Assembly: GCA_017542245.1 (NCBI GenBank)
Contig: JAFXXN010000135.1
Location: 62,001-126,000, forward strand
DNA length: 64,000 bases
Direction: 5' to 3'
DNA from: Lachnospiraceae bacterium
GTDB lineage: Bacteria > Bacillota > Clostridia > Lachnospirales > Lachnospiraceae
Positions within the stretch are counted from its first letter, which is position 1. Each line of letters opens with the position of its first letter. Position numbers and translations under genes: made by a program. Shown here piece after piece: positions 1-64,000 of the stretch. A model generated the notes under the pieces. That model saw only the letters and a list, made by a program, of their open reading frames with translations, did no database searches and was not told the origin of the DNA.

Positions 1-746
1 TTGATATCACAATGCCTTCAGTAAAGTGCAAATGTGGTAAGCTCCATCCCGTAACTCAGGTACGTAACCAGCTTATAGATATATTTGGTACCATGGGATT
101 TGAAGTTTATGACAACTTTGAGATTGAAAATGAATATTACAACCTGACAGCACTTAACATTCCTCAGGACCATCCGGCTCGTGATATGCAGGATACTTTC
201 TATATATCACCTGATTACCTGTTGATTTCACAGACCAGCGCGGCACAGATTCATGTTATGGAAAATAAGAAGCCTCCGCTCAAAATTCTTTCACCCGGTA
301 AGGTTTTCCGTTCGGATGATGATGCTACACATTCACCTATGTTCACTCAGATGGAAGGCCTCGTAGTAGATAAGGGCATCACACTTTGTGACCTTAAGGG
401 CATGCTTGATGTACTCGTAAAGAAGATATTCGGCGAAGGTACTACCACAAGACTTCGTCCTTCATATTTCCCGTTTACCGAGCCCTCGGTAGAAGTAGAT
501 GTCAGCTGTTTTGAGTGCGGTGGCAAGGGCTGCAGACTATGCAAGGGTACAGGCTGGATAGAGGTACTCGGCGCAGGTATCGTAAACAAGAAAGTATTAG
601 AGAACTGCGGTATCGACTCAGAAGAATACAGCGGACTTGCATTCGGTGTAGGTATCGAGAGACTTGCAATGCTTAAATACGGCATCAATAATATCAAGTT
701 ACTGTACGAGTCAGATTTAAGAGTACTTGAGCAGTTAGATGACTAA
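1..746 (+). CDS. pheS: Phenylalanyl-tRNA synthetase alpha subunit (5' end outside window)
   Basis: Catalytic subunit of the alpha2-beta2 enzyme that charges tRNA-Phe in the cytosol. The reading frame is open to the window edge, and the residues before the first Met (D-I-T) match the family's conserved entry into the catalytic core, so this is the C-terminal ~248 residues of a ~340-residue protein. The class II motif 2 region ([13 protein letters not shown]) and motif 3 ([10 protein letters not shown]) are present. A Cys-rich stretch ([12 protein letters not shown]) precedes the conserved GWIE segment, as in other PheS proteins. pheT follows after 54 bases, so the two are probably one operon. 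Identity is certain; only the missing start is unresolved. Confidence 0.97.
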
Positions 747-749
747 AAT

Positions 750-776
750 CAATCAGAGAACCGTCCCGGTGATCGA
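750..776 (-). repeat. Short dispersed GGGACGG repeat, copy A
   Basis: On the minus strand this reads GATCACCGGGACGGTTCTCT followed by GATTG. The core GGGACGGTT with a trailing GAT-pyrimidine-G also occurs at 3234-3300 (two copies, inverted) and 1003-based positions 51003-51029. It lies between pheS and pheT, upstream of the pheT ribosome binding site, so it should be transcribed in the pheST message. Confidence 0.6.
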
Positions 777-800
777 TAAATATAATTAGGAGGAAAAATC

Positions 801-3221
801 ATGTTAGTACCCATAAGTTGGTTAAAAGACTATGTAGATATAGATGTAACCATGGATGAGCTCGAGAAAAAGATGTTCGACTGTGGTTTCGAAGTAGAAG
901 AGAAATACGAGATAGGTAAAGATATCTCTAAGGTAGTTGTAGGCGAAGTAGTAGAGTGCGAGCCCATCCCCGAGACCCACCTTCACGTATGTAAAGTAAA
1001 TGTTGGCACAGGTGAGAACCTTCAGATCTGCTGTGGTGCAGATAATGTTTGCGTTGGAAAGAAATTCCCTGTAGCTCTTGAGGGAGCACAAGTTTATGCT
1101 ACTGCAAAAGATCATGTGACCATTGAAGGCGTTATGACCATAAAGAAGGGCAAGCTTCGCGGCTATGAGTCATTTGGTATGCTTTGTTCAGGCACGGAAC
1201 TTGGCGTAACAGAGGATATGTACCCCGGCGCAGGCTACAACGGACTTCTGGTATTACCCGATGACGCAGCACCCGGTGCAGATGTAAAGCCCATCTTAGG
1301 ACTTGATGATTATATCTTCGACGTATCCATTACAGCAAACCGTCCTGACTGCCAGAGTATCTTCGGCTTAGCCAGAGAAGTGGCAGCAGTACTTGAAAAG
1401 CCTGTAAAGGAGCCGGCACTTAACTATACCGAAAACGGAAAAGCAAAAGACGGTTTCAAGGTAACAGTAGAAGCACAGGATCTTTGCCCTCGTTATATCG
1501 GACATTATGTATCGGATGTAACTATCGGCGAGTCACCCGCATGGATGAAGAGAAGACTTGCACTTGTAGGACTTAAAGCCATTTCAAATATCGTAGATAT
1601 CACTAACTATGTATTAAAAGAAATCGGCCAGCCTATGCATGCATTTGATGAGAATTACCTTGAGGGAAATGCTATCAATGTCAGACGTGCAAAAGATGGC
1701 GAGAAAATCCAGACACTTGACGAGAAAGAATTTGCACTTAATAATTCAAACCTTGTAATCTGTGACGGCGTAAAGCCCGTAGCACTTGCAGGTATCATGG
1801 GAGGTCTCAATTCCGAGATCAGAGATACCACAAGCGGAGTAGTATTTGAGTCAGCAAAATTCGCTCGTGACAATATCAGAAAAAGCTCAAGAGCATTAGG
1901 ACAGAGCTCAGATTCCAGCGCACGTTTTGCAAAGGGCGTTGATGAATATTCAACAGTTATGGCTATGAAGAGAGCACTTCACTTGGTAGAAGAGCTCGGA
2001 TGCGGAAAAGTATCTCCCACGCATGTAGAGGTAACATCCGGCAACTCCGTAGAGCCCACTGAGATGAAGGCTAAGATCAGTAAGGTAAACAAGGTGCTCG
2101 GTATCGATGTACCCGCAGCTGATATTGAGAGAATCCTTAAGAACCTTAATTTCGCACCCGTTATAAACGGTGATAACCTGACCATTCAGGTACCTGCATA
2201 CAGAGAGGATATGGAATCATATCCCGATATCGCAGAGGAAGTTATCAGAATGTACGGCTATGATCATGTAACACCTACATTCCTTGATACAGCAAAGGTA
2301 ACTGCCGGCGGCATGAATAAGATACAGAAGGCAGAGCTTAAGTTAAAGAAAGCGTTATGTGCAACAGGCGCATCGGAAGGCATCCATTATTCATTCTTCT
2401 CACCTGCTGACCTTGATCTTCTCAGGATAGCAGCAGATGCACCTGAGAGAAATGTAATAAAGATCCTTAATCCTATAAATGAAGACCTTTCTATCATGAG
2501 GACAACCTTAGCAGCTCAGATGATCCGTGCTATGGCCCGTAACCAGAAGAAGGGCAGATTTGACGGCAGAATTTATGAAATCGGAAACCGTTTCTTCCCG
2601 AAGGCACTGCCTATCACAGAGTATCCTTATGAAAAGAAGACTTTATGTGTAGGTGTATTCGGTAAGGACGAGAGCTTCTTTACATTAAAGGGTATCGCCG
2701 AAACAGTAGCTGAGACCTTCTGTTTAGAGTTTAAGTTTAAGGAAGGACAGAAGCCTTACCTTCATCCTTATCAGACAGCTTACATTTACCTGGGTGAGGA
2801 AGAGATAGGATACTTAGGAAAAGTAACCTATGAGATTATGGACGAACTCGATGCCAGAGAGTCAATGTATGTAATGGAGATCGATCTCGACAAGATCAGT
2901 GCTTACTATGGCACAGTACCGAAGTTCACTCCTATCCCTAAGTTCGCTGAAGAGTCAAGAGACCTGGCACTTGTTATGGACAAGAAGGTTACCTGCGGTG
3001 AAGTGGAGGATGCCATCAAGGAAGCATGCAAGTATGTTAAGGAAGTAACACTTTTTGACGTATATGAGGGCAAGCAGATCGGTGAAGACAAGAAGTCCAT
3101 GGCATTTACAGTAAAGTTTGTTCCGGGTGAAGAAGAGTTCACCGGAGAGATGATCGACGGATATGTAAAGAAAATACTTAAGAATCTTAAGAATAAACTG
3201 GATGTAGAGCTGAGAAGCTGA
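801..3221 (+). CDS. pheT: Phenylalanyl-tRNA synthetase beta subunit
   Basis: Beta subunit of phenylalanyl-tRNA synthetase, 806 residues, the normal length for the bacterial long form. It holds the tRNA-binding and editing modules and completes the heterotetramer with PheS. Visible parts are the N-terminal EMAP/tRNA-binding domain (about residues 40-150), the B3/B4 editing region (ITANRPDC, then IVDITNYVLKEIGQPMHAFD at about 265-285), the B5 domain (about 400-480), a catalytic-like core, and the C-terminal anticodon-binding ferredoxin-fold domain (PKFAEESRDLALVM onward). An AGGAGG site lies 8 bases before the ATG. A long repeat-derived hairpin follows the stop codon. Confidence 0.98.
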   Translation: MLVPISWLKDYVDIDVTMDELEKKMFDCGFEVEEKYEIGKDISKVVVGEVVECEPIPETHLHVCKVNVGTGENLQICCGADNVCVGKKFPVALEGAQVYATAKDHVTIEGVMTIKKGKLRGYESFGMLCSGTELGVTEDMYPGAGYNGLLVLPDDAAPGADVKPILGLDDYIFDVSITANRPDCQSIFGLAREVAAVLEKPVKEPALNYTENGKAKDGFKVTVEAQDLCPRYIGHYVSDVTIGESPAWMKRRLALVGLKAISNIVDITNYVLKEIGQPMHAFDENYLEGNAINVRRAKDGEKIQTLDEKEFALNNSNLVICDGVKPVALAGIMGGLNSEIRDTTSGVVFESAKFARDNIRKSSRALGQSSDSSARFAKGVDEYSTVMAMKRALHLVEELGCGKVSPTHVEVTSGNSVEPTEMKAKISKVNKVLGIDVPAADIERILKNLNFAPVINGDNLTIQVPAYREDMESYPDIAEEVIRMYGYDHVTPTFLDTAKVTAGGMNKIQKAELKLKKALCATGASEGIHYSFFSPADLDLLRIAADAPERNVIKILNPINEDLSIMRTTLAAQMIRAMARNQKKGRFDGRIYEIGNRFFPKALPITEYPYEKKTLCVGVFGKDESFFTLKGIAETVAETFCLEFKFKEGQKPYLHPYQTAYIYLGEEEIGYLGKVTYEIMDELDARESMYVMEIDLDKISAYYGTVPKFTPIPKFAEESRDLALVMDKKVTCGEVEDAIKEACKYVKEVTLFDVYEGKQIGEDKKSMAFTVKFVPGEEEFTGEMIDGYVKKILKNLKNKLDVELRS

Positions 3222-3231
3222 TCCGTTCAGA

Positions 3232-3300
3232 GGTTGATCAGGGGGACGGTTTTGTGATCGGTTTTAAAAATCGATTGCGGAGCCGTCCCTCTGATTGACT
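3232..3300. repeat. Inverted pair of GGGACGG repeats forming a long hairpin
   Basis: Two copies of the short repeat face each other. The left arm (about 3234-3261) contains TCAGGGGGACGG and the right arm (about 3270-3299) contains CCGTCCCTCTGA. With G-U pairs allowed, the arms pair almost continuously for about 28 positions around an A/T-rich loop (GTTTTAAAAA). The hairpin sits directly after pheT and could end or protect the pheST transcript; the bases after it (ATTTTCTACA) are only a weak T-tract. The arrangement resembles a BIME (paired REP sequences). Confidence 0.65.
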
Positions 3301-3323
3301 ATTTTCTACAGATGTGTTATTAT
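3295..3323 (+). promoter_or_regulatory. Candidate sigma-A promoter for the CotH-like gene
   Basis: TTGACT at 3295-3300 and TATTAT at 3318-3323 with a 17-base spacer, 46 bases before the ATG at 3369. The -35 box overlaps the end of the repeat hairpin. Confidence 0.5.
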
Positions 3324-3368
3324 ATAATGTCGGGATAAAAAATAAAAATATTTTATTGAGAGGGAAAA

Positions 3369-5315
3369 ATGAAGTATTTTGGTATTAAAAAGATTTTGGT
3401 TGGATGTGTGATGCTTACAGCGCTTTCAGTGGGAACTTCCTGCTCGCATGAAGAAAAAAATGTACTGCCGGATGTAACAGTTGCCCCTGTTCAGGATAGT
3501 GCTGCGAAAGAAAAAAGCGTTGTTACGGAATTAGGCGATAATGGTGCTGAAGTTACGGATGCAGTACAAGATGATGTTAAGAACGATGCTTTTGAGAATG
3601 ATAAAGATGACGAAAAAATCATCGCTCAGGACAATGATGAAACTGAAAACAATGATACGGAAAAAATCCGTTACGATGAGGATTTAAATCCGGGAAATAA
3701 TACCGAAGAGACTGAGACACCGGATGATGAGGACGAAACTGCAGATAGTGACGATGCTCAGCTTGACGATGACGAGACGGAAGATGATTATTCCGAAGAT
3801 GATGATCATTATCCGGATTATGATGAAGAAGAGGAAGACGACGATGATATTCCGTATGACGACGATGAAGATGATGAGAACTTTGTAAACGACGGTACGG
3901 AAGATAATTCATATTCGGATACTGTGGAAAGCAATGCTTCTTCAAAAGATAAGACAATTGATGCTCAGACCATCAAGAAACAGCTTAAGAAATTATCATC
4001 ATCCACGGACATTCCTACAGTATGCATATATACCAAGAACTGTGCGGAAGTGGTTTCAAGGGAAGACTATGTGGATTGTTATGTGTATACCATAAACTGT
4101 GATAAAGAATATAAACTGAGCGGTGATGAAGCAGGTATACGTGTAAGAGGAAATTCGACAGCATACGGTGGAAATGTAAGTCAGATAAGGAAAAATCAGG
4201 TTCCTTACAGGATAAAATTTAAGACAAAAACAAATATGTTTGGGCTTAATTCCGATGCTAAATGCAAGAGCTGGGTTCTTGTAAAAGCTGAATCAAATCT
4301 GGTTAAAACGGAAATAGCTCTGAGACTTGGCAGAACAATCGTAAGAGAGTACTGTTCTGACGGTTTACTTGTACATGCGTATCTGAACGGTGTATATAAG
4401 GGGACTTACCAGCTGTGTGAACAGAACCAGGTTAATAAGCACAGGATCAACATTTATGAAACTCCCGAGAATTATAAAGGGACAGATACAGGGTATCTTG
4501 TAGAAATAGATAATTACGGGGAAAAACCCTGCTTCTGGATCGATTACGGAAAAAACAAAACAACCGATATAGCAGGCAGGACAAAAACTTTTAAGACGGT
4601 ATGCTATTCAATAAAGAGTGATATTTATTCAGATGAACAGAAACAGTTTATAAAGAATTATGTGAGCAACACTTTTAAAATTCTTTATGAAGCATGTGAA
4701 AAAAAGAATTACTATTTCCTTGATGAGGATCAAAAACTTGTAAAAGCCAAGAAGAAACAGCTGAACAAAACGGACAGCGATGGGAATCCCATTGATCCGG
4801 CCATGATCGTTGCCGAAAAGGTGATAAATATTGACTCTGTGGTTGATATGTATATCCTGCATGAGATTGTCAAGAGTTACGATGTGGGTGAAGGAAGCTT
4901 TTATATGTATGCTGACTTCTCACCTTCAAGCACCGATTCAAGATTGACATTTACCTGCCCTTGGGACTTTGAATGGGCATATGCAGGCTCGACTTCGGAA
5001 TATCATGCCGCATTGTTTAACACTGATTCCTTTGCTGCAACCTATGAAGAAAGATCAAATCCCTGGTTTATTGTTCTGATGAAGCAGGACTGGTTTGTAG
5101 AGAGGGTTAAGGAGAGATGGACTGAGTTAAGGAAAAAGCCGGGCAAAGGTAAAAAGAATGCGATTTCTACCGCAATGGATGAAGTATTGGAGATACTTGA
5201 AACATATAAGAAGGATTTAGGAAAATCAGGTTCGGTAAGTGCCGCAAAGAGCCTTGTTTCATGGGTAGAAAAACGTATCAGTTTTATGGATAATGAATTT
5301 TTGATAAAAGACTAA
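3369..5315 (+). CDS. CotH-kinase-family lipoprotein with an acidic linker
   Basis: 648 residues. The N-terminus is a lipoprotein signal (positive start, hydrophobic core, lipobox LSVGTSC with Cys at about 25), so the protein should be anchored outside the membrane. Residues ~78-181 are an extremely Asp/Glu-rich low-complexity linker. The rest resembles the CotH domain: GIRVRGNST, KNQVPYRIKFK, KSWVLVKAESN, LNGVYKGTYQLCEQ, and a late CPWDFEWAYAG segment that fits the metal-binding Asp region. Some CotH proteins are protein kinases of the spore coat; in rumen and gut clostridia the family is also found on cell-surface proteins. The substrate cannot be read from sequence. Family call is good; kinase activity is unproven. 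Confidence 0.8.
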   Translation: MKYFGIKKILVGCVMLTALSVGTSCSHEEKNVLPDVTVAPVQDSAAKEKSVVTELGDNGAEVTDAVQDDVKNDAFENDKDDEKIIAQDNDETENNDTEKIRYDEDLNPGNNTEETETPDDEDETADSDDAQLDDDETEDDYSEDDDHYPDYDEEEEDDDDIPYDDDEDDENFVNDGTEDNSYSDTVESNASSKDKTIDAQTIKKQLKKLSSSTDIPTVCIYTKNCAEVVSREDYVDCYVYTINCDKEYKLSGDEAGIRVRGNSTAYGGNVSQIRKNQVPYRIKFKTKTNMFGLNSDAKCKSWVLVKAESNLVKTEIALRLGRTIVREYCSDGLLVHAYLNGVYKGTYQLCEQNQVNKHRINIYETPENYKGTDTGYLVEIDNYGEKPCFWIDYGKNKTTDIAGRTKTFKTVCYSIKSDIYSDEQKQFIKNYVSNTFKILYEACEKKNYYFLDEDQKLVKAKKKQLNKTDSDGNPIDPAMIVAEKVINIDSVVDMYILHEIVKSYDVGEGSFYMYADFSPSSTDSRLTFTCPWDFEWAYAGSTSEYHAALFNTDSFAATYEERSNPWFIVLMKQDWFVERVKERWTELRKKPGKGKKNAISTAMDEVLEILETYKKDLGKSGSVSAAKSLVSWVEKRISFMDNEFLIKD

Positions 5316-5370
5316 TAAACTGTAAATCTTTGCAGAATGCAGGAGAATGACCGGAAAAGGTGGGGTGTGA

Positions 5371-7071
5371 ATGGTTAACGGCATAAGACTTGACGATCAG
5401 AGTATTGGAAATAATTATAATGATCTAAGAAGCCAGGTTCAGCAGATAGAAGGGGAAAATGCGGTTGAAGCAGGCAGACAGGTAAGCGAGAATGCAGCGG
5501 AAACTTCAGCAAATGCTACTTTCGGCGGGATAAATACGACTGCAAGAATGGCTTTGGAGGATGCGGGGCTTCCTGTTAATGAAAGGAATATGAGCCTTGT
5601 CAGGGAGATGATTAATAATCAGATGTCCATTGACAGGGGGAGTGTAAGCAGGCTTGTAAGTCAGGTAAATGTATTCAGGGAAGCAGATGTTTCCACGCTT
5701 CTTTTAATGAATAAAAACAATATCCCCGTTACGCATTTTACGGCGGCTCAGCTGCAGGCTTATATAAATAATGAACAGAATCTTTCGGAGCAGATCGGAG
5801 ACGCCATAAATACTCTGATGGAACTGCTTGATACCGAAGCTTCCGCTCAAGGGACAATTACTGCCAATATGCAGGTACTAGAACTGCTTTCCGAAGGGAA
5901 CGGTGTTTTTACGGAAAATATGGCGGCACTGGGAAGTGCTGACAATATTATGAATATGGCAGAAATGGCCGGTAACGGACAGGACAGTGTTTTATCGACA
6001 TTAATGACCGGGCAGGGCAGTGCAGGAGCAGTTTATGCAGCCGGAGCTCAACAGGCAGCAGTGGTCGCAGATGAGACAGCTGTTATGAATATGCTTGAAA
6101 CGGGAAGTGTAAGCAATGTTATTGCGGAGCTTGGCACGGATGCTGAAGGCAGCGGAGCAAACTGGATGAACGGTTTCGGAGCCGACAATGACTCGTTGGG
6201 TAACTTTAATGAATTTAATACCGAAAACAGTCAGACAGGCTTAAATGGAAATATGCTTGCATCATCCGGAGAAGGAAAGGGCGGCGAGACGAGTCTTTCA
6301 GCTTTGCTTAATGAAAACGATATTCAGGATCTGAATAACCTGTTTAATAAGGTTTTTGGCGAAAAAGCAGAGTTTGGCGGAGACAGGAACGCAGCTGAAG
6401 TACTTAAAGAGATTTATCAGAATGCTTCGGGAATGGACGATACTAAGCTTCAGGAACTGTTTAAATCGGAAACATATCAGAAGCTTGTAAAGAGTGCCCT
6501 TAATTCGAAATTTACGTTAAAAGCCTCGGACATAGACTCTTCAGAGGCAATAAATGATTATTATAAGGAAACTTTTGCGGCTCTTTCTAAACTTTCGGAT
6601 ATAGCCGGAAAAGAAGGGGAAGTTGCTGAAAAAATGTCTAAACCCATGGATAATATGAAGTTCATGGATACTCTTAATAATGTATTCCCTTATATCCAGC
6701 TTCCTTTAAAACTAAATGACGGACAAGCTCACGGTGAGCTTTATGTGTTTAAGAAAGGCAGAAACAAGACCGATCCCGGGGATACAAAGAGCGTTTTGCT
6801 TCATCTTGATATGGACAGTCTCGGGCCTACCGATATACATATGGAATTAAAAACAGGTTTTTTGAAACTTAGGTTTTATTGTACCGACGAAGCTTCGAAA
6901 ACATTGCTTTCGGAGAATTTCTCAGGTCTTGAGGAAGTATTAAATGCTAAGGGGTTCTCTATAAGTTCGGAGTTTAACATAAGAACGGAGGATACCCGGA
7001 ATATGGTTGAGGCCTTGTCCGGTGACGGATCCGTTCCTGAATTTAAATATAATTTTGATGTTAAATTGTAA
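5371..7071 (+). CDS. DUF6240-like protein with FliK-like C-terminal region
   Basis: 566 residues, no signal peptide and no membrane segment. The N-terminal half has helical repeats typical of proteins labelled DUF6240 (MARMALEDAGLPVNERN-type segment, 'LLLMNKNNIPVT'). A Gly/Asn/Ala-rich middle follows (about 190-310). The C-terminal ~100 residues (from LPLKLNDGQAHGELYVFKKG) look like the globular domain of flagellar hook-length control protein FliK, with a later segment resembling its beta-alpha ending. A role in hook or rod length control is inferred from this. No other flagellar gene is in the window. The next gene follows after 37 bases and may be cotranscribed. Confidence 0.55.
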   Translation: MVNGIRLDDQSIGNNYNDLRSQVQQIEGENAVEAGRQVSENAAETSANATFGGINTTARMALEDAGLPVNERNMSLVREMINNQMSIDRGSVSRLVSQVNVFREADVSTLLLMNKNNIPVTHFTAAQLQAYINNEQNLSEQIGDAINTLMELLDTEASAQGTITANMQVLELLSEGNGVFTENMAALGSADNIMNMAEMAGNGQDSVLSTLMTGQGSAGAVYAAGAQQAAVVADETAVMNMLETGSVSNVIAELGTDAEGSGANWMNGFGADNDSLGNFNEFNTENSQTGLNGNMLASSGEGKGGETSLSALLNENDIQDLNNLFNKVFGEKAEFGGDRNAAEVLKEIYQNASGMDDTKLQELFKSETYQKLVKSALNSKFTLKASDIDSSEAINDYYKETFAALSKLSDIAGKEGEVAEKMSKPMDNMKFMDTLNNVFPYIQLPLKLNDGQAHGELYVFKKGRNKTDPGDTKSVLLHLDMDSLGPTDIHMELKTGFLKLRFYCTDEASKTLLSENFSGLEEVLNAKGFSISSEFNIRTEDTRNMVEALSGDGSVPEFKYNFDVKL

Positions 7072-7108
7072 ACTGTAAATGCTGCCATGTTTTTTGAAAG
7101 GAGATTGC

Positions 7109-7822
7109 ATGAAGACCGGAAACGGAATGAGCTATGATGATTCTGATTCATTCAGATGGACTGACATAGTGCTTGGAATATGCTTTTTTTTCGGGCTGGT
7201 CGGATTGGGGCTGTTTATTGCGGTAAATTTCCGTCCTCTTTATTACTGGAGTATTGATCTGTTCGATATTGAGCAGGAGAGCGGGTTTACCCGTGAAGTA
7301 ATTGTTGAAAATTATGATACACTTATTGATTATTGCTGTCCTTTTCATTTCGGAGAGTTAAATTTCCCCGGGTTAAAATCATCCGTATCCGGACTTTCAC
7401 ATTTTTCCGAGGTAAAAACTATGTTTATTGTTTTTTATATCCTCGGGGCGATAGGTATAGCCGTCTGTATCTACGGTTTTATTTCAAGACATCGGGAAAA
7501 GGTATTTTCGCATTTTAAAGCCTGTGCCATAACTTCCTTGGTGATACCGGCGATAATCGTTATTGTGAGCCTTATCGATTTTGATGCATTTTTTAAGTTT
7601 TTCCATAAAATTGCTTTTAGTAATGAAGACTGGTTATTTGATCCAAAGAAGGATCAGGTTATTGAAATCCTTCCGGAAGGCTTTTTTATGCTCTGCCTTA
7701 TGGTTATAGCCGGTACTGTGCTTATAGGGGCGGCAGTAGTTCTTGTCATCTATTTAAAAAAGAAAAGAAAGAAGAGATGGGGCGGAGATCTGATCCCTAA
7801 AAAAATGAATTTTTATTATTAA
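7109..7822 (+). CDS. Hypothetical membrane protein
   Basis: 237 residues when started at the ATG at 7109, which is preceded by GAAAGGAG at a 5-base distance; an upstream in-frame ATG at 7079 has no such site. Three or four hydrophobic segments are visible: near residues 18-40 (VLGICFFFGLVGLGLFIAV), ~105-125, ~140-160 and ~195-220. A Lys/Arg-rich tail ends in a Tyr pair. I recognise no domain. It follows the DUF6240-like gene closely. Confidence 0.7.
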   Translation: MKTGNGMSYDDSDSFRWTDIVLGICFFFGLVGLGLFIAVNFRPLYYWSIDLFDIEQESGFTREVIVENYDTLIDYCCPFHFGELNFPGLKSSVSGLSHFSEVKTMFIVFYILGAIGIAVCIYGFISRHREKVFSHFKACAITSLVIPAIIVIVSLIDFDAFFKFFHKIAFSNEDWLFDPKKDQVIEILPEGFFMLCLMVIAGTVLIGAAVVLVIYLKKKRKKRWGGDLIPKKMNFYY

Positions 7823-7855
7823 CAGAATGTTTACATATTTATTAGGAAAACATAC

Positions 7856-7884
7856 TTGCCTTAGAGTACGGAAAATGCTATAAT
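7856..7884 (+). promoter_or_regulatory. Candidate promoter 1 upstream of the DegV gene
   Basis: TTGCCT at 7856-7861 and a consensus TATAAT at 7879-7884, spacer 17. It lies about 90 bases upstream of the start codon, giving a long leader if used. Confidence 0.45.
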
Positions 7885-7922
7885 TTCATCTGCTTTGTTG
7901 ATTTTTTTATGTACGGTAAGTG

Positions 7923-7951
7923 TTGAATTACTCATCAAAGTATAGTATTAT
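7923..7951 (+). promoter_or_regulatory. Candidate promoter 2 upstream of the DegV gene
   Basis: TTGAAT at 7923-7928 and TATTAT at 7946-7951, spacer 17, ending 20 bases before the ATG at 7972. This and promoter 1 could act in tandem. Confidence 0.5.
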
Positions 7952-7971
7952 AGCAATAAGGCGGTATAAAC

Positions 7972-8847
7972 ATGAATGATTATATCATAGTGTCGGACGG
8001 AACGATCGACCTTGACAGAAAAACGGTTGAGAAACTGGGAATCAGAGTTATCCCGATGATATATATTCTTAACGGTACGGAGCACTTTTTTGATCCTTCG
8101 GCAGAGGATTTTGATTTTAGCGGATTTTATGAACAGGTGAATGCAGGTGTTCCTGTTTCAACCTCACAGAATCCGCCGCGGATTTTTACTGATTTCTTTC
8201 TGGAACTGCTTAAGGGTTATAAGAAAATCCTTTATATCTGTTTTTCTTCGGGACTGAGCGGAAATTACGGATCGGCTTATATTGCTGCTGAAGAAGTTAT
8301 GCAGGATAATCCGGGATGCGAGATAAAGGTGATCAACTCCCTTTGCGCTTCTGTTGGTGAAGGATACCTGGTAAGGGCAGTCTGCGAAAAGAGAGATGAG
8401 GGAGCTTCATTCGAGGAAATTACAGAATATGCCGAGAAAATTAAAAGGGATGTATGCCACTGGTTTGTTGTAGGAAATCTTGAACAGCTTAAAAGGGGCG
8501 GCAGGATTAACGCGGTGGAAGCCAAACTGGGCTCGATACTTAACATACATCCGATCCTGACTACAGACAGTGAAGGAAAGCTTATGGTTTCCGAAAAAGT
8601 CAGGGGTATGAAAAAGGCAATACATGAACTGGTGGATAAGTTTCTGAAATATTCTGATGAAAGTATTATGCATAGAGTGATAGTTGCTCATGCGGGGGCC
8701 CCGGAACTTGCTGAACAGCTTATTTCTCTTCTGAAAGAGACTGGACGTATAAGTGAATTCCTTACAGAGGAGATCGGACCGGTGATAGGAGCCCATACAG
8801 GCGCACCTATGTGTGCAGTGGTATTTACAGGGACTCAGGAGGAGTAA
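7972..8847 (+). CDS. DegV family fatty-acid-binding protein
   Basis: 291 residues. Proteins of this family bind a fatty acid and act with fatty acid kinase FakA (FakB role); many Firmicutes carry several copies. The N-terminal domain shows the usual Ser/Asp start (IIVSDGTIDLD) and the early strand-turn IRVIPMIYILNG. The lipid-pocket segment PVSTSQNPPR is clear, as are FSSGLSGNYGSAYIA and the C-terminal GPVIGAHTGAPM motif. It is cytosolic with no signal. The YhfC-like gene starts one base after the stop codon, so the two are cotranscribed. The family is certain; the specific lipid is not known. Confidence 0.92.
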   Translation: MNDYIIVSDGTIDLDRKTVEKLGIRVIPMIYILNGTEHFFDPSAEDFDFSGFYEQVNAGVPVSTSQNPPRIFTDFFLELLKGYKKILYICFSSGLSGNYGSAYIAAEEVMQDNPGCEIKVINSLCASVGEGYLVRAVCEKRDEGASFEEITEYAEKIKRDVCHWFVVGNLEQLKRGGRINAVEAKLGSILNIHPILTTDSEGKLMVSEKVRGMKKAIHELVDKFLKYSDESIMHRVIVAHAGAPELAEQLISLLKETGRISEFLTEEIGPVIGAHTGAPMCAVVFTGTQEE

Positions 8848-8848
8848 A

Positions 8849-9703
8849 ATGGTTAGTGATTCGGTTATAATAGCATTTTATACATTACTTGTCATTCTGG
8901 CTACGGGACCGTTAATGGTAGCAGTGTTAATGAAAATTAAGGGTAAAGTGAAAATGCTGCCGTTCCTTTTGGGAATGCTTGTGTATTTTACATTTTCCGT
9001 AGTCTGCGTGGCTTTTATAAATGTTATGTTCCTTAATAAAGGCCGAGCCACAGAGCCGTTCATTACCGGAAATGTATTTGTTTACTGCCTGTATTTTGCC
9101 GTAGTAGTAGGATTTCTTGAAGAACTGGGTATTTATATTGCCTTTAAAAAGATCCGTGCCGATCACGATGATAAAAGAGAGACCATCATGTACAGCTTGG
9201 GCCATGCAGGTCTTGAAGCACTTTTGCTCGCGGGACCCGCAGTGCTGGTCTATATAACCTGCGGAACCGCCATAAATGAACTCGGGGTAGAAGAGTTCAT
9301 GGTAAAATGGAGTGATGTTGAGAGCATGAATCTGCAGGAAGTTGTGGATACGGTCACCGGTTTTTCAATTTTTGACGTAATCCTTATGGGATTAGAAAGA
9401 CTGATGTACTTCTGTATGCATATTTTCCTCTCAATTATGGTTTTTTATGCAGCAAAAAAAGATGCAAAAGTTTATCTCTTTATCGCTGTAGCATTAAGAG
9501 GATTATGCACGATTCCGGATTCACTCAAGAATTTCGGAGTGTATACCGGGCAGAGCCAAACAGCTTTGATCATGCTGGCATATACGGTTGTTATTATCGG
9601 ATTTGCAGGCTTTATTGCTGTAAAACTGTATAGAAGTTTTGACAAAGTTGAAATGCTTTTGCCGACTGCACTGTTTTCAAAGAATATACATAAAAATGTA
9701 TAA
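8849..9703 (+). CDS. YhfC-family predicted intramembrane protease
   Basis: 284 residues from the ATG at 8849, which has GGAGGAG seven bases upstream; a further in-frame ATG at 8813 lies inside the DegV gene. About seven hydrophobic segments span the protein. The signature of the YhfC family is visible: a Glu-Glu pair on a membrane helix (GFLEELGIYIAFKK, about residues 84-97) and GHAGLEA about 24 residues later, similar to the metal-binding pattern of CPBP/Abi-type membrane proteases. Activity and substrate are unknown. Translation is probably coupled to the DegV gene. Confidence 0.75.
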   Translation: MVSDSVIIAFYTLLVILATGPLMVAVLMKIKGKVKMLPFLLGMLVYFTFSVVCVAFINVMFLNKGRATEPFITGNVFVYCLYFAVVVGFLEELGIYIAFKKIRADHDDKRETIMYSLGHAGLEALLLAGPAVLVYITCGTAINELGVEEFMVKWSDVESMNLQEVVDTVTGFSIFDVILMGLERLMYFCMHIFLSIMVFYAAKKDAKVYLFIAVALRGLCTIPDSLKNFGVYTGQSQTALIMLAYTVVIIGFAGFIAVKLYRSFDKVEMLLPTALFSKNIHKNV

Positions 9704-9711
9704 AAATACAT
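9686..9711 (+). promoter_or_regulatory. Candidate ArgR operator (ARG box) upstream of argG
   Basis: TGTATAAAAATACA at 9697-9710 matches the Firmicute ARG-box consensus TGAATAAAAATTCA at 12 of 14 positions. With the flanking bases there are three alternating half-sites, ATACAT, ATGTAT and ATACAT, starting at 9686, 9696 and 9706, a 10-base (one helical turn) period. The site overlaps the yhfC-like stop codon and ends 10 bases before the argG -35 box. argR itself is at 51963. Confidence 0.6.
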
Positions 9712-9720
9712 AAAATGTCC

Positions 9721-9749
9721 TTGACAAATTATAAATATAAGTGTATATT
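9721..9749 (+). promoter_or_regulatory. Strong sigma-A promoter of argG
   Basis: Consensus TTGACA at 9721-9726 and TATATT at 9744-9749 with a 17-base spacer, 64 bases before the argG ATG. Confidence 0.8.
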
Positions 9750-9812
9750 CATTGTCAAAGTATTTTTATAACAAAACTGAAATTATTATTTTATGCAAAG
9801 GAGTTATAAGAC

Positions 9813-11036
9813 ATGAAAGAGAAAGTAATCTTAGCTTATTCGGGCGGACTTGATACTACTGCTATCATTCCGTGGCTCAAGGAGAATTTTGACTACGAAG
9901 TAGTTTGCTGCTGTATCGATGTAGGACAGGAAAGCGAGCTTGACGGATTGGATGAGAGAGCAAAGCTTTCAGGAGCTGAAAAGCTTTACATCGAGCATCT
10001 TACAGAAGAGTTTGTTGATGACTATATCATGCCCTGTGTTAAAGCAGGTGCTGTTTATGAACATAAGTATCTTTTAGGTACATCCATGGCAAGACCTCTT
10101 ATCGCAAAGAAACTTGTTGAGATAGCACGTAAAGAAGGCGCTACAGCTATCTGCCACGGTGCAACAGGCAAGGGCAACGATCAGGTTCGTTTTGAACTTG
10201 GTATTAAGGCACTGGCTCCTGACATCAAGATCATTGCTCCCTGGAGAATGACTGAAAAATGGGGAATGAGCTCACGTGAAGAGGAAATCGAGTACTGCAA
10301 GAAGCATGGAATCGACCTTCCTTTCTCAACCGATAACAGCTACAGCCGTGACCGTAACCTGTGGCATATCAGCCATGAAGGCCTTGAACTTGAAGACCCG
10401 GCAAATGCTCCGAATTATGATCATCTTCTGGTTCTCGGGGTTTCACCTGAGAAGGCACCCGAAGAGGGTGAGATTATCAGCATGACTTTTGAAAAAGGCG
10501 TTCCTACAAGCCTTAACGGTGAAAAGCTTTCGGCTACAGAGATTATTAAGAAGCTTAATAAGCTTGGCGGAAAGCACGGTATCGGTATTGTTGATATCGT
10601 AGAGAACCGTGTTGTCGGAATGAAGTCACGTGGTGTTTACGAGACACCCGGCGGAACAATTCTTATGGCTGCACATGAACAGCTTGAAGAACTTATCCTT
10701 GACAGAGATACAATGACTGTTAAGAAAGAAATCGGCAATAAGTTTGCTGATGTAGTTTATGAGGGCAAGTGGTTTACTCCTCTTCGTGAAGCTCTTCAGG
10801 CATTTGTTGAGAGTACACAGCAGTATGTTACCGGAGAAGTTAAGATGAAACTTTACAAGGGTAACATTATCAAACAGGGTACAACATCACCCTATTCACT
10901 TTACTCTGAAAGTCTTGCAAGCTTTACAACTGGTGAGCTTTATGATCATCATGATGCTGAAGGATTCATCAATCTGTTCGGACTTTCACTTAAGGTCAGG
11001 GCAATGAAGATGGCTGAGGCTGAAAAGAACAAATGA
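9813..11036 (+). CDS. argG: Argininosuccinate synthase
   Basis: 407 residues, the usual length. The enzyme joins citrulline and aspartate with ATP to make argininosuccinate, the penultimate step of arginine synthesis. The N-terminal PP-loop ATP site is [16 protein letters not shown]. Substrate-binding segments [15 protein letters not shown], then [15 protein letters not shown] and [15 protein letters not shown], are intact. AAAGGAG lies 9 bases before the ATG. It is a single-gene unit between its own promoter and the terminator at 11054. argH and the other arg genes are not in the window. Regulation by ArgR is inferred from the upstream site. Confidence 0.98.
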
Positions 11037-11053
11037 TTATCTTTTAAAAAGTT

Positions 11054-11089
11054 AAAGCCCGGGATATAACATATCTTGGGCTTTGTTTG
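11054..11089 (+). terminator. Rho-independent terminator of argG
   Basis: Stem AAAGCCCGGGATAT / ATATCTTGGGCTTT with loop AAC (two G-U pairs), followed by GTTTGT. It starts 18 bases after the argG stop. Confidence 0.8.
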
Positions 11090-11134
11090 TGCGATAAGCG
11101 AATGCCCACAATAAGAAAAAAGTAAAGGAGAGTT

Positions 11135-11160
11135 TATATCCGTTTAAAATTTTGGATATA
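11135..11160 (+). other. Small hairpin between a Shine-Dalgarno-like site and the EEP gene start
   Basis: AAAGGAG at 11124-11130 is 41 bases from the ATG at 11172, too far for direct use. Between them TATATCC (11135-11141) can pair with GGATATA (11154-11160). Folding this hairpin would shorten the distance to about 15 bases. No closer Shine-Dalgarno sequence is visible and a stop codon excludes an upstream in-frame ATG. Confidence 0.35.
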
Positions 11161-11171
11161 TGTAGATTTCA

Positions 11172-12239
11172 ATGAAGAATCGAAAGAAAAGTAAAACCGT
11201 TTTCAAAGTGATCCTCGGTCTGCTTGCGGCAGCGGTACTGTTTGTGATCGGATTTTTTATTTTCAGTATGGTGACGGAATTCAAACCTGAAGACGATACT
11301 GCTTTGGAAATTGTATCTACCCAGAATGTGATAGATAAGAACGAAGACCTTTCTATCGTAACACTTAATATTGGTTACTGCGGATTGGATGAGACCCAGG
11401 ACTTCTTTATGGATGGGGGAAAGAATGTTAATCCGTCCTCAGAAGATAAGGTCAGAGAAAATATTACAGCAGTAGATGAACTGGTAGGTCTTCTTGAATC
11501 CGATTTTATTTTTATCCAGGAAATAGACAAAAACTCCTCCAGATCTTTTCATATCGATGAAACCGAGTTGATCAGGAAAGAATACGGGACCAGAAGCTAT
11601 GCCCAGAATTATGTTTGCAAGTGGGTACCGTATCCGCTTCCCATGATAGGAAAAGTTGACAGCGGTATCATGACCATGTCAAAGTACAAGACAACAGGCG
11701 CAAACCGCATAAGCCTTCCGAATAATAACAATTGGTTTAAATCCATGTACATGCTGAAACGCTGTCTGCTTGTCAACAGATTCCCTATTAAGGACTCTGA
11801 CAAAGAGCTTGTTCTGATAAATCTTCATTTTGAGGCATATTCAGAAAATGAGACTAAGGAACAGCAGATGAAAACATTAATGCAGTATGCTGTAAAGGAA
11901 TATGAAAAAGGCAATTATGTAGTTATCGGCGGTGATTTTAATATGTCATTCCCTAAAGCCGACAAGGTTCTCAAATATATAGAGGATGAAAAAATCTGGC
12001 GTCCGGGCGAACTGACCAGTGATATGATACCTAAAAAATGGAAAATGTGCACAGACCTTAAGACAGCCAGCTGCAGATCGTTAAATAAAGCATATAACGA
12101 GGATGAGGAACATCAGTTCTATATCATTGACGGATATATTATCTCACCTAATGTAAACTGCGATTATGTGTTGACTGTTAACGGTAATTTCAGACACACG
12201 GATCATAATCCCGTATTTATGAAATTCAGCTTCAAATAG
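11172..12239 (+). CDS. Membrane-anchored endonuclease/exonuclease/phosphatase-fold protein
   Basis: 355 residues. One N-terminal membrane segment (about 11-33, VILGLLAAAVLFVIGFFIF) should anchor it with the catalytic part outside. The EEP fold is shown by LSIVTLNIGYCG (metal Asn), FIFIQEID (metal Glu), LVLINLHFEAY, VVIGGDFNMSF (catalytic Asp-Asn) and the final HTDHNPV. Members hydrolyse phosphodiesters in nucleic acids, inositol phosphates or sphingomyelin; the substrate cannot be told here. topB starts 17 bases after the stop codon. The start has no good nearby Shine-Dalgarno site (see the hairpin upstream). Confidence 0.82.
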   Translation: MKNRKKSKTVFKVILGLLAAAVLFVIGFFIFSMVTEFKPEDDTALEIVSTQNVIDKNEDLSIVTLNIGYCGLDETQDFFMDGGKNVNPSSEDKVRENITAVDELVGLLESDFIFIQEIDKNSSRSFHIDETELIRKEYGTRSYAQNYVCKWVPYPLPMIGKVDSGIMTMSKYKTTGANRISLPNNNNWFKSMYMLKRCLLVNRFPIKDSDKELVLINLHFEAYSENETKEQQMKTLMQYAVKEYEKGNYVVIGGDFNMSFPKADKVLKYIEDEKIWRPGELTSDMIPKKWKMCTDLKTASCRSLNKAYNEDEEHQFYIIDGYIISPNVNCDYVLTVNGNFRHTDHNPVFMKFSFK

Positions 12240-12255
12240 GAGTATCTACAGATAG

Positions 12256-14487
12256 ATGAAAAGTTTGTTCATAGCAGAAAAACCCAGTGTTGCTCAACAG
12301 TTTGCGGATGCGATCAGTCATAATTCAAAACAGAATTTTAAGAAGAATGACGGTTTTATGGAATCAGAACAATGCGTGGTCACATGGTGTGTCGGCCATC
12401 TGATAACCATGAGCTATCCGGAAGCTTACGATCCTTCTTTGAAAAAATGGACTTTGGCTGCAATCCCGTTTATCCCGGATAATTTCAAATATGAGGTTAT
12501 TCCGAATGTTAAAAAGCAGTTCGATATAGTAAAGGGACTTCTTAACCGCAAAGATGTAGAAAAAATCTATGTATGTACCGACTCGGGACGTGAGGGAGAA
12601 TATATATACAGGCTTGTAGATACTATGGCAAAAGTTCCTGCTGAAAAGGAAAAGCGCCGTGTATGGATAGACTCACAGACCGAAGAAGAGATAATGCGAG
12701 GAATACGCGAGGCTAAACCGTTAAAAGAATATGATAGTCTTTCGGATGCCGCATACTTAAGGGCAAAAGAAGATTATCTTATGGGAATCAATTTTTCAAG
12801 AGTGTTAAGCTTAAAGTATGGGTACAGGGTAAACAAGTTTCTGAAGGAAGAAAAATACAGTGCGATAGCTGTAGGCAGGGTTATGACCTGTGTCCTTGGA
12901 ATGGTTATCCGAAGAGAAAGGGAGATAAGAGCCTTTAAGAAGACTCCTTTTTACAGAGTTATAGCAAATTGCAGGTTTCCTGAAAACAATGCAGAATCCC
13001 TTGCATGTGAATTCAGGGCTGTTGAGGGTTCGAAGTATTTTAATACTCCCTTTATGTATAAAGAGAATGGCTTTAAGGAGCTTGATACAGCCCAAAAGCT
13101 GATTGCCGAAGTAAGCCGCAAGGAGCAGGATGCTCTTGTGTTTTCTACGATATACGGAAAAGGAAAAGAAAGCGTCGAGGTACAGGCCGATGATGCGGAT
13201 CTTCAGAAGAAGAGCATTGATTCGGGAATGAGTATAAACGGTTATAGGAATATTTGTGATGAAGGTTTAAAAGCAAAGGTGGTTTCTGTTGAAAAGAAGA
13301 AGGAAACTAAGAATCCGCCGTTGCTTTTTAATCTTGCGGAATTACAGAATGAATGCTCTAAACTGTTTAAGATAAGTCCTGATGAGACCCTTGCTGTTAC
13401 GCAGGAACTTTATGAGAAAAAAATGGTTACTTATCCGAGAACCGATGCCAGAGTCCTTTCTACGGCCGTAGCAAAAGAAATCAGCAAGAACATTTCAGGC
13501 CTTAAGAGTTTTCTGCCGGTGAAAGAATTTGCAGAAGAAATCCTTGCAGGGAATAACTATATCGGTCTTGAAAAAACAAAATATGTAAATGATAAGCAGA
13601 TAACCGACCATTATGCCATAGTGCCTACAGGACAGGGACTTTCGGCGTTCAACAGTCTTAAACCTTTAAATAAAAAGGTCTACGAACTTATCTGCCGGCG
13701 ATTTTTAAGTATTTTTTATCCGGCAGCCGTTTACAGGAAAGTGACTCTTACCGTTGAAGCCGAAGGCGAGATATTTATTGCGAATTTTAAAGCTTTGGAA
13801 TCGGAAGGATGGCTTAAAGTTGCTAAAGTTAACAGACCGAAGGATACTGAAGAAACAGATACTCCGGGCAGTCAGGACAGCCTTACGGATCCGGCCGATC
13901 CTTCAGGAGAAAAGACAGGCGACGGAGAAGCGGAAGCTGAAGAGATGGGAACCGATATCCTTGAAGTAATCGGAAAATTAAAAAAAGGCTCTGAACTTGA
14001 TATAAATGATTTTCTTATCAGGTTCGGGGAAACCGCAGCTCCCAAAAGATACAGTTCAGGTTCCATGATCCTTGCGATGGAAAATGCAGGCCAGTTTATA
14101 GAGGATGAAGATCTCCGTGCACAGATTAAAGGAAGCGGTATCGGAACAAGTGCGACAAGAGCGGAAATCCTCAATAAACTTGTAAGAATAGCATATCTTT
14201 CAATAAATAAAAAAACACAGATCATAACACCAACCTTAAAGGGTGAAATAGTATACGAGGTGGTAAATGCTACGATCAGGAGTCTTCTTAATCCCGAACT
14301 TACAGCCAGCTGGGAAAAAGGTCTCACAGGTGTTGCTGAGGGAAGCATCAAAGAAGAGGAATATATGCAAAAACTGTCGGCATATATCACCAAAATGACA
14401 AATGGCGTGAAGTTACTTTCAAATGACGCAGCTTTAGAAAAAAATTTCCAATACGCAAATAATTTTTACAGTAAGTCCCGAAAATAG
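12256..14487 (+). CDS. topB: DNA topoisomerase III
   Basis: 743 residues, a type IA topoisomerase that passes single strands and decatenates DNA. The Toprim domain begins at the N-terminus (LFIAEKPSVAQQFA, catalytic Glu; then CTDSGREGEYIYRL with the acidic triad). The active-site Tyr is in KMVTYPRTDARVLS. TSATRAEILNKL and the ending ELTASWEKGLTGV are conserved. Residues ~530-568 form a Thr/Asp/Glu-rich insert of low complexity not expected in the core. There is no C-terminal zinc ribbon. A Shine-Dalgarno AGGAG overlaps the previous stop codon, suggesting cotranscription with the EEP gene. Lachnospiraceae often carry several topB paralogues, some on mobile elements; nothing here indicates mobility. 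Confidence 0.93.
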   Translation: MKSLFIAEKPSVAQQFADAISHNSKQNFKKNDGFMESEQCVVTWCVGHLITMSYPEAYDPSLKKWTLAAIPFIPDNFKYEVIPNVKKQFDIVKGLLNRKDVEKIYVCTDSGREGEYIYRLVDTMAKVPAEKEKRRVWIDSQTEEEIMRGIREAKPLKEYDSLSDAAYLRAKEDYLMGINFSRVLSLKYGYRVNKFLKEEKYSAIAVGRVMTCVLGMVIRREREIRAFKKTPFYRVIANCRFPENNAESLACEFRAVEGSKYFNTPFMYKENGFKELDTAQKLIAEVSRKEQDALVFSTIYGKGKESVEVQADDADLQKKSIDSGMSINGYRNICDEGLKAKVVSVEKKKETKNPPLLFNLAELQNECSKLFKISPDETLAVTQELYEKKMVTYPRTDARVLSTAVAKEISKNISGLKSFLPVKEFAEEILAGNNYIGLEKTKYVNDKQITDHYAIVPTGQGLSAFNSLKPLNKKVYELICRRFLSIFYPAAVYRKVTLTVEAEGEIFIANFKALESEGWLKVAKVNRPKDTEETDTPGSQDSLTDPADPSGEKTGDGEAEAEEMGTDILEVIGKLKKGSELDINDFLIRFGETAAPKRYSSGSMILAMENAGQFIEDEDLRAQIKGSGIGTSATRAEILNKLVRIAYLSINKKTQIITPTLKGEIVYEVVNATIRSLLNPELTASWEKGLTGVAEGSIKEEEYMQKLSAYITKMTNGVKLLSNDAALEKNFQYANNFYSKSRK

Positions 14488-14582
14488 GACAGATCATAGA
14501 GTATCATTCTGATCAGAAAGGAAAAGATTTCTTTTGGATAAAGACCGGCAATGTGCCGGCTGTTTGATCGGGAGGATATGAT

Positions 14583-14750
14583 ATGAAGAGTAAAGTAATA
14601 AGAAAAAAGATCTTTGCGACTTTTAAGGCTGTAATCTTTTCGTTTTTCTTTGTTTTATGGAGTGTCGGAATGTTCATAGGCGGAATGTGGGGCATGGTTG
14701 CCGTGGCAGTTGGAATTCCGGTCGCTCTGTGCATGACCGTATGTGATTAA
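14583..14750 (+). CDS. 55-residue membrane protein
   Basis: A short reading frame with GGAGG at 14571-14575, seven bases before the ATG. The product starts with six charged or polar residues (MKSKVIRKK), then has two hydrophobic stretches: about 11-33 (FATFKAVIFSFFFVLW...) and about 34-52 (a Gly-rich stretch, GGMWGMVAVAVGIPVALCM). Stop codon TAA is at 14748-14750. A 6-base hairpin (CCGGCA-ATG-TGCCGG, 14545-14559) precedes it. I recognise no family. The good ribosome site and clear membrane pattern support a real gene, but no homologue comparison was possible. Confidence 0.6.
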   Translation: MKSKVIRKKIFATFKAVIFSFFFVLWSVGMFIGGMWGMVAVAVGIPVALCMTVCD

Positions 14751-14858
14751 AACTGTATAAAATATGTTGGAAATTATAGACATTTGACAGATTATGTGAT
14801 AAAATAAAATGTGGTATTATTTTAGGTTTACCGGATTTATACATTACAGGAGGCGTAT

Positions 14859-15938
14859 ATGGAGCCTGCAAAGAACGAGAAAACTATTGAGAGAATACCG
14901 ATAAGCCGTGCTGTTCCGGGTATGGAGCTGGCCCGTGATATTTATTCAAGAAACGATCAGATGGTTCTTGGACGCGGGTCTATTTTAGATGCGCAGAAAA
15001 TATCAAAGATCATGTTTTATTCTGTTGATACCATTACTGTTTATAAACTACCCACCGAGGCGGAAAAGAGTCTTACGGAGCAGCTTAAAACCAGTGTTGA
15101 ATTCAGGGAATTTTCACAGAGATATGATAAAACGGTTAATTCGTTTAAGGATTCTGTGAACAAGGTGATATCGGAGAATCACGAAATAGATGGGGATGAG
15201 CTTTTAGGCGAGATAGAAGAGATCATTGAGCAGACGGGAAGCAACTCAAGGATATTCAATATGCTTCATTGCATAAGGGATTATGATGAAATGACATATG
15301 TCCACAGTGTAAATGTATCCCTTATATGTAACTGTTTTGCAAAATGGCTGGAAATGAATGAAGAGGAAACCAGGCTTATTACTTTGGGCGGTCTCCTTCA
15401 CGATATAGGAAAGATAAGCATACCGAGGGATATTCTGTTAAAACCGGATACCCTTACCGCAGAAGAGTATGAGATAGTTAAAACCCATACTATAAAAGGA
15501 TACGAGATATTAAAAGAAAAAAAGATTGATGACAAGATAAAGATGATTTCTTTACAGCATCATGAAAGAGCTGACAGGACAGGTTATCCCTACGGAAAAT
15601 CCGGAGATGAGATAGAACCTTATGCCATGATAGTTGCGATAGCGGATGTATATGACGCCATGACCAGTGACAGGGTCTACAGGCCGAAGATATGTCCTTT
15701 TGATGTTGTTAAGGCTCTTGAAGACGGAAATCAGAAATATACTGCCGGTTTCCTGATTCCTCTTTTGGAACAGATATCGGAGGTTTATATCAACCATACG
15801 GTTCGCCTTTCAAATGACTCGATCGGAAAGGTTGTAATGATCAACCGTAACGAGCTTTCGAAACCTGTTATACAGGTTCAGAATGAATTCCTGGATCTTA
15901 CCAAGTTCAGAAAACTTAAAATAGATGAAATACTTTAA
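14859..15938 (+). CDS. HD-GYP domain protein, probable cyclic-di-GMP phosphodiesterase
   Basis: 359 residues, soluble. The first ~70 residues (ISRAVPGMELARDIYSRNDQMVLGRGSIL) are the usual N-terminal module of HD-GYP proteins. The HD domain follows: HSVNVSLICNCFAKWL, then GGLLHDIGKISIP (HD pair near residue 180), THTIKGYEIL, and the GYP signature as HHERADRTGYP. DVYDAMTSDRVYR closes the domain. The metal ligands appear complete, so hydrolysis of cyclic di-GMP is likely. There is no receiver domain. AGGAGG lies six bases before the ATG. The permease gene starts 35 bases downstream. Confidence 0.88.
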   Translation: MEPAKNEKTIERIPISRAVPGMELARDIYSRNDQMVLGRGSILDAQKISKIMFYSVDTITVYKLPTEAEKSLTEQLKTSVEFREFSQRYDKTVNSFKDSVNKVISENHEIDGDELLGEIEEIIEQTGSNSRIFNMLHCIRDYDEMTYVHSVNVSLICNCFAKWLEMNEEETRLITLGGLLHDIGKISIPRDILLKPDTLTAEEYEIVKTHTIKGYEILKEKKIDDKIKMISLQHHERADRTGYPYGKSGDEIEPYAMIVAIADVYDAMTSDRVYRPKICPFDVVKALEDGNQKYTAGFLIPLLEQISEVYINHTVRLSNDSIGKVVMINRNELSKPVIQVQNEFLDLTKFRKLKIDEIL

Positions 15939-15973
15939 TATTTCATAACAGAAAAGAATCCCGGAGGAAATCA

Positions 15974-17575
15974 ATGAGTGATGATAAAGTGATCAGGGAC
16001 AGAAGATCCGTCAGTTCCTGGAAAAAATACGGCGGTTACGGCGTAACAGCCTTTCTTGTTGTCGCTGCTGCAGTAGTGCTGGTTTTTGTCCTTATCCGTA
16101 TAGATGCATTCAGTGATACGGTAGCTACCATCAAGAGAGCAATGGCTCCCGTCATCATCGGTATTGTTATTGCCTATCTGATGAACCCGCTGCTGGTTTT
16201 TATAGAAAACGGGTTAAAGAGTTTTGTTTTAAAACGCTCGAAAAAAATAATCAAGGCTAAGAAGTTCTGCAGATGCGTCAGCCTGTTTCTTACCATAATT
16301 ATTTTTATAGGGGTTATAACTCTTGTTTTATATATGCTGGTTCCGAAGATAACGGATACTATTGCCGGCACGGATGAACAGCCCGGACTGGTAACAACTA
16401 TTCCCGAGCAGGCCGATAATCTTAGGGAATGGGTTGAAACAAAACTTGACGGAGATTCAAAAATAGCTGTTTTTGCAAGGGATGCATTTGACAGCATTAC
16501 AGAGTATCTTGAAAATTTTGTAAATGAAACATTTATTGGGTTTGGCTTTGTGTCCTCTTCTGACAGTAAGGAGAAAACTGATATTCCGGCGGAAAACGGT
16601 ACTGCCGAGGCCGGAGAGATAAAAAAGTCCGGAATGAGTCCTGCATCGCAGGAGAAAGAAGCTCAGGAAAAGGCTGAACGTTCGGATAAGACATGGAACA
16701 CTCTGACCAATATCTTAAAAGTTTTATGGGATGCATTCGGAGTTGTTTATGATATTGTACTCGGTATCATATTCTCTGTTTATATACTGCTTTCAAAAGA
16801 TACTTTTGGAGCTCATGCGAAAAAGATTACATTTTCAATCTTTAAGAGAAGAAGTGCCAATGCTATCATAAGGGTAACAAAACAGTGCCATAGAAAGTTT
16901 ACCGGAGCCATTACAGGTAAAATAGTTGATTCGATAATCATCGGCGTTATCTGTTATATAGGAATGCTGATACTAAAACTTCCGTATAAGGAACTGATAA
17001 GTGTTATTGTTACGGTTACGAACGTAATACCTTTCTTCGGACCGTATATCGGCGGTGTACCGTGTATATTCCTTATCATGTGTAACGGATTTGCAAATGA
17101 TGACCTTTGGCCGACATTGTATTTTGTTATATTCCTTGTTCTTCTTCAGCAGTTTGACTGTAATATACTGGATCCGAAGATTGTCGGGGAATCTGTGGGG
17201 CTGTCAGCATTCTGGGTATTGTTTGCCTGCGTCGTGTTCGGCTCGCTGTTCGGATTGCCGGGTATGCTCTTGGGAGTGCCGACCATGGCATGTATATACA
17301 TGATCATTAAAGAGATAGCGGAATACCGGCTCAAAAAGAAGGGGCTGGATCCGGATACTCAATACTATATGAGTGTCGACAATGTTGACGAAAGGGAAAT
17401 GATAGTTATTAATCCCGATAATGCTCCGATAGCCATTACCGTATCTGAATATGAAGAAAAAATGAAACGGGATGCGCAGGTTGTGGATGATGATCCGGAA
17501 CATAACGAGGAAGATACCCATGACTTGGCCAACGGGGATGATTCGGAAGATGAGGATGATGAATCCGGCAACTGA
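15974..17575 (+). CDS. AI-2E/YdiK-family membrane permease
   Basis: 533 residues with about eight membrane segments. The N-terminal RAMAPVIIGIVIAYLMNPLL and the C-terminal VIPFFGPYIGGVPC ... LDPKIVGESVGLSAFWVL are hallmarks of the family, whose members export autoinducer-2 or act as ion antiporters. A ~45-residue charged insert (about 194-239) lies between the first and second membrane clusters, and the last ~37 residues are almost all acidic and polar, so the protein is longer than the usual ~350-400. Substrate is not predictable. Its neighbour on the left is the HD-GYP gene; functional linkage is only positional. Confidence 0.85.
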   Translation: MSDDKVIRDRRSVSSWKKYGGYGVTAFLVVAAAVVLVFVLIRIDAFSDTVATIKRAMAPVIIGIVIAYLMNPLLVFIENGLKSFVLKRSKKIIKAKKFCRCVSLFLTIIIFIGVITLVLYMLVPKITDTIAGTDEQPGLVTTIPEQADNLREWVETKLDGDSKIAVFARDAFDSITEYLENFVNETFIGFGFVSSSDSKEKTDIPAENGTAEAGEIKKSGMSPASQEKEAQEKAERSDKTWNTLTNILKVLWDAFGVVYDIVLGIIFSVYILLSKDTFGAHAKKITFSIFKRRSANAIIRVTKQCHRKFTGAITGKIVDSIIIGVICYIGMLILKLPYKELISVIVTVTNVIPFFGPYIGGVPCIFLIMCNGFANDDLWPTLYFVIFLVLLQQFDCNILDPKIVGESVGLSAFWVLFACVVFGSLFGLPGMLLGVPTMACIYMIIKEIAEYRLKKKGLDPDTQYYMSVDNVDEREMIVINPDNAPIAITVSEYEEKMKRDAQVVDDDPEHNEEDTHDLANGDDSEDEDDESGN

Positions 17576-17615
17576 AAGTTAAGATAAGAAATTATTATTA
17601 GATAGGATTATTAAA

Positions 17616-18371
17616 ATGAGTAAAATTTTTAATGTAGATAATAAGTTTTTTTCAACAATTAATAAAATCGTGGATATGATGTGGCTCAGTTTCCTGTGGT
17701 CAATATGTTCACTGCCGCTCATCTTCCTTGCGATGGTTTTTGTTATAGAATATGATAAGGTGGGCGTTCTGATCCTCGTATTGTTCCCTATAGGATCCAT
17801 AACTGTCGGGCCTTCTTCGGCAGCACTCTATTACGCTGTTGTCAAGTCTGTAAGACATGAGAGAAGTTATGCAACGAAATGCTTCTTCCATGCGTTTAAA
17901 GTAAATTTTAAGATCGGAGCTTTGAGTTCTCTTATTTTCGGTTTCATAGGAGCAGTTCTTATATTTGACATCATTGTAGCCCCTTATCTTGGCTCCAGTG
18001 AGGAATTTTCATCAATTACAAGAGGTATATTCCTCGGTATAGGCGTTTTTGACGTATTTGCGCTTGTATGGGTAAATCCTTTGCTTTCCCGTTTTGAACT
18101 TAAACTAAAAGAACTTATAAAAAACAGTCTGGTTCTTGCGGTTAAAAACATTTTCAGGACGATACTGATGTCTGCTTTGTGGATAGGAATGGGATATTGT
18201 TTCCTTCATTTCTTCGGGTATATCTATCAGTATCTTATCTTCATTCCATTTACCGTTCCAGCACTTTCGGCTTTACTCAGGTCGTTTATAATCGAACCTG
18301 TATTTAAGAGAATTACCGGAGATCCGAATGAGGATTCGGAAAAAGAAGTTGATGCGTGGTATGCGGAGTAA
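17616..18371 (+). CDS. YesL-like DUF624 membrane protein
   Basis: 251 residues with about five hydrophobic segments. The N-terminal DNKFFSTINKIVDMMWLSFLWSICSLPLI and the following GSITVGPSSAALYYAVVK match the DUF624/YesL pattern. Such proteins often lie near sugar ABC transporters and polysaccharide-degradation genes, but their role is unknown. This copy is longer than typical YesL (~210). The Shine-Dalgarno site is weak (ATAGGA). glgB starts 66 bases downstream. Confidence 0.8.
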   Translation: MSKIFNVDNKFFSTINKIVDMMWLSFLWSICSLPLIFLAMVFVIEYDKVGVLILVLFPIGSITVGPSSAALYYAVVKSVRHERSYATKCFFHAFKVNFKIGALSSLIFGFIGAVLIFDIIVAPYLGSSEEFSSITRGIFLGIGVFDVFALVWVNPLLSRFELKLKELIKNSLVLAVKNIFRTILMSALWIGMGYCFLHFFGYIYQYLIFIPFTVPALSALLRSFIIEPVFKRITGDPNEDSEKEVDAWYAE

Positions 18372-18437
18372 AAATTGGGATTATAAGAGTCTGTGACAGG
18401 ACTAATACAGATATAAATAATGATATGGAGGTCAGAT

Positions 18438-20723
18438 ATGGATAAAGAGCTGTATGATATTCTTGATTGGAGCACGATGGAGGCACTGGAGTATTCAGAA
18501 TGTGATGATCCTCATGCGTGGCTGGGACCGCATAAAATAAATAACGGCGTGATATACAATGCATTTATGCCTACAGCAAAGGCTGTGTCGGTGAAATTTA
18601 AGGACAAAACCCTTGATATGGTGCCTACCGATGAAAAAGGTAATTTTTCATTGTTCATAAAGGATAAGAAGATCAAAGAATATAAACTCGTCGTAACTTT
18701 TGATGATGATTCAAAGACTGAGATATATGACGCATATGCTTATGAACCCATGTTTGATTCAGATGACGAAGATAAGTTTATCCGCGGTATACATTACGAT
18801 GTATATGAAAAGCTTGGCGCTCATGTAAAAACCGTTAACGGTGTCAAAGGCGTATATTTTGCTGTCTGGGCACCGAACGCAGAGAGAGTGAGCGTGGTCG
18901 GAGATTTTAATATGTGGGACGGAAGAAGATATCCCATGAGAAAACTTCGCGCTTCGGGCGTGTTTGAACTGTTTATCCCCGGGCTTGACGAGGGTACGGT
19001 ATATAAGTATGAGGTTAAGGCAAAGAACGGTCTTGCTTTCTTAAAAACGGATCCTTACGGAAACAGATTTGAATTAAGACCCAATACCGCAGCTATTGTT
19101 ACCGACCTGTCATTTGAATGGACGGATGAATTGTGGATAGAAAACAGGAAAAATCAGAATATTGATAAAATTCCTATGTCCATATATGAAGTTCATCTCG
19201 GGTCTTGGTTACGCAAGGGTGAAGGTGACAATGATTTTTACAATTACCGCGAGATAGCTGTCAAACTGGCCAAATATGTTAAAAAGATGGGATATACCCA
19301 TTTGGAACTTCTTCCTGTTATGGAGCATCCGTTTGACGGTTCCTGGGGCTATCAGGTTACCGGATATTATGCAGCAACATCCCGTTACGGAACTCCTCAG
19401 GATTTTATGTATTTCATGAATTATATGCATAATGAAGGAATAGGCGTTATACTTGACTGGGTTCCTGCTCATTTCCCGAAAGATGCTTTCGGACTTGCCA
19501 AATTTGACGGAGGATGTCTCTATGAACATAAGGATCCGCGTCTTGGAGAACATCCTGACTGGGGTACACTGATATTTGATTTCGGACGTCCGGAGGTTTC
19601 AAATTTCCTGATAGCAAATGCTCTTTTCTGGGTGAAGAAATATCATGCAGACGGCATCAGAATGGATGCTGTGGCTTCAATGCTGTATCTTGATTACGGA
19701 AGGCGAAACGGTGAGTGGGTCGCAAATAAATACGGAAGCAATGAGAATCTTGAAGCCATAGAGCTGTTAAAGCATTTAAATTCTATTTTCCATAAATGTA
19801 ATGATGGTGCAGTTATCATTGCCGAAGAATCCACTGCATGGCCAAGGATAACCGGAAAGGTTGAAGATGACGGACTCGGATTTGACTTAAAGTGGAACAT
19901 GGGATGGATGAATGATTTCACAGGATATATGAAGCAGGATCCGTTATTCAGAAAGGGCTGTCACGGTATGCTTACTTTCAGCATGATGTATGCATACAGT
20001 GAAAAGTTTGTGCTTGTACTTTCTCATGATGAAGTGGTTCACGGCAAATGCTCTATGCTGAATAAGATGCCGGGATTTATGACTGATAAATTTGCAAATC
20101 TGCGTGCAGCATACGGATTCATGATGGGACATCCCGGGAAAAAGCTTCTCTTTATGGGACAGGAGTTTGCACAGGACAGGGAGTGGAGCGAGGCAAGAAG
20201 CCTTGACTGGAATCTCCTTGATGTGGAACTCAACCAGAAAATGCAGAAATTCTGTGCAGATCTGAATAAGATATATATTACAAAGCCCGCATGTACCGAA
20301 CTTGATAACGATCCTAACGGATTCAAGTGGATGAGCTGCCTTGATGCTGACCACAGTACCGTAAGTTTCATCAGATATGACGGAAAGAAAGAAGATACAC
20401 TGCTCTTTGTATTTAACTTTACTCCTGTAGTATATAATTATTTTATTCAGGCTGTTCCTTATGCAGGCAACTATAAAGAAATATTAAACAGTGATTCGGA
20501 AAAGTACGGCGGTTCGGGAAGAGTTAATTCAAGAGTAAGAAAATCACGTCCCATGCCGAAAGACGGACAGAACAATTCAATAGAAATGGTACTTCCGCCT
20601 CTGTCTGTATGTATATTTGAATATAAGCCTGTACCTGTAAAAGCAGAGACTGAGGATAATACAAAAAAAGCACCTGAAAAAAAGAAAACAAAGGTTACAC
20701 CTATAAAGCCTTCGGCTAAATAG
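18438..20723 (+). CDS. glgB: 1,4-alpha-glucan branching enzyme
   Basis: 761 residues from the ATG at 18438, which has GGAGGT six bases upstream; the in-frame ATG at 18420 lacks one. The enzyme makes alpha-1,6 branches in glycogen. An N-terminal CBM48-like part (WLGPHKINNGVIYNAFMP, then FAVWAPNAERVSVVGDFNMWDG) is followed by the GH13 barrel. Catalytic residues are intact: GIRMDAVASMLYLDY (nucleophile Asp), AEESTAWP (acid Glu) and LSHDEVVHGK (Asp). The C-terminal ~60 residues are a Lys/Pro-rich tail beyond the normal end. The glutamine synthetase gene follows after 21 bases. glgA is 34 kb away; glgC and glgD are not in the window. Confidence 0.96.
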   Translation: MDKELYDILDWSTMEALEYSECDDPHAWLGPHKINNGVIYNAFMPTAKAVSVKFKDKTLDMVPTDEKGNFSLFIKDKKIKEYKLVVTFDDDSKTEIYDAYAYEPMFDSDDEDKFIRGIHYDVYEKLGAHVKTVNGVKGVYFAVWAPNAERVSVVGDFNMWDGRRYPMRKLRASGVFELFIPGLDEGTVYKYEVKAKNGLAFLKTDPYGNRFELRPNTAAIVTDLSFEWTDELWIENRKNQNIDKIPMSIYEVHLGSWLRKGEGDNDFYNYREIAVKLAKYVKKMGYTHLELLPVMEHPFDGSWGYQVTGYYAATSRYGTPQDFMYFMNYMHNEGIGVILDWVPAHFPKDAFGLAKFDGGCLYEHKDPRLGEHPDWGTLIFDFGRPEVSNFLIANALFWVKKYHADGIRMDAVASMLYLDYGRRNGEWVANKYGSNENLEAIELLKHLNSIFHKCNDGAVIIAEESTAWPRITGKVEDDGLGFDLKWNMGWMNDFTGYMKQDPLFRKGCHGMLTFSMMYAYSEKFVLVLSHDEVVHGKCSMLNKMPGFMTDKFANLRAAYGFMMGHPGKKLLFMGQEFAQDREWSEARSLDWNLLDVELNQKMQKFCADLNKIYITKPACTELDNDPNGFKWMSCLDADHSTVSFIRYDGKKEDTLLFVFNFTPVVYNYFIQAVPYAGNYKEILNSDSEKYGGSGRVNSRVRKSRPMPKDGQNNSIEMVLPPLSVCIFEYKPVPVKAETEDNTKKAPEKKKTKVTPIKPSAK

Positions 20724-20744
20724 TTTAAAGGGGGATAATTTTCC

Positions 20745-22847
20745 ATGGAATTATCACAATACTTCGGTTCTAATACATTTAACGATGCCGTTATGAGAGA
20801 GAGACTTCCTCTTGCAGTTTACAAGGCATTGAGAAAGACTATCGATAACGGAGAAGAACTGAGCAGTGAAATTGCCGATACCGTGGCAAATGCGATGAAA
20901 CAGTGGGCTATCGAAAGAGGCGCAACTCATTTTACTCACTGGTTCCAGCCCATGACGGGCGTTACGGCTGAGAAGCATGATTCTTTTCTTGCAGTCGGAG
21001 ATAACGGAAGAGTTCTTATGGAATTTTCGGGAAAAGAGCTCATAAAGGGTGAGCCTGATGCTTCTTCATTCCCGTCAGGAGGACTGCGCGGAACTTTTGA
21101 GGCAAGAGGATATACGGTATGGGATTGTACTTCTCCTGCATTTCTTCGCGAAGATGCTTCGGGAGTTACTTTATGCATCCCTACTGCTTTCTGTTCTTAT
21201 ACCGGAGAAGCCCTTGATAAGAAAACACCGCTTTTGCGTTCTATGGAGGCTATAGATAAGCAGGCTACAAGAATTGTACATCTGTTTGGCAAGAAAGATG
21301 TTAAGCATGTTGAAGTATGTGTCGGAGCCGAGCAGGAGTATTTTCTGATAGACCGTGAAAAGTATCTTAAACGTGATGATCTGATATTTACCGGAAGAAC
21401 GCTTTTCGGAGCAAAGCCCCCGAAGGGTCAGGAAATGGACGACCATTATTTCGGTACTATCAAAGAGAGAGTTTCCCTGTTCATGCATGAACTTAACGAA
21501 GAGCTTTGGAAACTGGGAATCCATGCAAAGACACAGCATAATGAAGCAGCACCCGCACAGCATGAACTTGCCCCTATATTCAGTACCGTTAATATTGAGA
21601 CCGATCATAACCAGCTTGTTATGGAATGTATGAAAAAGATAGCTTTGAGGCATGGCCTTGCATGTCTTCTTCATGAGAAACCGTTCGCAGGCGTAAACGG
21701 TTCCGGAAAACATAATAACTGGTCCCTTGTTACCGATCAGGGTGAAAATCTTATGAAGCCTGGAAAGAAGCCTCATGAAAACATGCAGTTTCTTCTTTTT
21801 CTTGCAGCTGTTATAAAAGCGTGTGATGAAAATGCGGAACTCATTAGAATGTCGGCATCATGTCCGGGTAATGATCAAAGACTCGGAGGAGCAGAGGCAC
21901 CGCCTTCGATAGTGTCGGTATTTATCGGAGAACAGCTTGAGGATATTCTTGCGCAGCTCATTAAAAACGGAAAAGCTACCAGCTCCATAGAGAGAGAAAA
22001 ACTCAGGATCGGAGTAAGTACTATTCCGTATATAAAGAAGGATGCAAATGACAGAAACCGTACTTCGCCTTTTGCGTTTACGGGAAATAAGTTCGAACTC
22101 CGTATGGTAGGCTCTTCGATGTCAATAGCCGATGCCAACACTGTACTTAACAGCATAGTTGCAGACAGTCTCGCTGAGTTTGCCGATGAGCTTGAAAAGG
22201 CAGCAGATTTTGATAAAGCTGTTGTTGAACTGATCTGCAGAACCATAAATGAACATAAACGTGTTATATTTGACGGCAACGGATATTCCAAGGAATGGGT
22301 TGAGGAAGCAGAGAGAAGAGGTCTTCCGAATAAGGAATCATATGTTGATGCCATAGAGAGCCTGACATATGATAATACTATTGAGATATTTGAAAGACAG
22401 GGAGTTTTATCGAAGCAGGAGCTTGAAGCCAGGGCTGAGATAAGTTATGAACTGTATTCAAAAACTGTAAATATCGAAGCCAGGACCATGATAGAGATGG
22501 CTTCAAGGAAATTTATCCCTGCAACCGTAAAATATGTAAAGCTTATAGCCGACACCATTAACGCAGTATCGGCCGCTCTTGATGAGACGGAAGCTGATAA
22601 TACAAGAGAGATGCTCGGAGAATGTCTCGAACTCTTAGGAGATGCAAGACGTGCATTAAAGCGTCTGAATGATAACGTAGGTACAGCTTCACGAATTGCG
22701 GATGAACAGGAAAAAGCCCGTTATTTCAGGGATTATGTGCAGAAAGCAATGCGAGACTTAAGAGAACCCATAGATATGCTTGAAAGTCTTGTAGATGCAG
22801 AACTGTGGCCTGTTCCGACATATGGCGAGATGATTTTTGAAGTATAA
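20745..22847 (+). CDS. glnN: Type III glutamine synthetase
   Basis: 700 residues, matching the long GSIII class (about 700-730) rather than the ~440-470 of GSI. It makes glutamine from glutamate, ammonia and ATP. The GSIII-specific N-terminus ([18 protein letters not shown]) is present, as are [67 protein letters not shown] and [20 protein letters not shown], the metal- and ATP-binding elements. AAAGGGGG lies 10 bases before the ATG. It is embedded between glgB and the ABC-F gene, so nitrogen assimilation and glycogen genes may share a transcript here. Typical of Bacteroidetes and rumen Clostridia. Confidence 0.95.
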
Positions 22848-22894
22848 CAAATAAAATAAACCTATATTTTAAAAGGTTTTCAAAGGAGATTTAA

Positions 22895-24529
22895 ATGATT
22901 CAGGCATGTAATGTAACCTTAAGACTTGGGAAAAGAGCACTTTTTGAGGATGTAAACATAAAGTTTACGGAAGGAAACTGTTACGGACTCATAGGTGCCA
23001 ACGGTGCCGGAAAATCTACTTTCCTGAAAGTACTTACCGGAGAGATAGAGCCTACCAAGGGTGAGGTTGTGATGACACCCGGACAGAGACTGTCCTTCTT
23101 AAAGCAGGATCACTTTCAGTATGATGCATATTCGGTTTTGGATACCGTTATAATGGGAAATCAGCGTTTGTATGACATCATGAAAGAGAAGGAAGCGATC
23201 TACGCCAAAGAGGATTTTACTGACGAGGACGGCATTAAAGCCAGTGAACTTGAAGGAGAATTTGCAAGCCTTAACGGCTGGGAGGCCGAATCTGACGCGG
23301 CACAGTTATTAAACGGTCTTGGTGTGGAGACGGAATATCACTATAAACAGATGAGCGAACTTAACGGTCCGTTAAAAGTGAAGGTACTTCTTGCACAGGC
23401 ATTATTCGGGAATCCGGATATACTTTTACTTGATGAGCCTACCAACCACCTTGATCTTGAAGCTATCAGATGGCTGGATGAGTTCCTGATCAATTTTGAT
23501 AATACCGTAATAGTTGTATCACATGACCGTTACTTTTTAAATAAAGTCTGTACACAGATTGCTGATATTGATTACCAGAAGATCCAACTCTATGCCGGAA
23601 ATTATGATTTCTGGTATGAATCCAGCCAGTTGATGATAAAGCAGATGAAGGAAGCCAATAAGAAGAAGGAAGAGAAAATAAAGGAACTTCAGGAATTTAT
23701 CCAAAGATTCTCAGCCAACGCTTCCAAATCAAAACAGGCTACTTCCAGAAAGAGAGCTCTTGAAAAGATAGAACTTGACGACATCAAACCCTCTAGCAGA
23801 AAGTATCCTTATATTGATTTCAGGCCTAACAGAGAGATAGGAAATGAGGTGCTTACCGTGACCAATCTCTCTAAGACAATAGACGGCGTTAAAATCCTTG
23901 ACAATATATCTTTTGTAATGGGACATGATGATAAAATAGCTTTTGTAGGTGCCAATACACTTGCAGCCACAACTCTGTTTAAGATTTTAATGGAAGAGAT
24001 GGAACCCGATTCGGGAAGCTTTAAGTGGGGAGTTACAACACAGAGGTCATATTTCCCTAAGGATAATACCGAAGAATTTAAAGGGTCGGAGACAATTGTT
24101 GATCACCTTATGCCTTTCTCACCTGTTGATGACCAGCAGTACGTAAGAGGATTTTTAGGAAGAATGCTCTTCGCCGGAGAAGACGGTGTAAAGAAGGTTA
24201 ATGTTCTCTCGGGAGGAGAGAGAGTAAGGGTTATGCTTTCAAAGATGATGATCTTAGGCTCAAATGTTCTTATAATGGATGAACCTACCAACCATCTTGA
24301 CATGGAATCGATCACAGCCCTTAACAACGGTCTTATAAAGTTCCCGGGAGTATGCTTATTTACAGCACTTGATCATCAGTTTATCCAGACCATAGCTAAC
24401 CGTATTATGGAAATAACCCCTGACGGAAAACTTATAGACAAGATTTCTACTTATGATGATTACCTTGAAAATGACGAGATGGCAAGAAAACGTCAGGTAT
24501 TAAGCGTAAATAATGAGGATGAGGACTAA
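22895..24529 (+). CDS. ABC-F family ATPase with one degenerate ATP site
   Basis: 544 residues, two ABC ATPase domains joined by a charged linker (about 240-290), no membrane segment: the ABC-F layout of ribosome-binding proteins (YbiT/YkpA type by length). Domain 1 has an intact Walker A (GANGAGKST) and Walker B (LLLDEPTNHLD), but its signature reads LNGPL instead of LSGGE. Domain 2 has an intact signature (LSGGE) and Walker B (LIMDEPTNHLD), but its Walker A reads G352-A-N-T-L-A-A-T-T, lacking the Gly and the Lys (Ala358). Because ATP sites pair Walker A of one domain with the signature of the other, both defects fall in one site. Antibiotic resistance is not implied. AAAGGAG precedes the ATG. 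Confidence 0.9.
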   Translation: MIQACNVTLRLGKRALFEDVNIKFTEGNCYGLIGANGAGKSTFLKVLTGEIEPTKGEVVMTPGQRLSFLKQDHFQYDAYSVLDTVIMGNQRLYDIMKEKEAIYAKEDFTDEDGIKASELEGEFASLNGWEAESDAAQLLNGLGVETEYHYKQMSELNGPLKVKVLLAQALFGNPDILLLDEPTNHLDLEAIRWLDEFLINFDNTVIVVSHDRYFLNKVCTQIADIDYQKIQLYAGNYDFWYESSQLMIKQMKEANKKKEEKIKELQEFIQRFSANASKSKQATSRKRALEKIELDDIKPSSRKYPYIDFRPNREIGNEVLTVTNLSKTIDGVKILDNISFVMGHDDKIAFVGANTLAATTLFKILMEEMEPDSGSFKWGVTTQRSYFPKDNTEEFKGSETIVDHLMPFSPVDDQQYVRGFLGRMLFAGEDGVKKVNVLSGGERVRVMLSKMMILGSNVLIMDEPTNHLDMESITALNNGLIKFPGVCLFTALDHQFIQTIANRIMEITPDGKLIDKISTYDDYLENDEMARKRQVLSVNNEDED

Positions 24530-24544
24530 TTTAGGATAAAACAG

Positions 24545-26518
24545 ATGCAGAACAGGTTAACACTGGGAGTTTCAGGCAAAAAAAGCAATTTAAAGATAGC
24601 GGTTCCCGCAAAGGGACTTGAGTGGTGCAATATTCTTATCCGTGAAAAGGGTGGGGATTGGACCACTTTTAAGCTTGCTTCCGACGGACTGTATCCTTCT
24701 ATTTTTACCGGTGAACTTAAACTGGATGATAATAAGGAATACGAGTATATTTTTGAATGTGAGAGAGGATATTTCCTTGATGACCGTTCCAGGAGAGTTG
24801 TAGATCCCGGGCAGTATGGAAAGCTCGGATTTACTGCTCAGGAAAAGGATCTTAAGAAAAGAAATATACTTTCTGATACTCTCGGTAAGGTTTCAGCAAT
24901 AGAGAATACGGAATTCGACTGGAAAAAAGACAAAAGACTGTGCATACCTGCATCTGATATGATAGCTTATAAACTGCACGTAAGAGGATTTACGATACAT
25001 GAATCTTCCGGAATAAAGCATCCCGGAACATTTAAAGGAATATGTGAAAAGCTGAATTATCTGCGTTCACTCGGTATTACTACACTGATCCTTCAGCCAT
25101 GTTATGAATTTAATGAGCTTATGGATTATCATATGAATATCGGTTGTGAGACTGCAGGAGATGTTTTACGTACAAGGATCTTTATGCAGCCTCCCGAAAC
25201 CATGCCTCAGTCAAGGCTGAATTTCTGGGGATACGGAGCACAGGGTATGTATTTTGCACCCAAATCAGGGTATGCTTCCGAACCTGAAAAAGCATGTACA
25301 GAATTTAAGACCATGGTTCGTCTCATGCACAGTGCGGGAATAGAAGTGATCATGGAAATGGATTATTCGAGTGATTTAAGTGAAAGTTTTATTCTTGACA
25401 ATCTTAGATTCTGGACTATGGAATACCATATTGACGGATTCAGGGTGAACGTTGATAAAATTCCTGTAAAACTGATCGTAAATGATCCATATCTATGTAA
25501 TATTAAGCTTATCGGAAGAAATTTCAATCCGGATTTATTCGGACGTGAAGATTTCAGAAACAGGATAATTGTGTCAAATGACGGGTTCCAGGATGTTATG
25601 AGGCGTTTCCTTAAAGGTGATGAGGGACAGCTTCACAGTGCTTCGGAACTTATCCAGGATAACGGAAGACGTTTTGGACGTTTAAATTATATGGCCGATC
25701 ATGACGGATTTACGCTGAATGATGTTTTCAGTTATGATGAGCGTCATAATGAAGCTAACGGTGAACATAATCATGACGGTCGCGAAGCAAATTACAGCTG
25801 GAATTGCGGTGCCGAAGGAAATACAAAAAAACGAAAAGTGCTTGATTTAAGAAACAGAATGATAAAAAATGCGTATACATTATTGTTTTTAAGTCAGGGA
25901 TCACCGATGATTTTTGCAGGGGATGAATTCGGTAATACTCATGAAGGCAACAACAATCCGTACTGCTGTGATAATGAACAGGGCTGGGTTATCTGGTCAA
26001 AATCCAAAAGAGCGGGAGAGCTAAAGGAGTTTTTAAAAGATCTTATCCGTATAAGAAAAGATCATCCGATATTCAGAAACCCGAAATTCCTTTCAGGAAA
26101 TGATTTCTCATATACGGGAGTCCCGGATATATCTTTTCATGGAACAAAGGCATGGTATCCTGATTTCGGTTATTATTCGAGAACACTTGGAGTTTTACTT
26201 AACGGTGCATATGCTCAAGGGAATGACAACAGCTTTCTGATACTGATAAATACTCACTGGGAGGCTCATGAGTTCCTGCTTCCCATAATGAAGAGGGGAG
26301 AATGGGAATTCCTTTTCTCGACTCATAGTATGATAAAGAGTATAATGAAAAATACTCATGAGCAGAAAGAACTGGTTCCTCCAAGGACAATATGCCTGTA
26401 TTCTTATAAAGAAAAGAAACGGCATTTCCCCGAAGGAGATACAGAGACTGAAATAACAGAAAACGGGAAAAAAGACATATTTGAAGAAAAAGGTACGGAA
26501 ACTGAGGCAACTGTATGA
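24545..26518 (+). CDS. Isoamylase/GlgX-like GH13 protein, predicted catalytically inactive
   Basis: 657 residues. An N-terminal CBM48-like domain (to ~120) precedes a GH13 barrel closely similar to GlgX/isoamylase: YKLHVRGFT, HPGTFKGICEKLNYLRSLGI, FWGYGAQGMYFAPKSGYAS, ADHDGFTLNDVFSYDERHNEANGE, SWNCGAEGNT and GDEFGNTHEGNNNPYC. However, region I reads EMDYSS where DVVxNH is expected, the nucleophile Asp in GFRxD is Asn302, and the acid Glu of AEPWD is Arg325. Only Asp387 of the triad remains. It therefore probably binds glycogen without debranching it. It follows the ABC-F gene by 15 bases and overlaps the TraX-like gene by four (ATGA). A true debranching enzyme is presumably elsewhere. Confidence 0.85.
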   Translation: MQNRLTLGVSGKKSNLKIAVPAKGLEWCNILIREKGGDWTTFKLASDGLYPSIFTGELKLDDNKEYEYIFECERGYFLDDRSRRVVDPGQYGKLGFTAQEKDLKKRNILSDTLGKVSAIENTEFDWKKDKRLCIPASDMIAYKLHVRGFTIHESSGIKHPGTFKGICEKLNYLRSLGITTLILQPCYEFNELMDYHMNIGCETAGDVLRTRIFMQPPETMPQSRLNFWGYGAQGMYFAPKSGYASEPEKACTEFKTMVRLMHSAGIEVIMEMDYSSDLSESFILDNLRFWTMEYHIDGFRVNVDKIPVKLIVNDPYLCNIKLIGRNFNPDLFGREDFRNRIIVSNDGFQDVMRRFLKGDEGQLHSASELIQDNGRRFGRLNYMADHDGFTLNDVFSYDERHNEANGEHNHDGREANYSWNCGAEGNTKKRKVLDLRNRMIKNAYTLLFLSQGSPMIFAGDEFGNTHEGNNNPYCCDNEQGWVIWSKSKRAGELKEFLKDLIRIRKDHPIFRNPKFLSGNDFSYTGVPDISFHGTKAWYPDFGYYSRTLGVLLNGAYAQGNDNSFLILINTHWEAHEFLLPIMKRGEWEFLFSTHSMIKSIMKNTHEQKELVPPRTICLYSYKEKKRHFPEGDTETEITENGKKDIFEEKGTETEATV

Positions 26519-27240
26519 AAGGGATTAGTTCAAATACCTTAAAAATACTGGCTGCAGTTTCCATGGTTATAGATCATATAACGTTCTGTTTTATCCCAAA
26601 GCTAACCGTTACAGGTGATGAAAATCTGATATGGTATCTTGGACGGGGAATAGGACGTTCTGCATTTATCATATTTGCATTTCTTCTTGTAGAGGGGTAT
26701 TTTTATACCGAAAATTTCAAAAAATATCTGTTAAGGATGTTTATTGCAGCCGTTATTTCAGAAGTACCGTTTGATCTTATGTGCGGCACACTTGACGGCT
26801 GGCTGATTTTAACATCACAGAATGTTATGTTTACATTCGTTATCGGGCTTCTTTTGATTGAAGCTTTGGAGTTTTTGAGGAAGACTTATCTGGAAAAATC
26901 TGTCCTGAAATATAACATTTTTGCTGGAATAACCTGTGCATTGGGTTTTGTTGCGGCATTTTATCTTAGGGTGGATTACGGAATGGTCGGTATCGGACTT
27001 ATCCTGATTTTTTATTTCTTCAGAAACAGGGGATGGAGACTGAGTGTTGCTGTTGTTATATGGGCCATCGTATGTCTGTTCCTTGAACATCAGCTTGAAT
27101 GGGCCGGACTTATAGCTCTTGTTCCTATAATGAAGTTTTATAACGGGAGCAAAGGCAGGGGCCTTAAATGGTTTTTCTATATATTTTATCCTGTACATAT
27201 GCTTCTGCTGGGATTAATATGTATGGCGGTATATAAGTGA
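26515..27240 (+). CDS. TraX-family membrane protein
   Basis: 241 residues with about seven hydrophobic segments. The TraX signature is clear: ISSNTLKILAAVSMVIDHI at the start, GRSAFIIFAFLLVEGY and RMFIAAVISEVPFDLM. F-plasmid TraX acetylates pilin, and chromosomal relatives in Firmicutes are believed to be membrane acyltransferases of unknown substrate. The start codon overlaps the stop of the previous gene, so translation is coupled to the isoamylase-like protein. No conjugation genes are nearby, so a surface-glycan acylation role is more plausible than pilin modification; this is inference. Confidence 0.85.
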   Translation: MKGISSNTLKILAAVSMVIDHITFCFIPKLTVTGDENLIWYLGRGIGRSAFIIFAFLLVEGYFYTENFKKYLLRMFIAAVISEVPFDLMCGTLDGWLILTSQNVMFTFVIGLLLIEALEFLRKTYLEKSVLKYNIFAGITCALGFVAAFYLRVDYGMVGIGLILIFYFFRNRGWRLSVAVVIWAIVCLFLEHQLEWAGLIALVPIMKFYNGSKGRGLKWFFYIFYPVHMLLLGLICMAVYK

Positions 27241-27271
27241 TTTTAAGTTAAGATAAGAGAAAGGAACATCA

Positions 27272-27967
27272 GTGAAAGAGATATTTGAGAGTTCTGATTT
27301 TGGACCGGCAGCTCTTTCTCATGATTTTATAGAAATAGAATCGGGCGGGAGAAAATATTACGGCGGTTCTCAGAATTTTTACGGAACTGACAGGGAAAAA
27401 CGATGCGGATGCGGCATCACAGGAGCGGCTGATGTTCTTATGTATCTTGAAGCGGTCGAAAACGGAAATTATACTATGCCGCTTGATAAATTCTTAAGAC
27501 TGTCGGAAGAACTTAGAAAAAAGTATATTCCTATTATTCCGGGGCGGGGAGTAAATGCATTTTTGCTTGCTAGCGGGATGAACAGGTATTTCAGGGCCAA
27601 GAGCATGAAATATCGTGCAAAATGGAAATGTACTTCTTTTAACAAATGGGAAACAGCAGTAAAAATGCTCAATAACGATATCCCGGTTATTGTGGCTATC
27701 GGAAATAATTTCCCGTTTGTATGGGGCAAAAAGGCCCTTAACCTGTATGTAAAAGATACTATAAATTCAGGAACTGAAGAGATATATAAGAGAGAACAAT
27801 CGGTTTATGGGCATTTTGTCGTTATAACCGCTATAAAAGGAAACTGCCTCACTATATCATCGTGGGGGAGAAAATATTATATCAATATAGATGAGTTTGA
27901 TCGTTACGTAGTGAAACACAGCACTCATATATACAGCAATATTCTTGTTATTAAGAAAAATAGCTGA
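27272..27967 (+). CDS. Papain/C39-like cysteine peptidase-fold protein
   Basis: 231 residues from a GTG with AAAGGA seven bases upstream. No signal peptide or membrane segment. The layout suits a papain-like fold: Gln34 (GGSQNF) as an oxyanion residue, then CGCGITGAADVLMYL with Cys47 at a helix start, and YGHFVVITAIKGN with His181 followed by a strand pair and a SSWGRKYYINIDEF segment that could supply the third residue. C39-like proteins in gut Firmicutes show the same spacing. The product lacks a partner transporter here, so a bacteriocin-processing role is not supported. Confidence in the fold is moderate; activity is inference. Confidence 0.5.
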   Translation: MKEIFESSDFGPAALSHDFIEIESGGRKYYGGSQNFYGTDREKRCGCGITGAADVLMYLEAVENGNYTMPLDKFLRLSEELRKKYIPIIPGRGVNAFLLASGMNRYFRAKSMKYRAKWKCTSFNKWETAVKMLNNDIPVIVAIGNNFPFVWGKKALNLYVKDTINSGTEEIYKREQSVYGHFVVITAIKGNCLTISSWGRKYYINIDEFDRYVVKHSTHIYSNILVIKKNS

Positions 27968-27972
27968 TTTTG

Positions 27973-27999
27973 TTAGCACTCGATAAAATTGAGTGCTAA
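27973..27999. promoter_or_regulatory. CIRCE element (HrcA operator)
   Basis: TTAGCACTC, nine bases, then GAGTGCTAA: a perfect match to the CIRCE consensus bound by the heat-shock repressor HrcA. It lies 6 bases after the stop of the preceding gene and 7 bases before the -35 box of the htpG promoter, so htpG is the evident target. In B. subtilis htpG is not an HrcA gene. Confidence 0.95.
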
Positions 28000-28006
28000 T
28001 TTTTGC

Positions 28007-28035
28007 TTGACATTTTGTTGCAATAGTATTATTAT
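28007..28035 (+). promoter_or_regulatory. Sigma-A promoter of htpG
   Basis: TTGACA at 28007-28012 and TATTAT at 28030-28035, spacer 17, directly after the CIRCE element and 41 bases before the start codon. Confidence 0.75.
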
Positions 28036-28076
28036 AGTAGCAATGAAATATGAAAGGTAGATGCTAAAGGGCATCA

Positions 28077-30200
28077 ATGGGTATTATTAAGATGAGTACA
28101 GAGAAAGGTAATCTATCAATTAATTCCGAAAACATATTCCCTATTATCAAAAAATGGCTGTATTCCGACCATGATATTTTTTACAGAGAGCTTATCTCAA
28201 ACGGTTGTGATGCTATCACAAAGCTTAAAAAGCTTTCCATGATAGGTGAATTTGATGAGCCTGACGGTGAGGAATATAAGATTGAGGTACGTGTTAACCA
28301 GGAAGAAAAGACTATAAAAGTCATTGATAACGGTATCGGTATGACAGCCGATGAGGTTAAAGAATACATAAATCAGATTGCATTTTCGGGAGCAGCTGAT
28401 TTCCTTGAGAAATATAAGGATAAGGCAAACGAGGATCAGATCATAGGTCATTTCGGACTTGGTTTCTATTCGGCTTTTATGGTTGCCCACAAAGTGACAA
28501 TTGATACTTTATCATATAAGAAAGATGCTGCTGCGGTTCACTGGGTTTCAGAAGAAGGCATGCAATTTGAAATGTCGGAAAGTGACCGTAAGGAGAGAGG
28601 AACAGAAATTATATTGTATTTAAATGAGGACAGCTATGAGTTCTCAAATGAATACAGGGCAAAAGAAGTACTTGACAAATACTGTTCTTTTATGCCTGTT
28701 CCGATCTATTTTGTAAACGAGAACGCTAAGCCCGAAGAAAAGAAAGAAGATAAGAAAGACGAGACTAAAGAAGAGGGTGAAACAGAGGAGAAAAAGGGAC
28801 CGAAGCCGATTAATGAAACAGCACCTCTGTGGACTAAACATCCCAATGACTGTACTGAAGAAGAATATAAGACTTTCTATCGCAGTGTATTCCATGACTA
28901 CAAGGAACCTCTGTTCTGGATACATCTGAACATGGATTATCCTTTTAACTTAAAGGGTATTCTTTACTTCCCGAAGCTTAATCTTGAATATGATAAGCTT
29001 GAAGGTGTTATAAAACTTTACAGTAATCAGGTATTTATAGCAGATAACATTAAGGAAGTAATTCCCGAATTCCTCATGCTTCTAAAGGGTGTCATCGATT
29101 GTCCCGACCTCCCTTTGAACGTTTCAAGATCGGCACTTCAGAATGACGGATTTGTTAAGAAGATATCTGATTATATTACCAAGAAAGTAGCCGATAAGCT
29201 TACCGGCATGTTTAATGTAGATCGTGAGAATTATGAGAAGTACTGGGATGATATCTCACCTTTCATCAAGTATGGCTGTCTGAAAGATAACAAGTTTAAG
29301 GATAAAGTTAAGGACACCATGCTCTTCAAGGATCTTAATGGCAAATACCTTACATTAAAAGAATATCTTGATTCGGTATATGCTAAGGACAATGCTGAAA
29401 ATACAGATGGAGAAGCTTCAGAAAAGGATACGGAATATTTTGATAAGGCTGTAGAAGGGACGGAGAAAGAAGCAGCTGCAGATAATTCCGAAGAGAAGAC
29501 CGAAGAAGATAAGCCGGAAAAGGTTTCAGGTGAAGTAGTAGGTGAAGACGGCGAGGAAACAGAAGGAGAGAAAGAACCAGAAAAACAGAAGGTTTATTAT
29601 GTATCCGATGAGAAACAGCAGAGTCAGTACATAAAGATGTTTAAGGATGAGGGAATGAATGCAGTCCTTCTTACTCACAACATCGACAGTCCTTTCATTT
29701 CTCAGCTTGAAGCCGATAATGAGAAGATCGCTTTCTTAAGAGTCGATGCCGATCTTACCGATTCACTTAAGGCTGATGTTGACAAGAAAGAACAGAAGAC
29801 CATTGACAAAGAGCAGAAGGCTTTAGAGAAGATATTCAGGGAAGTTTTAAAGAATGACAAGCTCGAAGTTAAGGTTCAGAAGCTTAAGAATGATAAGGTT
29901 TCTTCCGTTATTACCCTTTCAGAGGAAAACCGCCGTATGAACGACATGATGAAGATGTACGGCATGGGCGGTATGGACACTGATCTTTACGGCGGACAGG
30001 TTACACTTACACTTAATTCCGAGAATGAGCTTGTAAAATATATTTATGATAACAAGAAGGGCAAGAATACCGAACTTATAGTTCATCAGCTTTACGATCT
30101 TGCCATGCTGAGTCATAAACCTTTGGCACCTGAGGCAATGACTGAGTTTATAGATAGAAGCAATGAGATCATGAAGATACTTACCGCAAAAGAAGCATAA
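28077..30200 (+). CDS. htpG: Hsp90 chaperone HtpG with two acidic inserts
   Basis: 707 residues, longer than the usual 620-650. The start at 28077 is chosen because AAAGGG lies five bases upstream; the alternative Met six residues on (MSTEKGN) lacks a site. The GHKL ATPase motifs are intact: ELISNGCDAITKL (the usual Asn-Ala becomes Gly-Cys), VIDNGIGMT, GHFGLGFYSAFMVA and GTEIILYL. Two charged, disordered stretches explain the extra length: about 218-246 (Lys/Glu), at the junction of N-terminal and middle domains, and about 438-503 (Glu/Asp/Lys), within the later middle domain. The first is where eukaryotic Hsp90 has its charged linker. CIRCE and a sigma-A promoter precede it. Confidence 0.96.
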   Translation: MGIIKMSTEKGNLSINSENIFPIIKKWLYSDHDIFYRELISNGCDAITKLKKLSMIGEFDEPDGEEYKIEVRVNQEEKTIKVIDNGIGMTADEVKEYINQIAFSGAADFLEKYKDKANEDQIIGHFGLGFYSAFMVAHKVTIDTLSYKKDAAAVHWVSEEGMQFEMSESDRKERGTEIILYLNEDSYEFSNEYRAKEVLDKYCSFMPVPIYFVNENAKPEEKKEDKKDETKEEGETEEKKGPKPINETAPLWTKHPNDCTEEEYKTFYRSVFHDYKEPLFWIHLNMDYPFNLKGILYFPKLNLEYDKLEGVIKLYSNQVFIADNIKEVIPEFLMLLKGVIDCPDLPLNVSRSALQNDGFVKKISDYITKKVADKLTGMFNVDRENYEKYWDDISPFIKYGCLKDNKFKDKVKDTMLFKDLNGKYLTLKEYLDSVYAKDNAENTDGEASEKDTEYFDKAVEGTEKEAAADNSEEKTEEDKPEKVSGEVVGEDGEETEGEKEPEKQKVYYVSDEKQQSQYIKMFKDEGMNAVLLTHNIDSPFISQLEADNEKIAFLRVDADLTDSLKADVDKKEQKTIDKEQKALEKIFREVLKNDKLEVKVQKLKNDKVSSVITLSEENRRMNDMMKMYGMGGMDTDLYGGQVTLTLNSENELVKYIYDNKKGKNTELIVHQLYDLAMLSHKPLAPEAMTEFIDRSNEIMKILTAKEA

Positions 30201-30245
30201 GTATCCGTTACCTACGCTCGGCATGCCGGGAGTACAGGGGAAGAT

Positions 30246-31478
30246 ATGAATAGCAGAGAAGATTTACTGATGCAGATCTGGCGTGACTATTATGACGAGA
30301 TACTTGATGTCAATCTTGACAGAGGAACGTTTGAAAGTCTGATCGACCCAAATGCCAAGAACGCCAGAAAGGGGTTTATAGAAATTGAAATAATGCTTAT
30401 GTCTCAGAAAATGGTGCATCCGGATGACCGTACCGTATTTGGCCAGTTCTTTGATAAGAAGGTCATACTGGAAGGAATGAAGAACGGAACATTTGTCAGG
30501 AAACTGAATTTCAGGATGCACCGTGGAGACGGCAAATATTTCTGGGTTAAAGTTAAGGGCATAATGCCCTCAAAGGGTAATGAGGAAGAAAATAAATATT
30601 TCGTCTGTTTCAGAATCCTTGACAATGCTTCCGATGAGGATATGAGTTATCGGAAGCTGCTCAGTGTTTCACTGATGCATGAAAAAGAAATATCAAGTCA
30701 GCTGAAGGGACTTTTTGAAAAATTTGCTTCAGAAATGAAAAGCCCGTTAAATGACATTGTCGGTCTTGCAGATATCGCTCAGAATACTGTTTCAGATACG
30801 GCTAAAACTATAGAACGGCTAAAGCTTATAAATGAGAAGACTGCCGAGATAAACAATCTCATGGAAGAAATGCTGGCTGAAAGCCAAAAGAAGAATGAGG
30901 AAGTAGCTCTGCGTGATGATGAGAGTTTTTGCGAACTTGTTGCCAAGACGGGAAAGAACATGCGTTCCGGAGCCGACGACGCAGAGAATGATAGAAGCGG
31001 TGATGAAGAAGATCAGGTAAGCGAGGTTGAGAGAACTCTTCAGAAGATAGGAGTGGGAGCCACACCTTCAACGGCCGATCCCGAAGATTTTGATTTTACG
31101 GGAAAGAAGCTTCTTATTGTTCCGGACAGTGAACTTGGCGGAGAAATAATGCTTGAACTTCTTACGGAAAGAGGCGCCGTAGCTACTACAATATGCAGCG
31201 GGAAAGAAGCTGTAAGAGATTTTATCATCAAACCGCCTCATACTTATGATCTTGTATTGGTAGATATCGGTGTAGAAGATCTGGACGGATATTCGGTCGC
31301 TCACTGTATAAGACTTTCCTGTAAGGAAGATGCAGGAACTATCCCGATATTTGCATTGTCTACAAAGGGAGTTGCGGAGTCGATAGTAAATACAAGGGAA
31401 AACGGCGTAAACATGATCTTTTCAAAACCTGTGGACTATGGAATGCTTTTTCTTAAAATGCATGAGGCGATGGGATAA
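30246..31478 (+). CDS. PAS, degenerate HisKA and receiver domain protein
   Basis: 410 residues, soluble. A PAS-like domain (about 1-125; VHPDDRTVFGQFFDK, KLNFRMHRGDGKYFWVKVKG) leads into a helical pair that aligns with the dimerisation domain of histidine kinases: FASEMKSPLNDIVGLADIAQ, where the usual SHEIRTPLN has Ser162 in place of the phosphorylated His. No HATPase domain follows; instead there is an acidic linker and a receiver domain (about 285-405) with acidic LIVPDSE, phospho-acceptor LVLVDIG (Asp340), Ser/Thr FALSTKG and Lys FSKPVD. It could therefore receive but not donate phosphate as a kinase. The upstream gene is htpG, 45 bases away. Confidence 0.7.
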   Translation: MNSREDLLMQIWRDYYDEILDVNLDRGTFESLIDPNAKNARKGFIEIEIMLMSQKMVHPDDRTVFGQFFDKKVILEGMKNGTFVRKLNFRMHRGDGKYFWVKVKGIMPSKGNEEENKYFVCFRILDNASDEDMSYRKLLSVSLMHEKEISSQLKGLFEKFASEMKSPLNDIVGLADIAQNTVSDTAKTIERLKLINEKTAEINNLMEEMLAESQKKNEEVALRDDESFCELVAKTGKNMRSGADDAENDRSGDEEDQVSEVERTLQKIGVGATPSTADPEDFDFTGKKLLIVPDSELGGEIMLELLTERGAVATTICSGKEAVRDFIIKPPHTYDLVLVDIGVEDLDGYSVAHCIRLSCKEDAGTIPIFALSTKGVAESIVNTRENGVNMIFSKPVDYGMLFLKMHEAMG

Positions 31479-31495
31479 AAGCGCAAAAAAATAAA

Positions 31496-31568
<73 letters not shown>

Positions 31569-31585
31569 TTATTGCGTACTTATTA

Positions 31586-31614
31586 ACTATACAGATTAAA
31601 ACATGAATTGTCAA
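31586..31614 (-). promoter_or_regulatory. Promoter of tRNA-Thr (minus strand)
   Basis: On the minus strand, TTGACA (plus 31609-31614) and TATAGT (plus 31586-31591) with a 17-base spacer, ending 18 bases before the tRNA 5' end. Confidence 0.75.
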
Positions 31615-31663
31615 TATTTTTTTTGATATTTGTGAAAATGATTTTTTGGAAGGATATAATAAA

Positions 31664-32437
31664 GTGAAGATTTCATTGGATGACCGGAATTCGGATGATA
31701 TTAAACAGAAAGAAAATGCTGCCAAAACCGTTCTTGATGAGAGTGCAGATATATATCGCAACAGAGAGCAGAAAACAGCATCCGAAACTTTTAAGGATCT
31801 TAAGGGAAAGGCAAAGGTAAGGTATTTTGTAGATTACTATCTTGGTAAGATAATACTCGTGACTGCTATTCTTGCTATTATAGGAAGTGTACTTTATACA
31901 ACTCTGAAACCTAAGCCGTCTCCTGTTTTTTACACAATAATAGTAGTTTCACCGTTTACTCCGGCAGGCTTAGACCAGTTTAAGGCTGATCTCGAAGATA
32001 TGTTTGTTACCGATCCTAAAAAGGAAGAGGTAATAATGGATAACAGCTACAGTTCCATCGTGGCAGATTATAACTCCAGCATAGCTTATACCATGCATAT
32101 GGCAGCCCAGGAAGTGGATATGCTTATCCTTACCAAAGATGAATTAAAATATCAGGTTAACAGCAAAGCACTCGTCCCGATAGAAAGTGTTATTTCAAAA
32201 CAGGTATATGAAAAAATTCCTGATTCCGCTAAACACAAGGTAATTCCCACATATCCTTTGGATAACGGAGATTTTGAGGAAGGGGAAGAAGCTGTATACG
32301 GACTAAATATTGAGAGTTTCCTTACAAAAATAAACGGTTTTGAAACAACTGATAAATATGTTATTGCATTCACAGGTATCTCTCAACATGCCGATAAGTT
32401 TGATGATGTTGTAAAATACATATTTGATATCAAGTGA
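31664..32437 (+). CDS. Hypothetical single-pass membrane protein
   Basis: 257 residues from a GTG at 31664 with GGAAGG ten bases upstream; a TTG at 31646 would overlap that site. About 60 hydrophilic N-terminal residues are followed by one strong membrane segment (LGKIILVTAILAIIGSVLYTTL) and an extracellular domain of about 165 residues with no recognised motif. VDMLILTKDELKYQVNSKALVPIES is reminiscent of a substrate-binding-protein fold, but this is weak. It is followed by a terminator and has a divergent tRNA gene upstream. Confidence 0.7.
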   Translation: MKISLDDRNSDDIKQKENAAKTVLDESADIYRNREQKTASETFKDLKGKAKVRYFVDYYLGKIILVTAILAIIGSVLYTTLKPKPSPVFYTIIVVSPFTPAGLDQFKADLEDMFVTDPKKEEVIMDNSYSSIVADYNSSIAYTMHMAAQEVDMLILTKDELKYQVNSKALVPIESVISKQVYEKIPDSAKHKVIPTYPLDNGDFEEGEEAVYGLNIESFLTKINGFETTDKYVIAFTGISQHADKFDDVVKYIFDIK

Positions 32438-32442
32438 TAATA

Positions 32443-32482
32443 ATATGCCTGCGAAAAAATACAAAAACGCAGGCATATTTTA
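32443..32482 (+). terminator. Rho-independent terminator
   Basis: Perfect 11-base stem ATATGCCTGCG / CGCAGGCATAT around an A-rich loop, followed by TTTAT. It lies six bases after the previous stop codon. Confidence 0.85.
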
Positions 32483-32569
32483 TGTGATAGTTGTGCAAAT
32501 TGTACAAAAATAAAAAATATATAAAAAAGTTCTTGAAAAATAATAAATTATAGATATAATAATATCTTG

Positions 32570-33277
32570 TTAAGGGCGTCGGACGAACACATTTGGGTGT
32601 CGGCTGATGTCTTTATTTTTTATCCTTATCTCAAGTGAAGGGTGTATCTCTTTTAGTTTTTCTGCAAGTTTTATGGAACGGGTGTTACTAAAGTCAGTAT
32701 TGATGATTATATTATTAAGATTCAGAACCGAACGACAATACTTAAGTATAAAATCGCATGCTTCAAATGCATATCCCTTTCCGAAGTATTTTTTAAAAAG
32801 AGCATAAGAAAGCTCAGGCTCATCCGTTCCGTCTATTCCGGCAATACCTATCATTCCACCCTGCTTTAAAAATATTCCCCAGATACCGTATCCAAGAAAA
32901 CCATAACTGTATCTGATATATGCTTCGTGCCTGAGTTTGAAATCTTTTGGGCTTAATCCTGCCATGGAGATATCATTCAACACATCCGGATAGGATTTTA
33001 TAAGGCGTCTGTATAAATACATGTCTTTATCTGAGAGTTCCCTTATGATAAGCCTTGGGGTATTTCCTATTGTACCCGCAAGACCGTAAGCATGGCAGTA
33101 AGTAAGATCCAGCATGGCAATATCACATTCATCCGAATATTCAATAATATAACTGATATCATCATGGCAGTTTTTAAGAGTTCCTTTTAATATAGGAACA
33201 GAGTGAGAATCTGCCCATCGAATGATATCATTGGGGATTTTATATTCATTTTCTAAAATGACCATTGGAATATTCAT
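32570..33277 (-). CDS. GNAT family N-acetyltransferase
   Basis: 235 residues on the minus strand. The C-terminal ~150 residues are a GNAT fold: RLIIRELSDKDMYLYRRLI (first strand and helix), IGIAGIDGTDEPELSYALFKKYFGKGYAFEAC (beta4 and the acetyl-CoA-binding loop) and NIIINTDFSNTRSIKLAEKL (beta5-alpha4). This is the RimJ/RimL-like kind. The N-terminal ~75 residues (WADSHSVPILKG, CDIAMLDLTYCHAYGL) form an extra module that I do not recognise. GGAGTAAGG precedes the ATG. It points away from the GH9 gene. Confidence 0.85.
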   Translation of the reverse strand: MNIPMVILENEYKIPNDIIRWADSHSVPILKGTLKNCHDDISYIIEYSDECDIAMLDLTYCHAYGLAGTIGNTPRLIIRELSDKDMYLYRRLIKSYPDVLNDISMAGLSPKDFKLRHEAYIRYSYGFLGYGIWGIFLKQGGMIGIAGIDGTDEPELSYALFKKYFGKGYAFEACDFILKYCRSVLNLNNIIINTDFSNTRSIKLAEKLKEIHPSLEIRIKNKDISRHPNVFVRRP

Positions 33278-33356
33278 GCCTTACTCCATATAACCAAAAT
33301 GATATATCAAATTATTTACCAAATAATAGCACAGTAAGATCATTATTTCAACTCGT

Positions 33357-33402
33357 TATGTTTAGGATTTTCTTGTTCAGAAGATAGATTTTCTTAAACA
33401 TA
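33357..33402. repeat. Inverted repeat in the GNAT-GH9 divergent region
   Basis: TATGTTTA at 33357-33364 and TAAACATA at 33395-33402, 30 bases apart, between the divergent acetyltransferase and GH9 genes. It could be an operator for either gene; no convincing GH9 promoter boxes are visible. Confidence 0.3.
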
Positions 33403-33502
33403 TTACAATAAAGTGTATACAAATATGATTTTTTATTATAGACTATGTTTACTGTTTGATGTGACAGAATTGCCGCATATGAATAAGGAGGAGAAGGGTA
33501 AT

Positions 33503-35203
33503 ATGAATTCTAAAGAAAGTCAGCTTTCCGTGATCAGGACTAATCAGATAGGCTATATTCCACAGCTCCCTGTAGATATTACAGTATTGTCGGAAGAAAA
33601 GCTTACGGTTAGTGACAGTAAGGGTAATATCGTTTTTTCAAAGGACAGGGTTGAGCTGAGTCTCGATGAGGCTTCGGGAGATAACGCAGCTCTTATAAGT
33701 CTCGGGGTTTTACCGGAAGGAGAATATACAATCGTTTCCGGAGATACTGAAAAGAAGATTAAAGTTTCGGCAGATGCTTATGATGAGGTTACAGGTGCAC
33801 TTATAAAGGGCCTTTATTATCAACGCTGCGGCTTAAAACTTGAAGAAAAATATGCCGGTATATATGCACATCCCGCATGTCATACTGCAGAATGTACCGA
33901 ATGGGAAGACAGAAGCGTAAAGAAGCTTGTTTTGGGCGGATGGCATGATGCCGGAGATTACGGAAAATATGTCGGTCCCGGTGCGGTTACTGTTGCGCAT
34001 ATGCTTTATGCATACAGGCTTTTTCCGAATGGCTGTACGGATAAGCTTAATATTCCCGAAAGCGGAAACGGCGTTCCCGATATATTAAATGAAGCACGTT
34101 GGGAATTAGAGTGGATTCTTAAGATGCAGAAGGATGACGGTTCATTCTATCATAAACTTACCAAGGATCATTTTGCTCCGTTTATTATGCCTGAAGATGA
34201 CAAAGATCCGGAATATCTTCTTCCGGTTTCTCATTGTGCAACCGAAGCGGCCATAGCCTGTCTTGCACTTGCTTCAAGAATATACCGTACTTTTGATAAA
34301 GATTTCTCGGAAAAGACTCTTTCGGCAGCGCTTAAGGGATGGGAGTGGGTTGAAAAGAATCCTGAATTTAAGCCGTTTATGAGCCCGAAGGAAGTTCGTA
34401 CAGGTATGTACGGTGACTGGAGTGACAAGGATGAACGTTTCTGGGCTGCTGTGGAACTTTATGCCGATACTTTAGATGAAAAATTCAAAAAAGCTGCCGA
34501 AGATATATATGCGGCAGCAAAAGATCCCGAGGAACTTGAAAAGATCAGAGAAAAAATGCCGCCTTTTATGAAACCTATTTTCCAGAACAGAAAACCGGGT
34601 CTCGATGTTACTCAGTACGGATGGATGGATGTAAGCGGACTTGGAGCAATATGCTGTCTGTTTGAAATAGGAGAAAAAGGCGGAAAAGTCCTATACGATG
34701 AGGTAAAAAAAGATTTCCTTGACAGGAGCAAAAGCATTATCGATACCTGTAAGACTTCAGGTTACGGAACATCATTAAAGAGTGACCAGTATGTCTGGGG
34801 AAGCATTCTTACTGTAATGAGCAATGCCATGTCCATGATTTTCAACAGCATGCTGACCGGAAACAGGGATTTGCTTGAATATGTTAATAATCAGTTTAAT
34901 TATGCTTTGGGACTTAATGCACTTGATATATCGTTTATTACAGGTTTCGGTGAGAGAAGGATCATGAATCCGCATCACCGTCCTTCGGGAGCAGACGGTA
35001 TAGAAGAACCGGTTCCCGGACTTATTTCCGGAGGTCCGAATAAGCGAATGACTTACCCTGAAACAAAAGAACTATTGGGAGAGGATACTCCCCCTGCAAA
35101 GTATTTCAGGGATCAAACACCTTCAGCCGATACCAATGAGATAGCGATTTATTGGAATTCACCGGCTATATTTACAGGAGCATTTCTAAATTCTTTGAAG
35201 TAA
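33503..35203 (+). CDS. Intracellular glycoside hydrolase family 9 (cellodextrinase-type)
   Basis: 566 residues from the ATG at 33503, which has AGGAGG and GAAGGG just upstream; a start 30 codons earlier has no ribosome site. No signal peptide is present, so the enzyme should be cytoplasmic. An Ig-like CelD N-terminal domain (about 5-90, SVIRTNQIGYIP) precedes the alpha/alpha-barrel. Catalytic elements are intact: GGWHDAGDYGKY (nucleophilic-water Asp) and ADTNEIAIYWN (acid Glu), with NPHHRPSGADG between. The overall type matches the signal-less Butyrivibrio fibrisolvens cellodextrinase Ced1, which cleaves imported cello-oligosaccharides; that substrate is inferred by analogy. It is monocistronic, with a terminator right after. 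Confidence 0.93.
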   Translation: MNSKESQLSVIRTNQIGYIPQLPVDITVLSEEKLTVSDSKGNIVFSKDRVELSLDEASGDNAALISLGVLPEGEYTIVSGDTEKKIKVSADAYDEVTGALIKGLYYQRCGLKLEEKYAGIYAHPACHTAECTEWEDRSVKKLVLGGWHDAGDYGKYVGPGAVTVAHMLYAYRLFPNGCTDKLNIPESGNGVPDILNEARWELEWILKMQKDDGSFYHKLTKDHFAPFIMPEDDKDPEYLLPVSHCATEAAIACLALASRIYRTFDKDFSEKTLSAALKGWEWVEKNPEFKPFMSPKEVRTGMYGDWSDKDERFWAAVELYADTLDEKFKKAAEDIYAAAKDPEELEKIREKMPPFMKPIFQNRKPGLDVTQYGWMDVSGLGAICCLFEIGEKGGKVLYDEVKKDFLDRSKSIIDTCKTSGYGTSLKSDQYVWGSILTVMSNAMSMIFNSMLTGNRDLLEYVNNQFNYALGLNALDISFITGFGERRIMNPHHRPSGADGIEEPVPGLISGGPNKRMTYPETKELLGEDTPPAKYFRDQTPSADTNEIAIYWNSPAIFTGAFLNSLK

Positions 35204-35225
35204 AAATACATATTTATTTATGGAA

Positions 35226-35270
35226 ATATCCCCCGCCTTCGCTTAGAGGCGTGGGATATCTTTAGTTTTG
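35226..35270. terminator. Terminator hairpin between GH9 and YgjP-like genes
   Basis: ATATCCCCCGCCT pairs with AGGCGTGGGATAT around TCGCTTAG; the plus strand continues TTTAGTTTTG. It lies between convergent genes and resembles the hairpin at 41607-41653 in its GATATCC-type arms. Confidence 0.7.
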
Positions 35271-35278
35271 TAATATAT

Positions 35279-35839
35279 TTAATTTTGCGGACACATACGC
35301 TGCAGGATACGGCTTCCGTTTTCTTTCAGCCAATTGTCCCAGACATGGTAATCAGGATAAACTTTGAGTACTTCATGGTAAAATCTGTCTGAATGGTTCA
35401 TTTCTTTTCGATGTGCCAGTTCATGTACTACTACGCTGTCAATAACTTCAGGAGGAGTAAGCATGAGTAGGCAGTTAAAGTTCAGATTTCCTTTGCCGGA
35501 ACAGCTGCCCCAGCGGGTGCGCTGGTTCCTTATGGTGATGTTTCCGTAAGTAACACCCATGATCCGGGCATAGTATTTTACCCTTTCGGGAATCAGTTTC
35601 AAAGCTTTATCGGCCAGATCCTGAAGCTCATCTGCTGTCAATGGGATAAGATTCGGAGCTTTTTCATTTTTTACTATCATTTTATTAACATGGGCCTCTA
35701 TCCAGGCCCGTTTTTTATTTACAAGTTCGGAAATATCTTCATTACTTACAAAATAGGGGGCTCTGACTATAACTTTTCCATTACCTTTAACTTCAATCCC
35801 TATAGTTTTTCTTTTGCTTTTGATTACGGTATATTCCAT
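35279..35839 (-). CDS. YgjP-like zinc metallopeptidase (DUF45)
   Basis: 186 residues on the minus strand, cytosolic. The N-terminal strand-rich part (YTVIKSKRKTIGIEVKGNGKVIVRAPYFVSNEDI) and RWGSCSGKGNLNFN are typical of the family. The zinc site is VVHELAHRKEMNHSDRFY, where HELAH gives two ligands and the NHS His the third. The short form (no added modules) fits the SprT/YgjP-like group, often near restriction-modification genes in other genomes but not here. AAAGAGGT precedes the ATG. Substrate unknown. Confidence 0.9.
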   Translation of the reverse strand: MEYTVIKSKRKTIGIEVKGNGKVIVRAPYFVSNEDISELVNKKRAWIEAHVNKMIVKNEKAPNLIPLTADELQDLADKALKLIPERVKYYARIMGVTYGNITIRNQRTRWGSCSGKGNLNFNCLLMLTPPEVIDSVVVHELAHRKEMNHSDRFYHEVLKVYPDYHVWDNWLKENGSRILQRMCPQN

Positions 35840-35975
35840 TTGAAACCTCTTTCTAAGGTACTTAATAAATATATGTTATTATATCAAATGTAATGTTAAA
35901 GGTCAAAAAAATCTTGCTTTTACAGGGGACTATGGTAGAATGATACTAAGGAAAAAAATAAGAAAAATTTTTTAA

Positions 35976-36485
35976 ATGGGGCTTAATATGAAGACTGTTA
36001 CATTTGCTATAACTCCAGCCGATGTTATGGGGTTCGCCGGGTTTCTTGATAATCTGAGGACTGATGATGTTTTTAAAGAATGTATAGGTGTTCCGGACGG
36101 TACTTCTATACAGATGGAAAGATGCTTTGCTTTTCCGTTTAGGGAATATGGAGATGCAAAGGAAGCCTGTATTGAGGTTGGCGGAAACTCTATGAAGCTG
36201 ATGCTGATATTCCCGAATTACAGGGTTGTTTATTCCCTTATAGCTGAGAATCAGTGGCGGAATGTTGAAATGGAAGTGTTTGCGGGAACTTTAGTAAAAT
36301 ATAATTATGATTTCTTTAACCGCCTTAATGCACAGCATATTAAAGAGATTGACTGCTTTTTCAGAAGCAAGCTTATTGCCGGGAGAGATAATCTGTACAG
36401 TTCCTTAGGCTCAGATGCAAGTAATCCGGAATTCCTGAAAAATTATATATACAGTGTGATACTGGGTAAAAATAAAAGATATTAG
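35976..36485 (+). CDS. Hypothetical protein
   Basis: 169 residues if started at 35976; the ATG at 35988 (MKTVTFAITPADVMGF) is equally likely, with GGGG six bases upstream. Soluble, mixed helix and strand. I recognise no family: segments include FPFREYGDAKEACIEVGGNSMKLMLIFP and FFNRLNAQHIKEIDCFF. It stands alone between a YgjP-like gene and a strong terminator. The tail ends GKNKRY. A possible promoter (TTGCTT at 35914, TAGAAT at 35936) is 40 bases upstream. Confidence 0.6.
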   Translation: MGLNMKTVTFAITPADVMGFAGFLDNLRTDDVFKECIGVPDGTSIQMERCFAFPFREYGDAKEACIEVGGNSMKLMLIFPNYRVVYSLIAENQWRNVEMEVFAGTLVKYNYDFFNRLNAQHIKEIDCFFRSKLIAGRDNLYSSLGSDASNPEFLKNYIYSVILGKNKRY

Positions 36486-36513
36486 AACATTTTGTCTTTT
36501 ACAGTATAGTACA

Positions 36514-36541
36514 TTGTTATTTAAGAAAATCGATTTATTAT
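36514..36541 (+). promoter_or_regulatory. Candidate promoter of the ABC exporter genes
   Basis: TTGTTA at 36514-36519 and TATTAT at 36536-36541, spacer 16. Its predicted transcription start falls in the first arm of the terminator hairpin at 36543, so a transcript from it would begin with the hairpin. Confidence 0.4.
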
Positions 36542-36542
36542 A

Positions 36543-36587
36543 TAATAGTGAAAAGTAAAGAATTGCTTTTCACTATTATTTTTTTAT
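36543..36587 (+). terminator. Strong rho-independent terminator before the ABC exporter genes
   Basis: Perfect 13-base stem TAATAGTGAAAAG / CTTTTCACTATTA around TAAAGAATTG, followed by TTTTTTTAT. It is 30 bases before the exporter start codon and 57 bases after the previous stop. Confidence 0.85.
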
Positions 36588-36616
36588 AACGAACCGATGC
36601 TTATAACGGAGGCATT

Positions 36617-38407
36617 ATGAAAGCTGAAAAGAAAATAAAAAATGTGAATTCTAAGAGCAGATTATCATGGCTTTGGGAAAATATGGAAGGAATGCACGGG
36701 GTTTTTATCATAGCGCTGATAGGAACCGTAGTATATAATATCATGCAGCTTATCGTACCGTTTTTTTCGGGACAGATAGTACAGCTGCTTCAGGATATTC
36801 CCGACAGCCAGAGTATATCGGCATATAAGGATGACTTTTTAAGATTGATAATCCTTATGGTCGTTCTTACTCTTGTACGTGTAGTGATCGTATATGGCGA
36901 CTGTATGGCATATGAACATGTTTCGCAAAGAGCTTTGTACAGAATAAGAAACTTTCTTTATGATAAAATCCAGCGTCAGGATATGAAATTTTATGGGACT
37001 TACCGTACAGGCGATCTTATGACAAGAGTAACGGGTGACCTTGACGCTGTAAGACATAATATAGCATGGGTAATCAGAATGATCGTTGAATCAGTCACTC
37101 TTTTTACGGCAACGGCTGTTTATTTCTTTATAATGAACTGGAAACTGGCAATATGTCTGCTACTTGTTTCACCGCTTATTTTTGCAATCGTTTTCAGATT
37201 CAGAAAAAGCGTAGCACCGAAACATGCTCTGCTTAGGGAAAAGCTTGCCGGCATGAATACCGATGCACAGGAAAATATTTCGGGAAACAGGGTTGTACGT
37301 GCATTTGCAAGAGAAAACTACGAGATAGAGAAATTTGATAAGTCAAACAAGGATTTTGAAGAAACAGGTATAAATACCCATATGACATGGCTGAAATATT
37401 TCCCTGCGGTAGAGACTATTGCGAATATCCTGCCCGTTATCCATCTGATCATAGGCGGTATATTCTTTATGAACGATGAACTTTCAATGGGTGATTACGT
37501 AGCATTTTCCGGTCTTATCTGGGCTATTGCCAATCCTATGAGGCAGATGGGAAATATTATGAATGAATTCCAGCGTTTCTCCGCTGCTTCTGCTAAGGTT
37601 ATGGAAATATACTATTCTGAACCAGATATAGTAGACAGGCCTGATGCAATACCTCATCCTGAAAGGTTTAACGGTAAGGTTGAATTCAAACATGTTTCAT
37701 TCAAATATGATGACGGTGTTTATCCTGTGTTAAAAGACATCTCGTTTGTTGCTGAACCGGGAGATACCATAGCGATAATAGGAGAGACAGGATGCGGAAA
37801 GACTTCGCTTATCCAAATGATACCAAGGTTCTTTGAGGCTAACGAAGGTACTGTTCTGGTGGATGATGTTCCGGTAGAAAACTATAAGTTAGAGGATCTG
37901 AGAAAGAATATCGGTCTTGCAACTCAGGATGTCCTGCTTTATTCGGATACTATAGAAGGGAATATTGCATATGGTGCATCGACCATGAAACCAGATGAGG
38001 TCACAAAGTATGCCAAATATTCCGCAGCGGCTGACTTTATAGAGAAGCTGCCTGAAGGGTATGATACTATAGTCGGAGAGAGAGGAGTAGGTCTTTCAGG
38101 CGGACAGAAACAGCGTATCTCGCTTGCACGTGCGCTTGCAATAAAGCCTTCCATCCTTATTCTGGATGATACAACATCGGCAGTCGATATGGAAACAGAG
38201 AAGGTCATTCAGCACAGTTTGAGAAACCTCGATTTTTCATGTACAAAGATTATCATTGCACAGCGTATTTCTACTACCAAGGCTGCGGATAAGATACTTG
38301 TATTAAAGGACGGAAAGATCATAGAAGAGGGAAGCCACGAAGAACTGGTTAAGAAGAAAGGGTATTACGCAGATCTGGTTAACCTTCAGATCGGTGAGAC
38401 AGCATAA
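36617..38407 (+). CDS. ABC exporter half-transporter, degenerate-site subunit
   Basis: 596 residues: six membrane helices (about 20-320) and a C-terminal ATPase. Walker A is GETGCGKTS and the signature is intact (LSGGQ). Catalytic Glu after Walker B is replaced by Asp (ILDDTTSAVD, Asp518), and the switch His is Gln549 (IIIAQRIST). These changes mark the degenerate-site half of a heterodimeric exporter of the TM287/288, LmrCD or BmrCD kind. The partner gene begins 19 bases downstream. Substrates of such pairs are drugs or lipids and cannot be predicted. GGAGG precedes the ATG. Confidence 0.9.
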   Translation: MKAEKKIKNVNSKSRLSWLWENMEGMHGVFIIALIGTVVYNIMQLIVPFFSGQIVQLLQDIPDSQSISAYKDDFLRLIILMVVLTLVRVVIVYGDCMAYEHVSQRALYRIRNFLYDKIQRQDMKFYGTYRTGDLMTRVTGDLDAVRHNIAWVIRMIVESVTLFTATAVYFFIMNWKLAICLLLVSPLIFAIVFRFRKSVAPKHALLREKLAGMNTDAQENISGNRVVRAFARENYEIEKFDKSNKDFEETGINTHMTWLKYFPAVETIANILPVIHLIIGGIFFMNDELSMGDYVAFSGLIWAIANPMRQMGNIMNEFQRFSAASAKVMEIYYSEPDIVDRPDAIPHPERFNGKVEFKHVSFKYDDGVYPVLKDISFVAEPGDTIAIIGETGCGKTSLIQMIPRFFEANEGTVLVDDVPVENYKLEDLRKNIGLATQDVLLYSDTIEGNIAYGASTMKPDEVTKYAKYSAAADFIEKLPEGYDTIVGERGVGLSGGQKQRISLARALAIKPSILILDDTTSAVDMETEKVIQHSLRNLDFSCTKIIIAQRISTTKAADKILVLKDGKIIEEGSHEELVKKKGYYADLVNLQIGETA

Positions 38408-38426
38408 AAATTTTTAAGGAGAAGAC

Positions 38427-40208
38427 ATGGCTAGAAAAAATACATACAGACAGGATGAAAGACTGGATGAGCCTTTTGATATAAGGCATCTGCTTTTAGC
38501 TTCTGCTTACATAAAAAAATATATAAAACAGATGGGACTGGCTCTGTTTCTGAGTATTCTTGGCGGTGCTCTCGGATTACTTGCGCCTATAATTACCCAG
38601 AAAGCTATTGATGAAGCACTGATCCCTCATGACATGAAGATGCTGATCGTACTTGCGGTACTTCTTGTTTCGGTATACGCAGTAAGTATAGTCTTTACAA
38701 CCATCAGATCAAAGATGATGGTAAAGGTATCGCAGAGGATCATCTATGACATAAGAAAAGATCTGTTTGCACATCTTCAGAAACTGTCATTTCAGTATTA
38801 TGATGACCGTCCCCACGGCAAAATCCTTATCAGGGTTGTAAATTATGTCAACTCTGTTTCGGATATGCTTTCAAACGGTCTGATCAATATAATCCTTGAA
38901 ACCATAAACCTTATCATCATAGTTATATATATGCTTATGGTTGATGTTCAGATGTCACTTGTAGTTATGTGCGGTGTGCCCATCCTTGCAGTATTTATGT
39001 TATGGATGAAAAACAGGCAAAGAAAAGCATGGCAGGCAGTTTCAAATAAGAGTTCAAACTTAAATGCATATCTTCAGGAAAATATTGTGGGTGCAAGGAT
39101 TACCCAGATATTTGCAAGAGAAAATGAAAATGCAGAAATCTTTGCAGGACTGTCCGAGGACTGCCGTAAGACCTGGATGAAAGCGGTACGCTGTAACAAC
39201 CTTATGTGGCCCGGTATCGATGCGATATCCGTACTTATCAGAGCGGCAATTTTCGTCTTTGGTATAATGGTATTTGAGGAAGGAGCAAAATCCATCGGTA
39301 CCATCATAGCAATCTCAGGTTATTCGGCACGTTTCTGGCAGCCGATCATGAACATGGGAAATATATTTAATAACTTCCTTAACAATATGGCATATCTTGA
39401 GCGAATCTTTGAAACCATGGGTGAGAAGGTTACGGTTGCCGATGCCGAAGATGCGGTACAGATGCCTGAAGTTAAAGGGCATGTTGAGTTTAAGAATGTC
39501 AGCTTCTCATATGAAGAGGGTAAAGAGGTCCTTCATAATGTGTCATTCGATGTTAAGCCCGGCATGAGCATAGCTCTTGTAGGACCTACCGGAGCAGGTA
39601 AGAGTACTATTGTTAACCTTATTTCGAGATTCTATAATGTCGGAAAAGGTGAAATACTGATAGACGGGCAGGATATATCTAAGGTAACATTACAGTCGCT
39701 TCGTTCTCAGATGGGAATCATGATGCAGGACAGCTTCATCTTCTCAGGTACGATAAGGGATAATATTGCATACGGAAAACTTGATGCTACCGATCAGGAA
39801 ATAAAAGATGCAAGCATTAAGGTATGTGCCGATTCGTTTATTCAGAAAATGCCTTCGGGCTATGATACGGAGGTAAAGGAGAGAGGATCATTACTCAGCC
39901 AGGGACAGAAACAGCTTATTTCATTTGCAAGAACACTGCTTTCCGACCCTAAGATACTGATACTTGATGAAGCAACATCCAGTATTGATGTTCAGACTGA
40001 AAAAGCTCTTCAGGAAGGCCTTAACAAGATGCTTAAGGGAAGGACAAGCTTTATTGTTGCCCATCGTCTTTCTACAATACGTAATTGCGACAGGATAATG
40101 TACATAGATGACGGCGGTATCGTTGAGACCGGAAGCCATGATGAACTTATGGCTAAGAAAGGTGCTTATTACAGACTTTATACAGCCCAGATAGAAGAAA
40201 TTGCGTGA
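38427..40208 (+). CDS. ABC exporter half-transporter, catalytic-site subunit
   Basis: 593 residues: six membrane helices and a C-terminal ATPase. Walker A GPTGAGKST, Walker B with catalytic Glu (ILILDEATSSID) and the switch His (IVAHRLST) are intact, while the signature is LSQGQ (about 490-494). With the upstream subunit this makes one complete site (Walker motifs of this protein, LSGGQ of the partner) and one degenerate site (Asp/Gln of the partner, LSQGQ here). AAGGAG lies eight bases before the ATG; the two genes form an operon. Confidence 0.92.
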   Translation: MARKNTYRQDERLDEPFDIRHLLLASAYIKKYIKQMGLALFLSILGGALGLLAPIITQKAIDEALIPHDMKMLIVLAVLLVSVYAVSIVFTTIRSKMMVKVSQRIIYDIRKDLFAHLQKLSFQYYDDRPHGKILIRVVNYVNSVSDMLSNGLINIILETINLIIIVIYMLMVDVQMSLVVMCGVPILAVFMLWMKNRQRKAWQAVSNKSSNLNAYLQENIVGARITQIFARENENAEIFAGLSEDCRKTWMKAVRCNNLMWPGIDAISVLIRAAIFVFGIMVFEEGAKSIGTIIAISGYSARFWQPIMNMGNIFNNFLNNMAYLERIFETMGEKVTVADAEDAVQMPEVKGHVEFKNVSFSYEEGKEVLHNVSFDVKPGMSIALVGPTGAGKSTIVNLISRFYNVGKGEILIDGQDISKVTLQSLRSQMGIMMQDSFIFSGTIRDNIAYGKLDATDQEIKDASIKVCADSFIQKMPSGYDTEVKERGSLLSQGQKQLISFARTLLSDPKILILDEATSSIDVQTEKALQEGLNKMLKGRTSFIVAHRLSTIRNCDRIMYIDDGGIVETGSHDELMAKKGAYYRLYTAQIEEIA

Positions 40209-40209
40209 G

Positions 40210-40238
40210 TTGACAGAATTATGAATTTAGCTTATACT
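40210..40238 (+). promoter_or_regulatory. Promoter of the transglutaminase-like gene
   Basis: TTGACA at 40210-40215 and TATACT at 40233-40238, spacer 17, just after the exporter stop codon and 38 bases before the next ATG. Confidence 0.75.
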
Positions 40239-40276
40239 GTTCAGTAGGTGTTTGAAAAAACTGAAAGGATAAGATA

Positions 40277-41584
40277 ATGGATTCCGGGGACAATTCAAAG
40301 AAAAAGAAAATAATTAAAATAGTAGTTCTGACAGTCATACTGTTTCTTGTGGGTTTATGGTTTATTCTGTCCAGGGACTCATATTATGCTGACGGCGTCT
40401 TAAACAGTGAGAGGGATGTCTATGCGACGATTAATGATGCGGTCAGTAAGGGCAAGGGGGAGATATATTTTAAGACTTCGATTTCCCCGACATTTATCGA
40501 TCTTTTTGCAATTATGGATAATGCTACCGCAAACGGAAGTTATGCGGGTTGTGAACTTTATGCATTAAGATACGAATATGAGTACTGCCCTGAGGGATAT
40601 GATATACACCTTCATTTAAGTGAACCTTCCAAATTTGCCAGCTGGATGACAGAAATGAGGGTAAAGATGATCGCCTCGAAATTTGAGGATCTTGATGATT
40701 ATGAAAAGATAAAGGGCGTTCATGATTATCTTGTTTTATTAAACCGTTATGTAGCTTTTGAAGGCGGCGCGTACAGTGCTCTCTACAAAGGAAGGTCGTC
40801 ATGCAGCGGCTATGCTTTCAGTTTTTATGCGATCATGAGGGAGCTTGGAGTTCCTGTAACAATGGAAACAGGCGGAGCTCATGCATGGAACAGGGTTCAG
40901 CTTAACGGTGAATGGTATAATATTGATGTTACCTGGGATGATAACGGAGTAGACGATGTCAGCTATAACTATTTCTTAAAATGCGATGCTGACTGGAGGG
41001 GACATCATCACGGCGGAGCCACCGCGACAGCTTCTGTTGCACCAACAGGAAAATCGGCCAGAGAATACTACGGCATGGTTCCAAACTATATCCTGATCGG
41101 GGAGATAATAATTATATCGATCTTTGTGATCCCTGTAGCTATACTTGCTATTCATCTCTTCAAAAAGAAAAAACGTGAAGCTCCTATTGAAAAAGGACAG
41201 GCGATGGTTACGGGAAACTGGATGTTTTTAATGCCGCAGTTTGCAGCATCTGCTTTTGATGCAGGTCTTAATGAGCCCGCTGGGATAAATCAAAATGCTG
41301 AAAATAGCGGAAATATGGGAAGATTTGAAGTCATCCGTAAATTTTCAGCCGACCGGCGGAAGAAAGATATATGGGGCCTTGAGAACGGACGTTTCTTTAG
41401 GGAAATTGTTGATGAAACGGCAAATAAGAATGAACGACTTGAGATTCCTCCCAATGTGTTCTTTGATGAGCTTGATTTCCTCATTACCGTGAGCCGCAGC
41501 AATAATTCAAGGGAACTGTGTGATTCACTGATGAAAGCCAGGGCTGACATAACATACCAGGACAATTCACCGAGGCCGGTGTAA
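40277..41584 (+). CDS. Membrane-anchored transglutaminase-like protein
   Basis: 435 residues. An N-terminal membrane segment (about 15-34) is followed by an extracellular domain of about 235 residues, a second membrane segment (about 274-298, YILIGEIIIISIFVIPVAILAI), and a ~135-residue cytoplasmic region. The domain has the papain/transglutaminase triad: GRSSCSGYAFSFYAIM (Cys), GGAHAWNRVQLNGEWYNIDVTWDD (His and Asp). Such proteins may act as surface peptidases or cross-linkers. The cytoplasmic tail has no recognised domain. It has its own promoter and a terminator. Confidence 0.85.
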   Translation: MDSGDNSKKKKIIKIVVLTVILFLVGLWFILSRDSYYADGVLNSERDVYATINDAVSKGKGEIYFKTSISPTFIDLFAIMDNATANGSYAGCELYALRYEYEYCPEGYDIHLHLSEPSKFASWMTEMRVKMIASKFEDLDDYEKIKGVHDYLVLLNRYVAFEGGAYSALYKGRSSCSGYAFSFYAIMRELGVPVTMETGGAHAWNRVQLNGEWYNIDVTWDDNGVDDVSYNYFLKCDADWRGHHHGGATATASVAPTGKSAREYYGMVPNYILIGEIIIISIFVIPVAILAIHLFKKKKREAPIEKGQAMVTGNWMFLMPQFAASAFDAGLNEPAGINQNAENSGNMGRFEVIRKFSADRRKKDIWGLENGRFFREIVDETANKNERLEIPPNVFFDELDFLITVSRSNNSRELCDSLMKARADITYQDNSPRPV

Positions 41585-41606
41585 AACCGGTTATCATAAC
41601 AAAATT

Positions 41607-41655
41607 GAAGATATCCTCAGCCTCTTAGCATAGCAAAGGTGAGGGATATCTTCGT
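41607..41655. terminator. Terminator hairpin between the transglutaminase-like and membrane-protein genes
   Basis: GAAGATATCCTCA (41607-41619) pairs with TGAGGGATATCTTC (41640-41653, one bulge) around about 20 bases. It separates convergent genes and looks related to the hairpin at 35226-35270. Confidence 0.6.
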
Positions 41656-41667
41656 TTCAAGCGGGGT

Positions 41668-42480
41668 TCAAGCCACGACCGAAAGAACGATAATGACCTG
41701 TGAGGGGAGATAGAATCCCCACATAAGAACAGAAGAAAAATTCTTAATTGTCTCAAATAATGAAGACCCGATATTAAAGAAACTGTCGAGATTATATATC
41801 AATACGTTAAAATCACAAAGGATAAATAATGCAAGTCCCATAAGAAACATATATGGATTCGGGAAGAGGCATTCTTTATCCTTTTTTGTTTTGTCCAAAA
41901 CGGTTATCGCAAGTTTAAAAATGTTTGATACAAAGGAGATTCCGTAAAGGATAACAAGAATAACCAAAGGGGTCATGTTCTGATCGTTCCCAAACTTCAA
42001 TATGCCTGTAAATTTTAAGATAAGCCCGATAGTAACAGCGGCCAGGATGCGAAGAGAAGCCGTGATAAAAGTAAGCTTTAGATTTCCATTGGCTATAACA
42101 TAGAGATAGATTGTGTGTACAAGACAGAAACTTATAAGACCGGGGATGATATTTCCGGGATGAAGCAGCAGGAAATAATCGGATACCGCGGTAAAGAACA
42201 TAGCGGCTGCAAGGATATACACAGCTCTGTTTCCGCCTTTATAGCATTTAAGAATGCTTATGCCGAGGCATAGTATGATTGAATAGTATTTCAGATAAGA
42301 AGGGGTCAGAATACCGGTTCCGGTTATCGTCATATAGTAACTGTTCTGTAAAGGATTGCTGAAAGCCGAGATCATATCCAAAGACATAAAAAGAAGGAAT
42401 AATATGATTTCTATGAGGATAAATATGCGTATATATAAAGCAGGTTTCTGTTTTTTGATTAAACGGCCGTTTGTTTTCAT
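41668..42480 (-). CDS. Polytopic membrane protein, distantly YhhN/TMEM86-like
   Basis: 270 residues on the minus strand with about eight hydrophobic segments and a basic N-terminus. The segment AAAMFFTAVSDYFLLLHPGNIIPGLISFCLVHTIYLY resembles the SxxxD...G...F...H...Y pattern of the YhhN family, whose animal member TMEM86B is a lysoplasmalogenase, and LALFILCDFNVLIYNLDSF could provide a second Asp. Plasmalogens occur in anaerobic Clostridia, which makes this attractive, but similarity is weak and the role is unproven. AGGAG precedes the ATG. Confidence 0.6.
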   Translation of the reverse strand: MKTNGRLIKKQKPALYIRIFILIEIILFLLFMSLDMISAFSNPLQNSYYMTITGTGILTPSYLKYYSIILCLGISILKCYKGGNRAVYILAAAMFFTAVSDYFLLLHPGNIIPGLISFCLVHTIYLYVIANGNLKLTFITASLRILAAVTIGLILKFTGILKFGNDQNMTPLVILVILYGISFVSNIFKLAITVLDKTKKDKECLFPNPYMFLMGLALFILCDFNVLIYNLDSFFNIGSSLFETIKNFSSVLMWGFYLPSQVIIVLSVVA

Positions 42481-42555
42481 CTGTTATCTCCTGGTATTAT
42501 TTCTATTTAATCTACATCATTACCCTCAAAAAGGCAAGGGTAAAGTTTCTTTGTG

Positions 42556-42585
42556 TTGACTAATTTGTCACAAATGAGCTATAAT
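42556..42585 (+). promoter_or_regulatory. Promoter of aat-clpS-clpA with an internal palindrome
   Basis: TTGACT at 42556-42561 and consensus TATAAT at 42580-42585, spacer 18. A perfect palindrome, ATTTGT-C-ACAAAT (42563-42575), fills most of the spacer and could be an operator. It ends 35 bases before the aat ATG. Confidence 0.65.
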
Positions 42586-42620
42586 ATCCCAAAAGAATTA
42601 TGGTCTGTGTGAGGTATGAC

Positions 42621-43268
42621 ATGCCGGTATTTGCGTTAGATGAAAACAGAATAGCTTTCCCGGATCCGAAACAGGGCGAGCCTGACGGACTTCTTGCCAT
42701 TGGCGGAGATCTGTGTGTAAACCGTTTGCTTCTTGCATATTCACACGGGATATTTCCATGGTATTCCGCAGGAGATCCGATCATGTGGTGGTGTCCTCAG
42801 GAAAGATATATAATCAGACCTGAAAACATACATGTTTCTCATTCAATGAAGAAATTTATGAGAAAGCATGATGTTAAGGTCGTACTAAACAGGGATTTCA
42901 AAGATACTATACACAGATGCAGGATAAAGAGGGAATTTAATGAAGGTACCTGGATCACCGATGAGATGGAGGAAGCATACTGCCGGCTGAATAAGGAAGG
43001 GTATGCTGTAAGCATAGACAGTTTTGTGGACGGAGAACTTGCAGGAGGACTTTACGGCGTAAGTTTCGGAAAATGCTTTTTTGGGGAAAGCATGTATTCG
43101 GAGAGTGCGAACGGATCGAAGCTGGCTTTGGTAGGGCTTGCCGATATCATGCGTAAAAAAGAGATGAGAATGATCGATTGTCAGTTCCATACAGATCATC
43201 TTGAAAGTATGGGCGGAGAAAAAATAAGCTATGAGGAATACATGAGCATAGTGAATGATGTTGAATAG
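42621..43268 (+). CDS. aat: Leucyl/phenylalanyl-tRNA-protein transferase
   Basis: 215 residues from the ATG at 42621 (GAGGT five bases upstream); the ATG at 42600 would lie close to the promoter. The enzyme transfers Leu or Phe from tRNA to N-terminal Lys or Arg, creating an N-degron. FPDPKQGEPDGLLAIGGDL, LAYSHGIFPWYSAGDPIMWWCPQER, EGTWITDEMEEAYCRLN and FFGESMYSESANGSKLAL are diagnostic. It is the first gene of an operon with clpS (30 bases later) and clpA. L/F-transferase is common in Proteobacteria but rare in Firmicutes. Confidence 0.95.
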   Translation: MPVFALDENRIAFPDPKQGEPDGLLAIGGDLCVNRLLLAYSHGIFPWYSAGDPIMWWCPQERYIIRPENIHVSHSMKKFMRKHDVKVVLNRDFKDTIHRCRIKREFNEGTWITDEMEEAYCRLNKEGYAVSIDSFVDGELAGGLYGVSFGKCFFGESMYSESANGSKLALVGLADIMRKKEMRMIDCQFHTDHLESMGGEKISYEEYMSIVNDVE

Positions 43269-43298
43269 GAAAAACTGTCGGACGGAAAGGAAAAATAT

Positions 43299-43598
43299 AT
43301 GGCTACAAAAGATGCTGTTAAAGAACGTACGGATACAAAGACTAAGGAACCCAAACGTTATAATGTTGTGATGTGGAACGATGATTTTACTACTATGGAA
43401 TTTGTGGTATCAATTCTCATTAACATCTTTCATAAGGATCAGGCCACGGCTGAGATGTTAATGCTTAAAGTTCACAGACAGGGAAGTGCCATTGTCGGAC
43501 AGTACAGCTTTGATGTAGCAAGCACAAAGACCAGGCAGGCTATGGAAAGAGCTAGAAAAGAACGTTTCCCGTTCAGAATGACTGTTGAGGAAGAATAG
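43299..43598 (+). CDS. clpS: ClpS adaptor (N-recognin)
   Basis: 99 residues. ClpS binds N-terminal Leu, Phe, Tyr or Trp of substrates and hands them to ClpA. The N-degron pocket is recognisable: VVMWNDDFTTMEFVV (the Asn-Asp pair and the Met of the gate) and LKVHRQGSAIVG (the His contacting the substrate N-terminus). Its short, polar, Lys/Thr-rich N-terminus (about 1-20) would be the extension engaged by ClpA. GAAAGGA precedes the ATG, and clpA begins 30 bases downstream. Confidence 0.96.
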   Translation: MATKDAVKERTDTKTKEPKRYNVVMWNDDFTTMEFVVSILINIFHKDQATAEMLMLKVHRQGSAIVGQYSFDVASTKTRQAMERARKERFPFRMTVEEE

Positions 43599-43628
43599 AA
43601 ACAAATTTTTTTTGAAATGGAGTAAGAA

Positions 43629-45005
43629 ATGAAGTTAGATAAAAGAGTTGTCGAAACACTAAAAAGGGCAGCCGCCTATGTGGTGACGAAAAATTATGAA
43701 TATGTAACTCCGGAGACTATACTGCTGGCTCTCTTAAGCGATGAAGTTTTTGCAGAAGCATATGAAGCATGCGGAGGAAAGGTAGAAAAGCTTAAGAAAA
43801 ACTTGGAGATGAATTTAGAGCGGTATTCCGAAAAGATTGATAATACCAATTGTGAATTTTCGGATGGAGCAAACAGTGTTTTCCAGCTTGCTTCGAATAC
43901 TGCTTTAGCCAGTGGAAATTCAGTGGTGGGCATACGGCATATAGTTTACGGATTGTGGCAGCAGGAGAAGAGCTATGCTGTGTATTTTATGAGGATGCAG
44001 GGCGTTGACCGTCTGGATCTGCTTGAGGAATTAAGTGTTTTGGATGATTCCAACAGTCCGGTCAGTGATGATGGGGAAGCAATCAAACAGGGCATCGATG
44101 AAGAAGCTGATGAAAATGATATATTTGAAGTTGAGATTGAGGATGGAGATGAAATCGACGATGAAGACGAAATAGAAGATGAAGAAGACGATGAAGACGA
44201 ATCCGACGATGAAGACGGAGAAGGAAAAATGGTTATGGCTTCCACATCCGGGAAAAGAGTGCCGGACAAGGGATGGAAGCAGTATGCACCATGCATAAAT
44301 GATGCCTTAGAGTATGTAAATCCGCTTATAGGACGTGAAGAAGAACTTGAGAGGACTATCCAGATACTGTCGCGAAAGGACAAGAATAATCCGCTGCATA
44401 TAGGAGAGCCTGGAGTCGGAAAGACTGCCATTACCTACGGACTTGCACAAAGGATAATGGACGGAAAAGTACCTGAGGAGCTTAAAGGCAGCAGGATTTA
44501 TTCGCTTGATCTCGGAGGAATGCTTGCGGGAACCCAGTACAGGGGTGATTTTGAAAAGAGGATGAAAAAGGTTTTAGGAGAGCTTGAAAAGGAAGAAAAA
44601 GCAATCCTTTATATCGATGAAATACATAATCTGTCAGGTTCGGGTGCAACAGGGGAAAGCTCTTTTGATGCTGCAAATCTTTTAAAACCTTACCTGGTTA
44701 ACGGGAAAATAAGGTTTATCGGAGCCACAACGTTTGAAGAATACAAGAAATATTTTGAAAAGAATAAAACGCTGGCAAGACGTTTTCAGAATATTGAGAT
44801 AAAAGAGCCTTCAGAGGCCGAAACACTTGAAATACTAAAGGGTCTAAGGAAGAAATATGAGGATTTCCATAAAGTGGTTTATACGGAGGATGCTCTTGAA
44901 TATGCAGTTTCTATGAGTGCCAAACATATAAATGAGAGATTCCTTCCGGATAAAGCCATAGACCTTATAGATGAGGCGGGTGCGTATAAGAAGCTTCATC
45001 CGTGA
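43629..45005 (+). CDS. clpA: ClpA N-domain and first AAA+ module, ending at an in-frame TGA
   Basis: 458 residues, followed in the same frame by the second half of ClpA. The Clp N-domain (about 1-137) binds ClpS. A strikingly acidic linker (about 138-200) with long runs of Asp/Glu links it to the first AAA+ module: Walker A GEPGVGKT, Walker B AILYIDEIHNL, the arginine-finger region LARRFQNIEI, and NERFLPDKAIDLIDEAGAYKK. The TGA at 45003-45005 comes at the point where intact ClpA proteins continue toward the second module, without frameshift. Either the gene is nonsense-interrupted, or it yields a separate subunit, or the base is a sequencing error. GGAG precedes the ATG. Confidence 0.85.
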   Translation: MKLDKRVVETLKRAAAYVVTKNYEYVTPETILLALLSDEVFAEAYEACGGKVEKLKKNLEMNLERYSEKIDNTNCEFSDGANSVFQLASNTALASGNSVVGIRHIVYGLWQQEKSYAVYFMRMQGVDRLDLLEELSVLDDSNSPVSDDGEAIKQGIDEEADENDIFEVEIEDGDEIDDEDEIEDEEDDEDESDDEDGEGKMVMASTSGKRVPDKGWKQYAPCINDALEYVNPLIGREEELERTIQILSRKDKNNPLHIGEPGVGKTAITYGLAQRIMDGKVPEELKGSRIYSLDLGGMLAGTQYRGDFEKRMKKVLGELEKEEKAILYIDEIHNLSGSGATGESSFDAANLLKPYLVNGKIRFIGATTFEEYKKYFEKNKTLARRFQNIEIKEPSEAETLEILKGLRKKYEDFHKVVYTEDALEYAVSMSAKHINERFLPDKAIDLIDEAGAYKKLHP

Positions 45006-45020
45006 GAAGGAAAAAATTTC

Positions 45021-46004
45021 GTGGTAGACCGGGATATAATCAGCCTTGTACTTACCAAAATCTGCAGGGTTCCGCTTGAGACTGTGAAAACGGATGACAC
45101 GGAAGGATTGAAAACACTTGAAGACAGGATAAAAAAGAAAATATTTGGTCAGAATGAGGCTGTGGCACAGGTGGTAAATGCCATTAAGTTTTCAAAGGCA
45201 GGTCTGCTCGAAGCAGACAAGCCCCTTGCAAGTTTACTCTTTGTAGGTCCTACCGGTGTCGGAAAAACCGAAATTGCAAGAACTCTGGCAGCGGAAATGG
45301 GAGTTAAGCTCATAAGATTTGATATGAGTGAATATGAAGAGAAACATACGGTTGCCAAACTTATCGGTTCCCCTGCCGGATATGTGGGATATGAAGAAGG
45401 CGGGCTTCTGACCGAAGAGATAAGAAAGAATCCGTTTGCGGTACTTCTTTTGGATGAGATTGAAAAAGCACATTCCGATATCTATAACATACTTTTGCAG
45501 GTAATGGATTATGCGACACTTTCGGATAATCAGGGAAGAAAAGCAGATTTCAGAAATATCGTGCTTATCATGACATCTAACGCAGGAGCTAACAGGATAG
45601 GAAAGAAAGAAATCGGATTTGAAAGTACTGCCGGAAACAGCGGAGTGATAATGGAGGAGGTTAAACGTACTTTCCAGCCGGAATTTCGTAACAGGCTTAA
45701 CAGGATAGTCGTTTTCAACGGCATGGATGAAAAAATGGCAAAAAGTGTTATAGAAAAGAAACTTGACGAACTGAAGTCCATGCTCAGTGCAAGATCTATC
45801 GATATGGAAGTGGATGAAAAGGCCTTTGAGCTTATCCGCCGAAAGGGCGTAACAGAAGAATTCGGAGCAAGAGAGATAGACAGAGTTATCCGAAACGAAA
45901 TAAAGCCTCTGTTTGTTGACCACATTCTGTTCGGAAGCCTTAAGGACGGAGGAAAGATAAGGCTGGAAGCAAAGGGTGAAGAGTTTACTGTACGGACGGA
46001 CTGA
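45021..46004 (+). CDS. clpA: ClpA second AAA+ module (in frame after the TGA)
   Basis: 327 residues starting at a GTG at 45021, with AGAAGG ten bases upstream overlapping the preceding stop. The sequence takes up where the previous protein ends: VVDRDIISLVLTKICRVPLETV matches the ClpA segment joining the two modules. Walker A GPTGVGKTE, Walker B AVLLLDEIEKAH, sensor-1 LIMTSNAGANRIG, the C-terminal small domain and arginine finger RTFQPEFRNRLNRIVVF are intact. IGFES carries the IGF loop for docking to ClpP. It is therefore a complete, potentially functional module whether or not it is fused. Confidence 0.85.
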   Translation: MVDRDIISLVLTKICRVPLETVKTDDTEGLKTLEDRIKKKIFGQNEAVAQVVNAIKFSKAGLLEADKPLASLLFVGPTGVGKTEIARTLAAEMGVKLIRFDMSEYEEKHTVAKLIGSPAGYVGYEEGGLLTEEIRKNPFAVLLLDEIEKAHSDIYNILLQVMDYATLSDNQGRKADFRNIVLIMTSNAGANRIGKKEIGFESTAGNSGVIMEEVKRTFQPEFRNRLNRIVVFNGMDEKMAKSVIEKKLDELKSMLSARSIDMEVDEKAFELIRRKGVTEEFGAREIDRVIRNEIKPLFVDHILFGSLKDGGKIRLEAKGEEFTVRTD

Positions 46005-46084
46005 AGGTATTCTAGAGGTGACATTGATCGCAATATATTGACACTTATAGTAAGAAAGGGAAAATAATACGTTATATAACATCA

Positions 46085-46111
46085 TTGACAAAAGATTCTG
46101 CATATTATAAT
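46085..46111 (+). promoter_or_regulatory. Candidate promoter of the beta-helix protein gene
   Basis: TTGACA at 46085-46090 and TATAAT at 46106-46111 with a short spacer of 15, about 48 bases before the ATG at 46160. Confidence 0.45.
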
Positions 46112-46159
46112 ATTTACAAGGTAGCTGTTGTTACCTAATATTTTCTGGAGGAAAACGAA

Positions 46160-46849
46160 ATGGCAGATTTTAGTGAAATGACAATAAGCGAGATGTATGA
46201 CCTTTCACAGACTATTGCAGCAGAATTATTTGAAGGAAAGACATATCCTTGGGAAGTTCTTTCCGAGATAGGTGATTTTATTCTTAAGCTTGGTGCTACA
46301 CTTGATCCCGAGGAGTATGATAAGATAGGAGATAACGTGTGGATTGCAAAATCAGCCACTGTTGCACCTACGGCAAGCATAAACGGCCCCTGTATCATCG
46401 GAAAGAATACGGAAGTTAGACAGTGTGCATTTATCCGTGGCAAGGCTATCGTTGGAGAAGGCTGTGTCGTAGGTAATTCCACCGAACTGAAAAATGTTGT
46501 CCTTTTCAATAAAGTTCAGGTTCCGCACTACAACTATGTGGGTGATTCGGTTCTTGGTTTTAAGTCTCATACAGGAGCAGGTGCTATTACTTCAAATGTT
46601 AAACAGGACAAGACACTCGTTACAATAAATTATTATGGAACTAAGGTTGAGACAGGACTTAAGAAATTCGGAGCCATGCTTGCAGATAATGTTGAAGTAG
46701 GATGCAACTCGGTTCTTAACCCCGGTACTGTTGTTGGAAGACGTTCCAATATTTATCCTTTGTCCATGGTAAGAGGGTTTATTCCTTCAGAGTCTATTTT
46801 TAAGACCAAAGACGGCAAAGTGGTTGTTGTAAAAAAGGATAATGTCTGA
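46160..46849 (+). CDS. Left-handed beta-helix (hexapeptide-repeat) protein, GlmU-C-like
   Basis: 229 residues. After ~55 helical residues come repeated hexapeptide turns from about residue 60 to 205: DNVWIAKSATVAPTASINGPCIIGKNTEVRQCAF, VGEGCVVGNSTELKNVVLF and NVEVGCNSVLNPGTVVGRRSNIYP. The pattern is that of sugar-nucleotide N-acyltransferases and the C-terminal half of GlmU. The central SHTGAGAITSNVKQDKTLVTI has the Asn-Tyr-type region of that group. There is no pyrophosphorylase domain, so a free-standing acetyl- or acyltransferase is likely; the substrate is unknown. GGAGG precedes the ATG. Confidence 0.85.
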   Translation: MADFSEMTISEMYDLSQTIAAELFEGKTYPWEVLSEIGDFILKLGATLDPEEYDKIGDNVWIAKSATVAPTASINGPCIIGKNTEVRQCAFIRGKAIVGEGCVVGNSTELKNVVLFNKVQVPHYNYVGDSVLGFKSHTGAGAITSNVKQDKTLVTINYYGTKVETGLKKFGAMLADNVEVGCNSVLNPGTVVGRRSNIYPLSMVRGFIPSESIFKTKDGKVVVVKKDNV

Positions 46850-46882
46850 TCTGTTCATTGACAAAATAATATAGATTTTTGA

Positions 46883-46925
46883 AATCCCGTACATCTTAAA
46901 TGATGGACGGGATTATTTCTTTATG
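46883..46925 (+). terminator. Rho-independent terminator
   Basis: AATCCCGTACATC pairs with GATGGACGGGATT (one mismatch) around TTAAAT, followed by ATTTCTTTAT. It starts 34 bases after the beta-helix gene stop. Confidence 0.75.
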
Positions 46926-47018
46926 CCATGGCATTTATTGAAGGCTGCCGGGTAAAAAATATAGTAAATAAGATGAATTTTCAGTGCCGGAAAATGAAAA
47001 TACTGGTAAAAATATTTC

Positions 47019-47047
47019 TTGCCAAATAATGTAAAAAGTTGTATTAT
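47019..47047 (+). promoter_or_regulatory. Promoter of the aminotransferase gene
   Basis: TTGCCA at 47019-47024 and TATTAT at 47042-47047, spacer 17. The predicted start of transcription near 47054 excludes the upstream TTG at 47057 as a likely start codon. Confidence 0.65.
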
Positions 47048-47116
47048 ATTTTATAATTGTCTATAATGTTGCCAAAAACATTCAGACCAAGGAACATTAG
47101 AAAGGATATGAGCACT

Positions 47117-48313
47117 ATGACAGGATTATCAAAGAAGGCTATGGCAGTAAAACCGTCATCTACTTTGGCTATTTCGGACAAAGCCAAGCAGATGAAGGCA
47201 GCAGGTATCGATGTGGTTAGTTTCGGCGCAGGAGAGCCGGATTTTCCCACTCCCAAGAATGTTTGTGATGCAGCAATAAATGCTATCAATGAGGGATTTA
47301 CAAAGTATACGGCAGCCTCGGGAATTCCGGAGCTTAAGAAGGCAATATGTGATAAATTTGCCCGCTTTAACAAGCTTCATTACGAGACTAACCAGATAGT
47401 TATTAGCAATGGAGGAAAACATTCGCTGACAAACATTTTTGAAGCCATTCTTAATCCCGGGGATGAGGTTATCATTCCTTCACCCTACTGGCTGAGTTAC
47501 CCCGAAATGGTAAAGCTGGCCGGAGGTATTCCTATCTATGTTCGCTGTTCAAAGGAAAACGGTTACAAGATCACGGCTGAACAGTTGAGAGAAGCATGTA
47601 CATCGGATACTAAAGCATTTGTTCTGAATTCCCCTAACAATCCTACGGGAATGATCTATACAAGGGAAGAACTTGAAGCTCTGGCAGAAGTTATCGTAGA
47701 AAAAGACATCTACTGTGTTTCCGATGAAATGTATGAGAATCTGGTATATACAGATGAGGAAGTAGTAAGCATAGCTTCCTTTAATGATGAAATATATAAG
47801 AGAACAATTACTTGTTCCGGTATGGCAAAGGCATATTCCATGACGGGCTGGAGACTCGGATATATCGGTGCGGCTCCTGAGATAGCAAAAGCTATAGGCA
47901 GCATTCAGAGCCATCAGACATCAAATCCCAACTCTATAGCACAGAAGGCCGGAGTTGAGGCATTAAACGGACCTCAGGATACAGTAGAGTCCATGAGGAA
48001 AGAGTTTGCAAAACGCTGCGACTATATGTTTGAGAGGATCAGCGCTATGCCGCATGCATCCATTATCAAACCGAGCGGTGCATTCTATGCTTTTGTTGAT
48101 ATCAGTGAAGCATTTGGTTTAAAATATAAGGGCGAGGCAGTTGGAGATGTATTCAAACTGGCTCAGATCCTGCTTGATGACTATAAGGTTGCTGTCATTC
48201 CGTGCAAAGATTTCGGTTTTGATACACATATCAGATTAAGCTATGCCACAAGCATGGAAAATATAACCAAGGGTCTTGACAGGATTGAAAGTTTCCTGAA
48301 GGCACTTGAGTAA
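47117..48313 (+). CDS. Class I/II pyridoxal-phosphate aminotransferase (aspartate aminotransferase-like)
   Basis: 398 residues from the ATG at 47117, with AAAGGA ten bases upstream; the ATG at 47108 is too close to that site. The fold-type I enzyme is shown by FGAGEPDFPTPKNV, SNGGKHSL, LNSPNNPTGMIYTREEL, CVSDEMYENLVY (Asp holding the cofactor pyridine), SGMAKAYSMTGWRLGYI (the Lys that binds the cofactor) and RLSYATSMENI (the Arg that holds the substrate carboxylate). This is the subgroup (Ib) with aspartate as usual amino donor. alaS starts 31 bases downstream, so alanine-related use cannot be excluded. Confidence 0.92.
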   Translation: MTGLSKKAMAVKPSSTLAISDKAKQMKAAGIDVVSFGAGEPDFPTPKNVCDAAINAINEGFTKYTAASGIPELKKAICDKFARFNKLHYETNQIVISNGGKHSLTNIFEAILNPGDEVIIPSPYWLSYPEMVKLAGGIPIYVRCSKENGYKITAEQLREACTSDTKAFVLNSPNNPTGMIYTREELEALAEVIVEKDIYCVSDEMYENLVYTDEEVVSIASFNDEIYKRTITCSGMAKAYSMTGWRLGYIGAAPEIAKAIGSIQSHQTSNPNSIAQKAGVEALNGPQDTVESMRKEFAKRCDYMFERISAMPHASIIKPSGAFYAFVDISEAFGLKYKGEAVGDVFKLAQILLDDYKVAVIPCKDFGFDTHIRLSYATSMENITKGLDRIESFLKALE

Positions 48314-48344
48314 TTAATATTCGAGAATATGGAGAAGTACGGAA

Positions 48345-50999
48345 ATGAAAAAATTCACATCAAATGAGCTTAGAAAAGCTTGGATAGATTTTTATAAGGC
48401 GCGCGGACATGTTGACTGCGGCGCCGTTTCGCTTGTTTCAGACGGATCGACAGGTGTTTTGTTCAATGTAGCAGGTATGCAGCCGCTTATGCCTTATCTG
48501 CTCGGACAGAAACATCCTTTAGGAACCAGGCTCTGCAACGTACAGGGCTGTGTACGTACGAATGATATCGATTCCGTAGGTGACAAGAGCCACGGAACAT
48601 TCTTTGAGATGATGGGCAGCTGGTCACTCGGTGATTATTTTAAGGAAGACCGCTGCAAATGGAGTTTCGAACTGTTAACACAGGTTTTCGGATTTGATGC
48701 AGATCATCTTGCAGCTACAGTTTTCGCGGGAGATGAAAATGCACCCCGTGATGAAGAAGGCGCTGCCTGCCGTGAAGCATCAGGATTTAAGAGAGAAAAT
48801 ATCTTCTATCTTCCCGCAGAGGATAACTGGTGGGGCCTTGAATTCGGACCCTGCGGTCCCGACAGTGAGATGTTCTATGTAAAGGACGATGTACCTCCCT
48901 GCGGTCCCGACTGTAAGCCCGGATGTCATTGCGGTAAGTATACTGAGATCGGTAATGACGTTTTCATGCAGTATGAAAAGCATCAGGACGGAACACTTAC
49001 CCCTCTTGCACAGAAGAATGTTGATACCGGATGGGGACTGGAAAGAAACCTTGCATTCCTTAACGGTTTTGATGATGTATATAAGATTGATCTTCATGCT
49101 CCTTCAATCAGCTATATCGAAGAAGCAAGCGGCATCAAATATGACTCTGACGAAAAGATGACCAGATCCATGAGAATCCTGGCAGATCATACACGTACAG
49201 CTGTTATGCTTATCGGTGATGAGGCAAAGCTTCTTCCTTCAAATGCAGGAGCGGGCTATGTACTCCGCCGTCTTATCCGCCGTGCGATAAGACATGCAAG
49301 AACCCTTGGCTTAAAGAAGGAGAACATCCTAAAGGTAGCTGAGACTTACATCTCCGTATATAAGGAAAGCTTCCCCAGACTTACCGAAAACAAGAGCTTT
49401 ATCCTTGATGAACTTGGAAAAGAGATTGAGCGTTTTGAGGCAACTCTTGAAAACGGCCTTAAGGAGTTTAAGAAGATCCTTTCTGATAAGCAGGCTGAAA
49501 AGAGCACAAACATTGACGGAAAATCCGCATTCTATCTTTATGATACCTTTGGATTCCCGCTTGAGCTTACCGTTGAGCTTGCTGAAGAAGAGGGCTTAAA
49601 GGTAGATGAAAAGGGCTTCGCGGAAGCTATGGAAGAGCAGAAGCAGAAGGCCCGTGAAGGCAAGAGCTTCTCACAGAAGCTTACCGGACAGAACTTATTT
49701 GATTCAATTGATGATTCCGTAAAGAGTGAGTTTTTAGGATATGATGCACTCGGCTGTGACGGTACTATCGTTGCCATGGCAGGTTCCGACGAACTCGTAA
49801 GTGAACTTAAAGCCGGTGATGAGGGAACTGTCATTACTGACAGGACAACCTTCTATGGCACTATGGGCGGTCAGGTTGGCGATATCGGTGAGATACTTGG
49901 AACTGACGGTTCTAAGTTCGAAGTAACCGAGACAATCCATGTGGCAGGCGGCAGAACCGCTCATGTGGGTAAGGTTGTATCCGGAAGCTTTAAAACATCC
50001 GATAAAGTATCTTTAAATGTAAATAAAGAAAACCGTGCAAAGACCTGCAGAAACCATTCGGCTACACACCTTCTTCAGGCAGCACTCCGTGAGGTGCTTG
50101 GAAATGATGCCCATCAGGCAGGTTCATTCCAGGATCCCGAAAGGACAAGATTTGACTTCTCTTACGGTCAGGCTATGACAAAGGAGCAGATTGAAAAGGT
50201 TGAGGCTATAGTTAATGCTAACATCGAGAAGGATCTTCCCGTAGTTACCGATGTCATGAGCATTGATGACGCAAAGAAGACCGGTGCTATGGCACTGTTC
50301 GGCGAAAAGTACGGCGATTCCGTAAGAGTAGTATCCATGGGAGACTTCTCCAAGGAACTCTGCGGCGGTACCCATGTAAAGCATACAGGCGATATCGCTT
50401 CTTTCAAGATCCTTTCAGAGTCCGGTGTAGCAGCAGGCGTACGCCGTATCGAAGCTATTACGGGTTCGAACGTAATGGCATATTATAAGAAGATCGAAAA
50501 TATGCTAAATGAGGCAGCAGCTGTAGCAAAGACACAGCCCGCATCCCTCATGGAAAAGATACAGCACCTTATGTCAGACAACAAAGCCCTTTCATCAGAG
50601 CTTGATTCATTAAAGGCAAAGATGGCAAAGGATTCCTTAGGCAGCGTACTTGACTCAGTTGTAGAAGTAAAGGGAGTTAAAGTTTTAGCAGCAAAGGTGC
50701 CTGGAGTAGACATGAACGGACTCCGTGACCTGTCTGATAACTTATGCGAAAAGATGGGCGGCGGCGTAGCAGTCCTTATTTCAGAAACAGACGGTAAGGT
50801 TAGTCTGGTAGCAAAGGCTACAGACAACGCAATCGCAAAGGGAGCTCACGCAGGTAACCTCATCAAAGCTATCGCGCCCATCGTAGGCGGCGGTGGCGGT
50901 GGACGTCCGAACATGGCTCAGGCAGGCGGAAAAAATCCGGCCGGAATTGATGACTGCATAAAGGCAGTTCCCGGTGCTGTTGAATCACAAATAAAGTAA
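48345..50999 (+). CDS. alaS: Alanyl-tRNA synthetase
   Basis: 884 residues, normal for the bacterial enzyme. It charges tRNA-Ala and edits Ser and Gly. The catalytic domain begins with FTSNELRKAWIDFYKARGH and includes DDNWWGLEFGPCGPDSEMFY. The editing domain has HSATHLLQAALREVLG and the zinc-binding SKELCGGTHVKHTGDIASFKI; the C-terminal oligomerisation domain ends with GGGGGGRPNMAQAGGKNP. A ~25-residue Cys-rich stretch (CGPDCKPGCHCGK, about 190-203) lies in the catalytic part, common in Firmicute AlaRS. GGAGAAG lies six bases before the ATG. A GGGACGG repeat follows the stop. Confidence 0.98.
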   Translation: MKKFTSNELRKAWIDFYKARGHVDCGAVSLVSDGSTGVLFNVAGMQPLMPYLLGQKHPLGTRLCNVQGCVRTNDIDSVGDKSHGTFFEMMGSWSLGDYFKEDRCKWSFELLTQVFGFDADHLAATVFAGDENAPRDEEGAACREASGFKRENIFYLPAEDNWWGLEFGPCGPDSEMFYVKDDVPPCGPDCKPGCHCGKYTEIGNDVFMQYEKHQDGTLTPLAQKNVDTGWGLERNLAFLNGFDDVYKIDLHAPSISYIEEASGIKYDSDEKMTRSMRILADHTRTAVMLIGDEAKLLPSNAGAGYVLRRLIRRAIRHARTLGLKKENILKVAETYISVYKESFPRLTENKSFILDELGKEIERFEATLENGLKEFKKILSDKQAEKSTNIDGKSAFYLYDTFGFPLELTVELAEEEGLKVDEKGFAEAMEEQKQKAREGKSFSQKLTGQNLFDSIDDSVKSEFLGYDALGCDGTIVAMAGSDELVSELKAGDEGTVITDRTTFYGTMGGQVGDIGEILGTDGSKFEVTETIHVAGGRTAHVGKVVSGSFKTSDKVSLNVNKENRAKTCRNHSATHLLQAALREVLGNDAHQAGSFQDPERTRFDFSYGQAMTKEQIEKVEAIVNANIEKDLPVVTDVMSIDDAKKTGAMALFGEKYGDSVRVVSMGDFSKELCGGTHVKHTGDIASFKILSESGVAAGVRRIEAITGSNVMAYYKKIENMLNEAAAVAKTQPASLMEKIQHLMSDNKALSSELDSLKAKMAKDSLGSVLDSVVEVKGVKVLAAKVPGVDMNGLRDLSDNLCEKMGGGVAVLISETDGKVSLVAKATDNAIAKGAHAGNLIKAIAPIVGGGGGGRPNMAQAGGKNPAGIDDCIKAVPGAVESQIK

Positions 51000-51002
51000 A
51001 TC

Positions 51003-51029
51003 AGTCACGGGGACGGTTTCTCGATTGAA
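51003..51029 (+). repeat. Short dispersed GGGACGG repeat, copy C
   Basis: CAGTCACGGGGACGGTTTCT followed by CGATTG, on the plus strand between alaS and nadK. It shares the GGGACGGTT core and flanking GAT-containing ends with the copies at 750 and 3234-3299. Confidence 0.6.
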
Positions 51030-51059
51030 AAGCAGAACTTAAGTCAGAAGGAGATCGAT

Positions 51060-51935
51060 GTGAAAAGATTCGGAGTTATCACAAATAAATCAAAGGATGG
51101 TAACTTAGAGGTTACTAAAAAAATTGAAGAATTGATCTCCTCGTTAGGTGGAGAGTGTGTTCTTTTCGGTGATCCGCTAAACGGTTTTAAAGATGGTTTT
51201 GAGAATGATAAAGTTGTATTCGATAAGAAATGCCGAAATCTTCTTAAAAACCTTGAATGCATAATCGTTCTCGGAGGCGATGGGACGATCATTGAAACGG
51301 CCAGGGCTCTTGACGGAAGAGAAATTCCCATAGTCGGTATTAATCTCGGAACTCTCGGTTTTCTTTCATGCATTGAGAAGAATCAGACAGAGTATGCGAT
51401 AAAAGAACTGGTGGAGGACCGGTTTTCGATTGAAGAAAGAATGCTTCTTAAAGTAACTTCCTCAAGTAACGGGAAAATCAGTACATGCCTCGCATTAAAT
51501 GATGTTACGGTTACCAGAGGCGGGTTTTCAAGGATTATCAGAACTGATGTTTTTGTAAACGGTGAAGCTGTAGGTTCATATCTCGGAGACGGATGTCTGG
51601 TTTCAACCCCGACAGGATCTACCGGTTACAACCTTTCGGCAGGCGGACCTATTGTGACACCCGAGGCAAAGCTCATGTGTATTACGCCTATATGTCCCCA
51701 TACTTTAAACAACAGATCTATAGTTGTTTCAGGAAATGATAAAATAAGGATAGTGATAGGTGAGAAAAAGAAGTACCAGGATATCGAAAGTTTTGCAACT
51801 ATAGACGGACAGATGGCAGTACGGCTCAATATCGGGGATTATATAGATGTTGAGAAGGCAGATGCTGTAACAAAATTTGTCAGATTTCCTGAACAGAGCT
51901 ACTTTAGTGTTTTAAAAGCTAAGCTTGACAGATAA
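51060..51935 (+). CDS. nadK: NAD kinase
   Basis: 291 residues from a GTG with AAGGAG seven bases upstream. It phosphorylates NAD to NADP. The catalytic GGDGT motif (VLGGDGTIIETARAL) with its Asp, the NLGTLGFLSCIE loop, and GDGCLVSTPTGSTGYNLSAGGPIV are complete. The gene order nadK-argR is standard in Firmicutes (yqjF-ahrC-recN in B. subtilis order), and argR follows after 27 bases. Confidence 0.96.
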   Translation: MKRFGVITNKSKDGNLEVTKKIEELISSLGGECVLFGDPLNGFKDGFENDKVVFDKKCRNLLKNLECIIVLGGDGTIIETARALDGREIPIVGINLGTLGFLSCIEKNQTEYAIKELVEDRFSIEERMLLKVTSSSNGKISTCLALNDVTVTRGGFSRIIRTDVFVNGEAVGSYLGDGCLVSTPTGSTGYNLSAGGPIVTPEAKLMCITPICPHTLNNRSIVVSGNDKIRIVIGEKKKYQDIESFATIDGQMAVRLNIGDYIDVEKADAVTKFVRFPEQSYFSVLKAKLDR

Positions 51936-51962
51936 GAACCCTGAAAAAAATGGGAGGACCAG

Positions 51963-52418
51963 ATGAAATCCAAAAGACATGATGTAATATTGAGTTTGAT
52001 CGAAAACAACGACATAGAAACTCAGGAAGAACTGCAGGAGAAACTTGAAATTGAGGGTTTCAAAGTGACTCAGGCCACTATTTCACGTGATATAAGGTAT
52101 CTTAAGCTGACCAAGATTGCTGGTGAAAACGGAAAACAAAAATATACTTCGGTTAATAAGAATACCTCCGATTTTTCAGAAAAATATATAAGAGTTTTGC
52201 GTGAAGCTGTAGTCAGAATGGATACAGCCCAGAACATTCTTGTAATAAAAACCGTGGCAGGTATGGCGATGGCAGTTGCGGCTGCTGTCGACTCATTGCA
52301 TCTTAACGGAGTAGTCGGATGTATTGCGGGAGATGATACTGTTTTCTGCGCGATAAGTGATATTGACGGCACTTATAAAGTTAAAGACAGGATTGAACAT
52401 ATACGGACTGAAAAATAA
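51963..52418 (+). CDS. argR: Arginine repressor ArgR/AhrC
   Basis: 151 residues, the normal length. The N-terminal winged helix (residues ~1-70) has the recognition segment TQATISRDIRYLKLTKI, and the C-terminal domain has the arginine-binding and trimer motif GCIAGDDTVFCAISD (usually GTIAGDDT). As a hexamer with arginine it represses arginine synthesis and activates catabolism. A candidate operator lies upstream of argG at 9686-9711. GGGAGG precedes the ATG. The next gene has its own promoter. Confidence 0.97.
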   Translation: MKSKRHDVILSLIENNDIETQEELQEKLEIEGFKVTQATISRDIRYLKLTKIAGENGKQKYTSVNKNTSDFSEKYIRVLREAVVRMDTAQNILVIKTVAGMAMAVAAAVDSLHLNGVVGCIAGDDTVFCAISDIDGTYKVKDRIEHIRTEK

Positions 52419-52428
52419 AGTCAAAAAG

Positions 52429-52456
52429 TTGACAACTAAAAAAAAATCAATATAAT
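52429..52456 (+). promoter_or_regulatory. Strong sigma-A promoter of the YebC-like gene
   Basis: TTGACA at 52429-52434 and TATAAT at 52451-52456, spacer 16, both consensus, 77 bases before the ATG. It splits the usual argR-recN arrangement. Confidence 0.75.
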
Positions 52457-52533
52457 TATATTCAGAGAAATATCATTTATGAAATCTTACGGGTAAAACC
52501 GTTAAACGATGATAAATATTTTGGGAGGACAAT

Positions 52534-53262
52534 ATGTCAGGACATTCAAAGTTCGCAAATATTAAGCACAAAAAGGAAAAAAATGATTCAGCAAAGGGTA
52601 AGATCTTTACCAGAATAGGAAGGGAGATCGCTGTAGCTGTTAAGGAGGGAGGACCGGATCCCAATAACAACAGTAAGCTGAAGGATGTCGTAGCTAAAGC
52701 AAAGGCAAATAATATGCCTAATGATACTATCGACAGGAGCATTAAGAAGGCAGCAGGAGATTTAGGATCTGTAAACTATGAGTCGGTTACATATGAAGGA
52801 TATGGTCCTAAAGGAACAGCCATAATAGTTGAAGCTCTTACCGATAACAAAAACAGAACTGCAGCAAATATAAGAAATGCTTTTACCAAGGGTTACGGAA
52901 ATGTAGGTACCCCAGGATGCGTGTCATTTATGTTTGATAAAAAGGGACAGATCATCATCGACAAAGAGGAATGTGAGATGGATGCCGATGAACTTATGAT
53001 GATCGCTCTTGATGCAGGCGCTGAAGATTTCAGTGATGAAGAAGAAAGCTACGAGATCATAACAGATCCCGATGATTTCTCAAAAGTGCTTGAAGCACTT
53101 GAAGCTGCAAAGATCCCCATGCTTGAGGCTGATGTTACCATGATTCCTCAGACCTGGGTTGAGCTTACAGATGAAACTGACATCAAGAATATCAACAAGA
53201 CACTGGATCTGCTTGATGATGACGATGATGTACAGAATGTATATCATAATTGGGATGAATGA
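52534..53262 (+). CDS. yebC: YebC/PmpR-family translation or transcription factor
   Basis: 242 residues, full length. [16 protein letters not shown] at the start, [13 protein letters not shown]-type [14 protein letters not shown], and [33 protein letters not shown] are invariant features. Members help ribosomes through proline-rich stretches or regulate genes. This copy sits between argR and recN, which are normally adjacent in Firmicutes, under its own promoter. GGGAGG is seven bases before the ATG. Confidence 0.95.
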
Positions 53263-53371
53263 AACAATAGATTTTTAAGAATTGCTTTTGAACATATTTT
53301 ATTGATTTTACATATTTTTATTACTTCGGAAACTGTTTCATGCGGTTTCGAGACTATTTTGTAGGAGTGCT

Positions 53372-55066
53372 ATGCTTTCGAATATACATGTTAAAAATTT
53401 TGCTATTATTGATGAGGCAGATATAGATCTGGCTGATAATCTGAATATTTTTACGGGAGAGACCGGTGCAGGCAAATCCCTGCTTTTAGGTGCTCTAAAT
53501 ATGGCTCTCGGAGCCAGGACGCCGAAGGATATAATTAGCACGAGTACGGAATATGCATTGAGCGAGCTGACTTTTACGGATATTTCCGAAAAAGTCAGGC
53601 AGAAATTAAACGAAGCAGGGATATCGGCCGATGATGAGGTCGTTATCTCAAAGAAGCTCATGAACAACGGAAGAAGTATTGTCCGCATAAACGGAGAAAC
53701 GTCAAGTGCCGCTTATGTTAAGGATTTAGCAGGACTGCTCATAGATATATACGGTCAGAATGAACATCAGTCATTGCTGAAGAAAGACAATCAGAAAGAC
53801 ATACTTGATGAATATGCGGGTGAGAAGATCGCAGAGCTCAAAACAAAGGTGAAAAAAGCTTATAACGATTATAAAGCTTTAAAAAATGAGGCTGACGGAC
53901 TTAACAGCGATGAACAGTCGCGGAAAAGACGTATCGATCTGCTTGAGTATGAGATAAAAGAGATTGAAAACGCCGGTTTAGAGAAGGATGAAGAAGAAAG
54001 GCTTAAGGACAGACATCGTTTCTTAGCAAACGCCATGCTTATTTCGGAAGGTTTAGAGGAAGGCTATGAAGCACTGAACGGAAATGAAAGAGCCAGCGAC
54101 AGCCTGTCCGAGGCAATCAGGGCACTTACAAAAATATCCGGATTTGACGGTGAACTTGAAAAAATTCTTGACAGTCTTTCAGACATAGACAGCTGCCTTA
54201 GTGATGTTATCCGTGATATAGGGGATTACAGGGACAAGCTTCCCGACGACAGGGAGGAACTGACAGAAGTTGAAGAAAGGCTCGATCTTATATCAAGGCT
54301 TAAATCAAAATACGGAAACAGTATAGAACAGATTGAAGATTATTTTGAGAAGGCAGAAAAAGAACTTGCCAATCTTCAGGATTTCGAAGGATACAGCATC
54401 GATCTTAAGAACAGACTCGAAAAGGCTGAAAAGGAACTTGAGAGTTTGACGGGAGAGCTTACCGAAAAAAGAAAAAAAGAAGCCGTCAAGCTTGGAAAGA
54501 AGATTTCCGAAGCACTGATGGAACTTAACTTTAATCAGGTTGAATTTAAGATAGATATTTCCGAAAAGAAGGAATATCATCCGGACGGAAGGGACGAATG
54601 TACTTTTATGATATCGCTTAATCCGGGTGAAAGCATAAAACCGGTTCAGGAGGTTGCCTCAGGCGGTGAACTTTCGCGAATTATGCTCGGAATAAAGTCA
54701 GTAATGGCCGGAAAGGACAGCGTAGGGACTTTAATATTTGATGAGATAGACGCCGGTATAAGCGGACGTACGGCTCAGATGGTTTCGGAAAAGCTGTGCA
54801 GAATAGCCGGAGAGCATCAGGTAATCTGCATAACACATCTTCCACAGATAGCATCCATGGCGGATAACCATTATGAGATAAGCAAGACTATACAGGACGG
54901 AAAGACAAGAACCGGGATCAGAAGACTTAAAGACAGCGGGATCAAGGATGAACTCGCAAGACTTATCGGCGGAGCTGAACTTACGGAAAAAGTATATGAA
55001 TCTGCTCTTGAAATGAAGACTCTGGCTGATAAGAGAAAGACAGAAATAAGAAATGACAAGAAATGA
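53372..55066 (+). CDS. recN: DNA repair protein RecN
   Basis: 564 residues, an SMC-like ATPase for double-strand-break repair. Walker A is GETGAGKSLLLGAL at the N-terminus (about 31-44); a long coiled-coil (about 150-380) follows, with a YGQNEHQSLLKKDNQ segment typical of RecN; the C-terminal lobe has the ABC signature VASGGELSRIMLGIKS and Walker B LIFDEIDAGISGRTAQMV, then CITHLPQIASMADNH. GTAGGAG lies five bases before the ATG. There is no SOS box that I can recognise upstream. Confidence 0.97.
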   Translation: MLSNIHVKNFAIIDEADIDLADNLNIFTGETGAGKSLLLGALNMALGARTPKDIISTSTEYALSELTFTDISEKVRQKLNEAGISADDEVVISKKLMNNGRSIVRINGETSSAAYVKDLAGLLIDIYGQNEHQSLLKKDNQKDILDEYAGEKIAELKTKVKKAYNDYKALKNEADGLNSDEQSRKRRIDLLEYEIKEIENAGLEKDEEERLKDRHRFLANAMLISEGLEEGYEALNGNERASDSLSEAIRALTKISGFDGELEKILDSLSDIDSCLSDVIRDIGDYRDKLPDDREELTEVEERLDLISRLKSKYGNSIEQIEDYFEKAEKELANLQDFEGYSIDLKNRLEKAEKELESLTGELTEKRKKEAVKLGKKISEALMELNFNQVEFKIDISEKKEYHPDGRDECTFMISLNPGESIKPVQEVASGGELSRIMLGIKSVMAGKDSVGTLIFDEIDAGISGRTAQMVSEKLCRIAGEHQVICITHLPQIASMADNHYEISKTIQDGKTRTGIRRLKDSGIKDELARLIGGAELTEKVYESALEMKTLADKRKTEIRNDKK

Positions 55067-55138
55067 ACCAGATAAGCTGTTTATTACAGCATTTAGTTAT
55101 TCGGATATAGTTCAACACATAAGCAGGGAGGTTTAAGG

Positions 55139-56575
55139 ATGAAGAACATTTTATTTACTGCATCAGAGGGTGTACCTTTTATAAAGACAGGTGGTCTTGC
55201 AGATGTTATAGGATCGTTACCTAAGTATCTGAACAAGGATGAATTTGATGTAAGGGTTATTCTGCCTAAATATACCTGCATGAAAGAAGAACTGAAAGCC
55301 GGTATGAAGTATATGACCCATTTTTACATGGATCTTAATTGGAGAAGACAGTATGTCGGCATTTTTGAGACCGAATATGAAGGAGTAAAATACTATTTTA
55401 TCGATAATGAATTCTATTTCCAGGGATTTGCACCATACGGAAATATTTATGAGGATATCGAGAAATTTGCTTTCTTCTGCCGTGCGGTTCTTTCGTCGCT
55501 GCCGGTTATAGGCTTCAGACCCGACATAATCCACTGCCATGACTGGCAGACCGGACTTATTCCCGTATTTCTTCATGACAACTTCCAGAGCAATGATTTC
55601 TATTGGGGAATCAAGACCATTATGACCATACATAACCTGAAATTCCAGGGTATCTGGGATAAAAAGGTAGTAAAGGAGATTACGGGTCTTTCGGATTATT
55701 ATTTTACTCCCGACAAATTGGAATATAAGGGAGACGCAAACTATCTTAAAGGCGGCATAGTTTATGCCGATTATGTTACTACGGTCAGCACCACATATGC
55801 CGAAGAAATAAAGATGCCTTTCTACGGAGAGGGACTAGACGGACTTATGAGGGCTCGTTCAAACTGCCTCTGCGGTATCGTGAACGGACTTGATTATAAT
55901 GAATATAATCCCGAAACCGACAAGCTGATAGTAAATAATTTTAACTCTAAAAATTTCAGGGTTGAAAAAGTAAAGAATAAGATAGCACTTCAACAAGAGC
56001 TTGGCTTAGAGGAGAATCCGGACAAATTCATGATCGGTATCTGCTCAAGACTTACCGACCAGAAGGGGCTTGATCTCGTTGACTGTGTAATAGAAGAGAT
56101 ATGTGCCGAGGATACTCAGTTCGTAGTACTCGGAACAGGCGATCCAAAGTATGAGAATCTTTTCAGGCATTTTGCCTGGAAATATCCAAACAGGGTTTCA
56201 GCGAACATTTTCTATTCAAATGAGCGTTCGCACAGGATTTATGCAGCCTGTGACGCGTACCTCATGCCTTCGCTGTTTGAACCGTGCGGACTTAGCCAGC
56301 TGATGAGCTTAAGGTATGGAACCGTTCCGATTGTCAGGGAGACCGGAGGTCTTAAGGATACTGTAGATCCATACAATGAATATGAGAACTCAGGAGACGG
56401 TTTCAGCTTCTGTAACTATAATGCCCACGAGATGCTTGCCACGATAAGATACGCTAAATCTGTTTACTATGGTAAGAAACGTGAGTGGCATAAGCTTATT
56501 GACAGAGGAATGGCTACAGATTTTTCATGGAACAATTCCGCAAAGCAGTACGAAGAGCTTTATAGGAGGCTTTGA
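55139..56575 (+). CDS. glgA: Glycogen synthase (ADP-glucose)
   Basis: 478 residues, GT5 family, normal length. It extends glycogen from ADP-glucose. The ADP-glucose motif KTGGLADVIGSLPK is near the N-terminus; CHDWQTGLIPVFL and the C-terminal ICSRLTDQKGLDL and MPSLFEPCGLSQLMSLRYGTVPIVRETGGLKDTV carry the nucleotide-binding Glu and Arg/Lys. GGGAGG precedes the ATG. It is unlinked to glgB (34 kb away) and sits between recN and murE; a terminator follows. Confidence 0.96.
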   Translation: MKNILFTASEGVPFIKTGGLADVIGSLPKYLNKDEFDVRVILPKYTCMKEELKAGMKYMTHFYMDLNWRRQYVGIFETEYEGVKYYFIDNEFYFQGFAPYGNIYEDIEKFAFFCRAVLSSLPVIGFRPDIIHCHDWQTGLIPVFLHDNFQSNDFYWGIKTIMTIHNLKFQGIWDKKVVKEITGLSDYYFTPDKLEYKGDANYLKGGIVYADYVTTVSTTYAEEIKMPFYGEGLDGLMRARSNCLCGIVNGLDYNEYNPETDKLIVNNFNSKNFRVEKVKNKIALQQELGLEENPDKFMIGICSRLTDQKGLDLVDCVIEEICAEDTQFVVLGTGDPKYENLFRHFAWKYPNRVSANIFYSNERSHRIYAACDAYLMPSLFEPCGLSQLMSLRYGTVPIVRETGGLKDTVDPYNEYENSGDGFSFCNYNAHEMLATIRYAKSVYYGKKREWHKLIDRGMATDFSWNNSAKQYEELYRRL

Positions 56576-56588
56576 TTTTATGATATAC

Positions 56589-56618
56589 AGACTGCTGCTG
56601 ATATGTGGCAGTCTTTTT
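56589..56618 (+). terminator. Rho-independent terminator of glgA
   Basis: AGACTGC pairs with GCAGTCT around TGCTGATATGTG, followed by TTTTT. It starts 14 bases after the glgA stop. Confidence 0.8.
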
Positions 56619-56636
56619 CCTTGCAGACAGGTTTTA

Positions 56637-56671
56637 TAACAAAATAGAAGATGCGGAGCATCATTTTGTTA
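56637..56671. other. Stem-loop between glgA and murE
   Basis: TAACAAAAT (56637-56645) pairs with ATTTTGTTA (56663-56671), and inside it GATGC pairs with GCATC around GGA, leaving a bulge AGAA on one side. No T-tract follows on the plus strand. It stands just before the 33-base repeat and could be an RNA element of the murE leader; function unknown. Confidence 0.4.
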
Positions 56672-56677
56672 CCGATG

Positions 56678-56710
56678 AAACGCAGAAGGCGTTTTCGAGG
56701 CGATATTGAC
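56678..56710 (+). repeat. 33-base dispersed repeat, copy 1 (before murE)
   Basis: Begins AAACGCAGAAGGCG and ends CGATATTGAC, 13 bases before the murE ATG. It matches 61038-61070 at 28 of 33 positions; both copies start AAACGC, share GAAGGCG and end GATA-N-TGAC. AAACGC can pair with GCGTTT in this copy to make a small hairpin. Confidence 0.55.
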
Positions 56711-56722
56711 TTAGGAGGAAAT

Positions 56723-58249
56723 ATGAAACATCTTGCTGAACTGGTAGAGAATTTAAAATCTGTTTTAGTATGTGAGTTACCTGAAAGGGAACTTAACGGT
56801 GCAGTAAGTCGTCTAATATATGATACGAGAGCAGAGTTCGAAGAGAATTCAGCTTTTGTGTGTATCTCAGGTGCATCATTTGACGGACATGATTTTGCCG
56901 CTGAAGCTGCCCGCAAGGGGGCAAAGTATATCTTTTCTGAAAAAGAGATAGGAGATATTGAAGGAGCTGTTGTGATCAGGGTAAGCGATACCAGAAAAGC
57001 TCTGTCGCTTCTGTCGGCAGCATGGTTCGATCATCCTGCTGAAAAACTGACCACCATAGGACTTACCGGAACCAAAGGTAAATCCACTACCTGTTATATG
57101 ATCAGAAACATCCTTGAAGCGTCGGGGAGAAGCTGCGGGATCATAGGAACTATCGGGATAGTCATAAAGGATAAAACTTATGAGACCCATAATACCACTC
57201 CGGAATCATACAGCATCCAGGAATATATGAGAAAAATGGTAGATGCCGGATGTGATACACTTATCATGGAAGTTTCTTCACAGGGACTGAAACAACACAG
57301 GACTTACGGGATAAACTTTGACTATGCCGTATTCACAAACCTTTCAAAAGACCATATAGGCGGAGCGGAGCATAAAGATTTCGAAGAGTACAGATATTGT
57401 AAATCATTACTGTTTAAACAGTGTAAAACCGCGATCGTAAATACAGATGATGCCAATACAGCATATATGCTTGAGGGAAGCGATGCCAAAAGAGTAGGTT
57501 TCGGTATGGGAAGTAACCTTAAAGAGGGTGAAAATGTCCGGACAAAAGTCTTAGACGATTTCTGTGGGGAAATACTTAAAGCGACAGAACTGAGGCTGTT
57601 TACCGAAAACGGAGTAATGGGCATAGAGTTTGACTATGAAGGCTTGCTGAAAGGAACCGCAAGGCTTTCCATACCCGGCAGGTTCAATGTTATGAACGCA
57701 TTGTGCGCTATAGCAGTATCATCACATTTTACCAAAGATACAGCACTTATTTCCGAAAGCCTTAAGGCTACTCATGTCAGAGGAAGACTGGAACCGGTAA
57801 AGATTTCAGACAAATGTACTATGCTTATAGATTATGCGCATAATGCCATGGCGTTGGAAAGCGTGCTTAAAACTTTAAGAGAGTATAAGCCTAAGAGGCT
57901 TGTCTGCCTTTTTGGATGCGGAGGAAACAGATCGAAGGACAGACGTTATGAAATGGGTGAAGTATCCTCTAATCTTTCGGACCTGACAGTTGTAACTTCC
58001 GATAACCCAAGGTATGAGAAGCCGGAGGATATAATAAACGATATTCTTATCGGAGTAAAACGCGGGGACGGATATTATATTACGATTCCCGACAGACGCG
58101 AAGCCATTAAATATGTGATAGATAATGCCCTGGAAGGCGACTGTATACTGCTTACCGGAAAGGGTAATGAGGATTATCAGGAAATAGAAGGTGTTCGTTA
58201 TCATATGGACGAGAGGGAGATTGTAGCTGACATTTTGAAACGAGGGTGA
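56723..58249 (+). CDS. murE: UDP-N-acetylmuramyl-tripeptide synthetase
   Basis: 508 residues from the ATG at 56723 (AGGAGG five bases upstream); an ATG 24 codons earlier lies in the 33-base repeat region and has no site. It adds the third amino acid to the peptidoglycan stem peptide. Motifs: LIYDTRAEFEENSAFVCISG, ATP loop GLTGTKGKSTTCYMI, HNTTPESYSIQEY, the Mur ligase Lys and His regions, and the C-terminal TSDNPRYEKPEDI. The Asp-Asn-Pro-Arg motif is typical of meso-diaminopimelate-adding enzymes. priA begins four bases after the stop. Confidence 0.95.
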   Translation: MKHLAELVENLKSVLVCELPERELNGAVSRLIYDTRAEFEENSAFVCISGASFDGHDFAAEAARKGAKYIFSEKEIGDIEGAVVIRVSDTRKALSLLSAAWFDHPAEKLTTIGLTGTKGKSTTCYMIRNILEASGRSCGIIGTIGIVIKDKTYETHNTTPESYSIQEYMRKMVDAGCDTLIMEVSSQGLKQHRTYGINFDYAVFTNLSKDHIGGAEHKDFEEYRYCKSLLFKQCKTAIVNTDDANTAYMLEGSDAKRVGFGMGSNLKEGENVRTKVLDDFCGEILKATELRLFTENGVMGIEFDYEGLLKGTARLSIPGRFNVMNALCAIAVSSHFTKDTALISESLKATHVRGRLEPVKISDKCTMLIDYAHNAMALESVLKTLREYKPKRLVCLFGCGGNRSKDRRYEMGEVSSNLSDLTVVTSDNPRYEKPEDIINDILIGVKRGDGYYITIPDRREAIKYVIDNALEGDCILLTGKGNEDYQEIEGVRYHMDEREIVADILKRG

Positions 58250-58253
58250 GTGC

Positions 58254-60524
58254 TTGTACGCTGACATTATAATAGACATTTCCGTTGAAAATCTTGACAG
58301 GACGTTTCAATATCATATACCTGAAAATTTTGAAGATTCGGTTACTGTGGGATCTAAGGTGAATATTCCGTTTGGAAAGGGTAACCGGAAGATCACGGGA
58401 TATGTTGTCGGGATTTCAGATGAAGCCAAGATAGACGTGACAAAGATTAAGGATATTGACTCAGTCTGCATTAAGGATATATCTATAGAAGACAGGATGA
58501 TAGAACTGGCTTTCTGGATGAAGGAACATTTTGCATCAACGACCAATGAGGCATTGAAATGTGTACTTCCTGTAAAGAGGGCAGTAAGGAGTAAAGTAGA
58601 AAAAATCATACTTCCTGCCGTATCAAAGGATGTTTTGGGAGTAGAGCTTGATCTTGCGGTAAGAAAGCATTATACCGCAAAGGAAAGGTTTTTAAGAGAG
58701 CTGATATCCGAATATGATGATGGACTGAAATACAGTCTTATAACAGAAAAACTGAATATCCTTCCTGCTACAATAAGTTCAATAGAGAGGAAAGGTCTTA
58801 TTAAGGTTGAGAGCAAGACCGTTTTCAGAAATACCCTGGGCAAAGCTGCAGATGATGCAGAAGCAGATAATGATGCAATAGTCTTAAATGACGAACAGAA
58901 AAAGATCAGTGATTCCATAACGGAAGATCTGAAAAACGGGATAAAAGGGAAATATCTTATTCACGGAATAACCGGAAGCGGAAAAACAGAAGTATATCTA
59001 TCGGTGATAGATGAGGTAATAAAGCAGGGAAAGAGCGTTATTATGCTGATACCCGAAATAGCTCTTACCTACCAGACGGTAAAGCGTTTCTATAAACGTT
59101 TCGGAGACGGCATTTCCGTGATAAACTCCAGACTGTCGGCCGGAGAGAGATATGATCAGTATTTAAGGGCCAAGAACGGAGATACGAGAATTGTTATAGG
59201 ACCCAGGTCGGCAATCTTTTCTCCGTTTGATAATCTGGGCCTGATAATAATAGATGAGGAGCACGAGGGAAGTTATAAAAGTGAGAATTCTCCAAAGTAT
59301 GATACTAGGGAAGTCGCTTTTCACCGTGCTGAAAAGGAAGACGCTGCCGTAATACTGGGTTCGGCAACTCCGTCTCTTACTAGTTACCTTCTTTCAAAAG
59401 AAGGCAGGATACGCCTTTTTGAACTTAAGCAGAGGGCCGGCGGAGCAGAACTTCCGGCAGTACATATTGTTGATCTTAAGGAAGAACTTAAGCAGAAGAA
59501 CAGATCGATCTTTTCAAGAAAATTAAGGGAGCTTATGGAAGACAGGCTCCTTAAGGGTGAACAGATAATGCTGTTCATCAACCGGCGCGGGCATTCCGGA
59601 TTTGTAAACTGCAGAAACTGCGGAACTGTCATGAAATGTCCTCATTGTGATGTTTCACTGACATTTCATAATCCGGGAAAACTGATATGCCATTACTGCG
59701 GATTTGAAAAGGAAATGACAGTAAACTGCCCTGAATGCGGTTCTCCGTATATCGGGACTTTCGGAACGGGAACACAGAAGATAGAAGAAATGCTTAACAG
59801 GGAATATCCTGATGCCCGTGTATTAAGAATGGATTATGATACTACACGTGCTAAGGAAAGTTATGATGAAATTCTTTCGAAGTTTTCAAACCGTGAAGCG
59901 GATATCCTGGTTGGAACACAGATGATAGTTAAAGGACACGACTTTCATAATGTTACTTTGGTGGGGATAATACTCGCTGATATGTCACTTTATCAGGAAG
60001 ATTACAGGAGTGCTGAGAAAACATTTCAGCTGCTCTCGCAGGCAGCCGGACGTGCGGGGCGAGGAAAAAGAAGCGGAGATGTCGTTATACAGACCTATAA
60101 TCCCGGGCACTACGCAATTGAAGCTGCGGCGGTCCATGATTACGGGAGATTTTACGATGAAGAGATAGCATTCAGGCGTTTGATGAAATATCCGCCCGCA
60201 TGGAGCATGCTGAAAGTTATGCTTTGTTCCGAAAACGAGCCTGAACTTTTAAAGGAAACCGAACGTGTAAATATGTTTCTGAAAAAGGAAACGGAACATA
60301 TAAATAACTGCGTAAACAATGGGAAAATTACCGGTACGGAGCGGGAAATTAAGTTGTTTGGCCCGTCAAAAGCAGGTATTTACAGGATAAATGATATATA
60401 CAGGATTATATTTTATCTAAAGGGAAATGACTATGATATGCTTACAGAAATAAAAGATAAGCTGATGACGCTTCCCGTTGAGCATAAAGATGTCAGTATG
60501 CAGTTTGATTTTAATCCGTATTGA
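58254..60524 (+). CDS. priA: Primosomal replication helicase PriA
   Basis: 756 residues from a TTG at 58254 with GAGGG nearby in murE's end; no ATG fits. PriA restarts stalled replication forks. The 3'-DNA-binding domain (about 1-100) begins YADIIIDISVENLDRTFQYHIPE; Walker A is GITGSGKTEVYL, Walker B DEEH, and the zinc-binding Cys cluster is CRNCGTVMKCPHCD with CHYCGFEK and CPECGS. The helicase C-terminal half has QAAGRAGRGKRSGDV. It is close to murE and def, in one transcription unit. Confidence 0.97.
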   Translation: MYADIIIDISVENLDRTFQYHIPENFEDSVTVGSKVNIPFGKGNRKITGYVVGISDEAKIDVTKIKDIDSVCIKDISIEDRMIELAFWMKEHFASTTNEALKCVLPVKRAVRSKVEKIILPAVSKDVLGVELDLAVRKHYTAKERFLRELISEYDDGLKYSLITEKLNILPATISSIERKGLIKVESKTVFRNTLGKAADDAEADNDAIVLNDEQKKISDSITEDLKNGIKGKYLIHGITGSGKTEVYLSVIDEVIKQGKSVIMLIPEIALTYQTVKRFYKRFGDGISVINSRLSAGERYDQYLRAKNGDTRIVIGPRSAIFSPFDNLGLIIIDEEHEGSYKSENSPKYDTREVAFHRAEKEDAAVILGSATPSLTSYLLSKEGRIRLFELKQRAGGAELPAVHIVDLKEELKQKNRSIFSRKLRELMEDRLLKGEQIMLFINRRGHSGFVNCRNCGTVMKCPHCDVSLTFHNPGKLICHYCGFEKEMTVNCPECGSPYIGTFGTGTQKIEEMLNREYPDARVLRMDYDTTRAKESYDEILSKFSNREADILVGTQMIVKGHDFHNVTLVGIILADMSLYQEDYRSAEKTFQLLSQAAGRAGRGKRSGDVVIQTYNPGHYAIEAAAVHDYGRFYDEEIAFRRLMKYPPAWSMLKVMLCSENEPELLKETERVNMFLKKETEHINNCVNNGKITGTEREIKLFGPSKAGIYRINDIYRIIFYLKGNDYDMLTEIKDKLMTLPVEHKDVSMQFDFNPY

Positions 60525-60557
60525 TATCGATCAAATAAAATTTCAAGGAGAATTTAA

Positions 60558-61028
60558 ATGGCACTGAGAAATATTAGAACAGAAGGAGATCCGATCCTCG
60601 GAAAAATATCGAAACCCGTATGGGAAGTTACCCCAAAGATCAAAGAACTTATCGGGGATATGCTTGAGACTATGTATAATGCTAACGGAGTCGGACTTGC
60701 CGCTGTTCAGGTCGGAATCTTAAAGAGAATTGTTGTAATAGATGTTTCTGAAGAGGGAAATGATCCCATTATCTTGATAAATCCTGAGATAATAGACAAA
60801 TCAGGATCGCAGACGGGAATGGAAGGCTGCCTTTCTGTACCGGGTAAGAACGGGATCGTGACACGTGCGGAACATGTAAAAGTAAAAGCATTTGATCAGA
60901 ATATGAAGGTTTTTGAAATAGAAGGCGATGAGCTTTTGGCAAGGGCTTTTCAGCATGAACTTGATCATTTGGACGGAATTCTTTATACTTCGAAGGTTGA
61001 AGGTGAATTAGAGGCGTCTGAAGACTGA
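60558..61028 (+). CDS. def: Peptide deformylase
   Basis: 156 residues. It removes formyl from N-terminal formylmethionine. The three conserved motifs are present: NGVGLAAVQVG (a variant of GxGLAAxQ), EGCLSVPG (catalytic Cys), and QHELDHLDGI (metal-binding HExxH). It belongs with fmt, which follows after 63 bases, and is preceded by priA. AAGGAG is seven bases before the ATG. Confidence 0.97.
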   Translation: MALRNIRTEGDPILGKISKPVWEVTPKIKELIGDMLETMYNANGVGLAAVQVGILKRIVVIDVSEEGNDPIILINPEIIDKSGSQTGMEGCLSVPGKNGIVTRAEHVKVKAFDQNMKVFEIEGDELLARAFQHELDHLDGILYTSKVEGELEASED

Positions 61029-61037
61029 ATCATAGTA

Positions 61038-61070
61038 AAACGCTGAAGGCGCTTTCAAGGTGATAATGAC
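61038..61070 (+). repeat. 33-base dispersed repeat, copy 2 (before fmt)
   Basis: Begins AAACGCTGAAGGCG and ends GATAATGAC, between def and fmt, 22 bases before the fmt ATG. It matches 56678-56710 at 28 of 33 positions. Confidence 0.55.
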
Positions 61071-61091
61071 AACGGATAAGAGGTATGCAGA

Positions 61092-62030
61092 ATGAAAATT
61101 GTCTTTATGGGTACCCCGGATATAGCGGCCGGAGTTCTTGAAACCCTTATCGCTTCAGAACATGATATTGCTGCGGTAGTTACACAGCCGGATAAACCTA
61201 ACTCAAGAGGAAATGCCATCATCTTCTCACCTGTCAAGGATGTGGCTCTTAAGGCCGGGATACGCGTATTGCAGCCTGTGAAAGCTTCATCGGACGAGTT
61301 TGCCCTGACCCTTAAAGAGATTAACCCGGATATAATAGTTGTTGTAGCTTTCGGCCAGATACTTAGGAAAAATGTGCTTGAACTGGCGAAATACGGATGT
61401 ATAAATGTACATGCTTCACTTTTGCCTAAATACAGAGGTGCATCACCTATACAATGGGCTGTTATCAACGGGGAAAAAGAAACGGGTATAACGATCATGC
61501 AGATGGATCCAGGTATTGATACGGGAGATATCATTTTGCAGGAAAAACTGGAGTTAAGGGAAGATGAGACTGCAGGAAGCCTGTTTGACAGACTAACCGA
61601 GATGGCCGGTCCGGTCCTTTTAAAGGCTTTGAAACAGATAAATGACGGGACAGCCGTGAGAACCCCTCAGGACGAGAACGGTGCAACATATGTTTCAATG
61701 CTGAAAAAGTCCATGGGAAGGATAAATTTCAATCATAAGGCAGAAGAACTTGAAAGACTTATCAGGGGACTTGTTCCCTGGCCCGGAGCTTATACGTTTG
61801 TAGATGGAAAAATGCTTAAGATATGGAAAGCGGTTGTGGCTTCGGAATGTGATAAGGTTGAAGCATTGCCGGGACAGATAAGAATAGTGGATAATGCATT
61901 TTTTATAGGAACTTTAGACAGACCGCTTGAAATCTTAGAACTTCAGAACGAAGGGAAAAAACGTTTGCCGGCCTATGATTTTTTAAGAGGAACATCTATA
62001 GAAGACGGTATGATGACCGATAATATCTGA
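61092..62030 (+). CDS. fmt: Methionyl-tRNA formyltransferase
   Basis: 312 residues. It formylates initiator Met-tRNA. MGTPDIAAGVLETLI at the start, the catalytic NVHASLLPKYRGASPIQWAVINGEKETGITIMQMDPGIDTGDI (Asn, His and Asp of the formyl-transfer site) and the C-terminal tRNA-binding domain from about 205 are intact. It works opposite to def, its neighbour. AGAGGT lies ten bases before the ATG; rsmB starts 19 bases after the stop. Confidence 0.97.
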   Translation: MKIVFMGTPDIAAGVLETLIASEHDIAAVVTQPDKPNSRGNAIIFSPVKDVALKAGIRVLQPVKASSDEFALTLKEINPDIIVVVAFGQILRKNVLELAKYGCINVHASLLPKYRGASPIQWAVINGEKETGITIMQMDPGIDTGDIILQEKLELREDETAGSLFDRLTEMAGPVLLKALKQINDGTAVRTPQDENGATYVSMLKKSMGRINFNHKAEELERLIRGLVPWPGAYTFVDGKMLKIWKAVVASECDKVEALPGQIRIVDNAFFIGTLDRPLEILELQNEGKKRLPAYDFLRGTSIEDGMMTDNI

Positions 62031-62049
62031 TATATTGAAGGGGGATAAT

Positions 62050-63432
62050 TTGAGCAGCAGGAGCGTAGCACTTGAAAATGTTATTTCAATCCTTGAAGAC
62101 AGAAAGCCGCTGCATTTAATCCTTAAGGAATCACTTGACAAAATGAGTGACAGTAAGGACAGGAGTTTTACTGCAAGGCTTACAAGAGGATGTGTTGAGA
62201 GAAAGATTTTTCTTGATCACTGCCTTAATATTCTCTCTAGTGTAAAGGTTAATAAGCAGAAGCCTGTTATCAGGAATATACTCAGATGCGGATTGTATCA
62301 GATACTGTTTATGGATTCTGTTACTGATTTTGCCGGATGTGACGAATCTGTAAAACTGGCTGTTAAAAAAGGCTTTGGAAATCTTAAAGGATTTGTAAAC
62401 GGAGTTTTAAGGAATGCCTGCAGAAGCAAGGACGAACTGTTAAAGGAACTAGAAAAGGAAGGAACGGAAAACTTTTCCGTGAGATATTCAGTACCCGGCT
62501 TTATAGTTGAAGACTTCCTTTTAAGATTCGGGAAAGAAAGAACCGAGAAGATATTTGAATATTACCTTAAAGAAAATCCGATATCCATAAGATGTAACTG
62601 CTCAAAGATCACGCCTTTGGAATTATTCTGCCGCCTGGAAAAAACAGGTGTGGAAAACGGATTTAAGGTAAGCCTGAACCGATATATGGACAGCTGCTTT
62701 GTCATTCATACGGGTGAAGCACATTCAGTAAGTGAACCGTACAGGTTTTCGCCGGATTCAGTTAAAGAACTGGCCGGATTATTTGTTATCCAGGATTTTA
62801 GTTCCTCTCTTGTCGGATATGTGGCTGATAAAGCAAATATTTTTTACGAAAAAAACAAGGGAAAGGTACTTGATCTGTGTGCCGCCCCCGGCGGGAAAAG
62901 CATGCATATGGCAGATCTGGGTTATGAAGTGACTTCGTGTGACATTTCCGAAAAAAAACTCGGGCTTATCAGAGAAGCTGCCGGAAGATGCGGTTTTGAT
63001 AATGTAGAGGTTATGCAAAATGATGCTTCTGTTTACAGAGCATCGTTTGAAAATGCTTTTGATATAGTTCTGTGCGATGTTCCATGTTCGGGACTTGGCA
63101 TTATAGGGAAGAAGCCTGATATAAAGTACAACATGTCCCCTGAAAAAAGTAAGGAACTGGCAGATCTTCAAAGAAAGATAGTAAAGAATGCAATAGGTTA
63201 TCTGAAAGAAGACGGGATACTTATATACAGTACCTGCACTCTTACAGCATGTGAAAACATGGAAAATGCCGAGTATTTTATCAGATCCTGCGGACTTAAG
63301 GGTATTCCTGTAAAGAAGTTTTTACCCAAAGGCATTGAGCCGGAAAAAGAAGACGACTGCTTTATACAGATCCTTCCGGGAGAATACGGAAGCGACGGAT
63401 TCTTTATCTGCTGTATGGGGAGGAATAAATGA
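62050..63432 (+). CDS. rsmB: 16S rRNA m5C967 methyltransferase RsmB
   Basis: 460 residues from a TTG at 62050 (AAGGGGG six bases upstream); a TTG at 62035 would overlap that site. The N-terminal NusB-like RNA-binding domain (about 1-145) precedes a methyltransferase core: CAAPGGKS SAM motif (LDLCAAPGGKSMHMAD), DVPCSGLGIIGKKPDIKY with the catalytic Cys, and IYSTCTLTACEN with the second Cys. The rlmN start codon overlaps its stop (ATGA). Confidence 0.95.
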   Translation: MSSRSVALENVISILEDRKPLHLILKESLDKMSDSKDRSFTARLTRGCVERKIFLDHCLNILSSVKVNKQKPVIRNILRCGLYQILFMDSVTDFAGCDESVKLAVKKGFGNLKGFVNGVLRNACRSKDELLKELEKEGTENFSVRYSVPGFIVEDFLLRFGKERTEKIFEYYLKENPISIRCNCSKITPLELFCRLEKTGVENGFKVSLNRYMDSCFVIHTGEAHSVSEPYRFSPDSVKELAGLFVIQDFSSSLVGYVADKANIFYEKNKGKVLDLCAAPGGKSMHMADLGYEVTSCDISEKKLGLIREAAGRCGFDNVEVMQNDASVYRASFENAFDIVLCDVPCSGLGIIGKKPDIKYNMSPEKSKELADLQRKIVKNAIGYLKEDGILIYSTCTLTACENMENAEYFIRSCGLKGIPVKKFLPKGIEPEKEDDCFIQILPGEYGSDGFFICCMGRNK

Positions 63433-64000
63433 ATAAAAAAGATCTTCGGTCTCTTAGTCTTGATGAATTAAAGAATGCAGCTGAGGACTGTGGTGAGAAA
63501 ACATACAGAGGAAGTCAGGTTTACGAATGGCTGCATAAAAGATGTGCCGACGGACTTGACGAAATGACCAATGTTCCGAAGAGTTTTCGAAACAGAATTT
63601 CGGAAGATTACGAACTTTATGATCTTGAAGTTATAAAGGTTTTAAGAGATGAAGAAGACGGGACATGCAAATTTCTTTTAAAAACCGTTGATGATAATGT
63701 GATCGAAAGCGTTCTGATGAAATATGAACACGGGTTTTCAGCATGTATTTCTTCACAGGTTGGATGCCGGATGGGATGCAGCTTTTGTGCATCGACCATA
63801 GGCGGAAGGATCAGGGATCTGACTGCCGGAGAAATGGCGGAACAGATATATGCCATGCAGAAAAGCGAAAATGTTAGGATTTCGAATATTGTTGTCATGG
63901 GAACCGGTGAACCTTTCGATAATTATGATTCCTTTGTGAGATTCTATGAAATCATTACCGGTAAGGAAGGACAGAATATCAGCGGCAGAAACATAACCGT
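63429..64000 (+). CDS. rlmN: 23S rRNA/tRNA adenine-C2 methyltransferase RlmN (3' end outside window)
   Basis: The first ~190 residues; the frame is open to the window end. RlmN is a radical-SAM enzyme that methylates A2503 of 23S rRNA and A37 of some tRNAs. The N-terminal accessory domain includes YRGSQVYEWLHKR; the radical-SAM cluster motif is seen in SQVGCRMGCSFCAS (CxxxCxxC). The start ATG overlaps the rsmB stop, showing translational coupling. Usual downstream neighbours (stp, prkC, rsgA) would be expected beyond the edge. Confidence 0.96.
   Translation, partial: MNKKDLRSLSLDELKNAAEDCGEKTYRGSQVYEWLHKRCADGLDEMTNVPKSFRNRISEDYELYDLEVIKVLRDEEDGTCKFLLKTVDDNVIESVLMKYEHGFSACISSQVGCRMGCSFCASTIGGRIRDLTAGEMAEQIYAMQKSENVRISNIVVMGTGEPFDNYDSFVRFYEIITGKEGQNISGRNIT

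Follow-up and report, generated by a model that had tools for sequence, protein, structure and literature searches.

A predicted noncatalytic isoamylase-like protein, lacking domain B, in most sampled genomes of the Lachnospiraceae

The closest described noncatalytic isoamylases are those of plants. According to the available part of PMC12510319, ISA2 is reported from the Chloroplastida, carries an extra N-terminal beta-sandwich and works with ISA1; it has kept the surface site SBS1 and lost SBS2. In maize ISA1, the mutants R504C, N561S, W578R and N628K all fall in the border lobe, and W578 makes direct glucan contact in the surface site SBS2 (PMC12510319, in part). The masking, recruiting and arranging of chains have been proposed as roles for the plant ISA complexes (PMC12510319, in part). 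A bacterial noncatalytic GlgX family was not found in the open-licence literature searched, and the available parts of PMC4236520 and PMC11046441 do not mention a dead isoamylase in bacteria. Here we describe a candidate for such a family, represented by one gene of the window, that is, of the whole 64,000-nucleotide stretch of DNA that was analysed (Table 1).

Table 1. Features of the window at and around the pseudo-isoamylase gene, with the observation on which each rests (fractions out of 78, members of the main alignment; out of 119, further loci)
Feature	Position	Strand	Basis or conservation
glgB, branching enzyme, separated from the pseudo-isoamylase by two genes	18420..20723	+	Pfam
ABC-F ATPase, ends 15 bp upstream	22895..24529	+	Pfam ABC_tran (two stretches) and ABC_tran_Xtn
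Pseudo-isoamylase ORF, 657 aa	24545..26518	+	Dead type carried by 161/200 genomes of the same family
Diverged N-terminal domain (aa 1-115) occupying the CBM48 place	24545..24889	+	Family profile against ISA1 aligns from profile position 8
Region I, EMDYSS (aa 271-276) replacing DVVxNH	25355..25372	+	His 0/78, 2/119
Deletion point aa 279/280, about 44 residues of domain B gone	25379..25384	+	Region I-II spacing
Asn302, nucleophile position	25448..25450	+	Asp 0/78, 2/119
Arg325, acid/base position	25517..25519	+	Glu 16/78, 12/119
Arg353, matching maize ISA1 R504 (border lobe)	25601..25603	+	Arg 76/78, 118/119
Well-kept beta7-beta8 block (aa 382-484) containing HDGFTL, NYSWNCGAEG and GNNNPYCCDNE	25688..25996	+	Conservation count
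Asp387, third catalytic position	25703..25705	+	Asn in most relatives; Asp 31/119
Asn402, matching maize ISA1 N561 (border lobe)	25748..25750	+	Asn 78/78, 118/119 (one gap)
Trp419, matching maize ISA1 W578 (SBS2 glucan contact)	25799..25801	+	Trp 71/78, 101/119
Asn469, matching maize ISA1 N628 (border lobe)	25949..25951	+	Asn 78/78, 118/119 (one gap)
TraX-family protein, start overlaps pseudo-isoamylase stop by 4 bp	26515..27240	+	Pfam TraX
231-aa ORF, GTG start	27272..27967		No Pfam match at E<=0.001
tRNA gene	31496..31568	-	Sole Rfam match in 14000-34000
glgA, glycogen synthase	55145..56572		Same window

The only Pfam family that matches the 657-aa product is alpha-amylase (43.6 bits against a cut-off of 22). 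The GlgX equivalog model TIGR02100 matches it at 324.6 bits (E=1e-96), below the cut-off of 640.9, and three relatives score 325, 269.6 and 291.8 bits against that cut-off. Among solved structures, ISA1 of plants and algae and GlgX of bacteria come closest, with ISA1/GlgX matches down to E=2.5e-73; the ISA2 chains rank lower. These scores confirm a sequence kinship with GlgX far above chance and uphold the GlgX/isoamylase-like fold named in the first-pass annotation. An ISA1 profile alignment accommodates the N-terminal domain, the barrel and the C-terminal domain, consistent with isoamylase/GH13_11 descent; Pfam CBM_48 finds no match in the N-terminal domain (aa 1-115).

The other relative found in the genome with this query is the second, intact homologue for which the first-pass annotation had proposed to look: a GlgX encoded by a 698-aa open frame on contig C101 (L010), which scores 697.7 bits with TIGR02100 and carries the motifs DVVFNHT, FRFDLA, IAEAWD and HD. 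Further, more distant GH13 genes are also present. Contamination of the assembly is estimated at 8.58%. That C101 is a contaminant was considered and rejected: its tetranucleotide correlation is 0.984 with C8:1-20k and 0.859 with C8:150-170k, the two C8 pieces themselves being correlated at 0.860, so that C101 is compatible with the same genome as the query, short of proof.

The catalytic motifs were read from alignments with this GlgX and with that of E. coli, and were followed through a 78-member alignment (the query, 29 family loci and 48 named loci) and 161 carriers (the query, 29 loci, 12 further genomes and 119 loci). Region I, DVVFNHT in the GlgX of the same genome, has become EMDYSSD; region II has changed from FRFDLA to FRVNVD (F299-R-V-N302) and region III from IAEAWD to IGRNFN (L322-I-G-R325), while H386-D387 of region IV are kept. 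Asn302, Arg325, EMDYSS and Asp387 thus stand where the first-pass annotation had put them. Its remark that only Asp387 survives describes the query and does not extend to the relatives, since at position 387 Asn occurs in 48 of the 78 members and Asp in 11. Its claim of a lost active site, in turn, is borne out by the relatives, which share the losses: the nucleophile Asp, the region I His and domain B are absent from all 78, and the Asp/Glu pair is kept in no orthologue read. No dead-type member among the 161 carriers or in the 78-member alignment combines nucleophile and acid. The two of the 119 further loci that do have the nucleophile Asp (L166 and L260) lack both the acid Glu and domain B, and no intermediate between the dead type and intact GlgX occurs among the sequences read. 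Judged by these alignments, query and relatives alike lack the catalytic Asp/Glu/Asp set of GlgX, and alpha-1,6-hydrolysis (debranching) has almost certainly been lost.

As the spacing of the motifs indicates, the loss goes beyond the catalytic residues to which the earlier account had confined it, since domain B, a stretch of about 44 residues, has gone too. Regions I and II lie 28 residues apart in the query as against 72 in its own GlgX and in E. coli GlgX, and the missing stretch corresponds to domain B of GH13 enzymes. The short spacing of 27-28 is found in 77/77 pseudo-type loci, in 119/119 further loci and in all 161 carriers, and a spacing of 72-74 in intact GlgX (the genome's own, that of E. 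coli and 31 of the best 80 of 593 relatives). For the 12 further genomes and the 119 loci, the spacings were read from alignments trimmed to the columns of the reference, among which are those of domain B.

The genome set comprises 200 genomes of the window's family (Lachnospiraceae, going by named relatives), 164 of them with completeness of 90% or more and contamination of 5% or less; 175 have a match and 161 carry the dead type. Among the 12 further carrier genomes, the sequences of G074 and G147 stop before region IV. The best 80 of 593 named relatives comprise 48 of the dead type, 31 intact and one broken (L098, with intact motifs and region IV missing), the last being excluded from both classes; L016 was excluded from alignment A1, which used 28 of the 29 family loci, and remained in the spacing and conservation counts. 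The 48 dead-type loci among these best 80 of 593 name no phylum but Bacillota and are mostly Lachnospiraceae, with Butyrivibrio, Roseburia, Dorea and Oribacterium among the genera; L051 and L067 are uninformative. A search of 391 genomes of the class with the family profile (E<=1e-60) gave 22 matches, of which 14 are from the same family and near full-length (584-846 bits). The eight from other families, classed by match location and frame length and not by residues, begin at profile position 275-278 in frames of 676-752 aa. Because they begin just past the domain B point, as intact GlgX does, the dead type appears to be confined to one family, and from its sequence distribution it is fixed in most sampled genera of that large family of gut bacteria.

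Phylogenetically, the two types are distinct. A FastTree phylogeny of 78 dead and 33 intact sequences separates them with support 1.0, and an ultrafast bootstrap tree of 27 dead and 33 intact sequences does so with UFBoot 100; rooted on E. coli GlgX, the intact sequences adjoining the dead clade are mostly from Clostridia. These trees hold no plant sequence. In two species of one genus (G225 and G379), the dead protein has a dN/dS (YN00) of 0.062 at 94.3% identity and the intact GlgX one of 0.025 at 98.1% identity, values that rest on one pair of ten per set, the other nine having given none, presumably through saturation. In this pair the dead protein changes faster than intact GlgX yet is clearly constrained. 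Together with the presence of the type in 161 of 200 genomes, this sustains the earlier view that selection and not decay is at work, and these comparisons show the remainder of the dead-type chain to be under purifying selection.

The constraint is unevenly distributed. A position conserved in at least 90% of intact enzymes counts as retained if 80% or more of the dead members keep it; on this measure the beta7 segment retains 20/25 and the beta8 segment 17/21, followed by beta1-beta2 (14/21) and the C-domain (4/5). The segment up to region I retains 8/18, the N-terminal part 4/18, region II 3/15, beta5 3/24 and the segment after it 1/16; domain B retains 0/21. Four residues were matched to maize ISA1 by counting in the alignment with ISA1 chain 9j60_A, where one constant offset (11) fits all; they were picked after the block pattern had been seen, against a background retention at 85% of 66/184. 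The counts show the beta7-beta8 half, whose counterpart in plant ISA1 contains the border lobe and part of SBS2, to be among the best-kept parts of the protein. The glucan-site reading is weakened by Trp419, whose position is not Trp in 7/78 and 18/119 members. Folding alone may account for the conservation of the block; beta1-beta2 and the few C-domain positions are likewise well kept.

A noncatalytic glucan-binding role is favoured because the fold and the border-lobe half are kept in bacteria that make glycogen. The window itself contains glgA, so this genome possesses the GlgA route to glycogen. In the family, GlgA exceeds its cut-off in 194/200 genomes, 159/161 of the carriers and 35/39 of the non-carriers; the association with the dead type (Fisher p=0.014, kinship ignored) is a weak one, GlgA being present almost everywhere. 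We give about an even chance to a glycogen-binding scaffold or modulator, in which glucan binding would be joined to a role in glycogen. The retained surface would bind alpha-glucan chains of intracellular glycogen without cutting them, and the bound chains would be positioned or shielded for the real enzymes, namely GlgA, GlgB, phosphorylase and whichever debranching enzyme is present, with an effect on glycogen structure and turnover. The partner would probably not be GlgX alone. The glycogen scaffold or sensor suggested in the first-pass annotation fits the retained half.

The gene neighbourhood lends this role no support. The first-pass annotation placed the gene next to glgB, and this is inaccurate: the immediate upstream gene is the ABC-F ATPase, and between it and glgB comes a type III glutamine synthetase. 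Nor can the linkage serve as functional evidence or be taken as a general feature. For 33 loci the available flank reaches 5 kb or more upstream and 3 kb or more downstream; among these, a glgB homologue lies within the distance limit of 5.5 kb in one and anywhere in the fetched flank in three, and homologues of GlgA, GlgC and GlgP (E. coli queries, that for GlgP partial, plus the GlgA of the window) occur in the flanks of none. The DUF624-glgB-GSIII-ABC-F-HtpG stretch recurs in L045 and L076 only, and L062 has its glgB homologue elsewhere. Within 5.5 kb, the same 33 loci have DUF5662 (16), a UvrD-like helicase (15), ABC-F (12), GltX (12), TraX (4, with the window's TraX as query) and HtpG (3), and by type they divide into ABC-F (10), GltX/UvrD (12), UvrD only (3) and neither (8). 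A TraX cluster is found just downstream in 18/77 loci, where flank length is uneven. DUF5662 is a frequent downstream neighbour, for example at L047:11917-12471. The locus is inherited alongside housekeeping genes, and its linkage to glgB is local.

That the gene sits among housekeeping and not glycogen genes at these 33 loci counts against a glycogen role. The protein could have left glycogen altogether and become a folded platform, perhaps together with the neighbouring TraX, DUF5662 or ABC-F products. The recurring neighbours are non-glycogen genes, in the window the stop codon of the pseudo-isoamylase overlaps the start of TraX, and DUF5662 is near in about half of the loci (16/33). Even so, the neighbours vary between locus groups, as would be expected of mere positional inheritance, and the glucan-site region is well kept, so that we regard this as unlikely, though worth keeping in view.

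Co-occurrence with other enzymes bears on the scaffold or modulator role and on a partnership with GlgX. Intact GlgX was called with a domain-B query at E<1e-30, GDE_C at E<1e-50 and type I pullulanase over its cut-off; the genomes are drafts and absences in the following counts are accordingly uncertain. The 200 genomes include 161 with the dead type, 58 with intact GlgX, 55 with both, 106 with the dead type only and 36 with neither; three (G004, G048 and G053) have intact GlgX without the dead type. The dead type goes with intact GlgX (55/58, Fisher p=0.0007, kinship ignored). Type I pullulanase is found in 49 genomes and GDE_C in 38 (59 over Pfam's lower cut-off), and neither is associated with the dead type in this set (p=0.68 and p=0.36, kinship ignored). 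Intact GlgX, type I pullulanase and GDE_C all went undetected, at the thresholds given above, in 75/161 carriers. Nearly all of these 75 have glycogen synthase.

An ISA2-like obligate partner would form a heteromer with intact GlgX and tune its activity. Plant ISA2 is the precedent (PMC12510319, in part), the dead paralogue is present in 55 of the 58 genomes with intact GlgX, and the window's own genome holds both proteins. An obligate pairing is nonetheless improbable because intact GlgX is missing at E<1e-30 from 106/161 carriers, including the same-genus genome G134 (99% complete); this tells against a strict partnership of the ISA2 kind, which the first-pass annotation had cited from plants. 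The kept region also differs, being that of SBS2 here and SBS1, with SBS2 lost, in ISA2 (PMC12510319, in part). A facultative partnership with GlgX is possible because 55/58 GlgX genomes have the dead paralogue. More tentatively, and at somewhat less than an even chance, the near-universal dead isoamylase could be a standing part of the glycogen machinery that organises chains through its retained surface site without any active isoamylase, a bacterial counterpart of ISA2 with different losses.

It is very unlikely that the protein remains catalytic through a rebuilt active site. Its fold is kept, position 271 is occupied by an acidic or amide residue (E 43, Q 18 and D 16 of 78 members), and the Glu at the acid position is kept in 16/78. 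On the other hand, nucleophile and acid are never found together in the members checked, domain B is gone, and the barrel has gained no new invariant acidic pair across the 78-member alignment: of nine positions newly conserved in the dead type, the only acidic ones are D520 and D528, both towards the C-terminus. A c-di-GMP-sensing regulator of glycogen can be modelled on Streptomyces GlgX, which is activated by c-di-GMP (PMC9530166, in part), and the window has an HD-GYP-like gene, named by eye, 8.6 kb upstream of the pseudo-isoamylase. This reading was rejected and is scarcely credible, as the ExR(X)6R signature occurs in the first 110 aa of 1/78 members and the HD-GYP gene recurs in 1/77 loci (flank length uneven). 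A recent pseudogene or an assembly error, which the missing catalytic residues and the contamination estimate might suggest, has a negligible probability given the identical deletion in open frames in 161/161 carriers read, the dN/dS of 0.06 (one pair) and the single split from intact GlgX; the orthologues and the dN/dS rule a recent pseudogene out.

The dead type has consequences for annotation and for experiment. Where a genome lacks a debranching enzyme, homology-based surveys of GlgX may mistake this protein for one. Two glgX homologues are reported for Blautia obeum (PMC10395257, in part), one of which may be of the dead type. If the protein binds glycogen, it would offer a bacterial test system for the functions that noncatalytic isoamylases are now proposed to have in plant starch.

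Compared with GlgX/TreX (GH13_11; TIGR02100), the dead type is alignable lengthwise through the N-terminal domain, barrel and C-terminal domain, shares the beta7-beta8 block with its HDGFTL, NYSWNCG and GNNN motifs, and has mostly clostridial GlgX as its nearest intact relatives in the tree. It differs in lacking the nucleophile, region I and domain B, in reaching half the model score and in lying outside a glg cluster. GlgD, the regulatory subunit of GlgC, offers a parallel as the regulatory sister of an enzyme of glycogen metabolism (PMC10395257, in part), but it belongs to a different enzyme and works with an active sister. With plant ISA2 the dead type shares the status of a noncatalytic GH13_11 paralogue conserved across a whole lineage (PMC12510319, in part). 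Unlike ISA2, it keeps the SBS2/border-lobe region (one SBS2 contact, W578, could be placed), has had domain B cut out, and in most carriers is without an intact sister. The 657-aa query starts at the CBM48-like part; the ISA2 chains in the PDB are 800-870 aa long. Noncatalytic isoamylases were thus known from plants before, and what appears to be new, from sequence comparison, is the loss of domain B, along with the kept half and the independence from an active sister.
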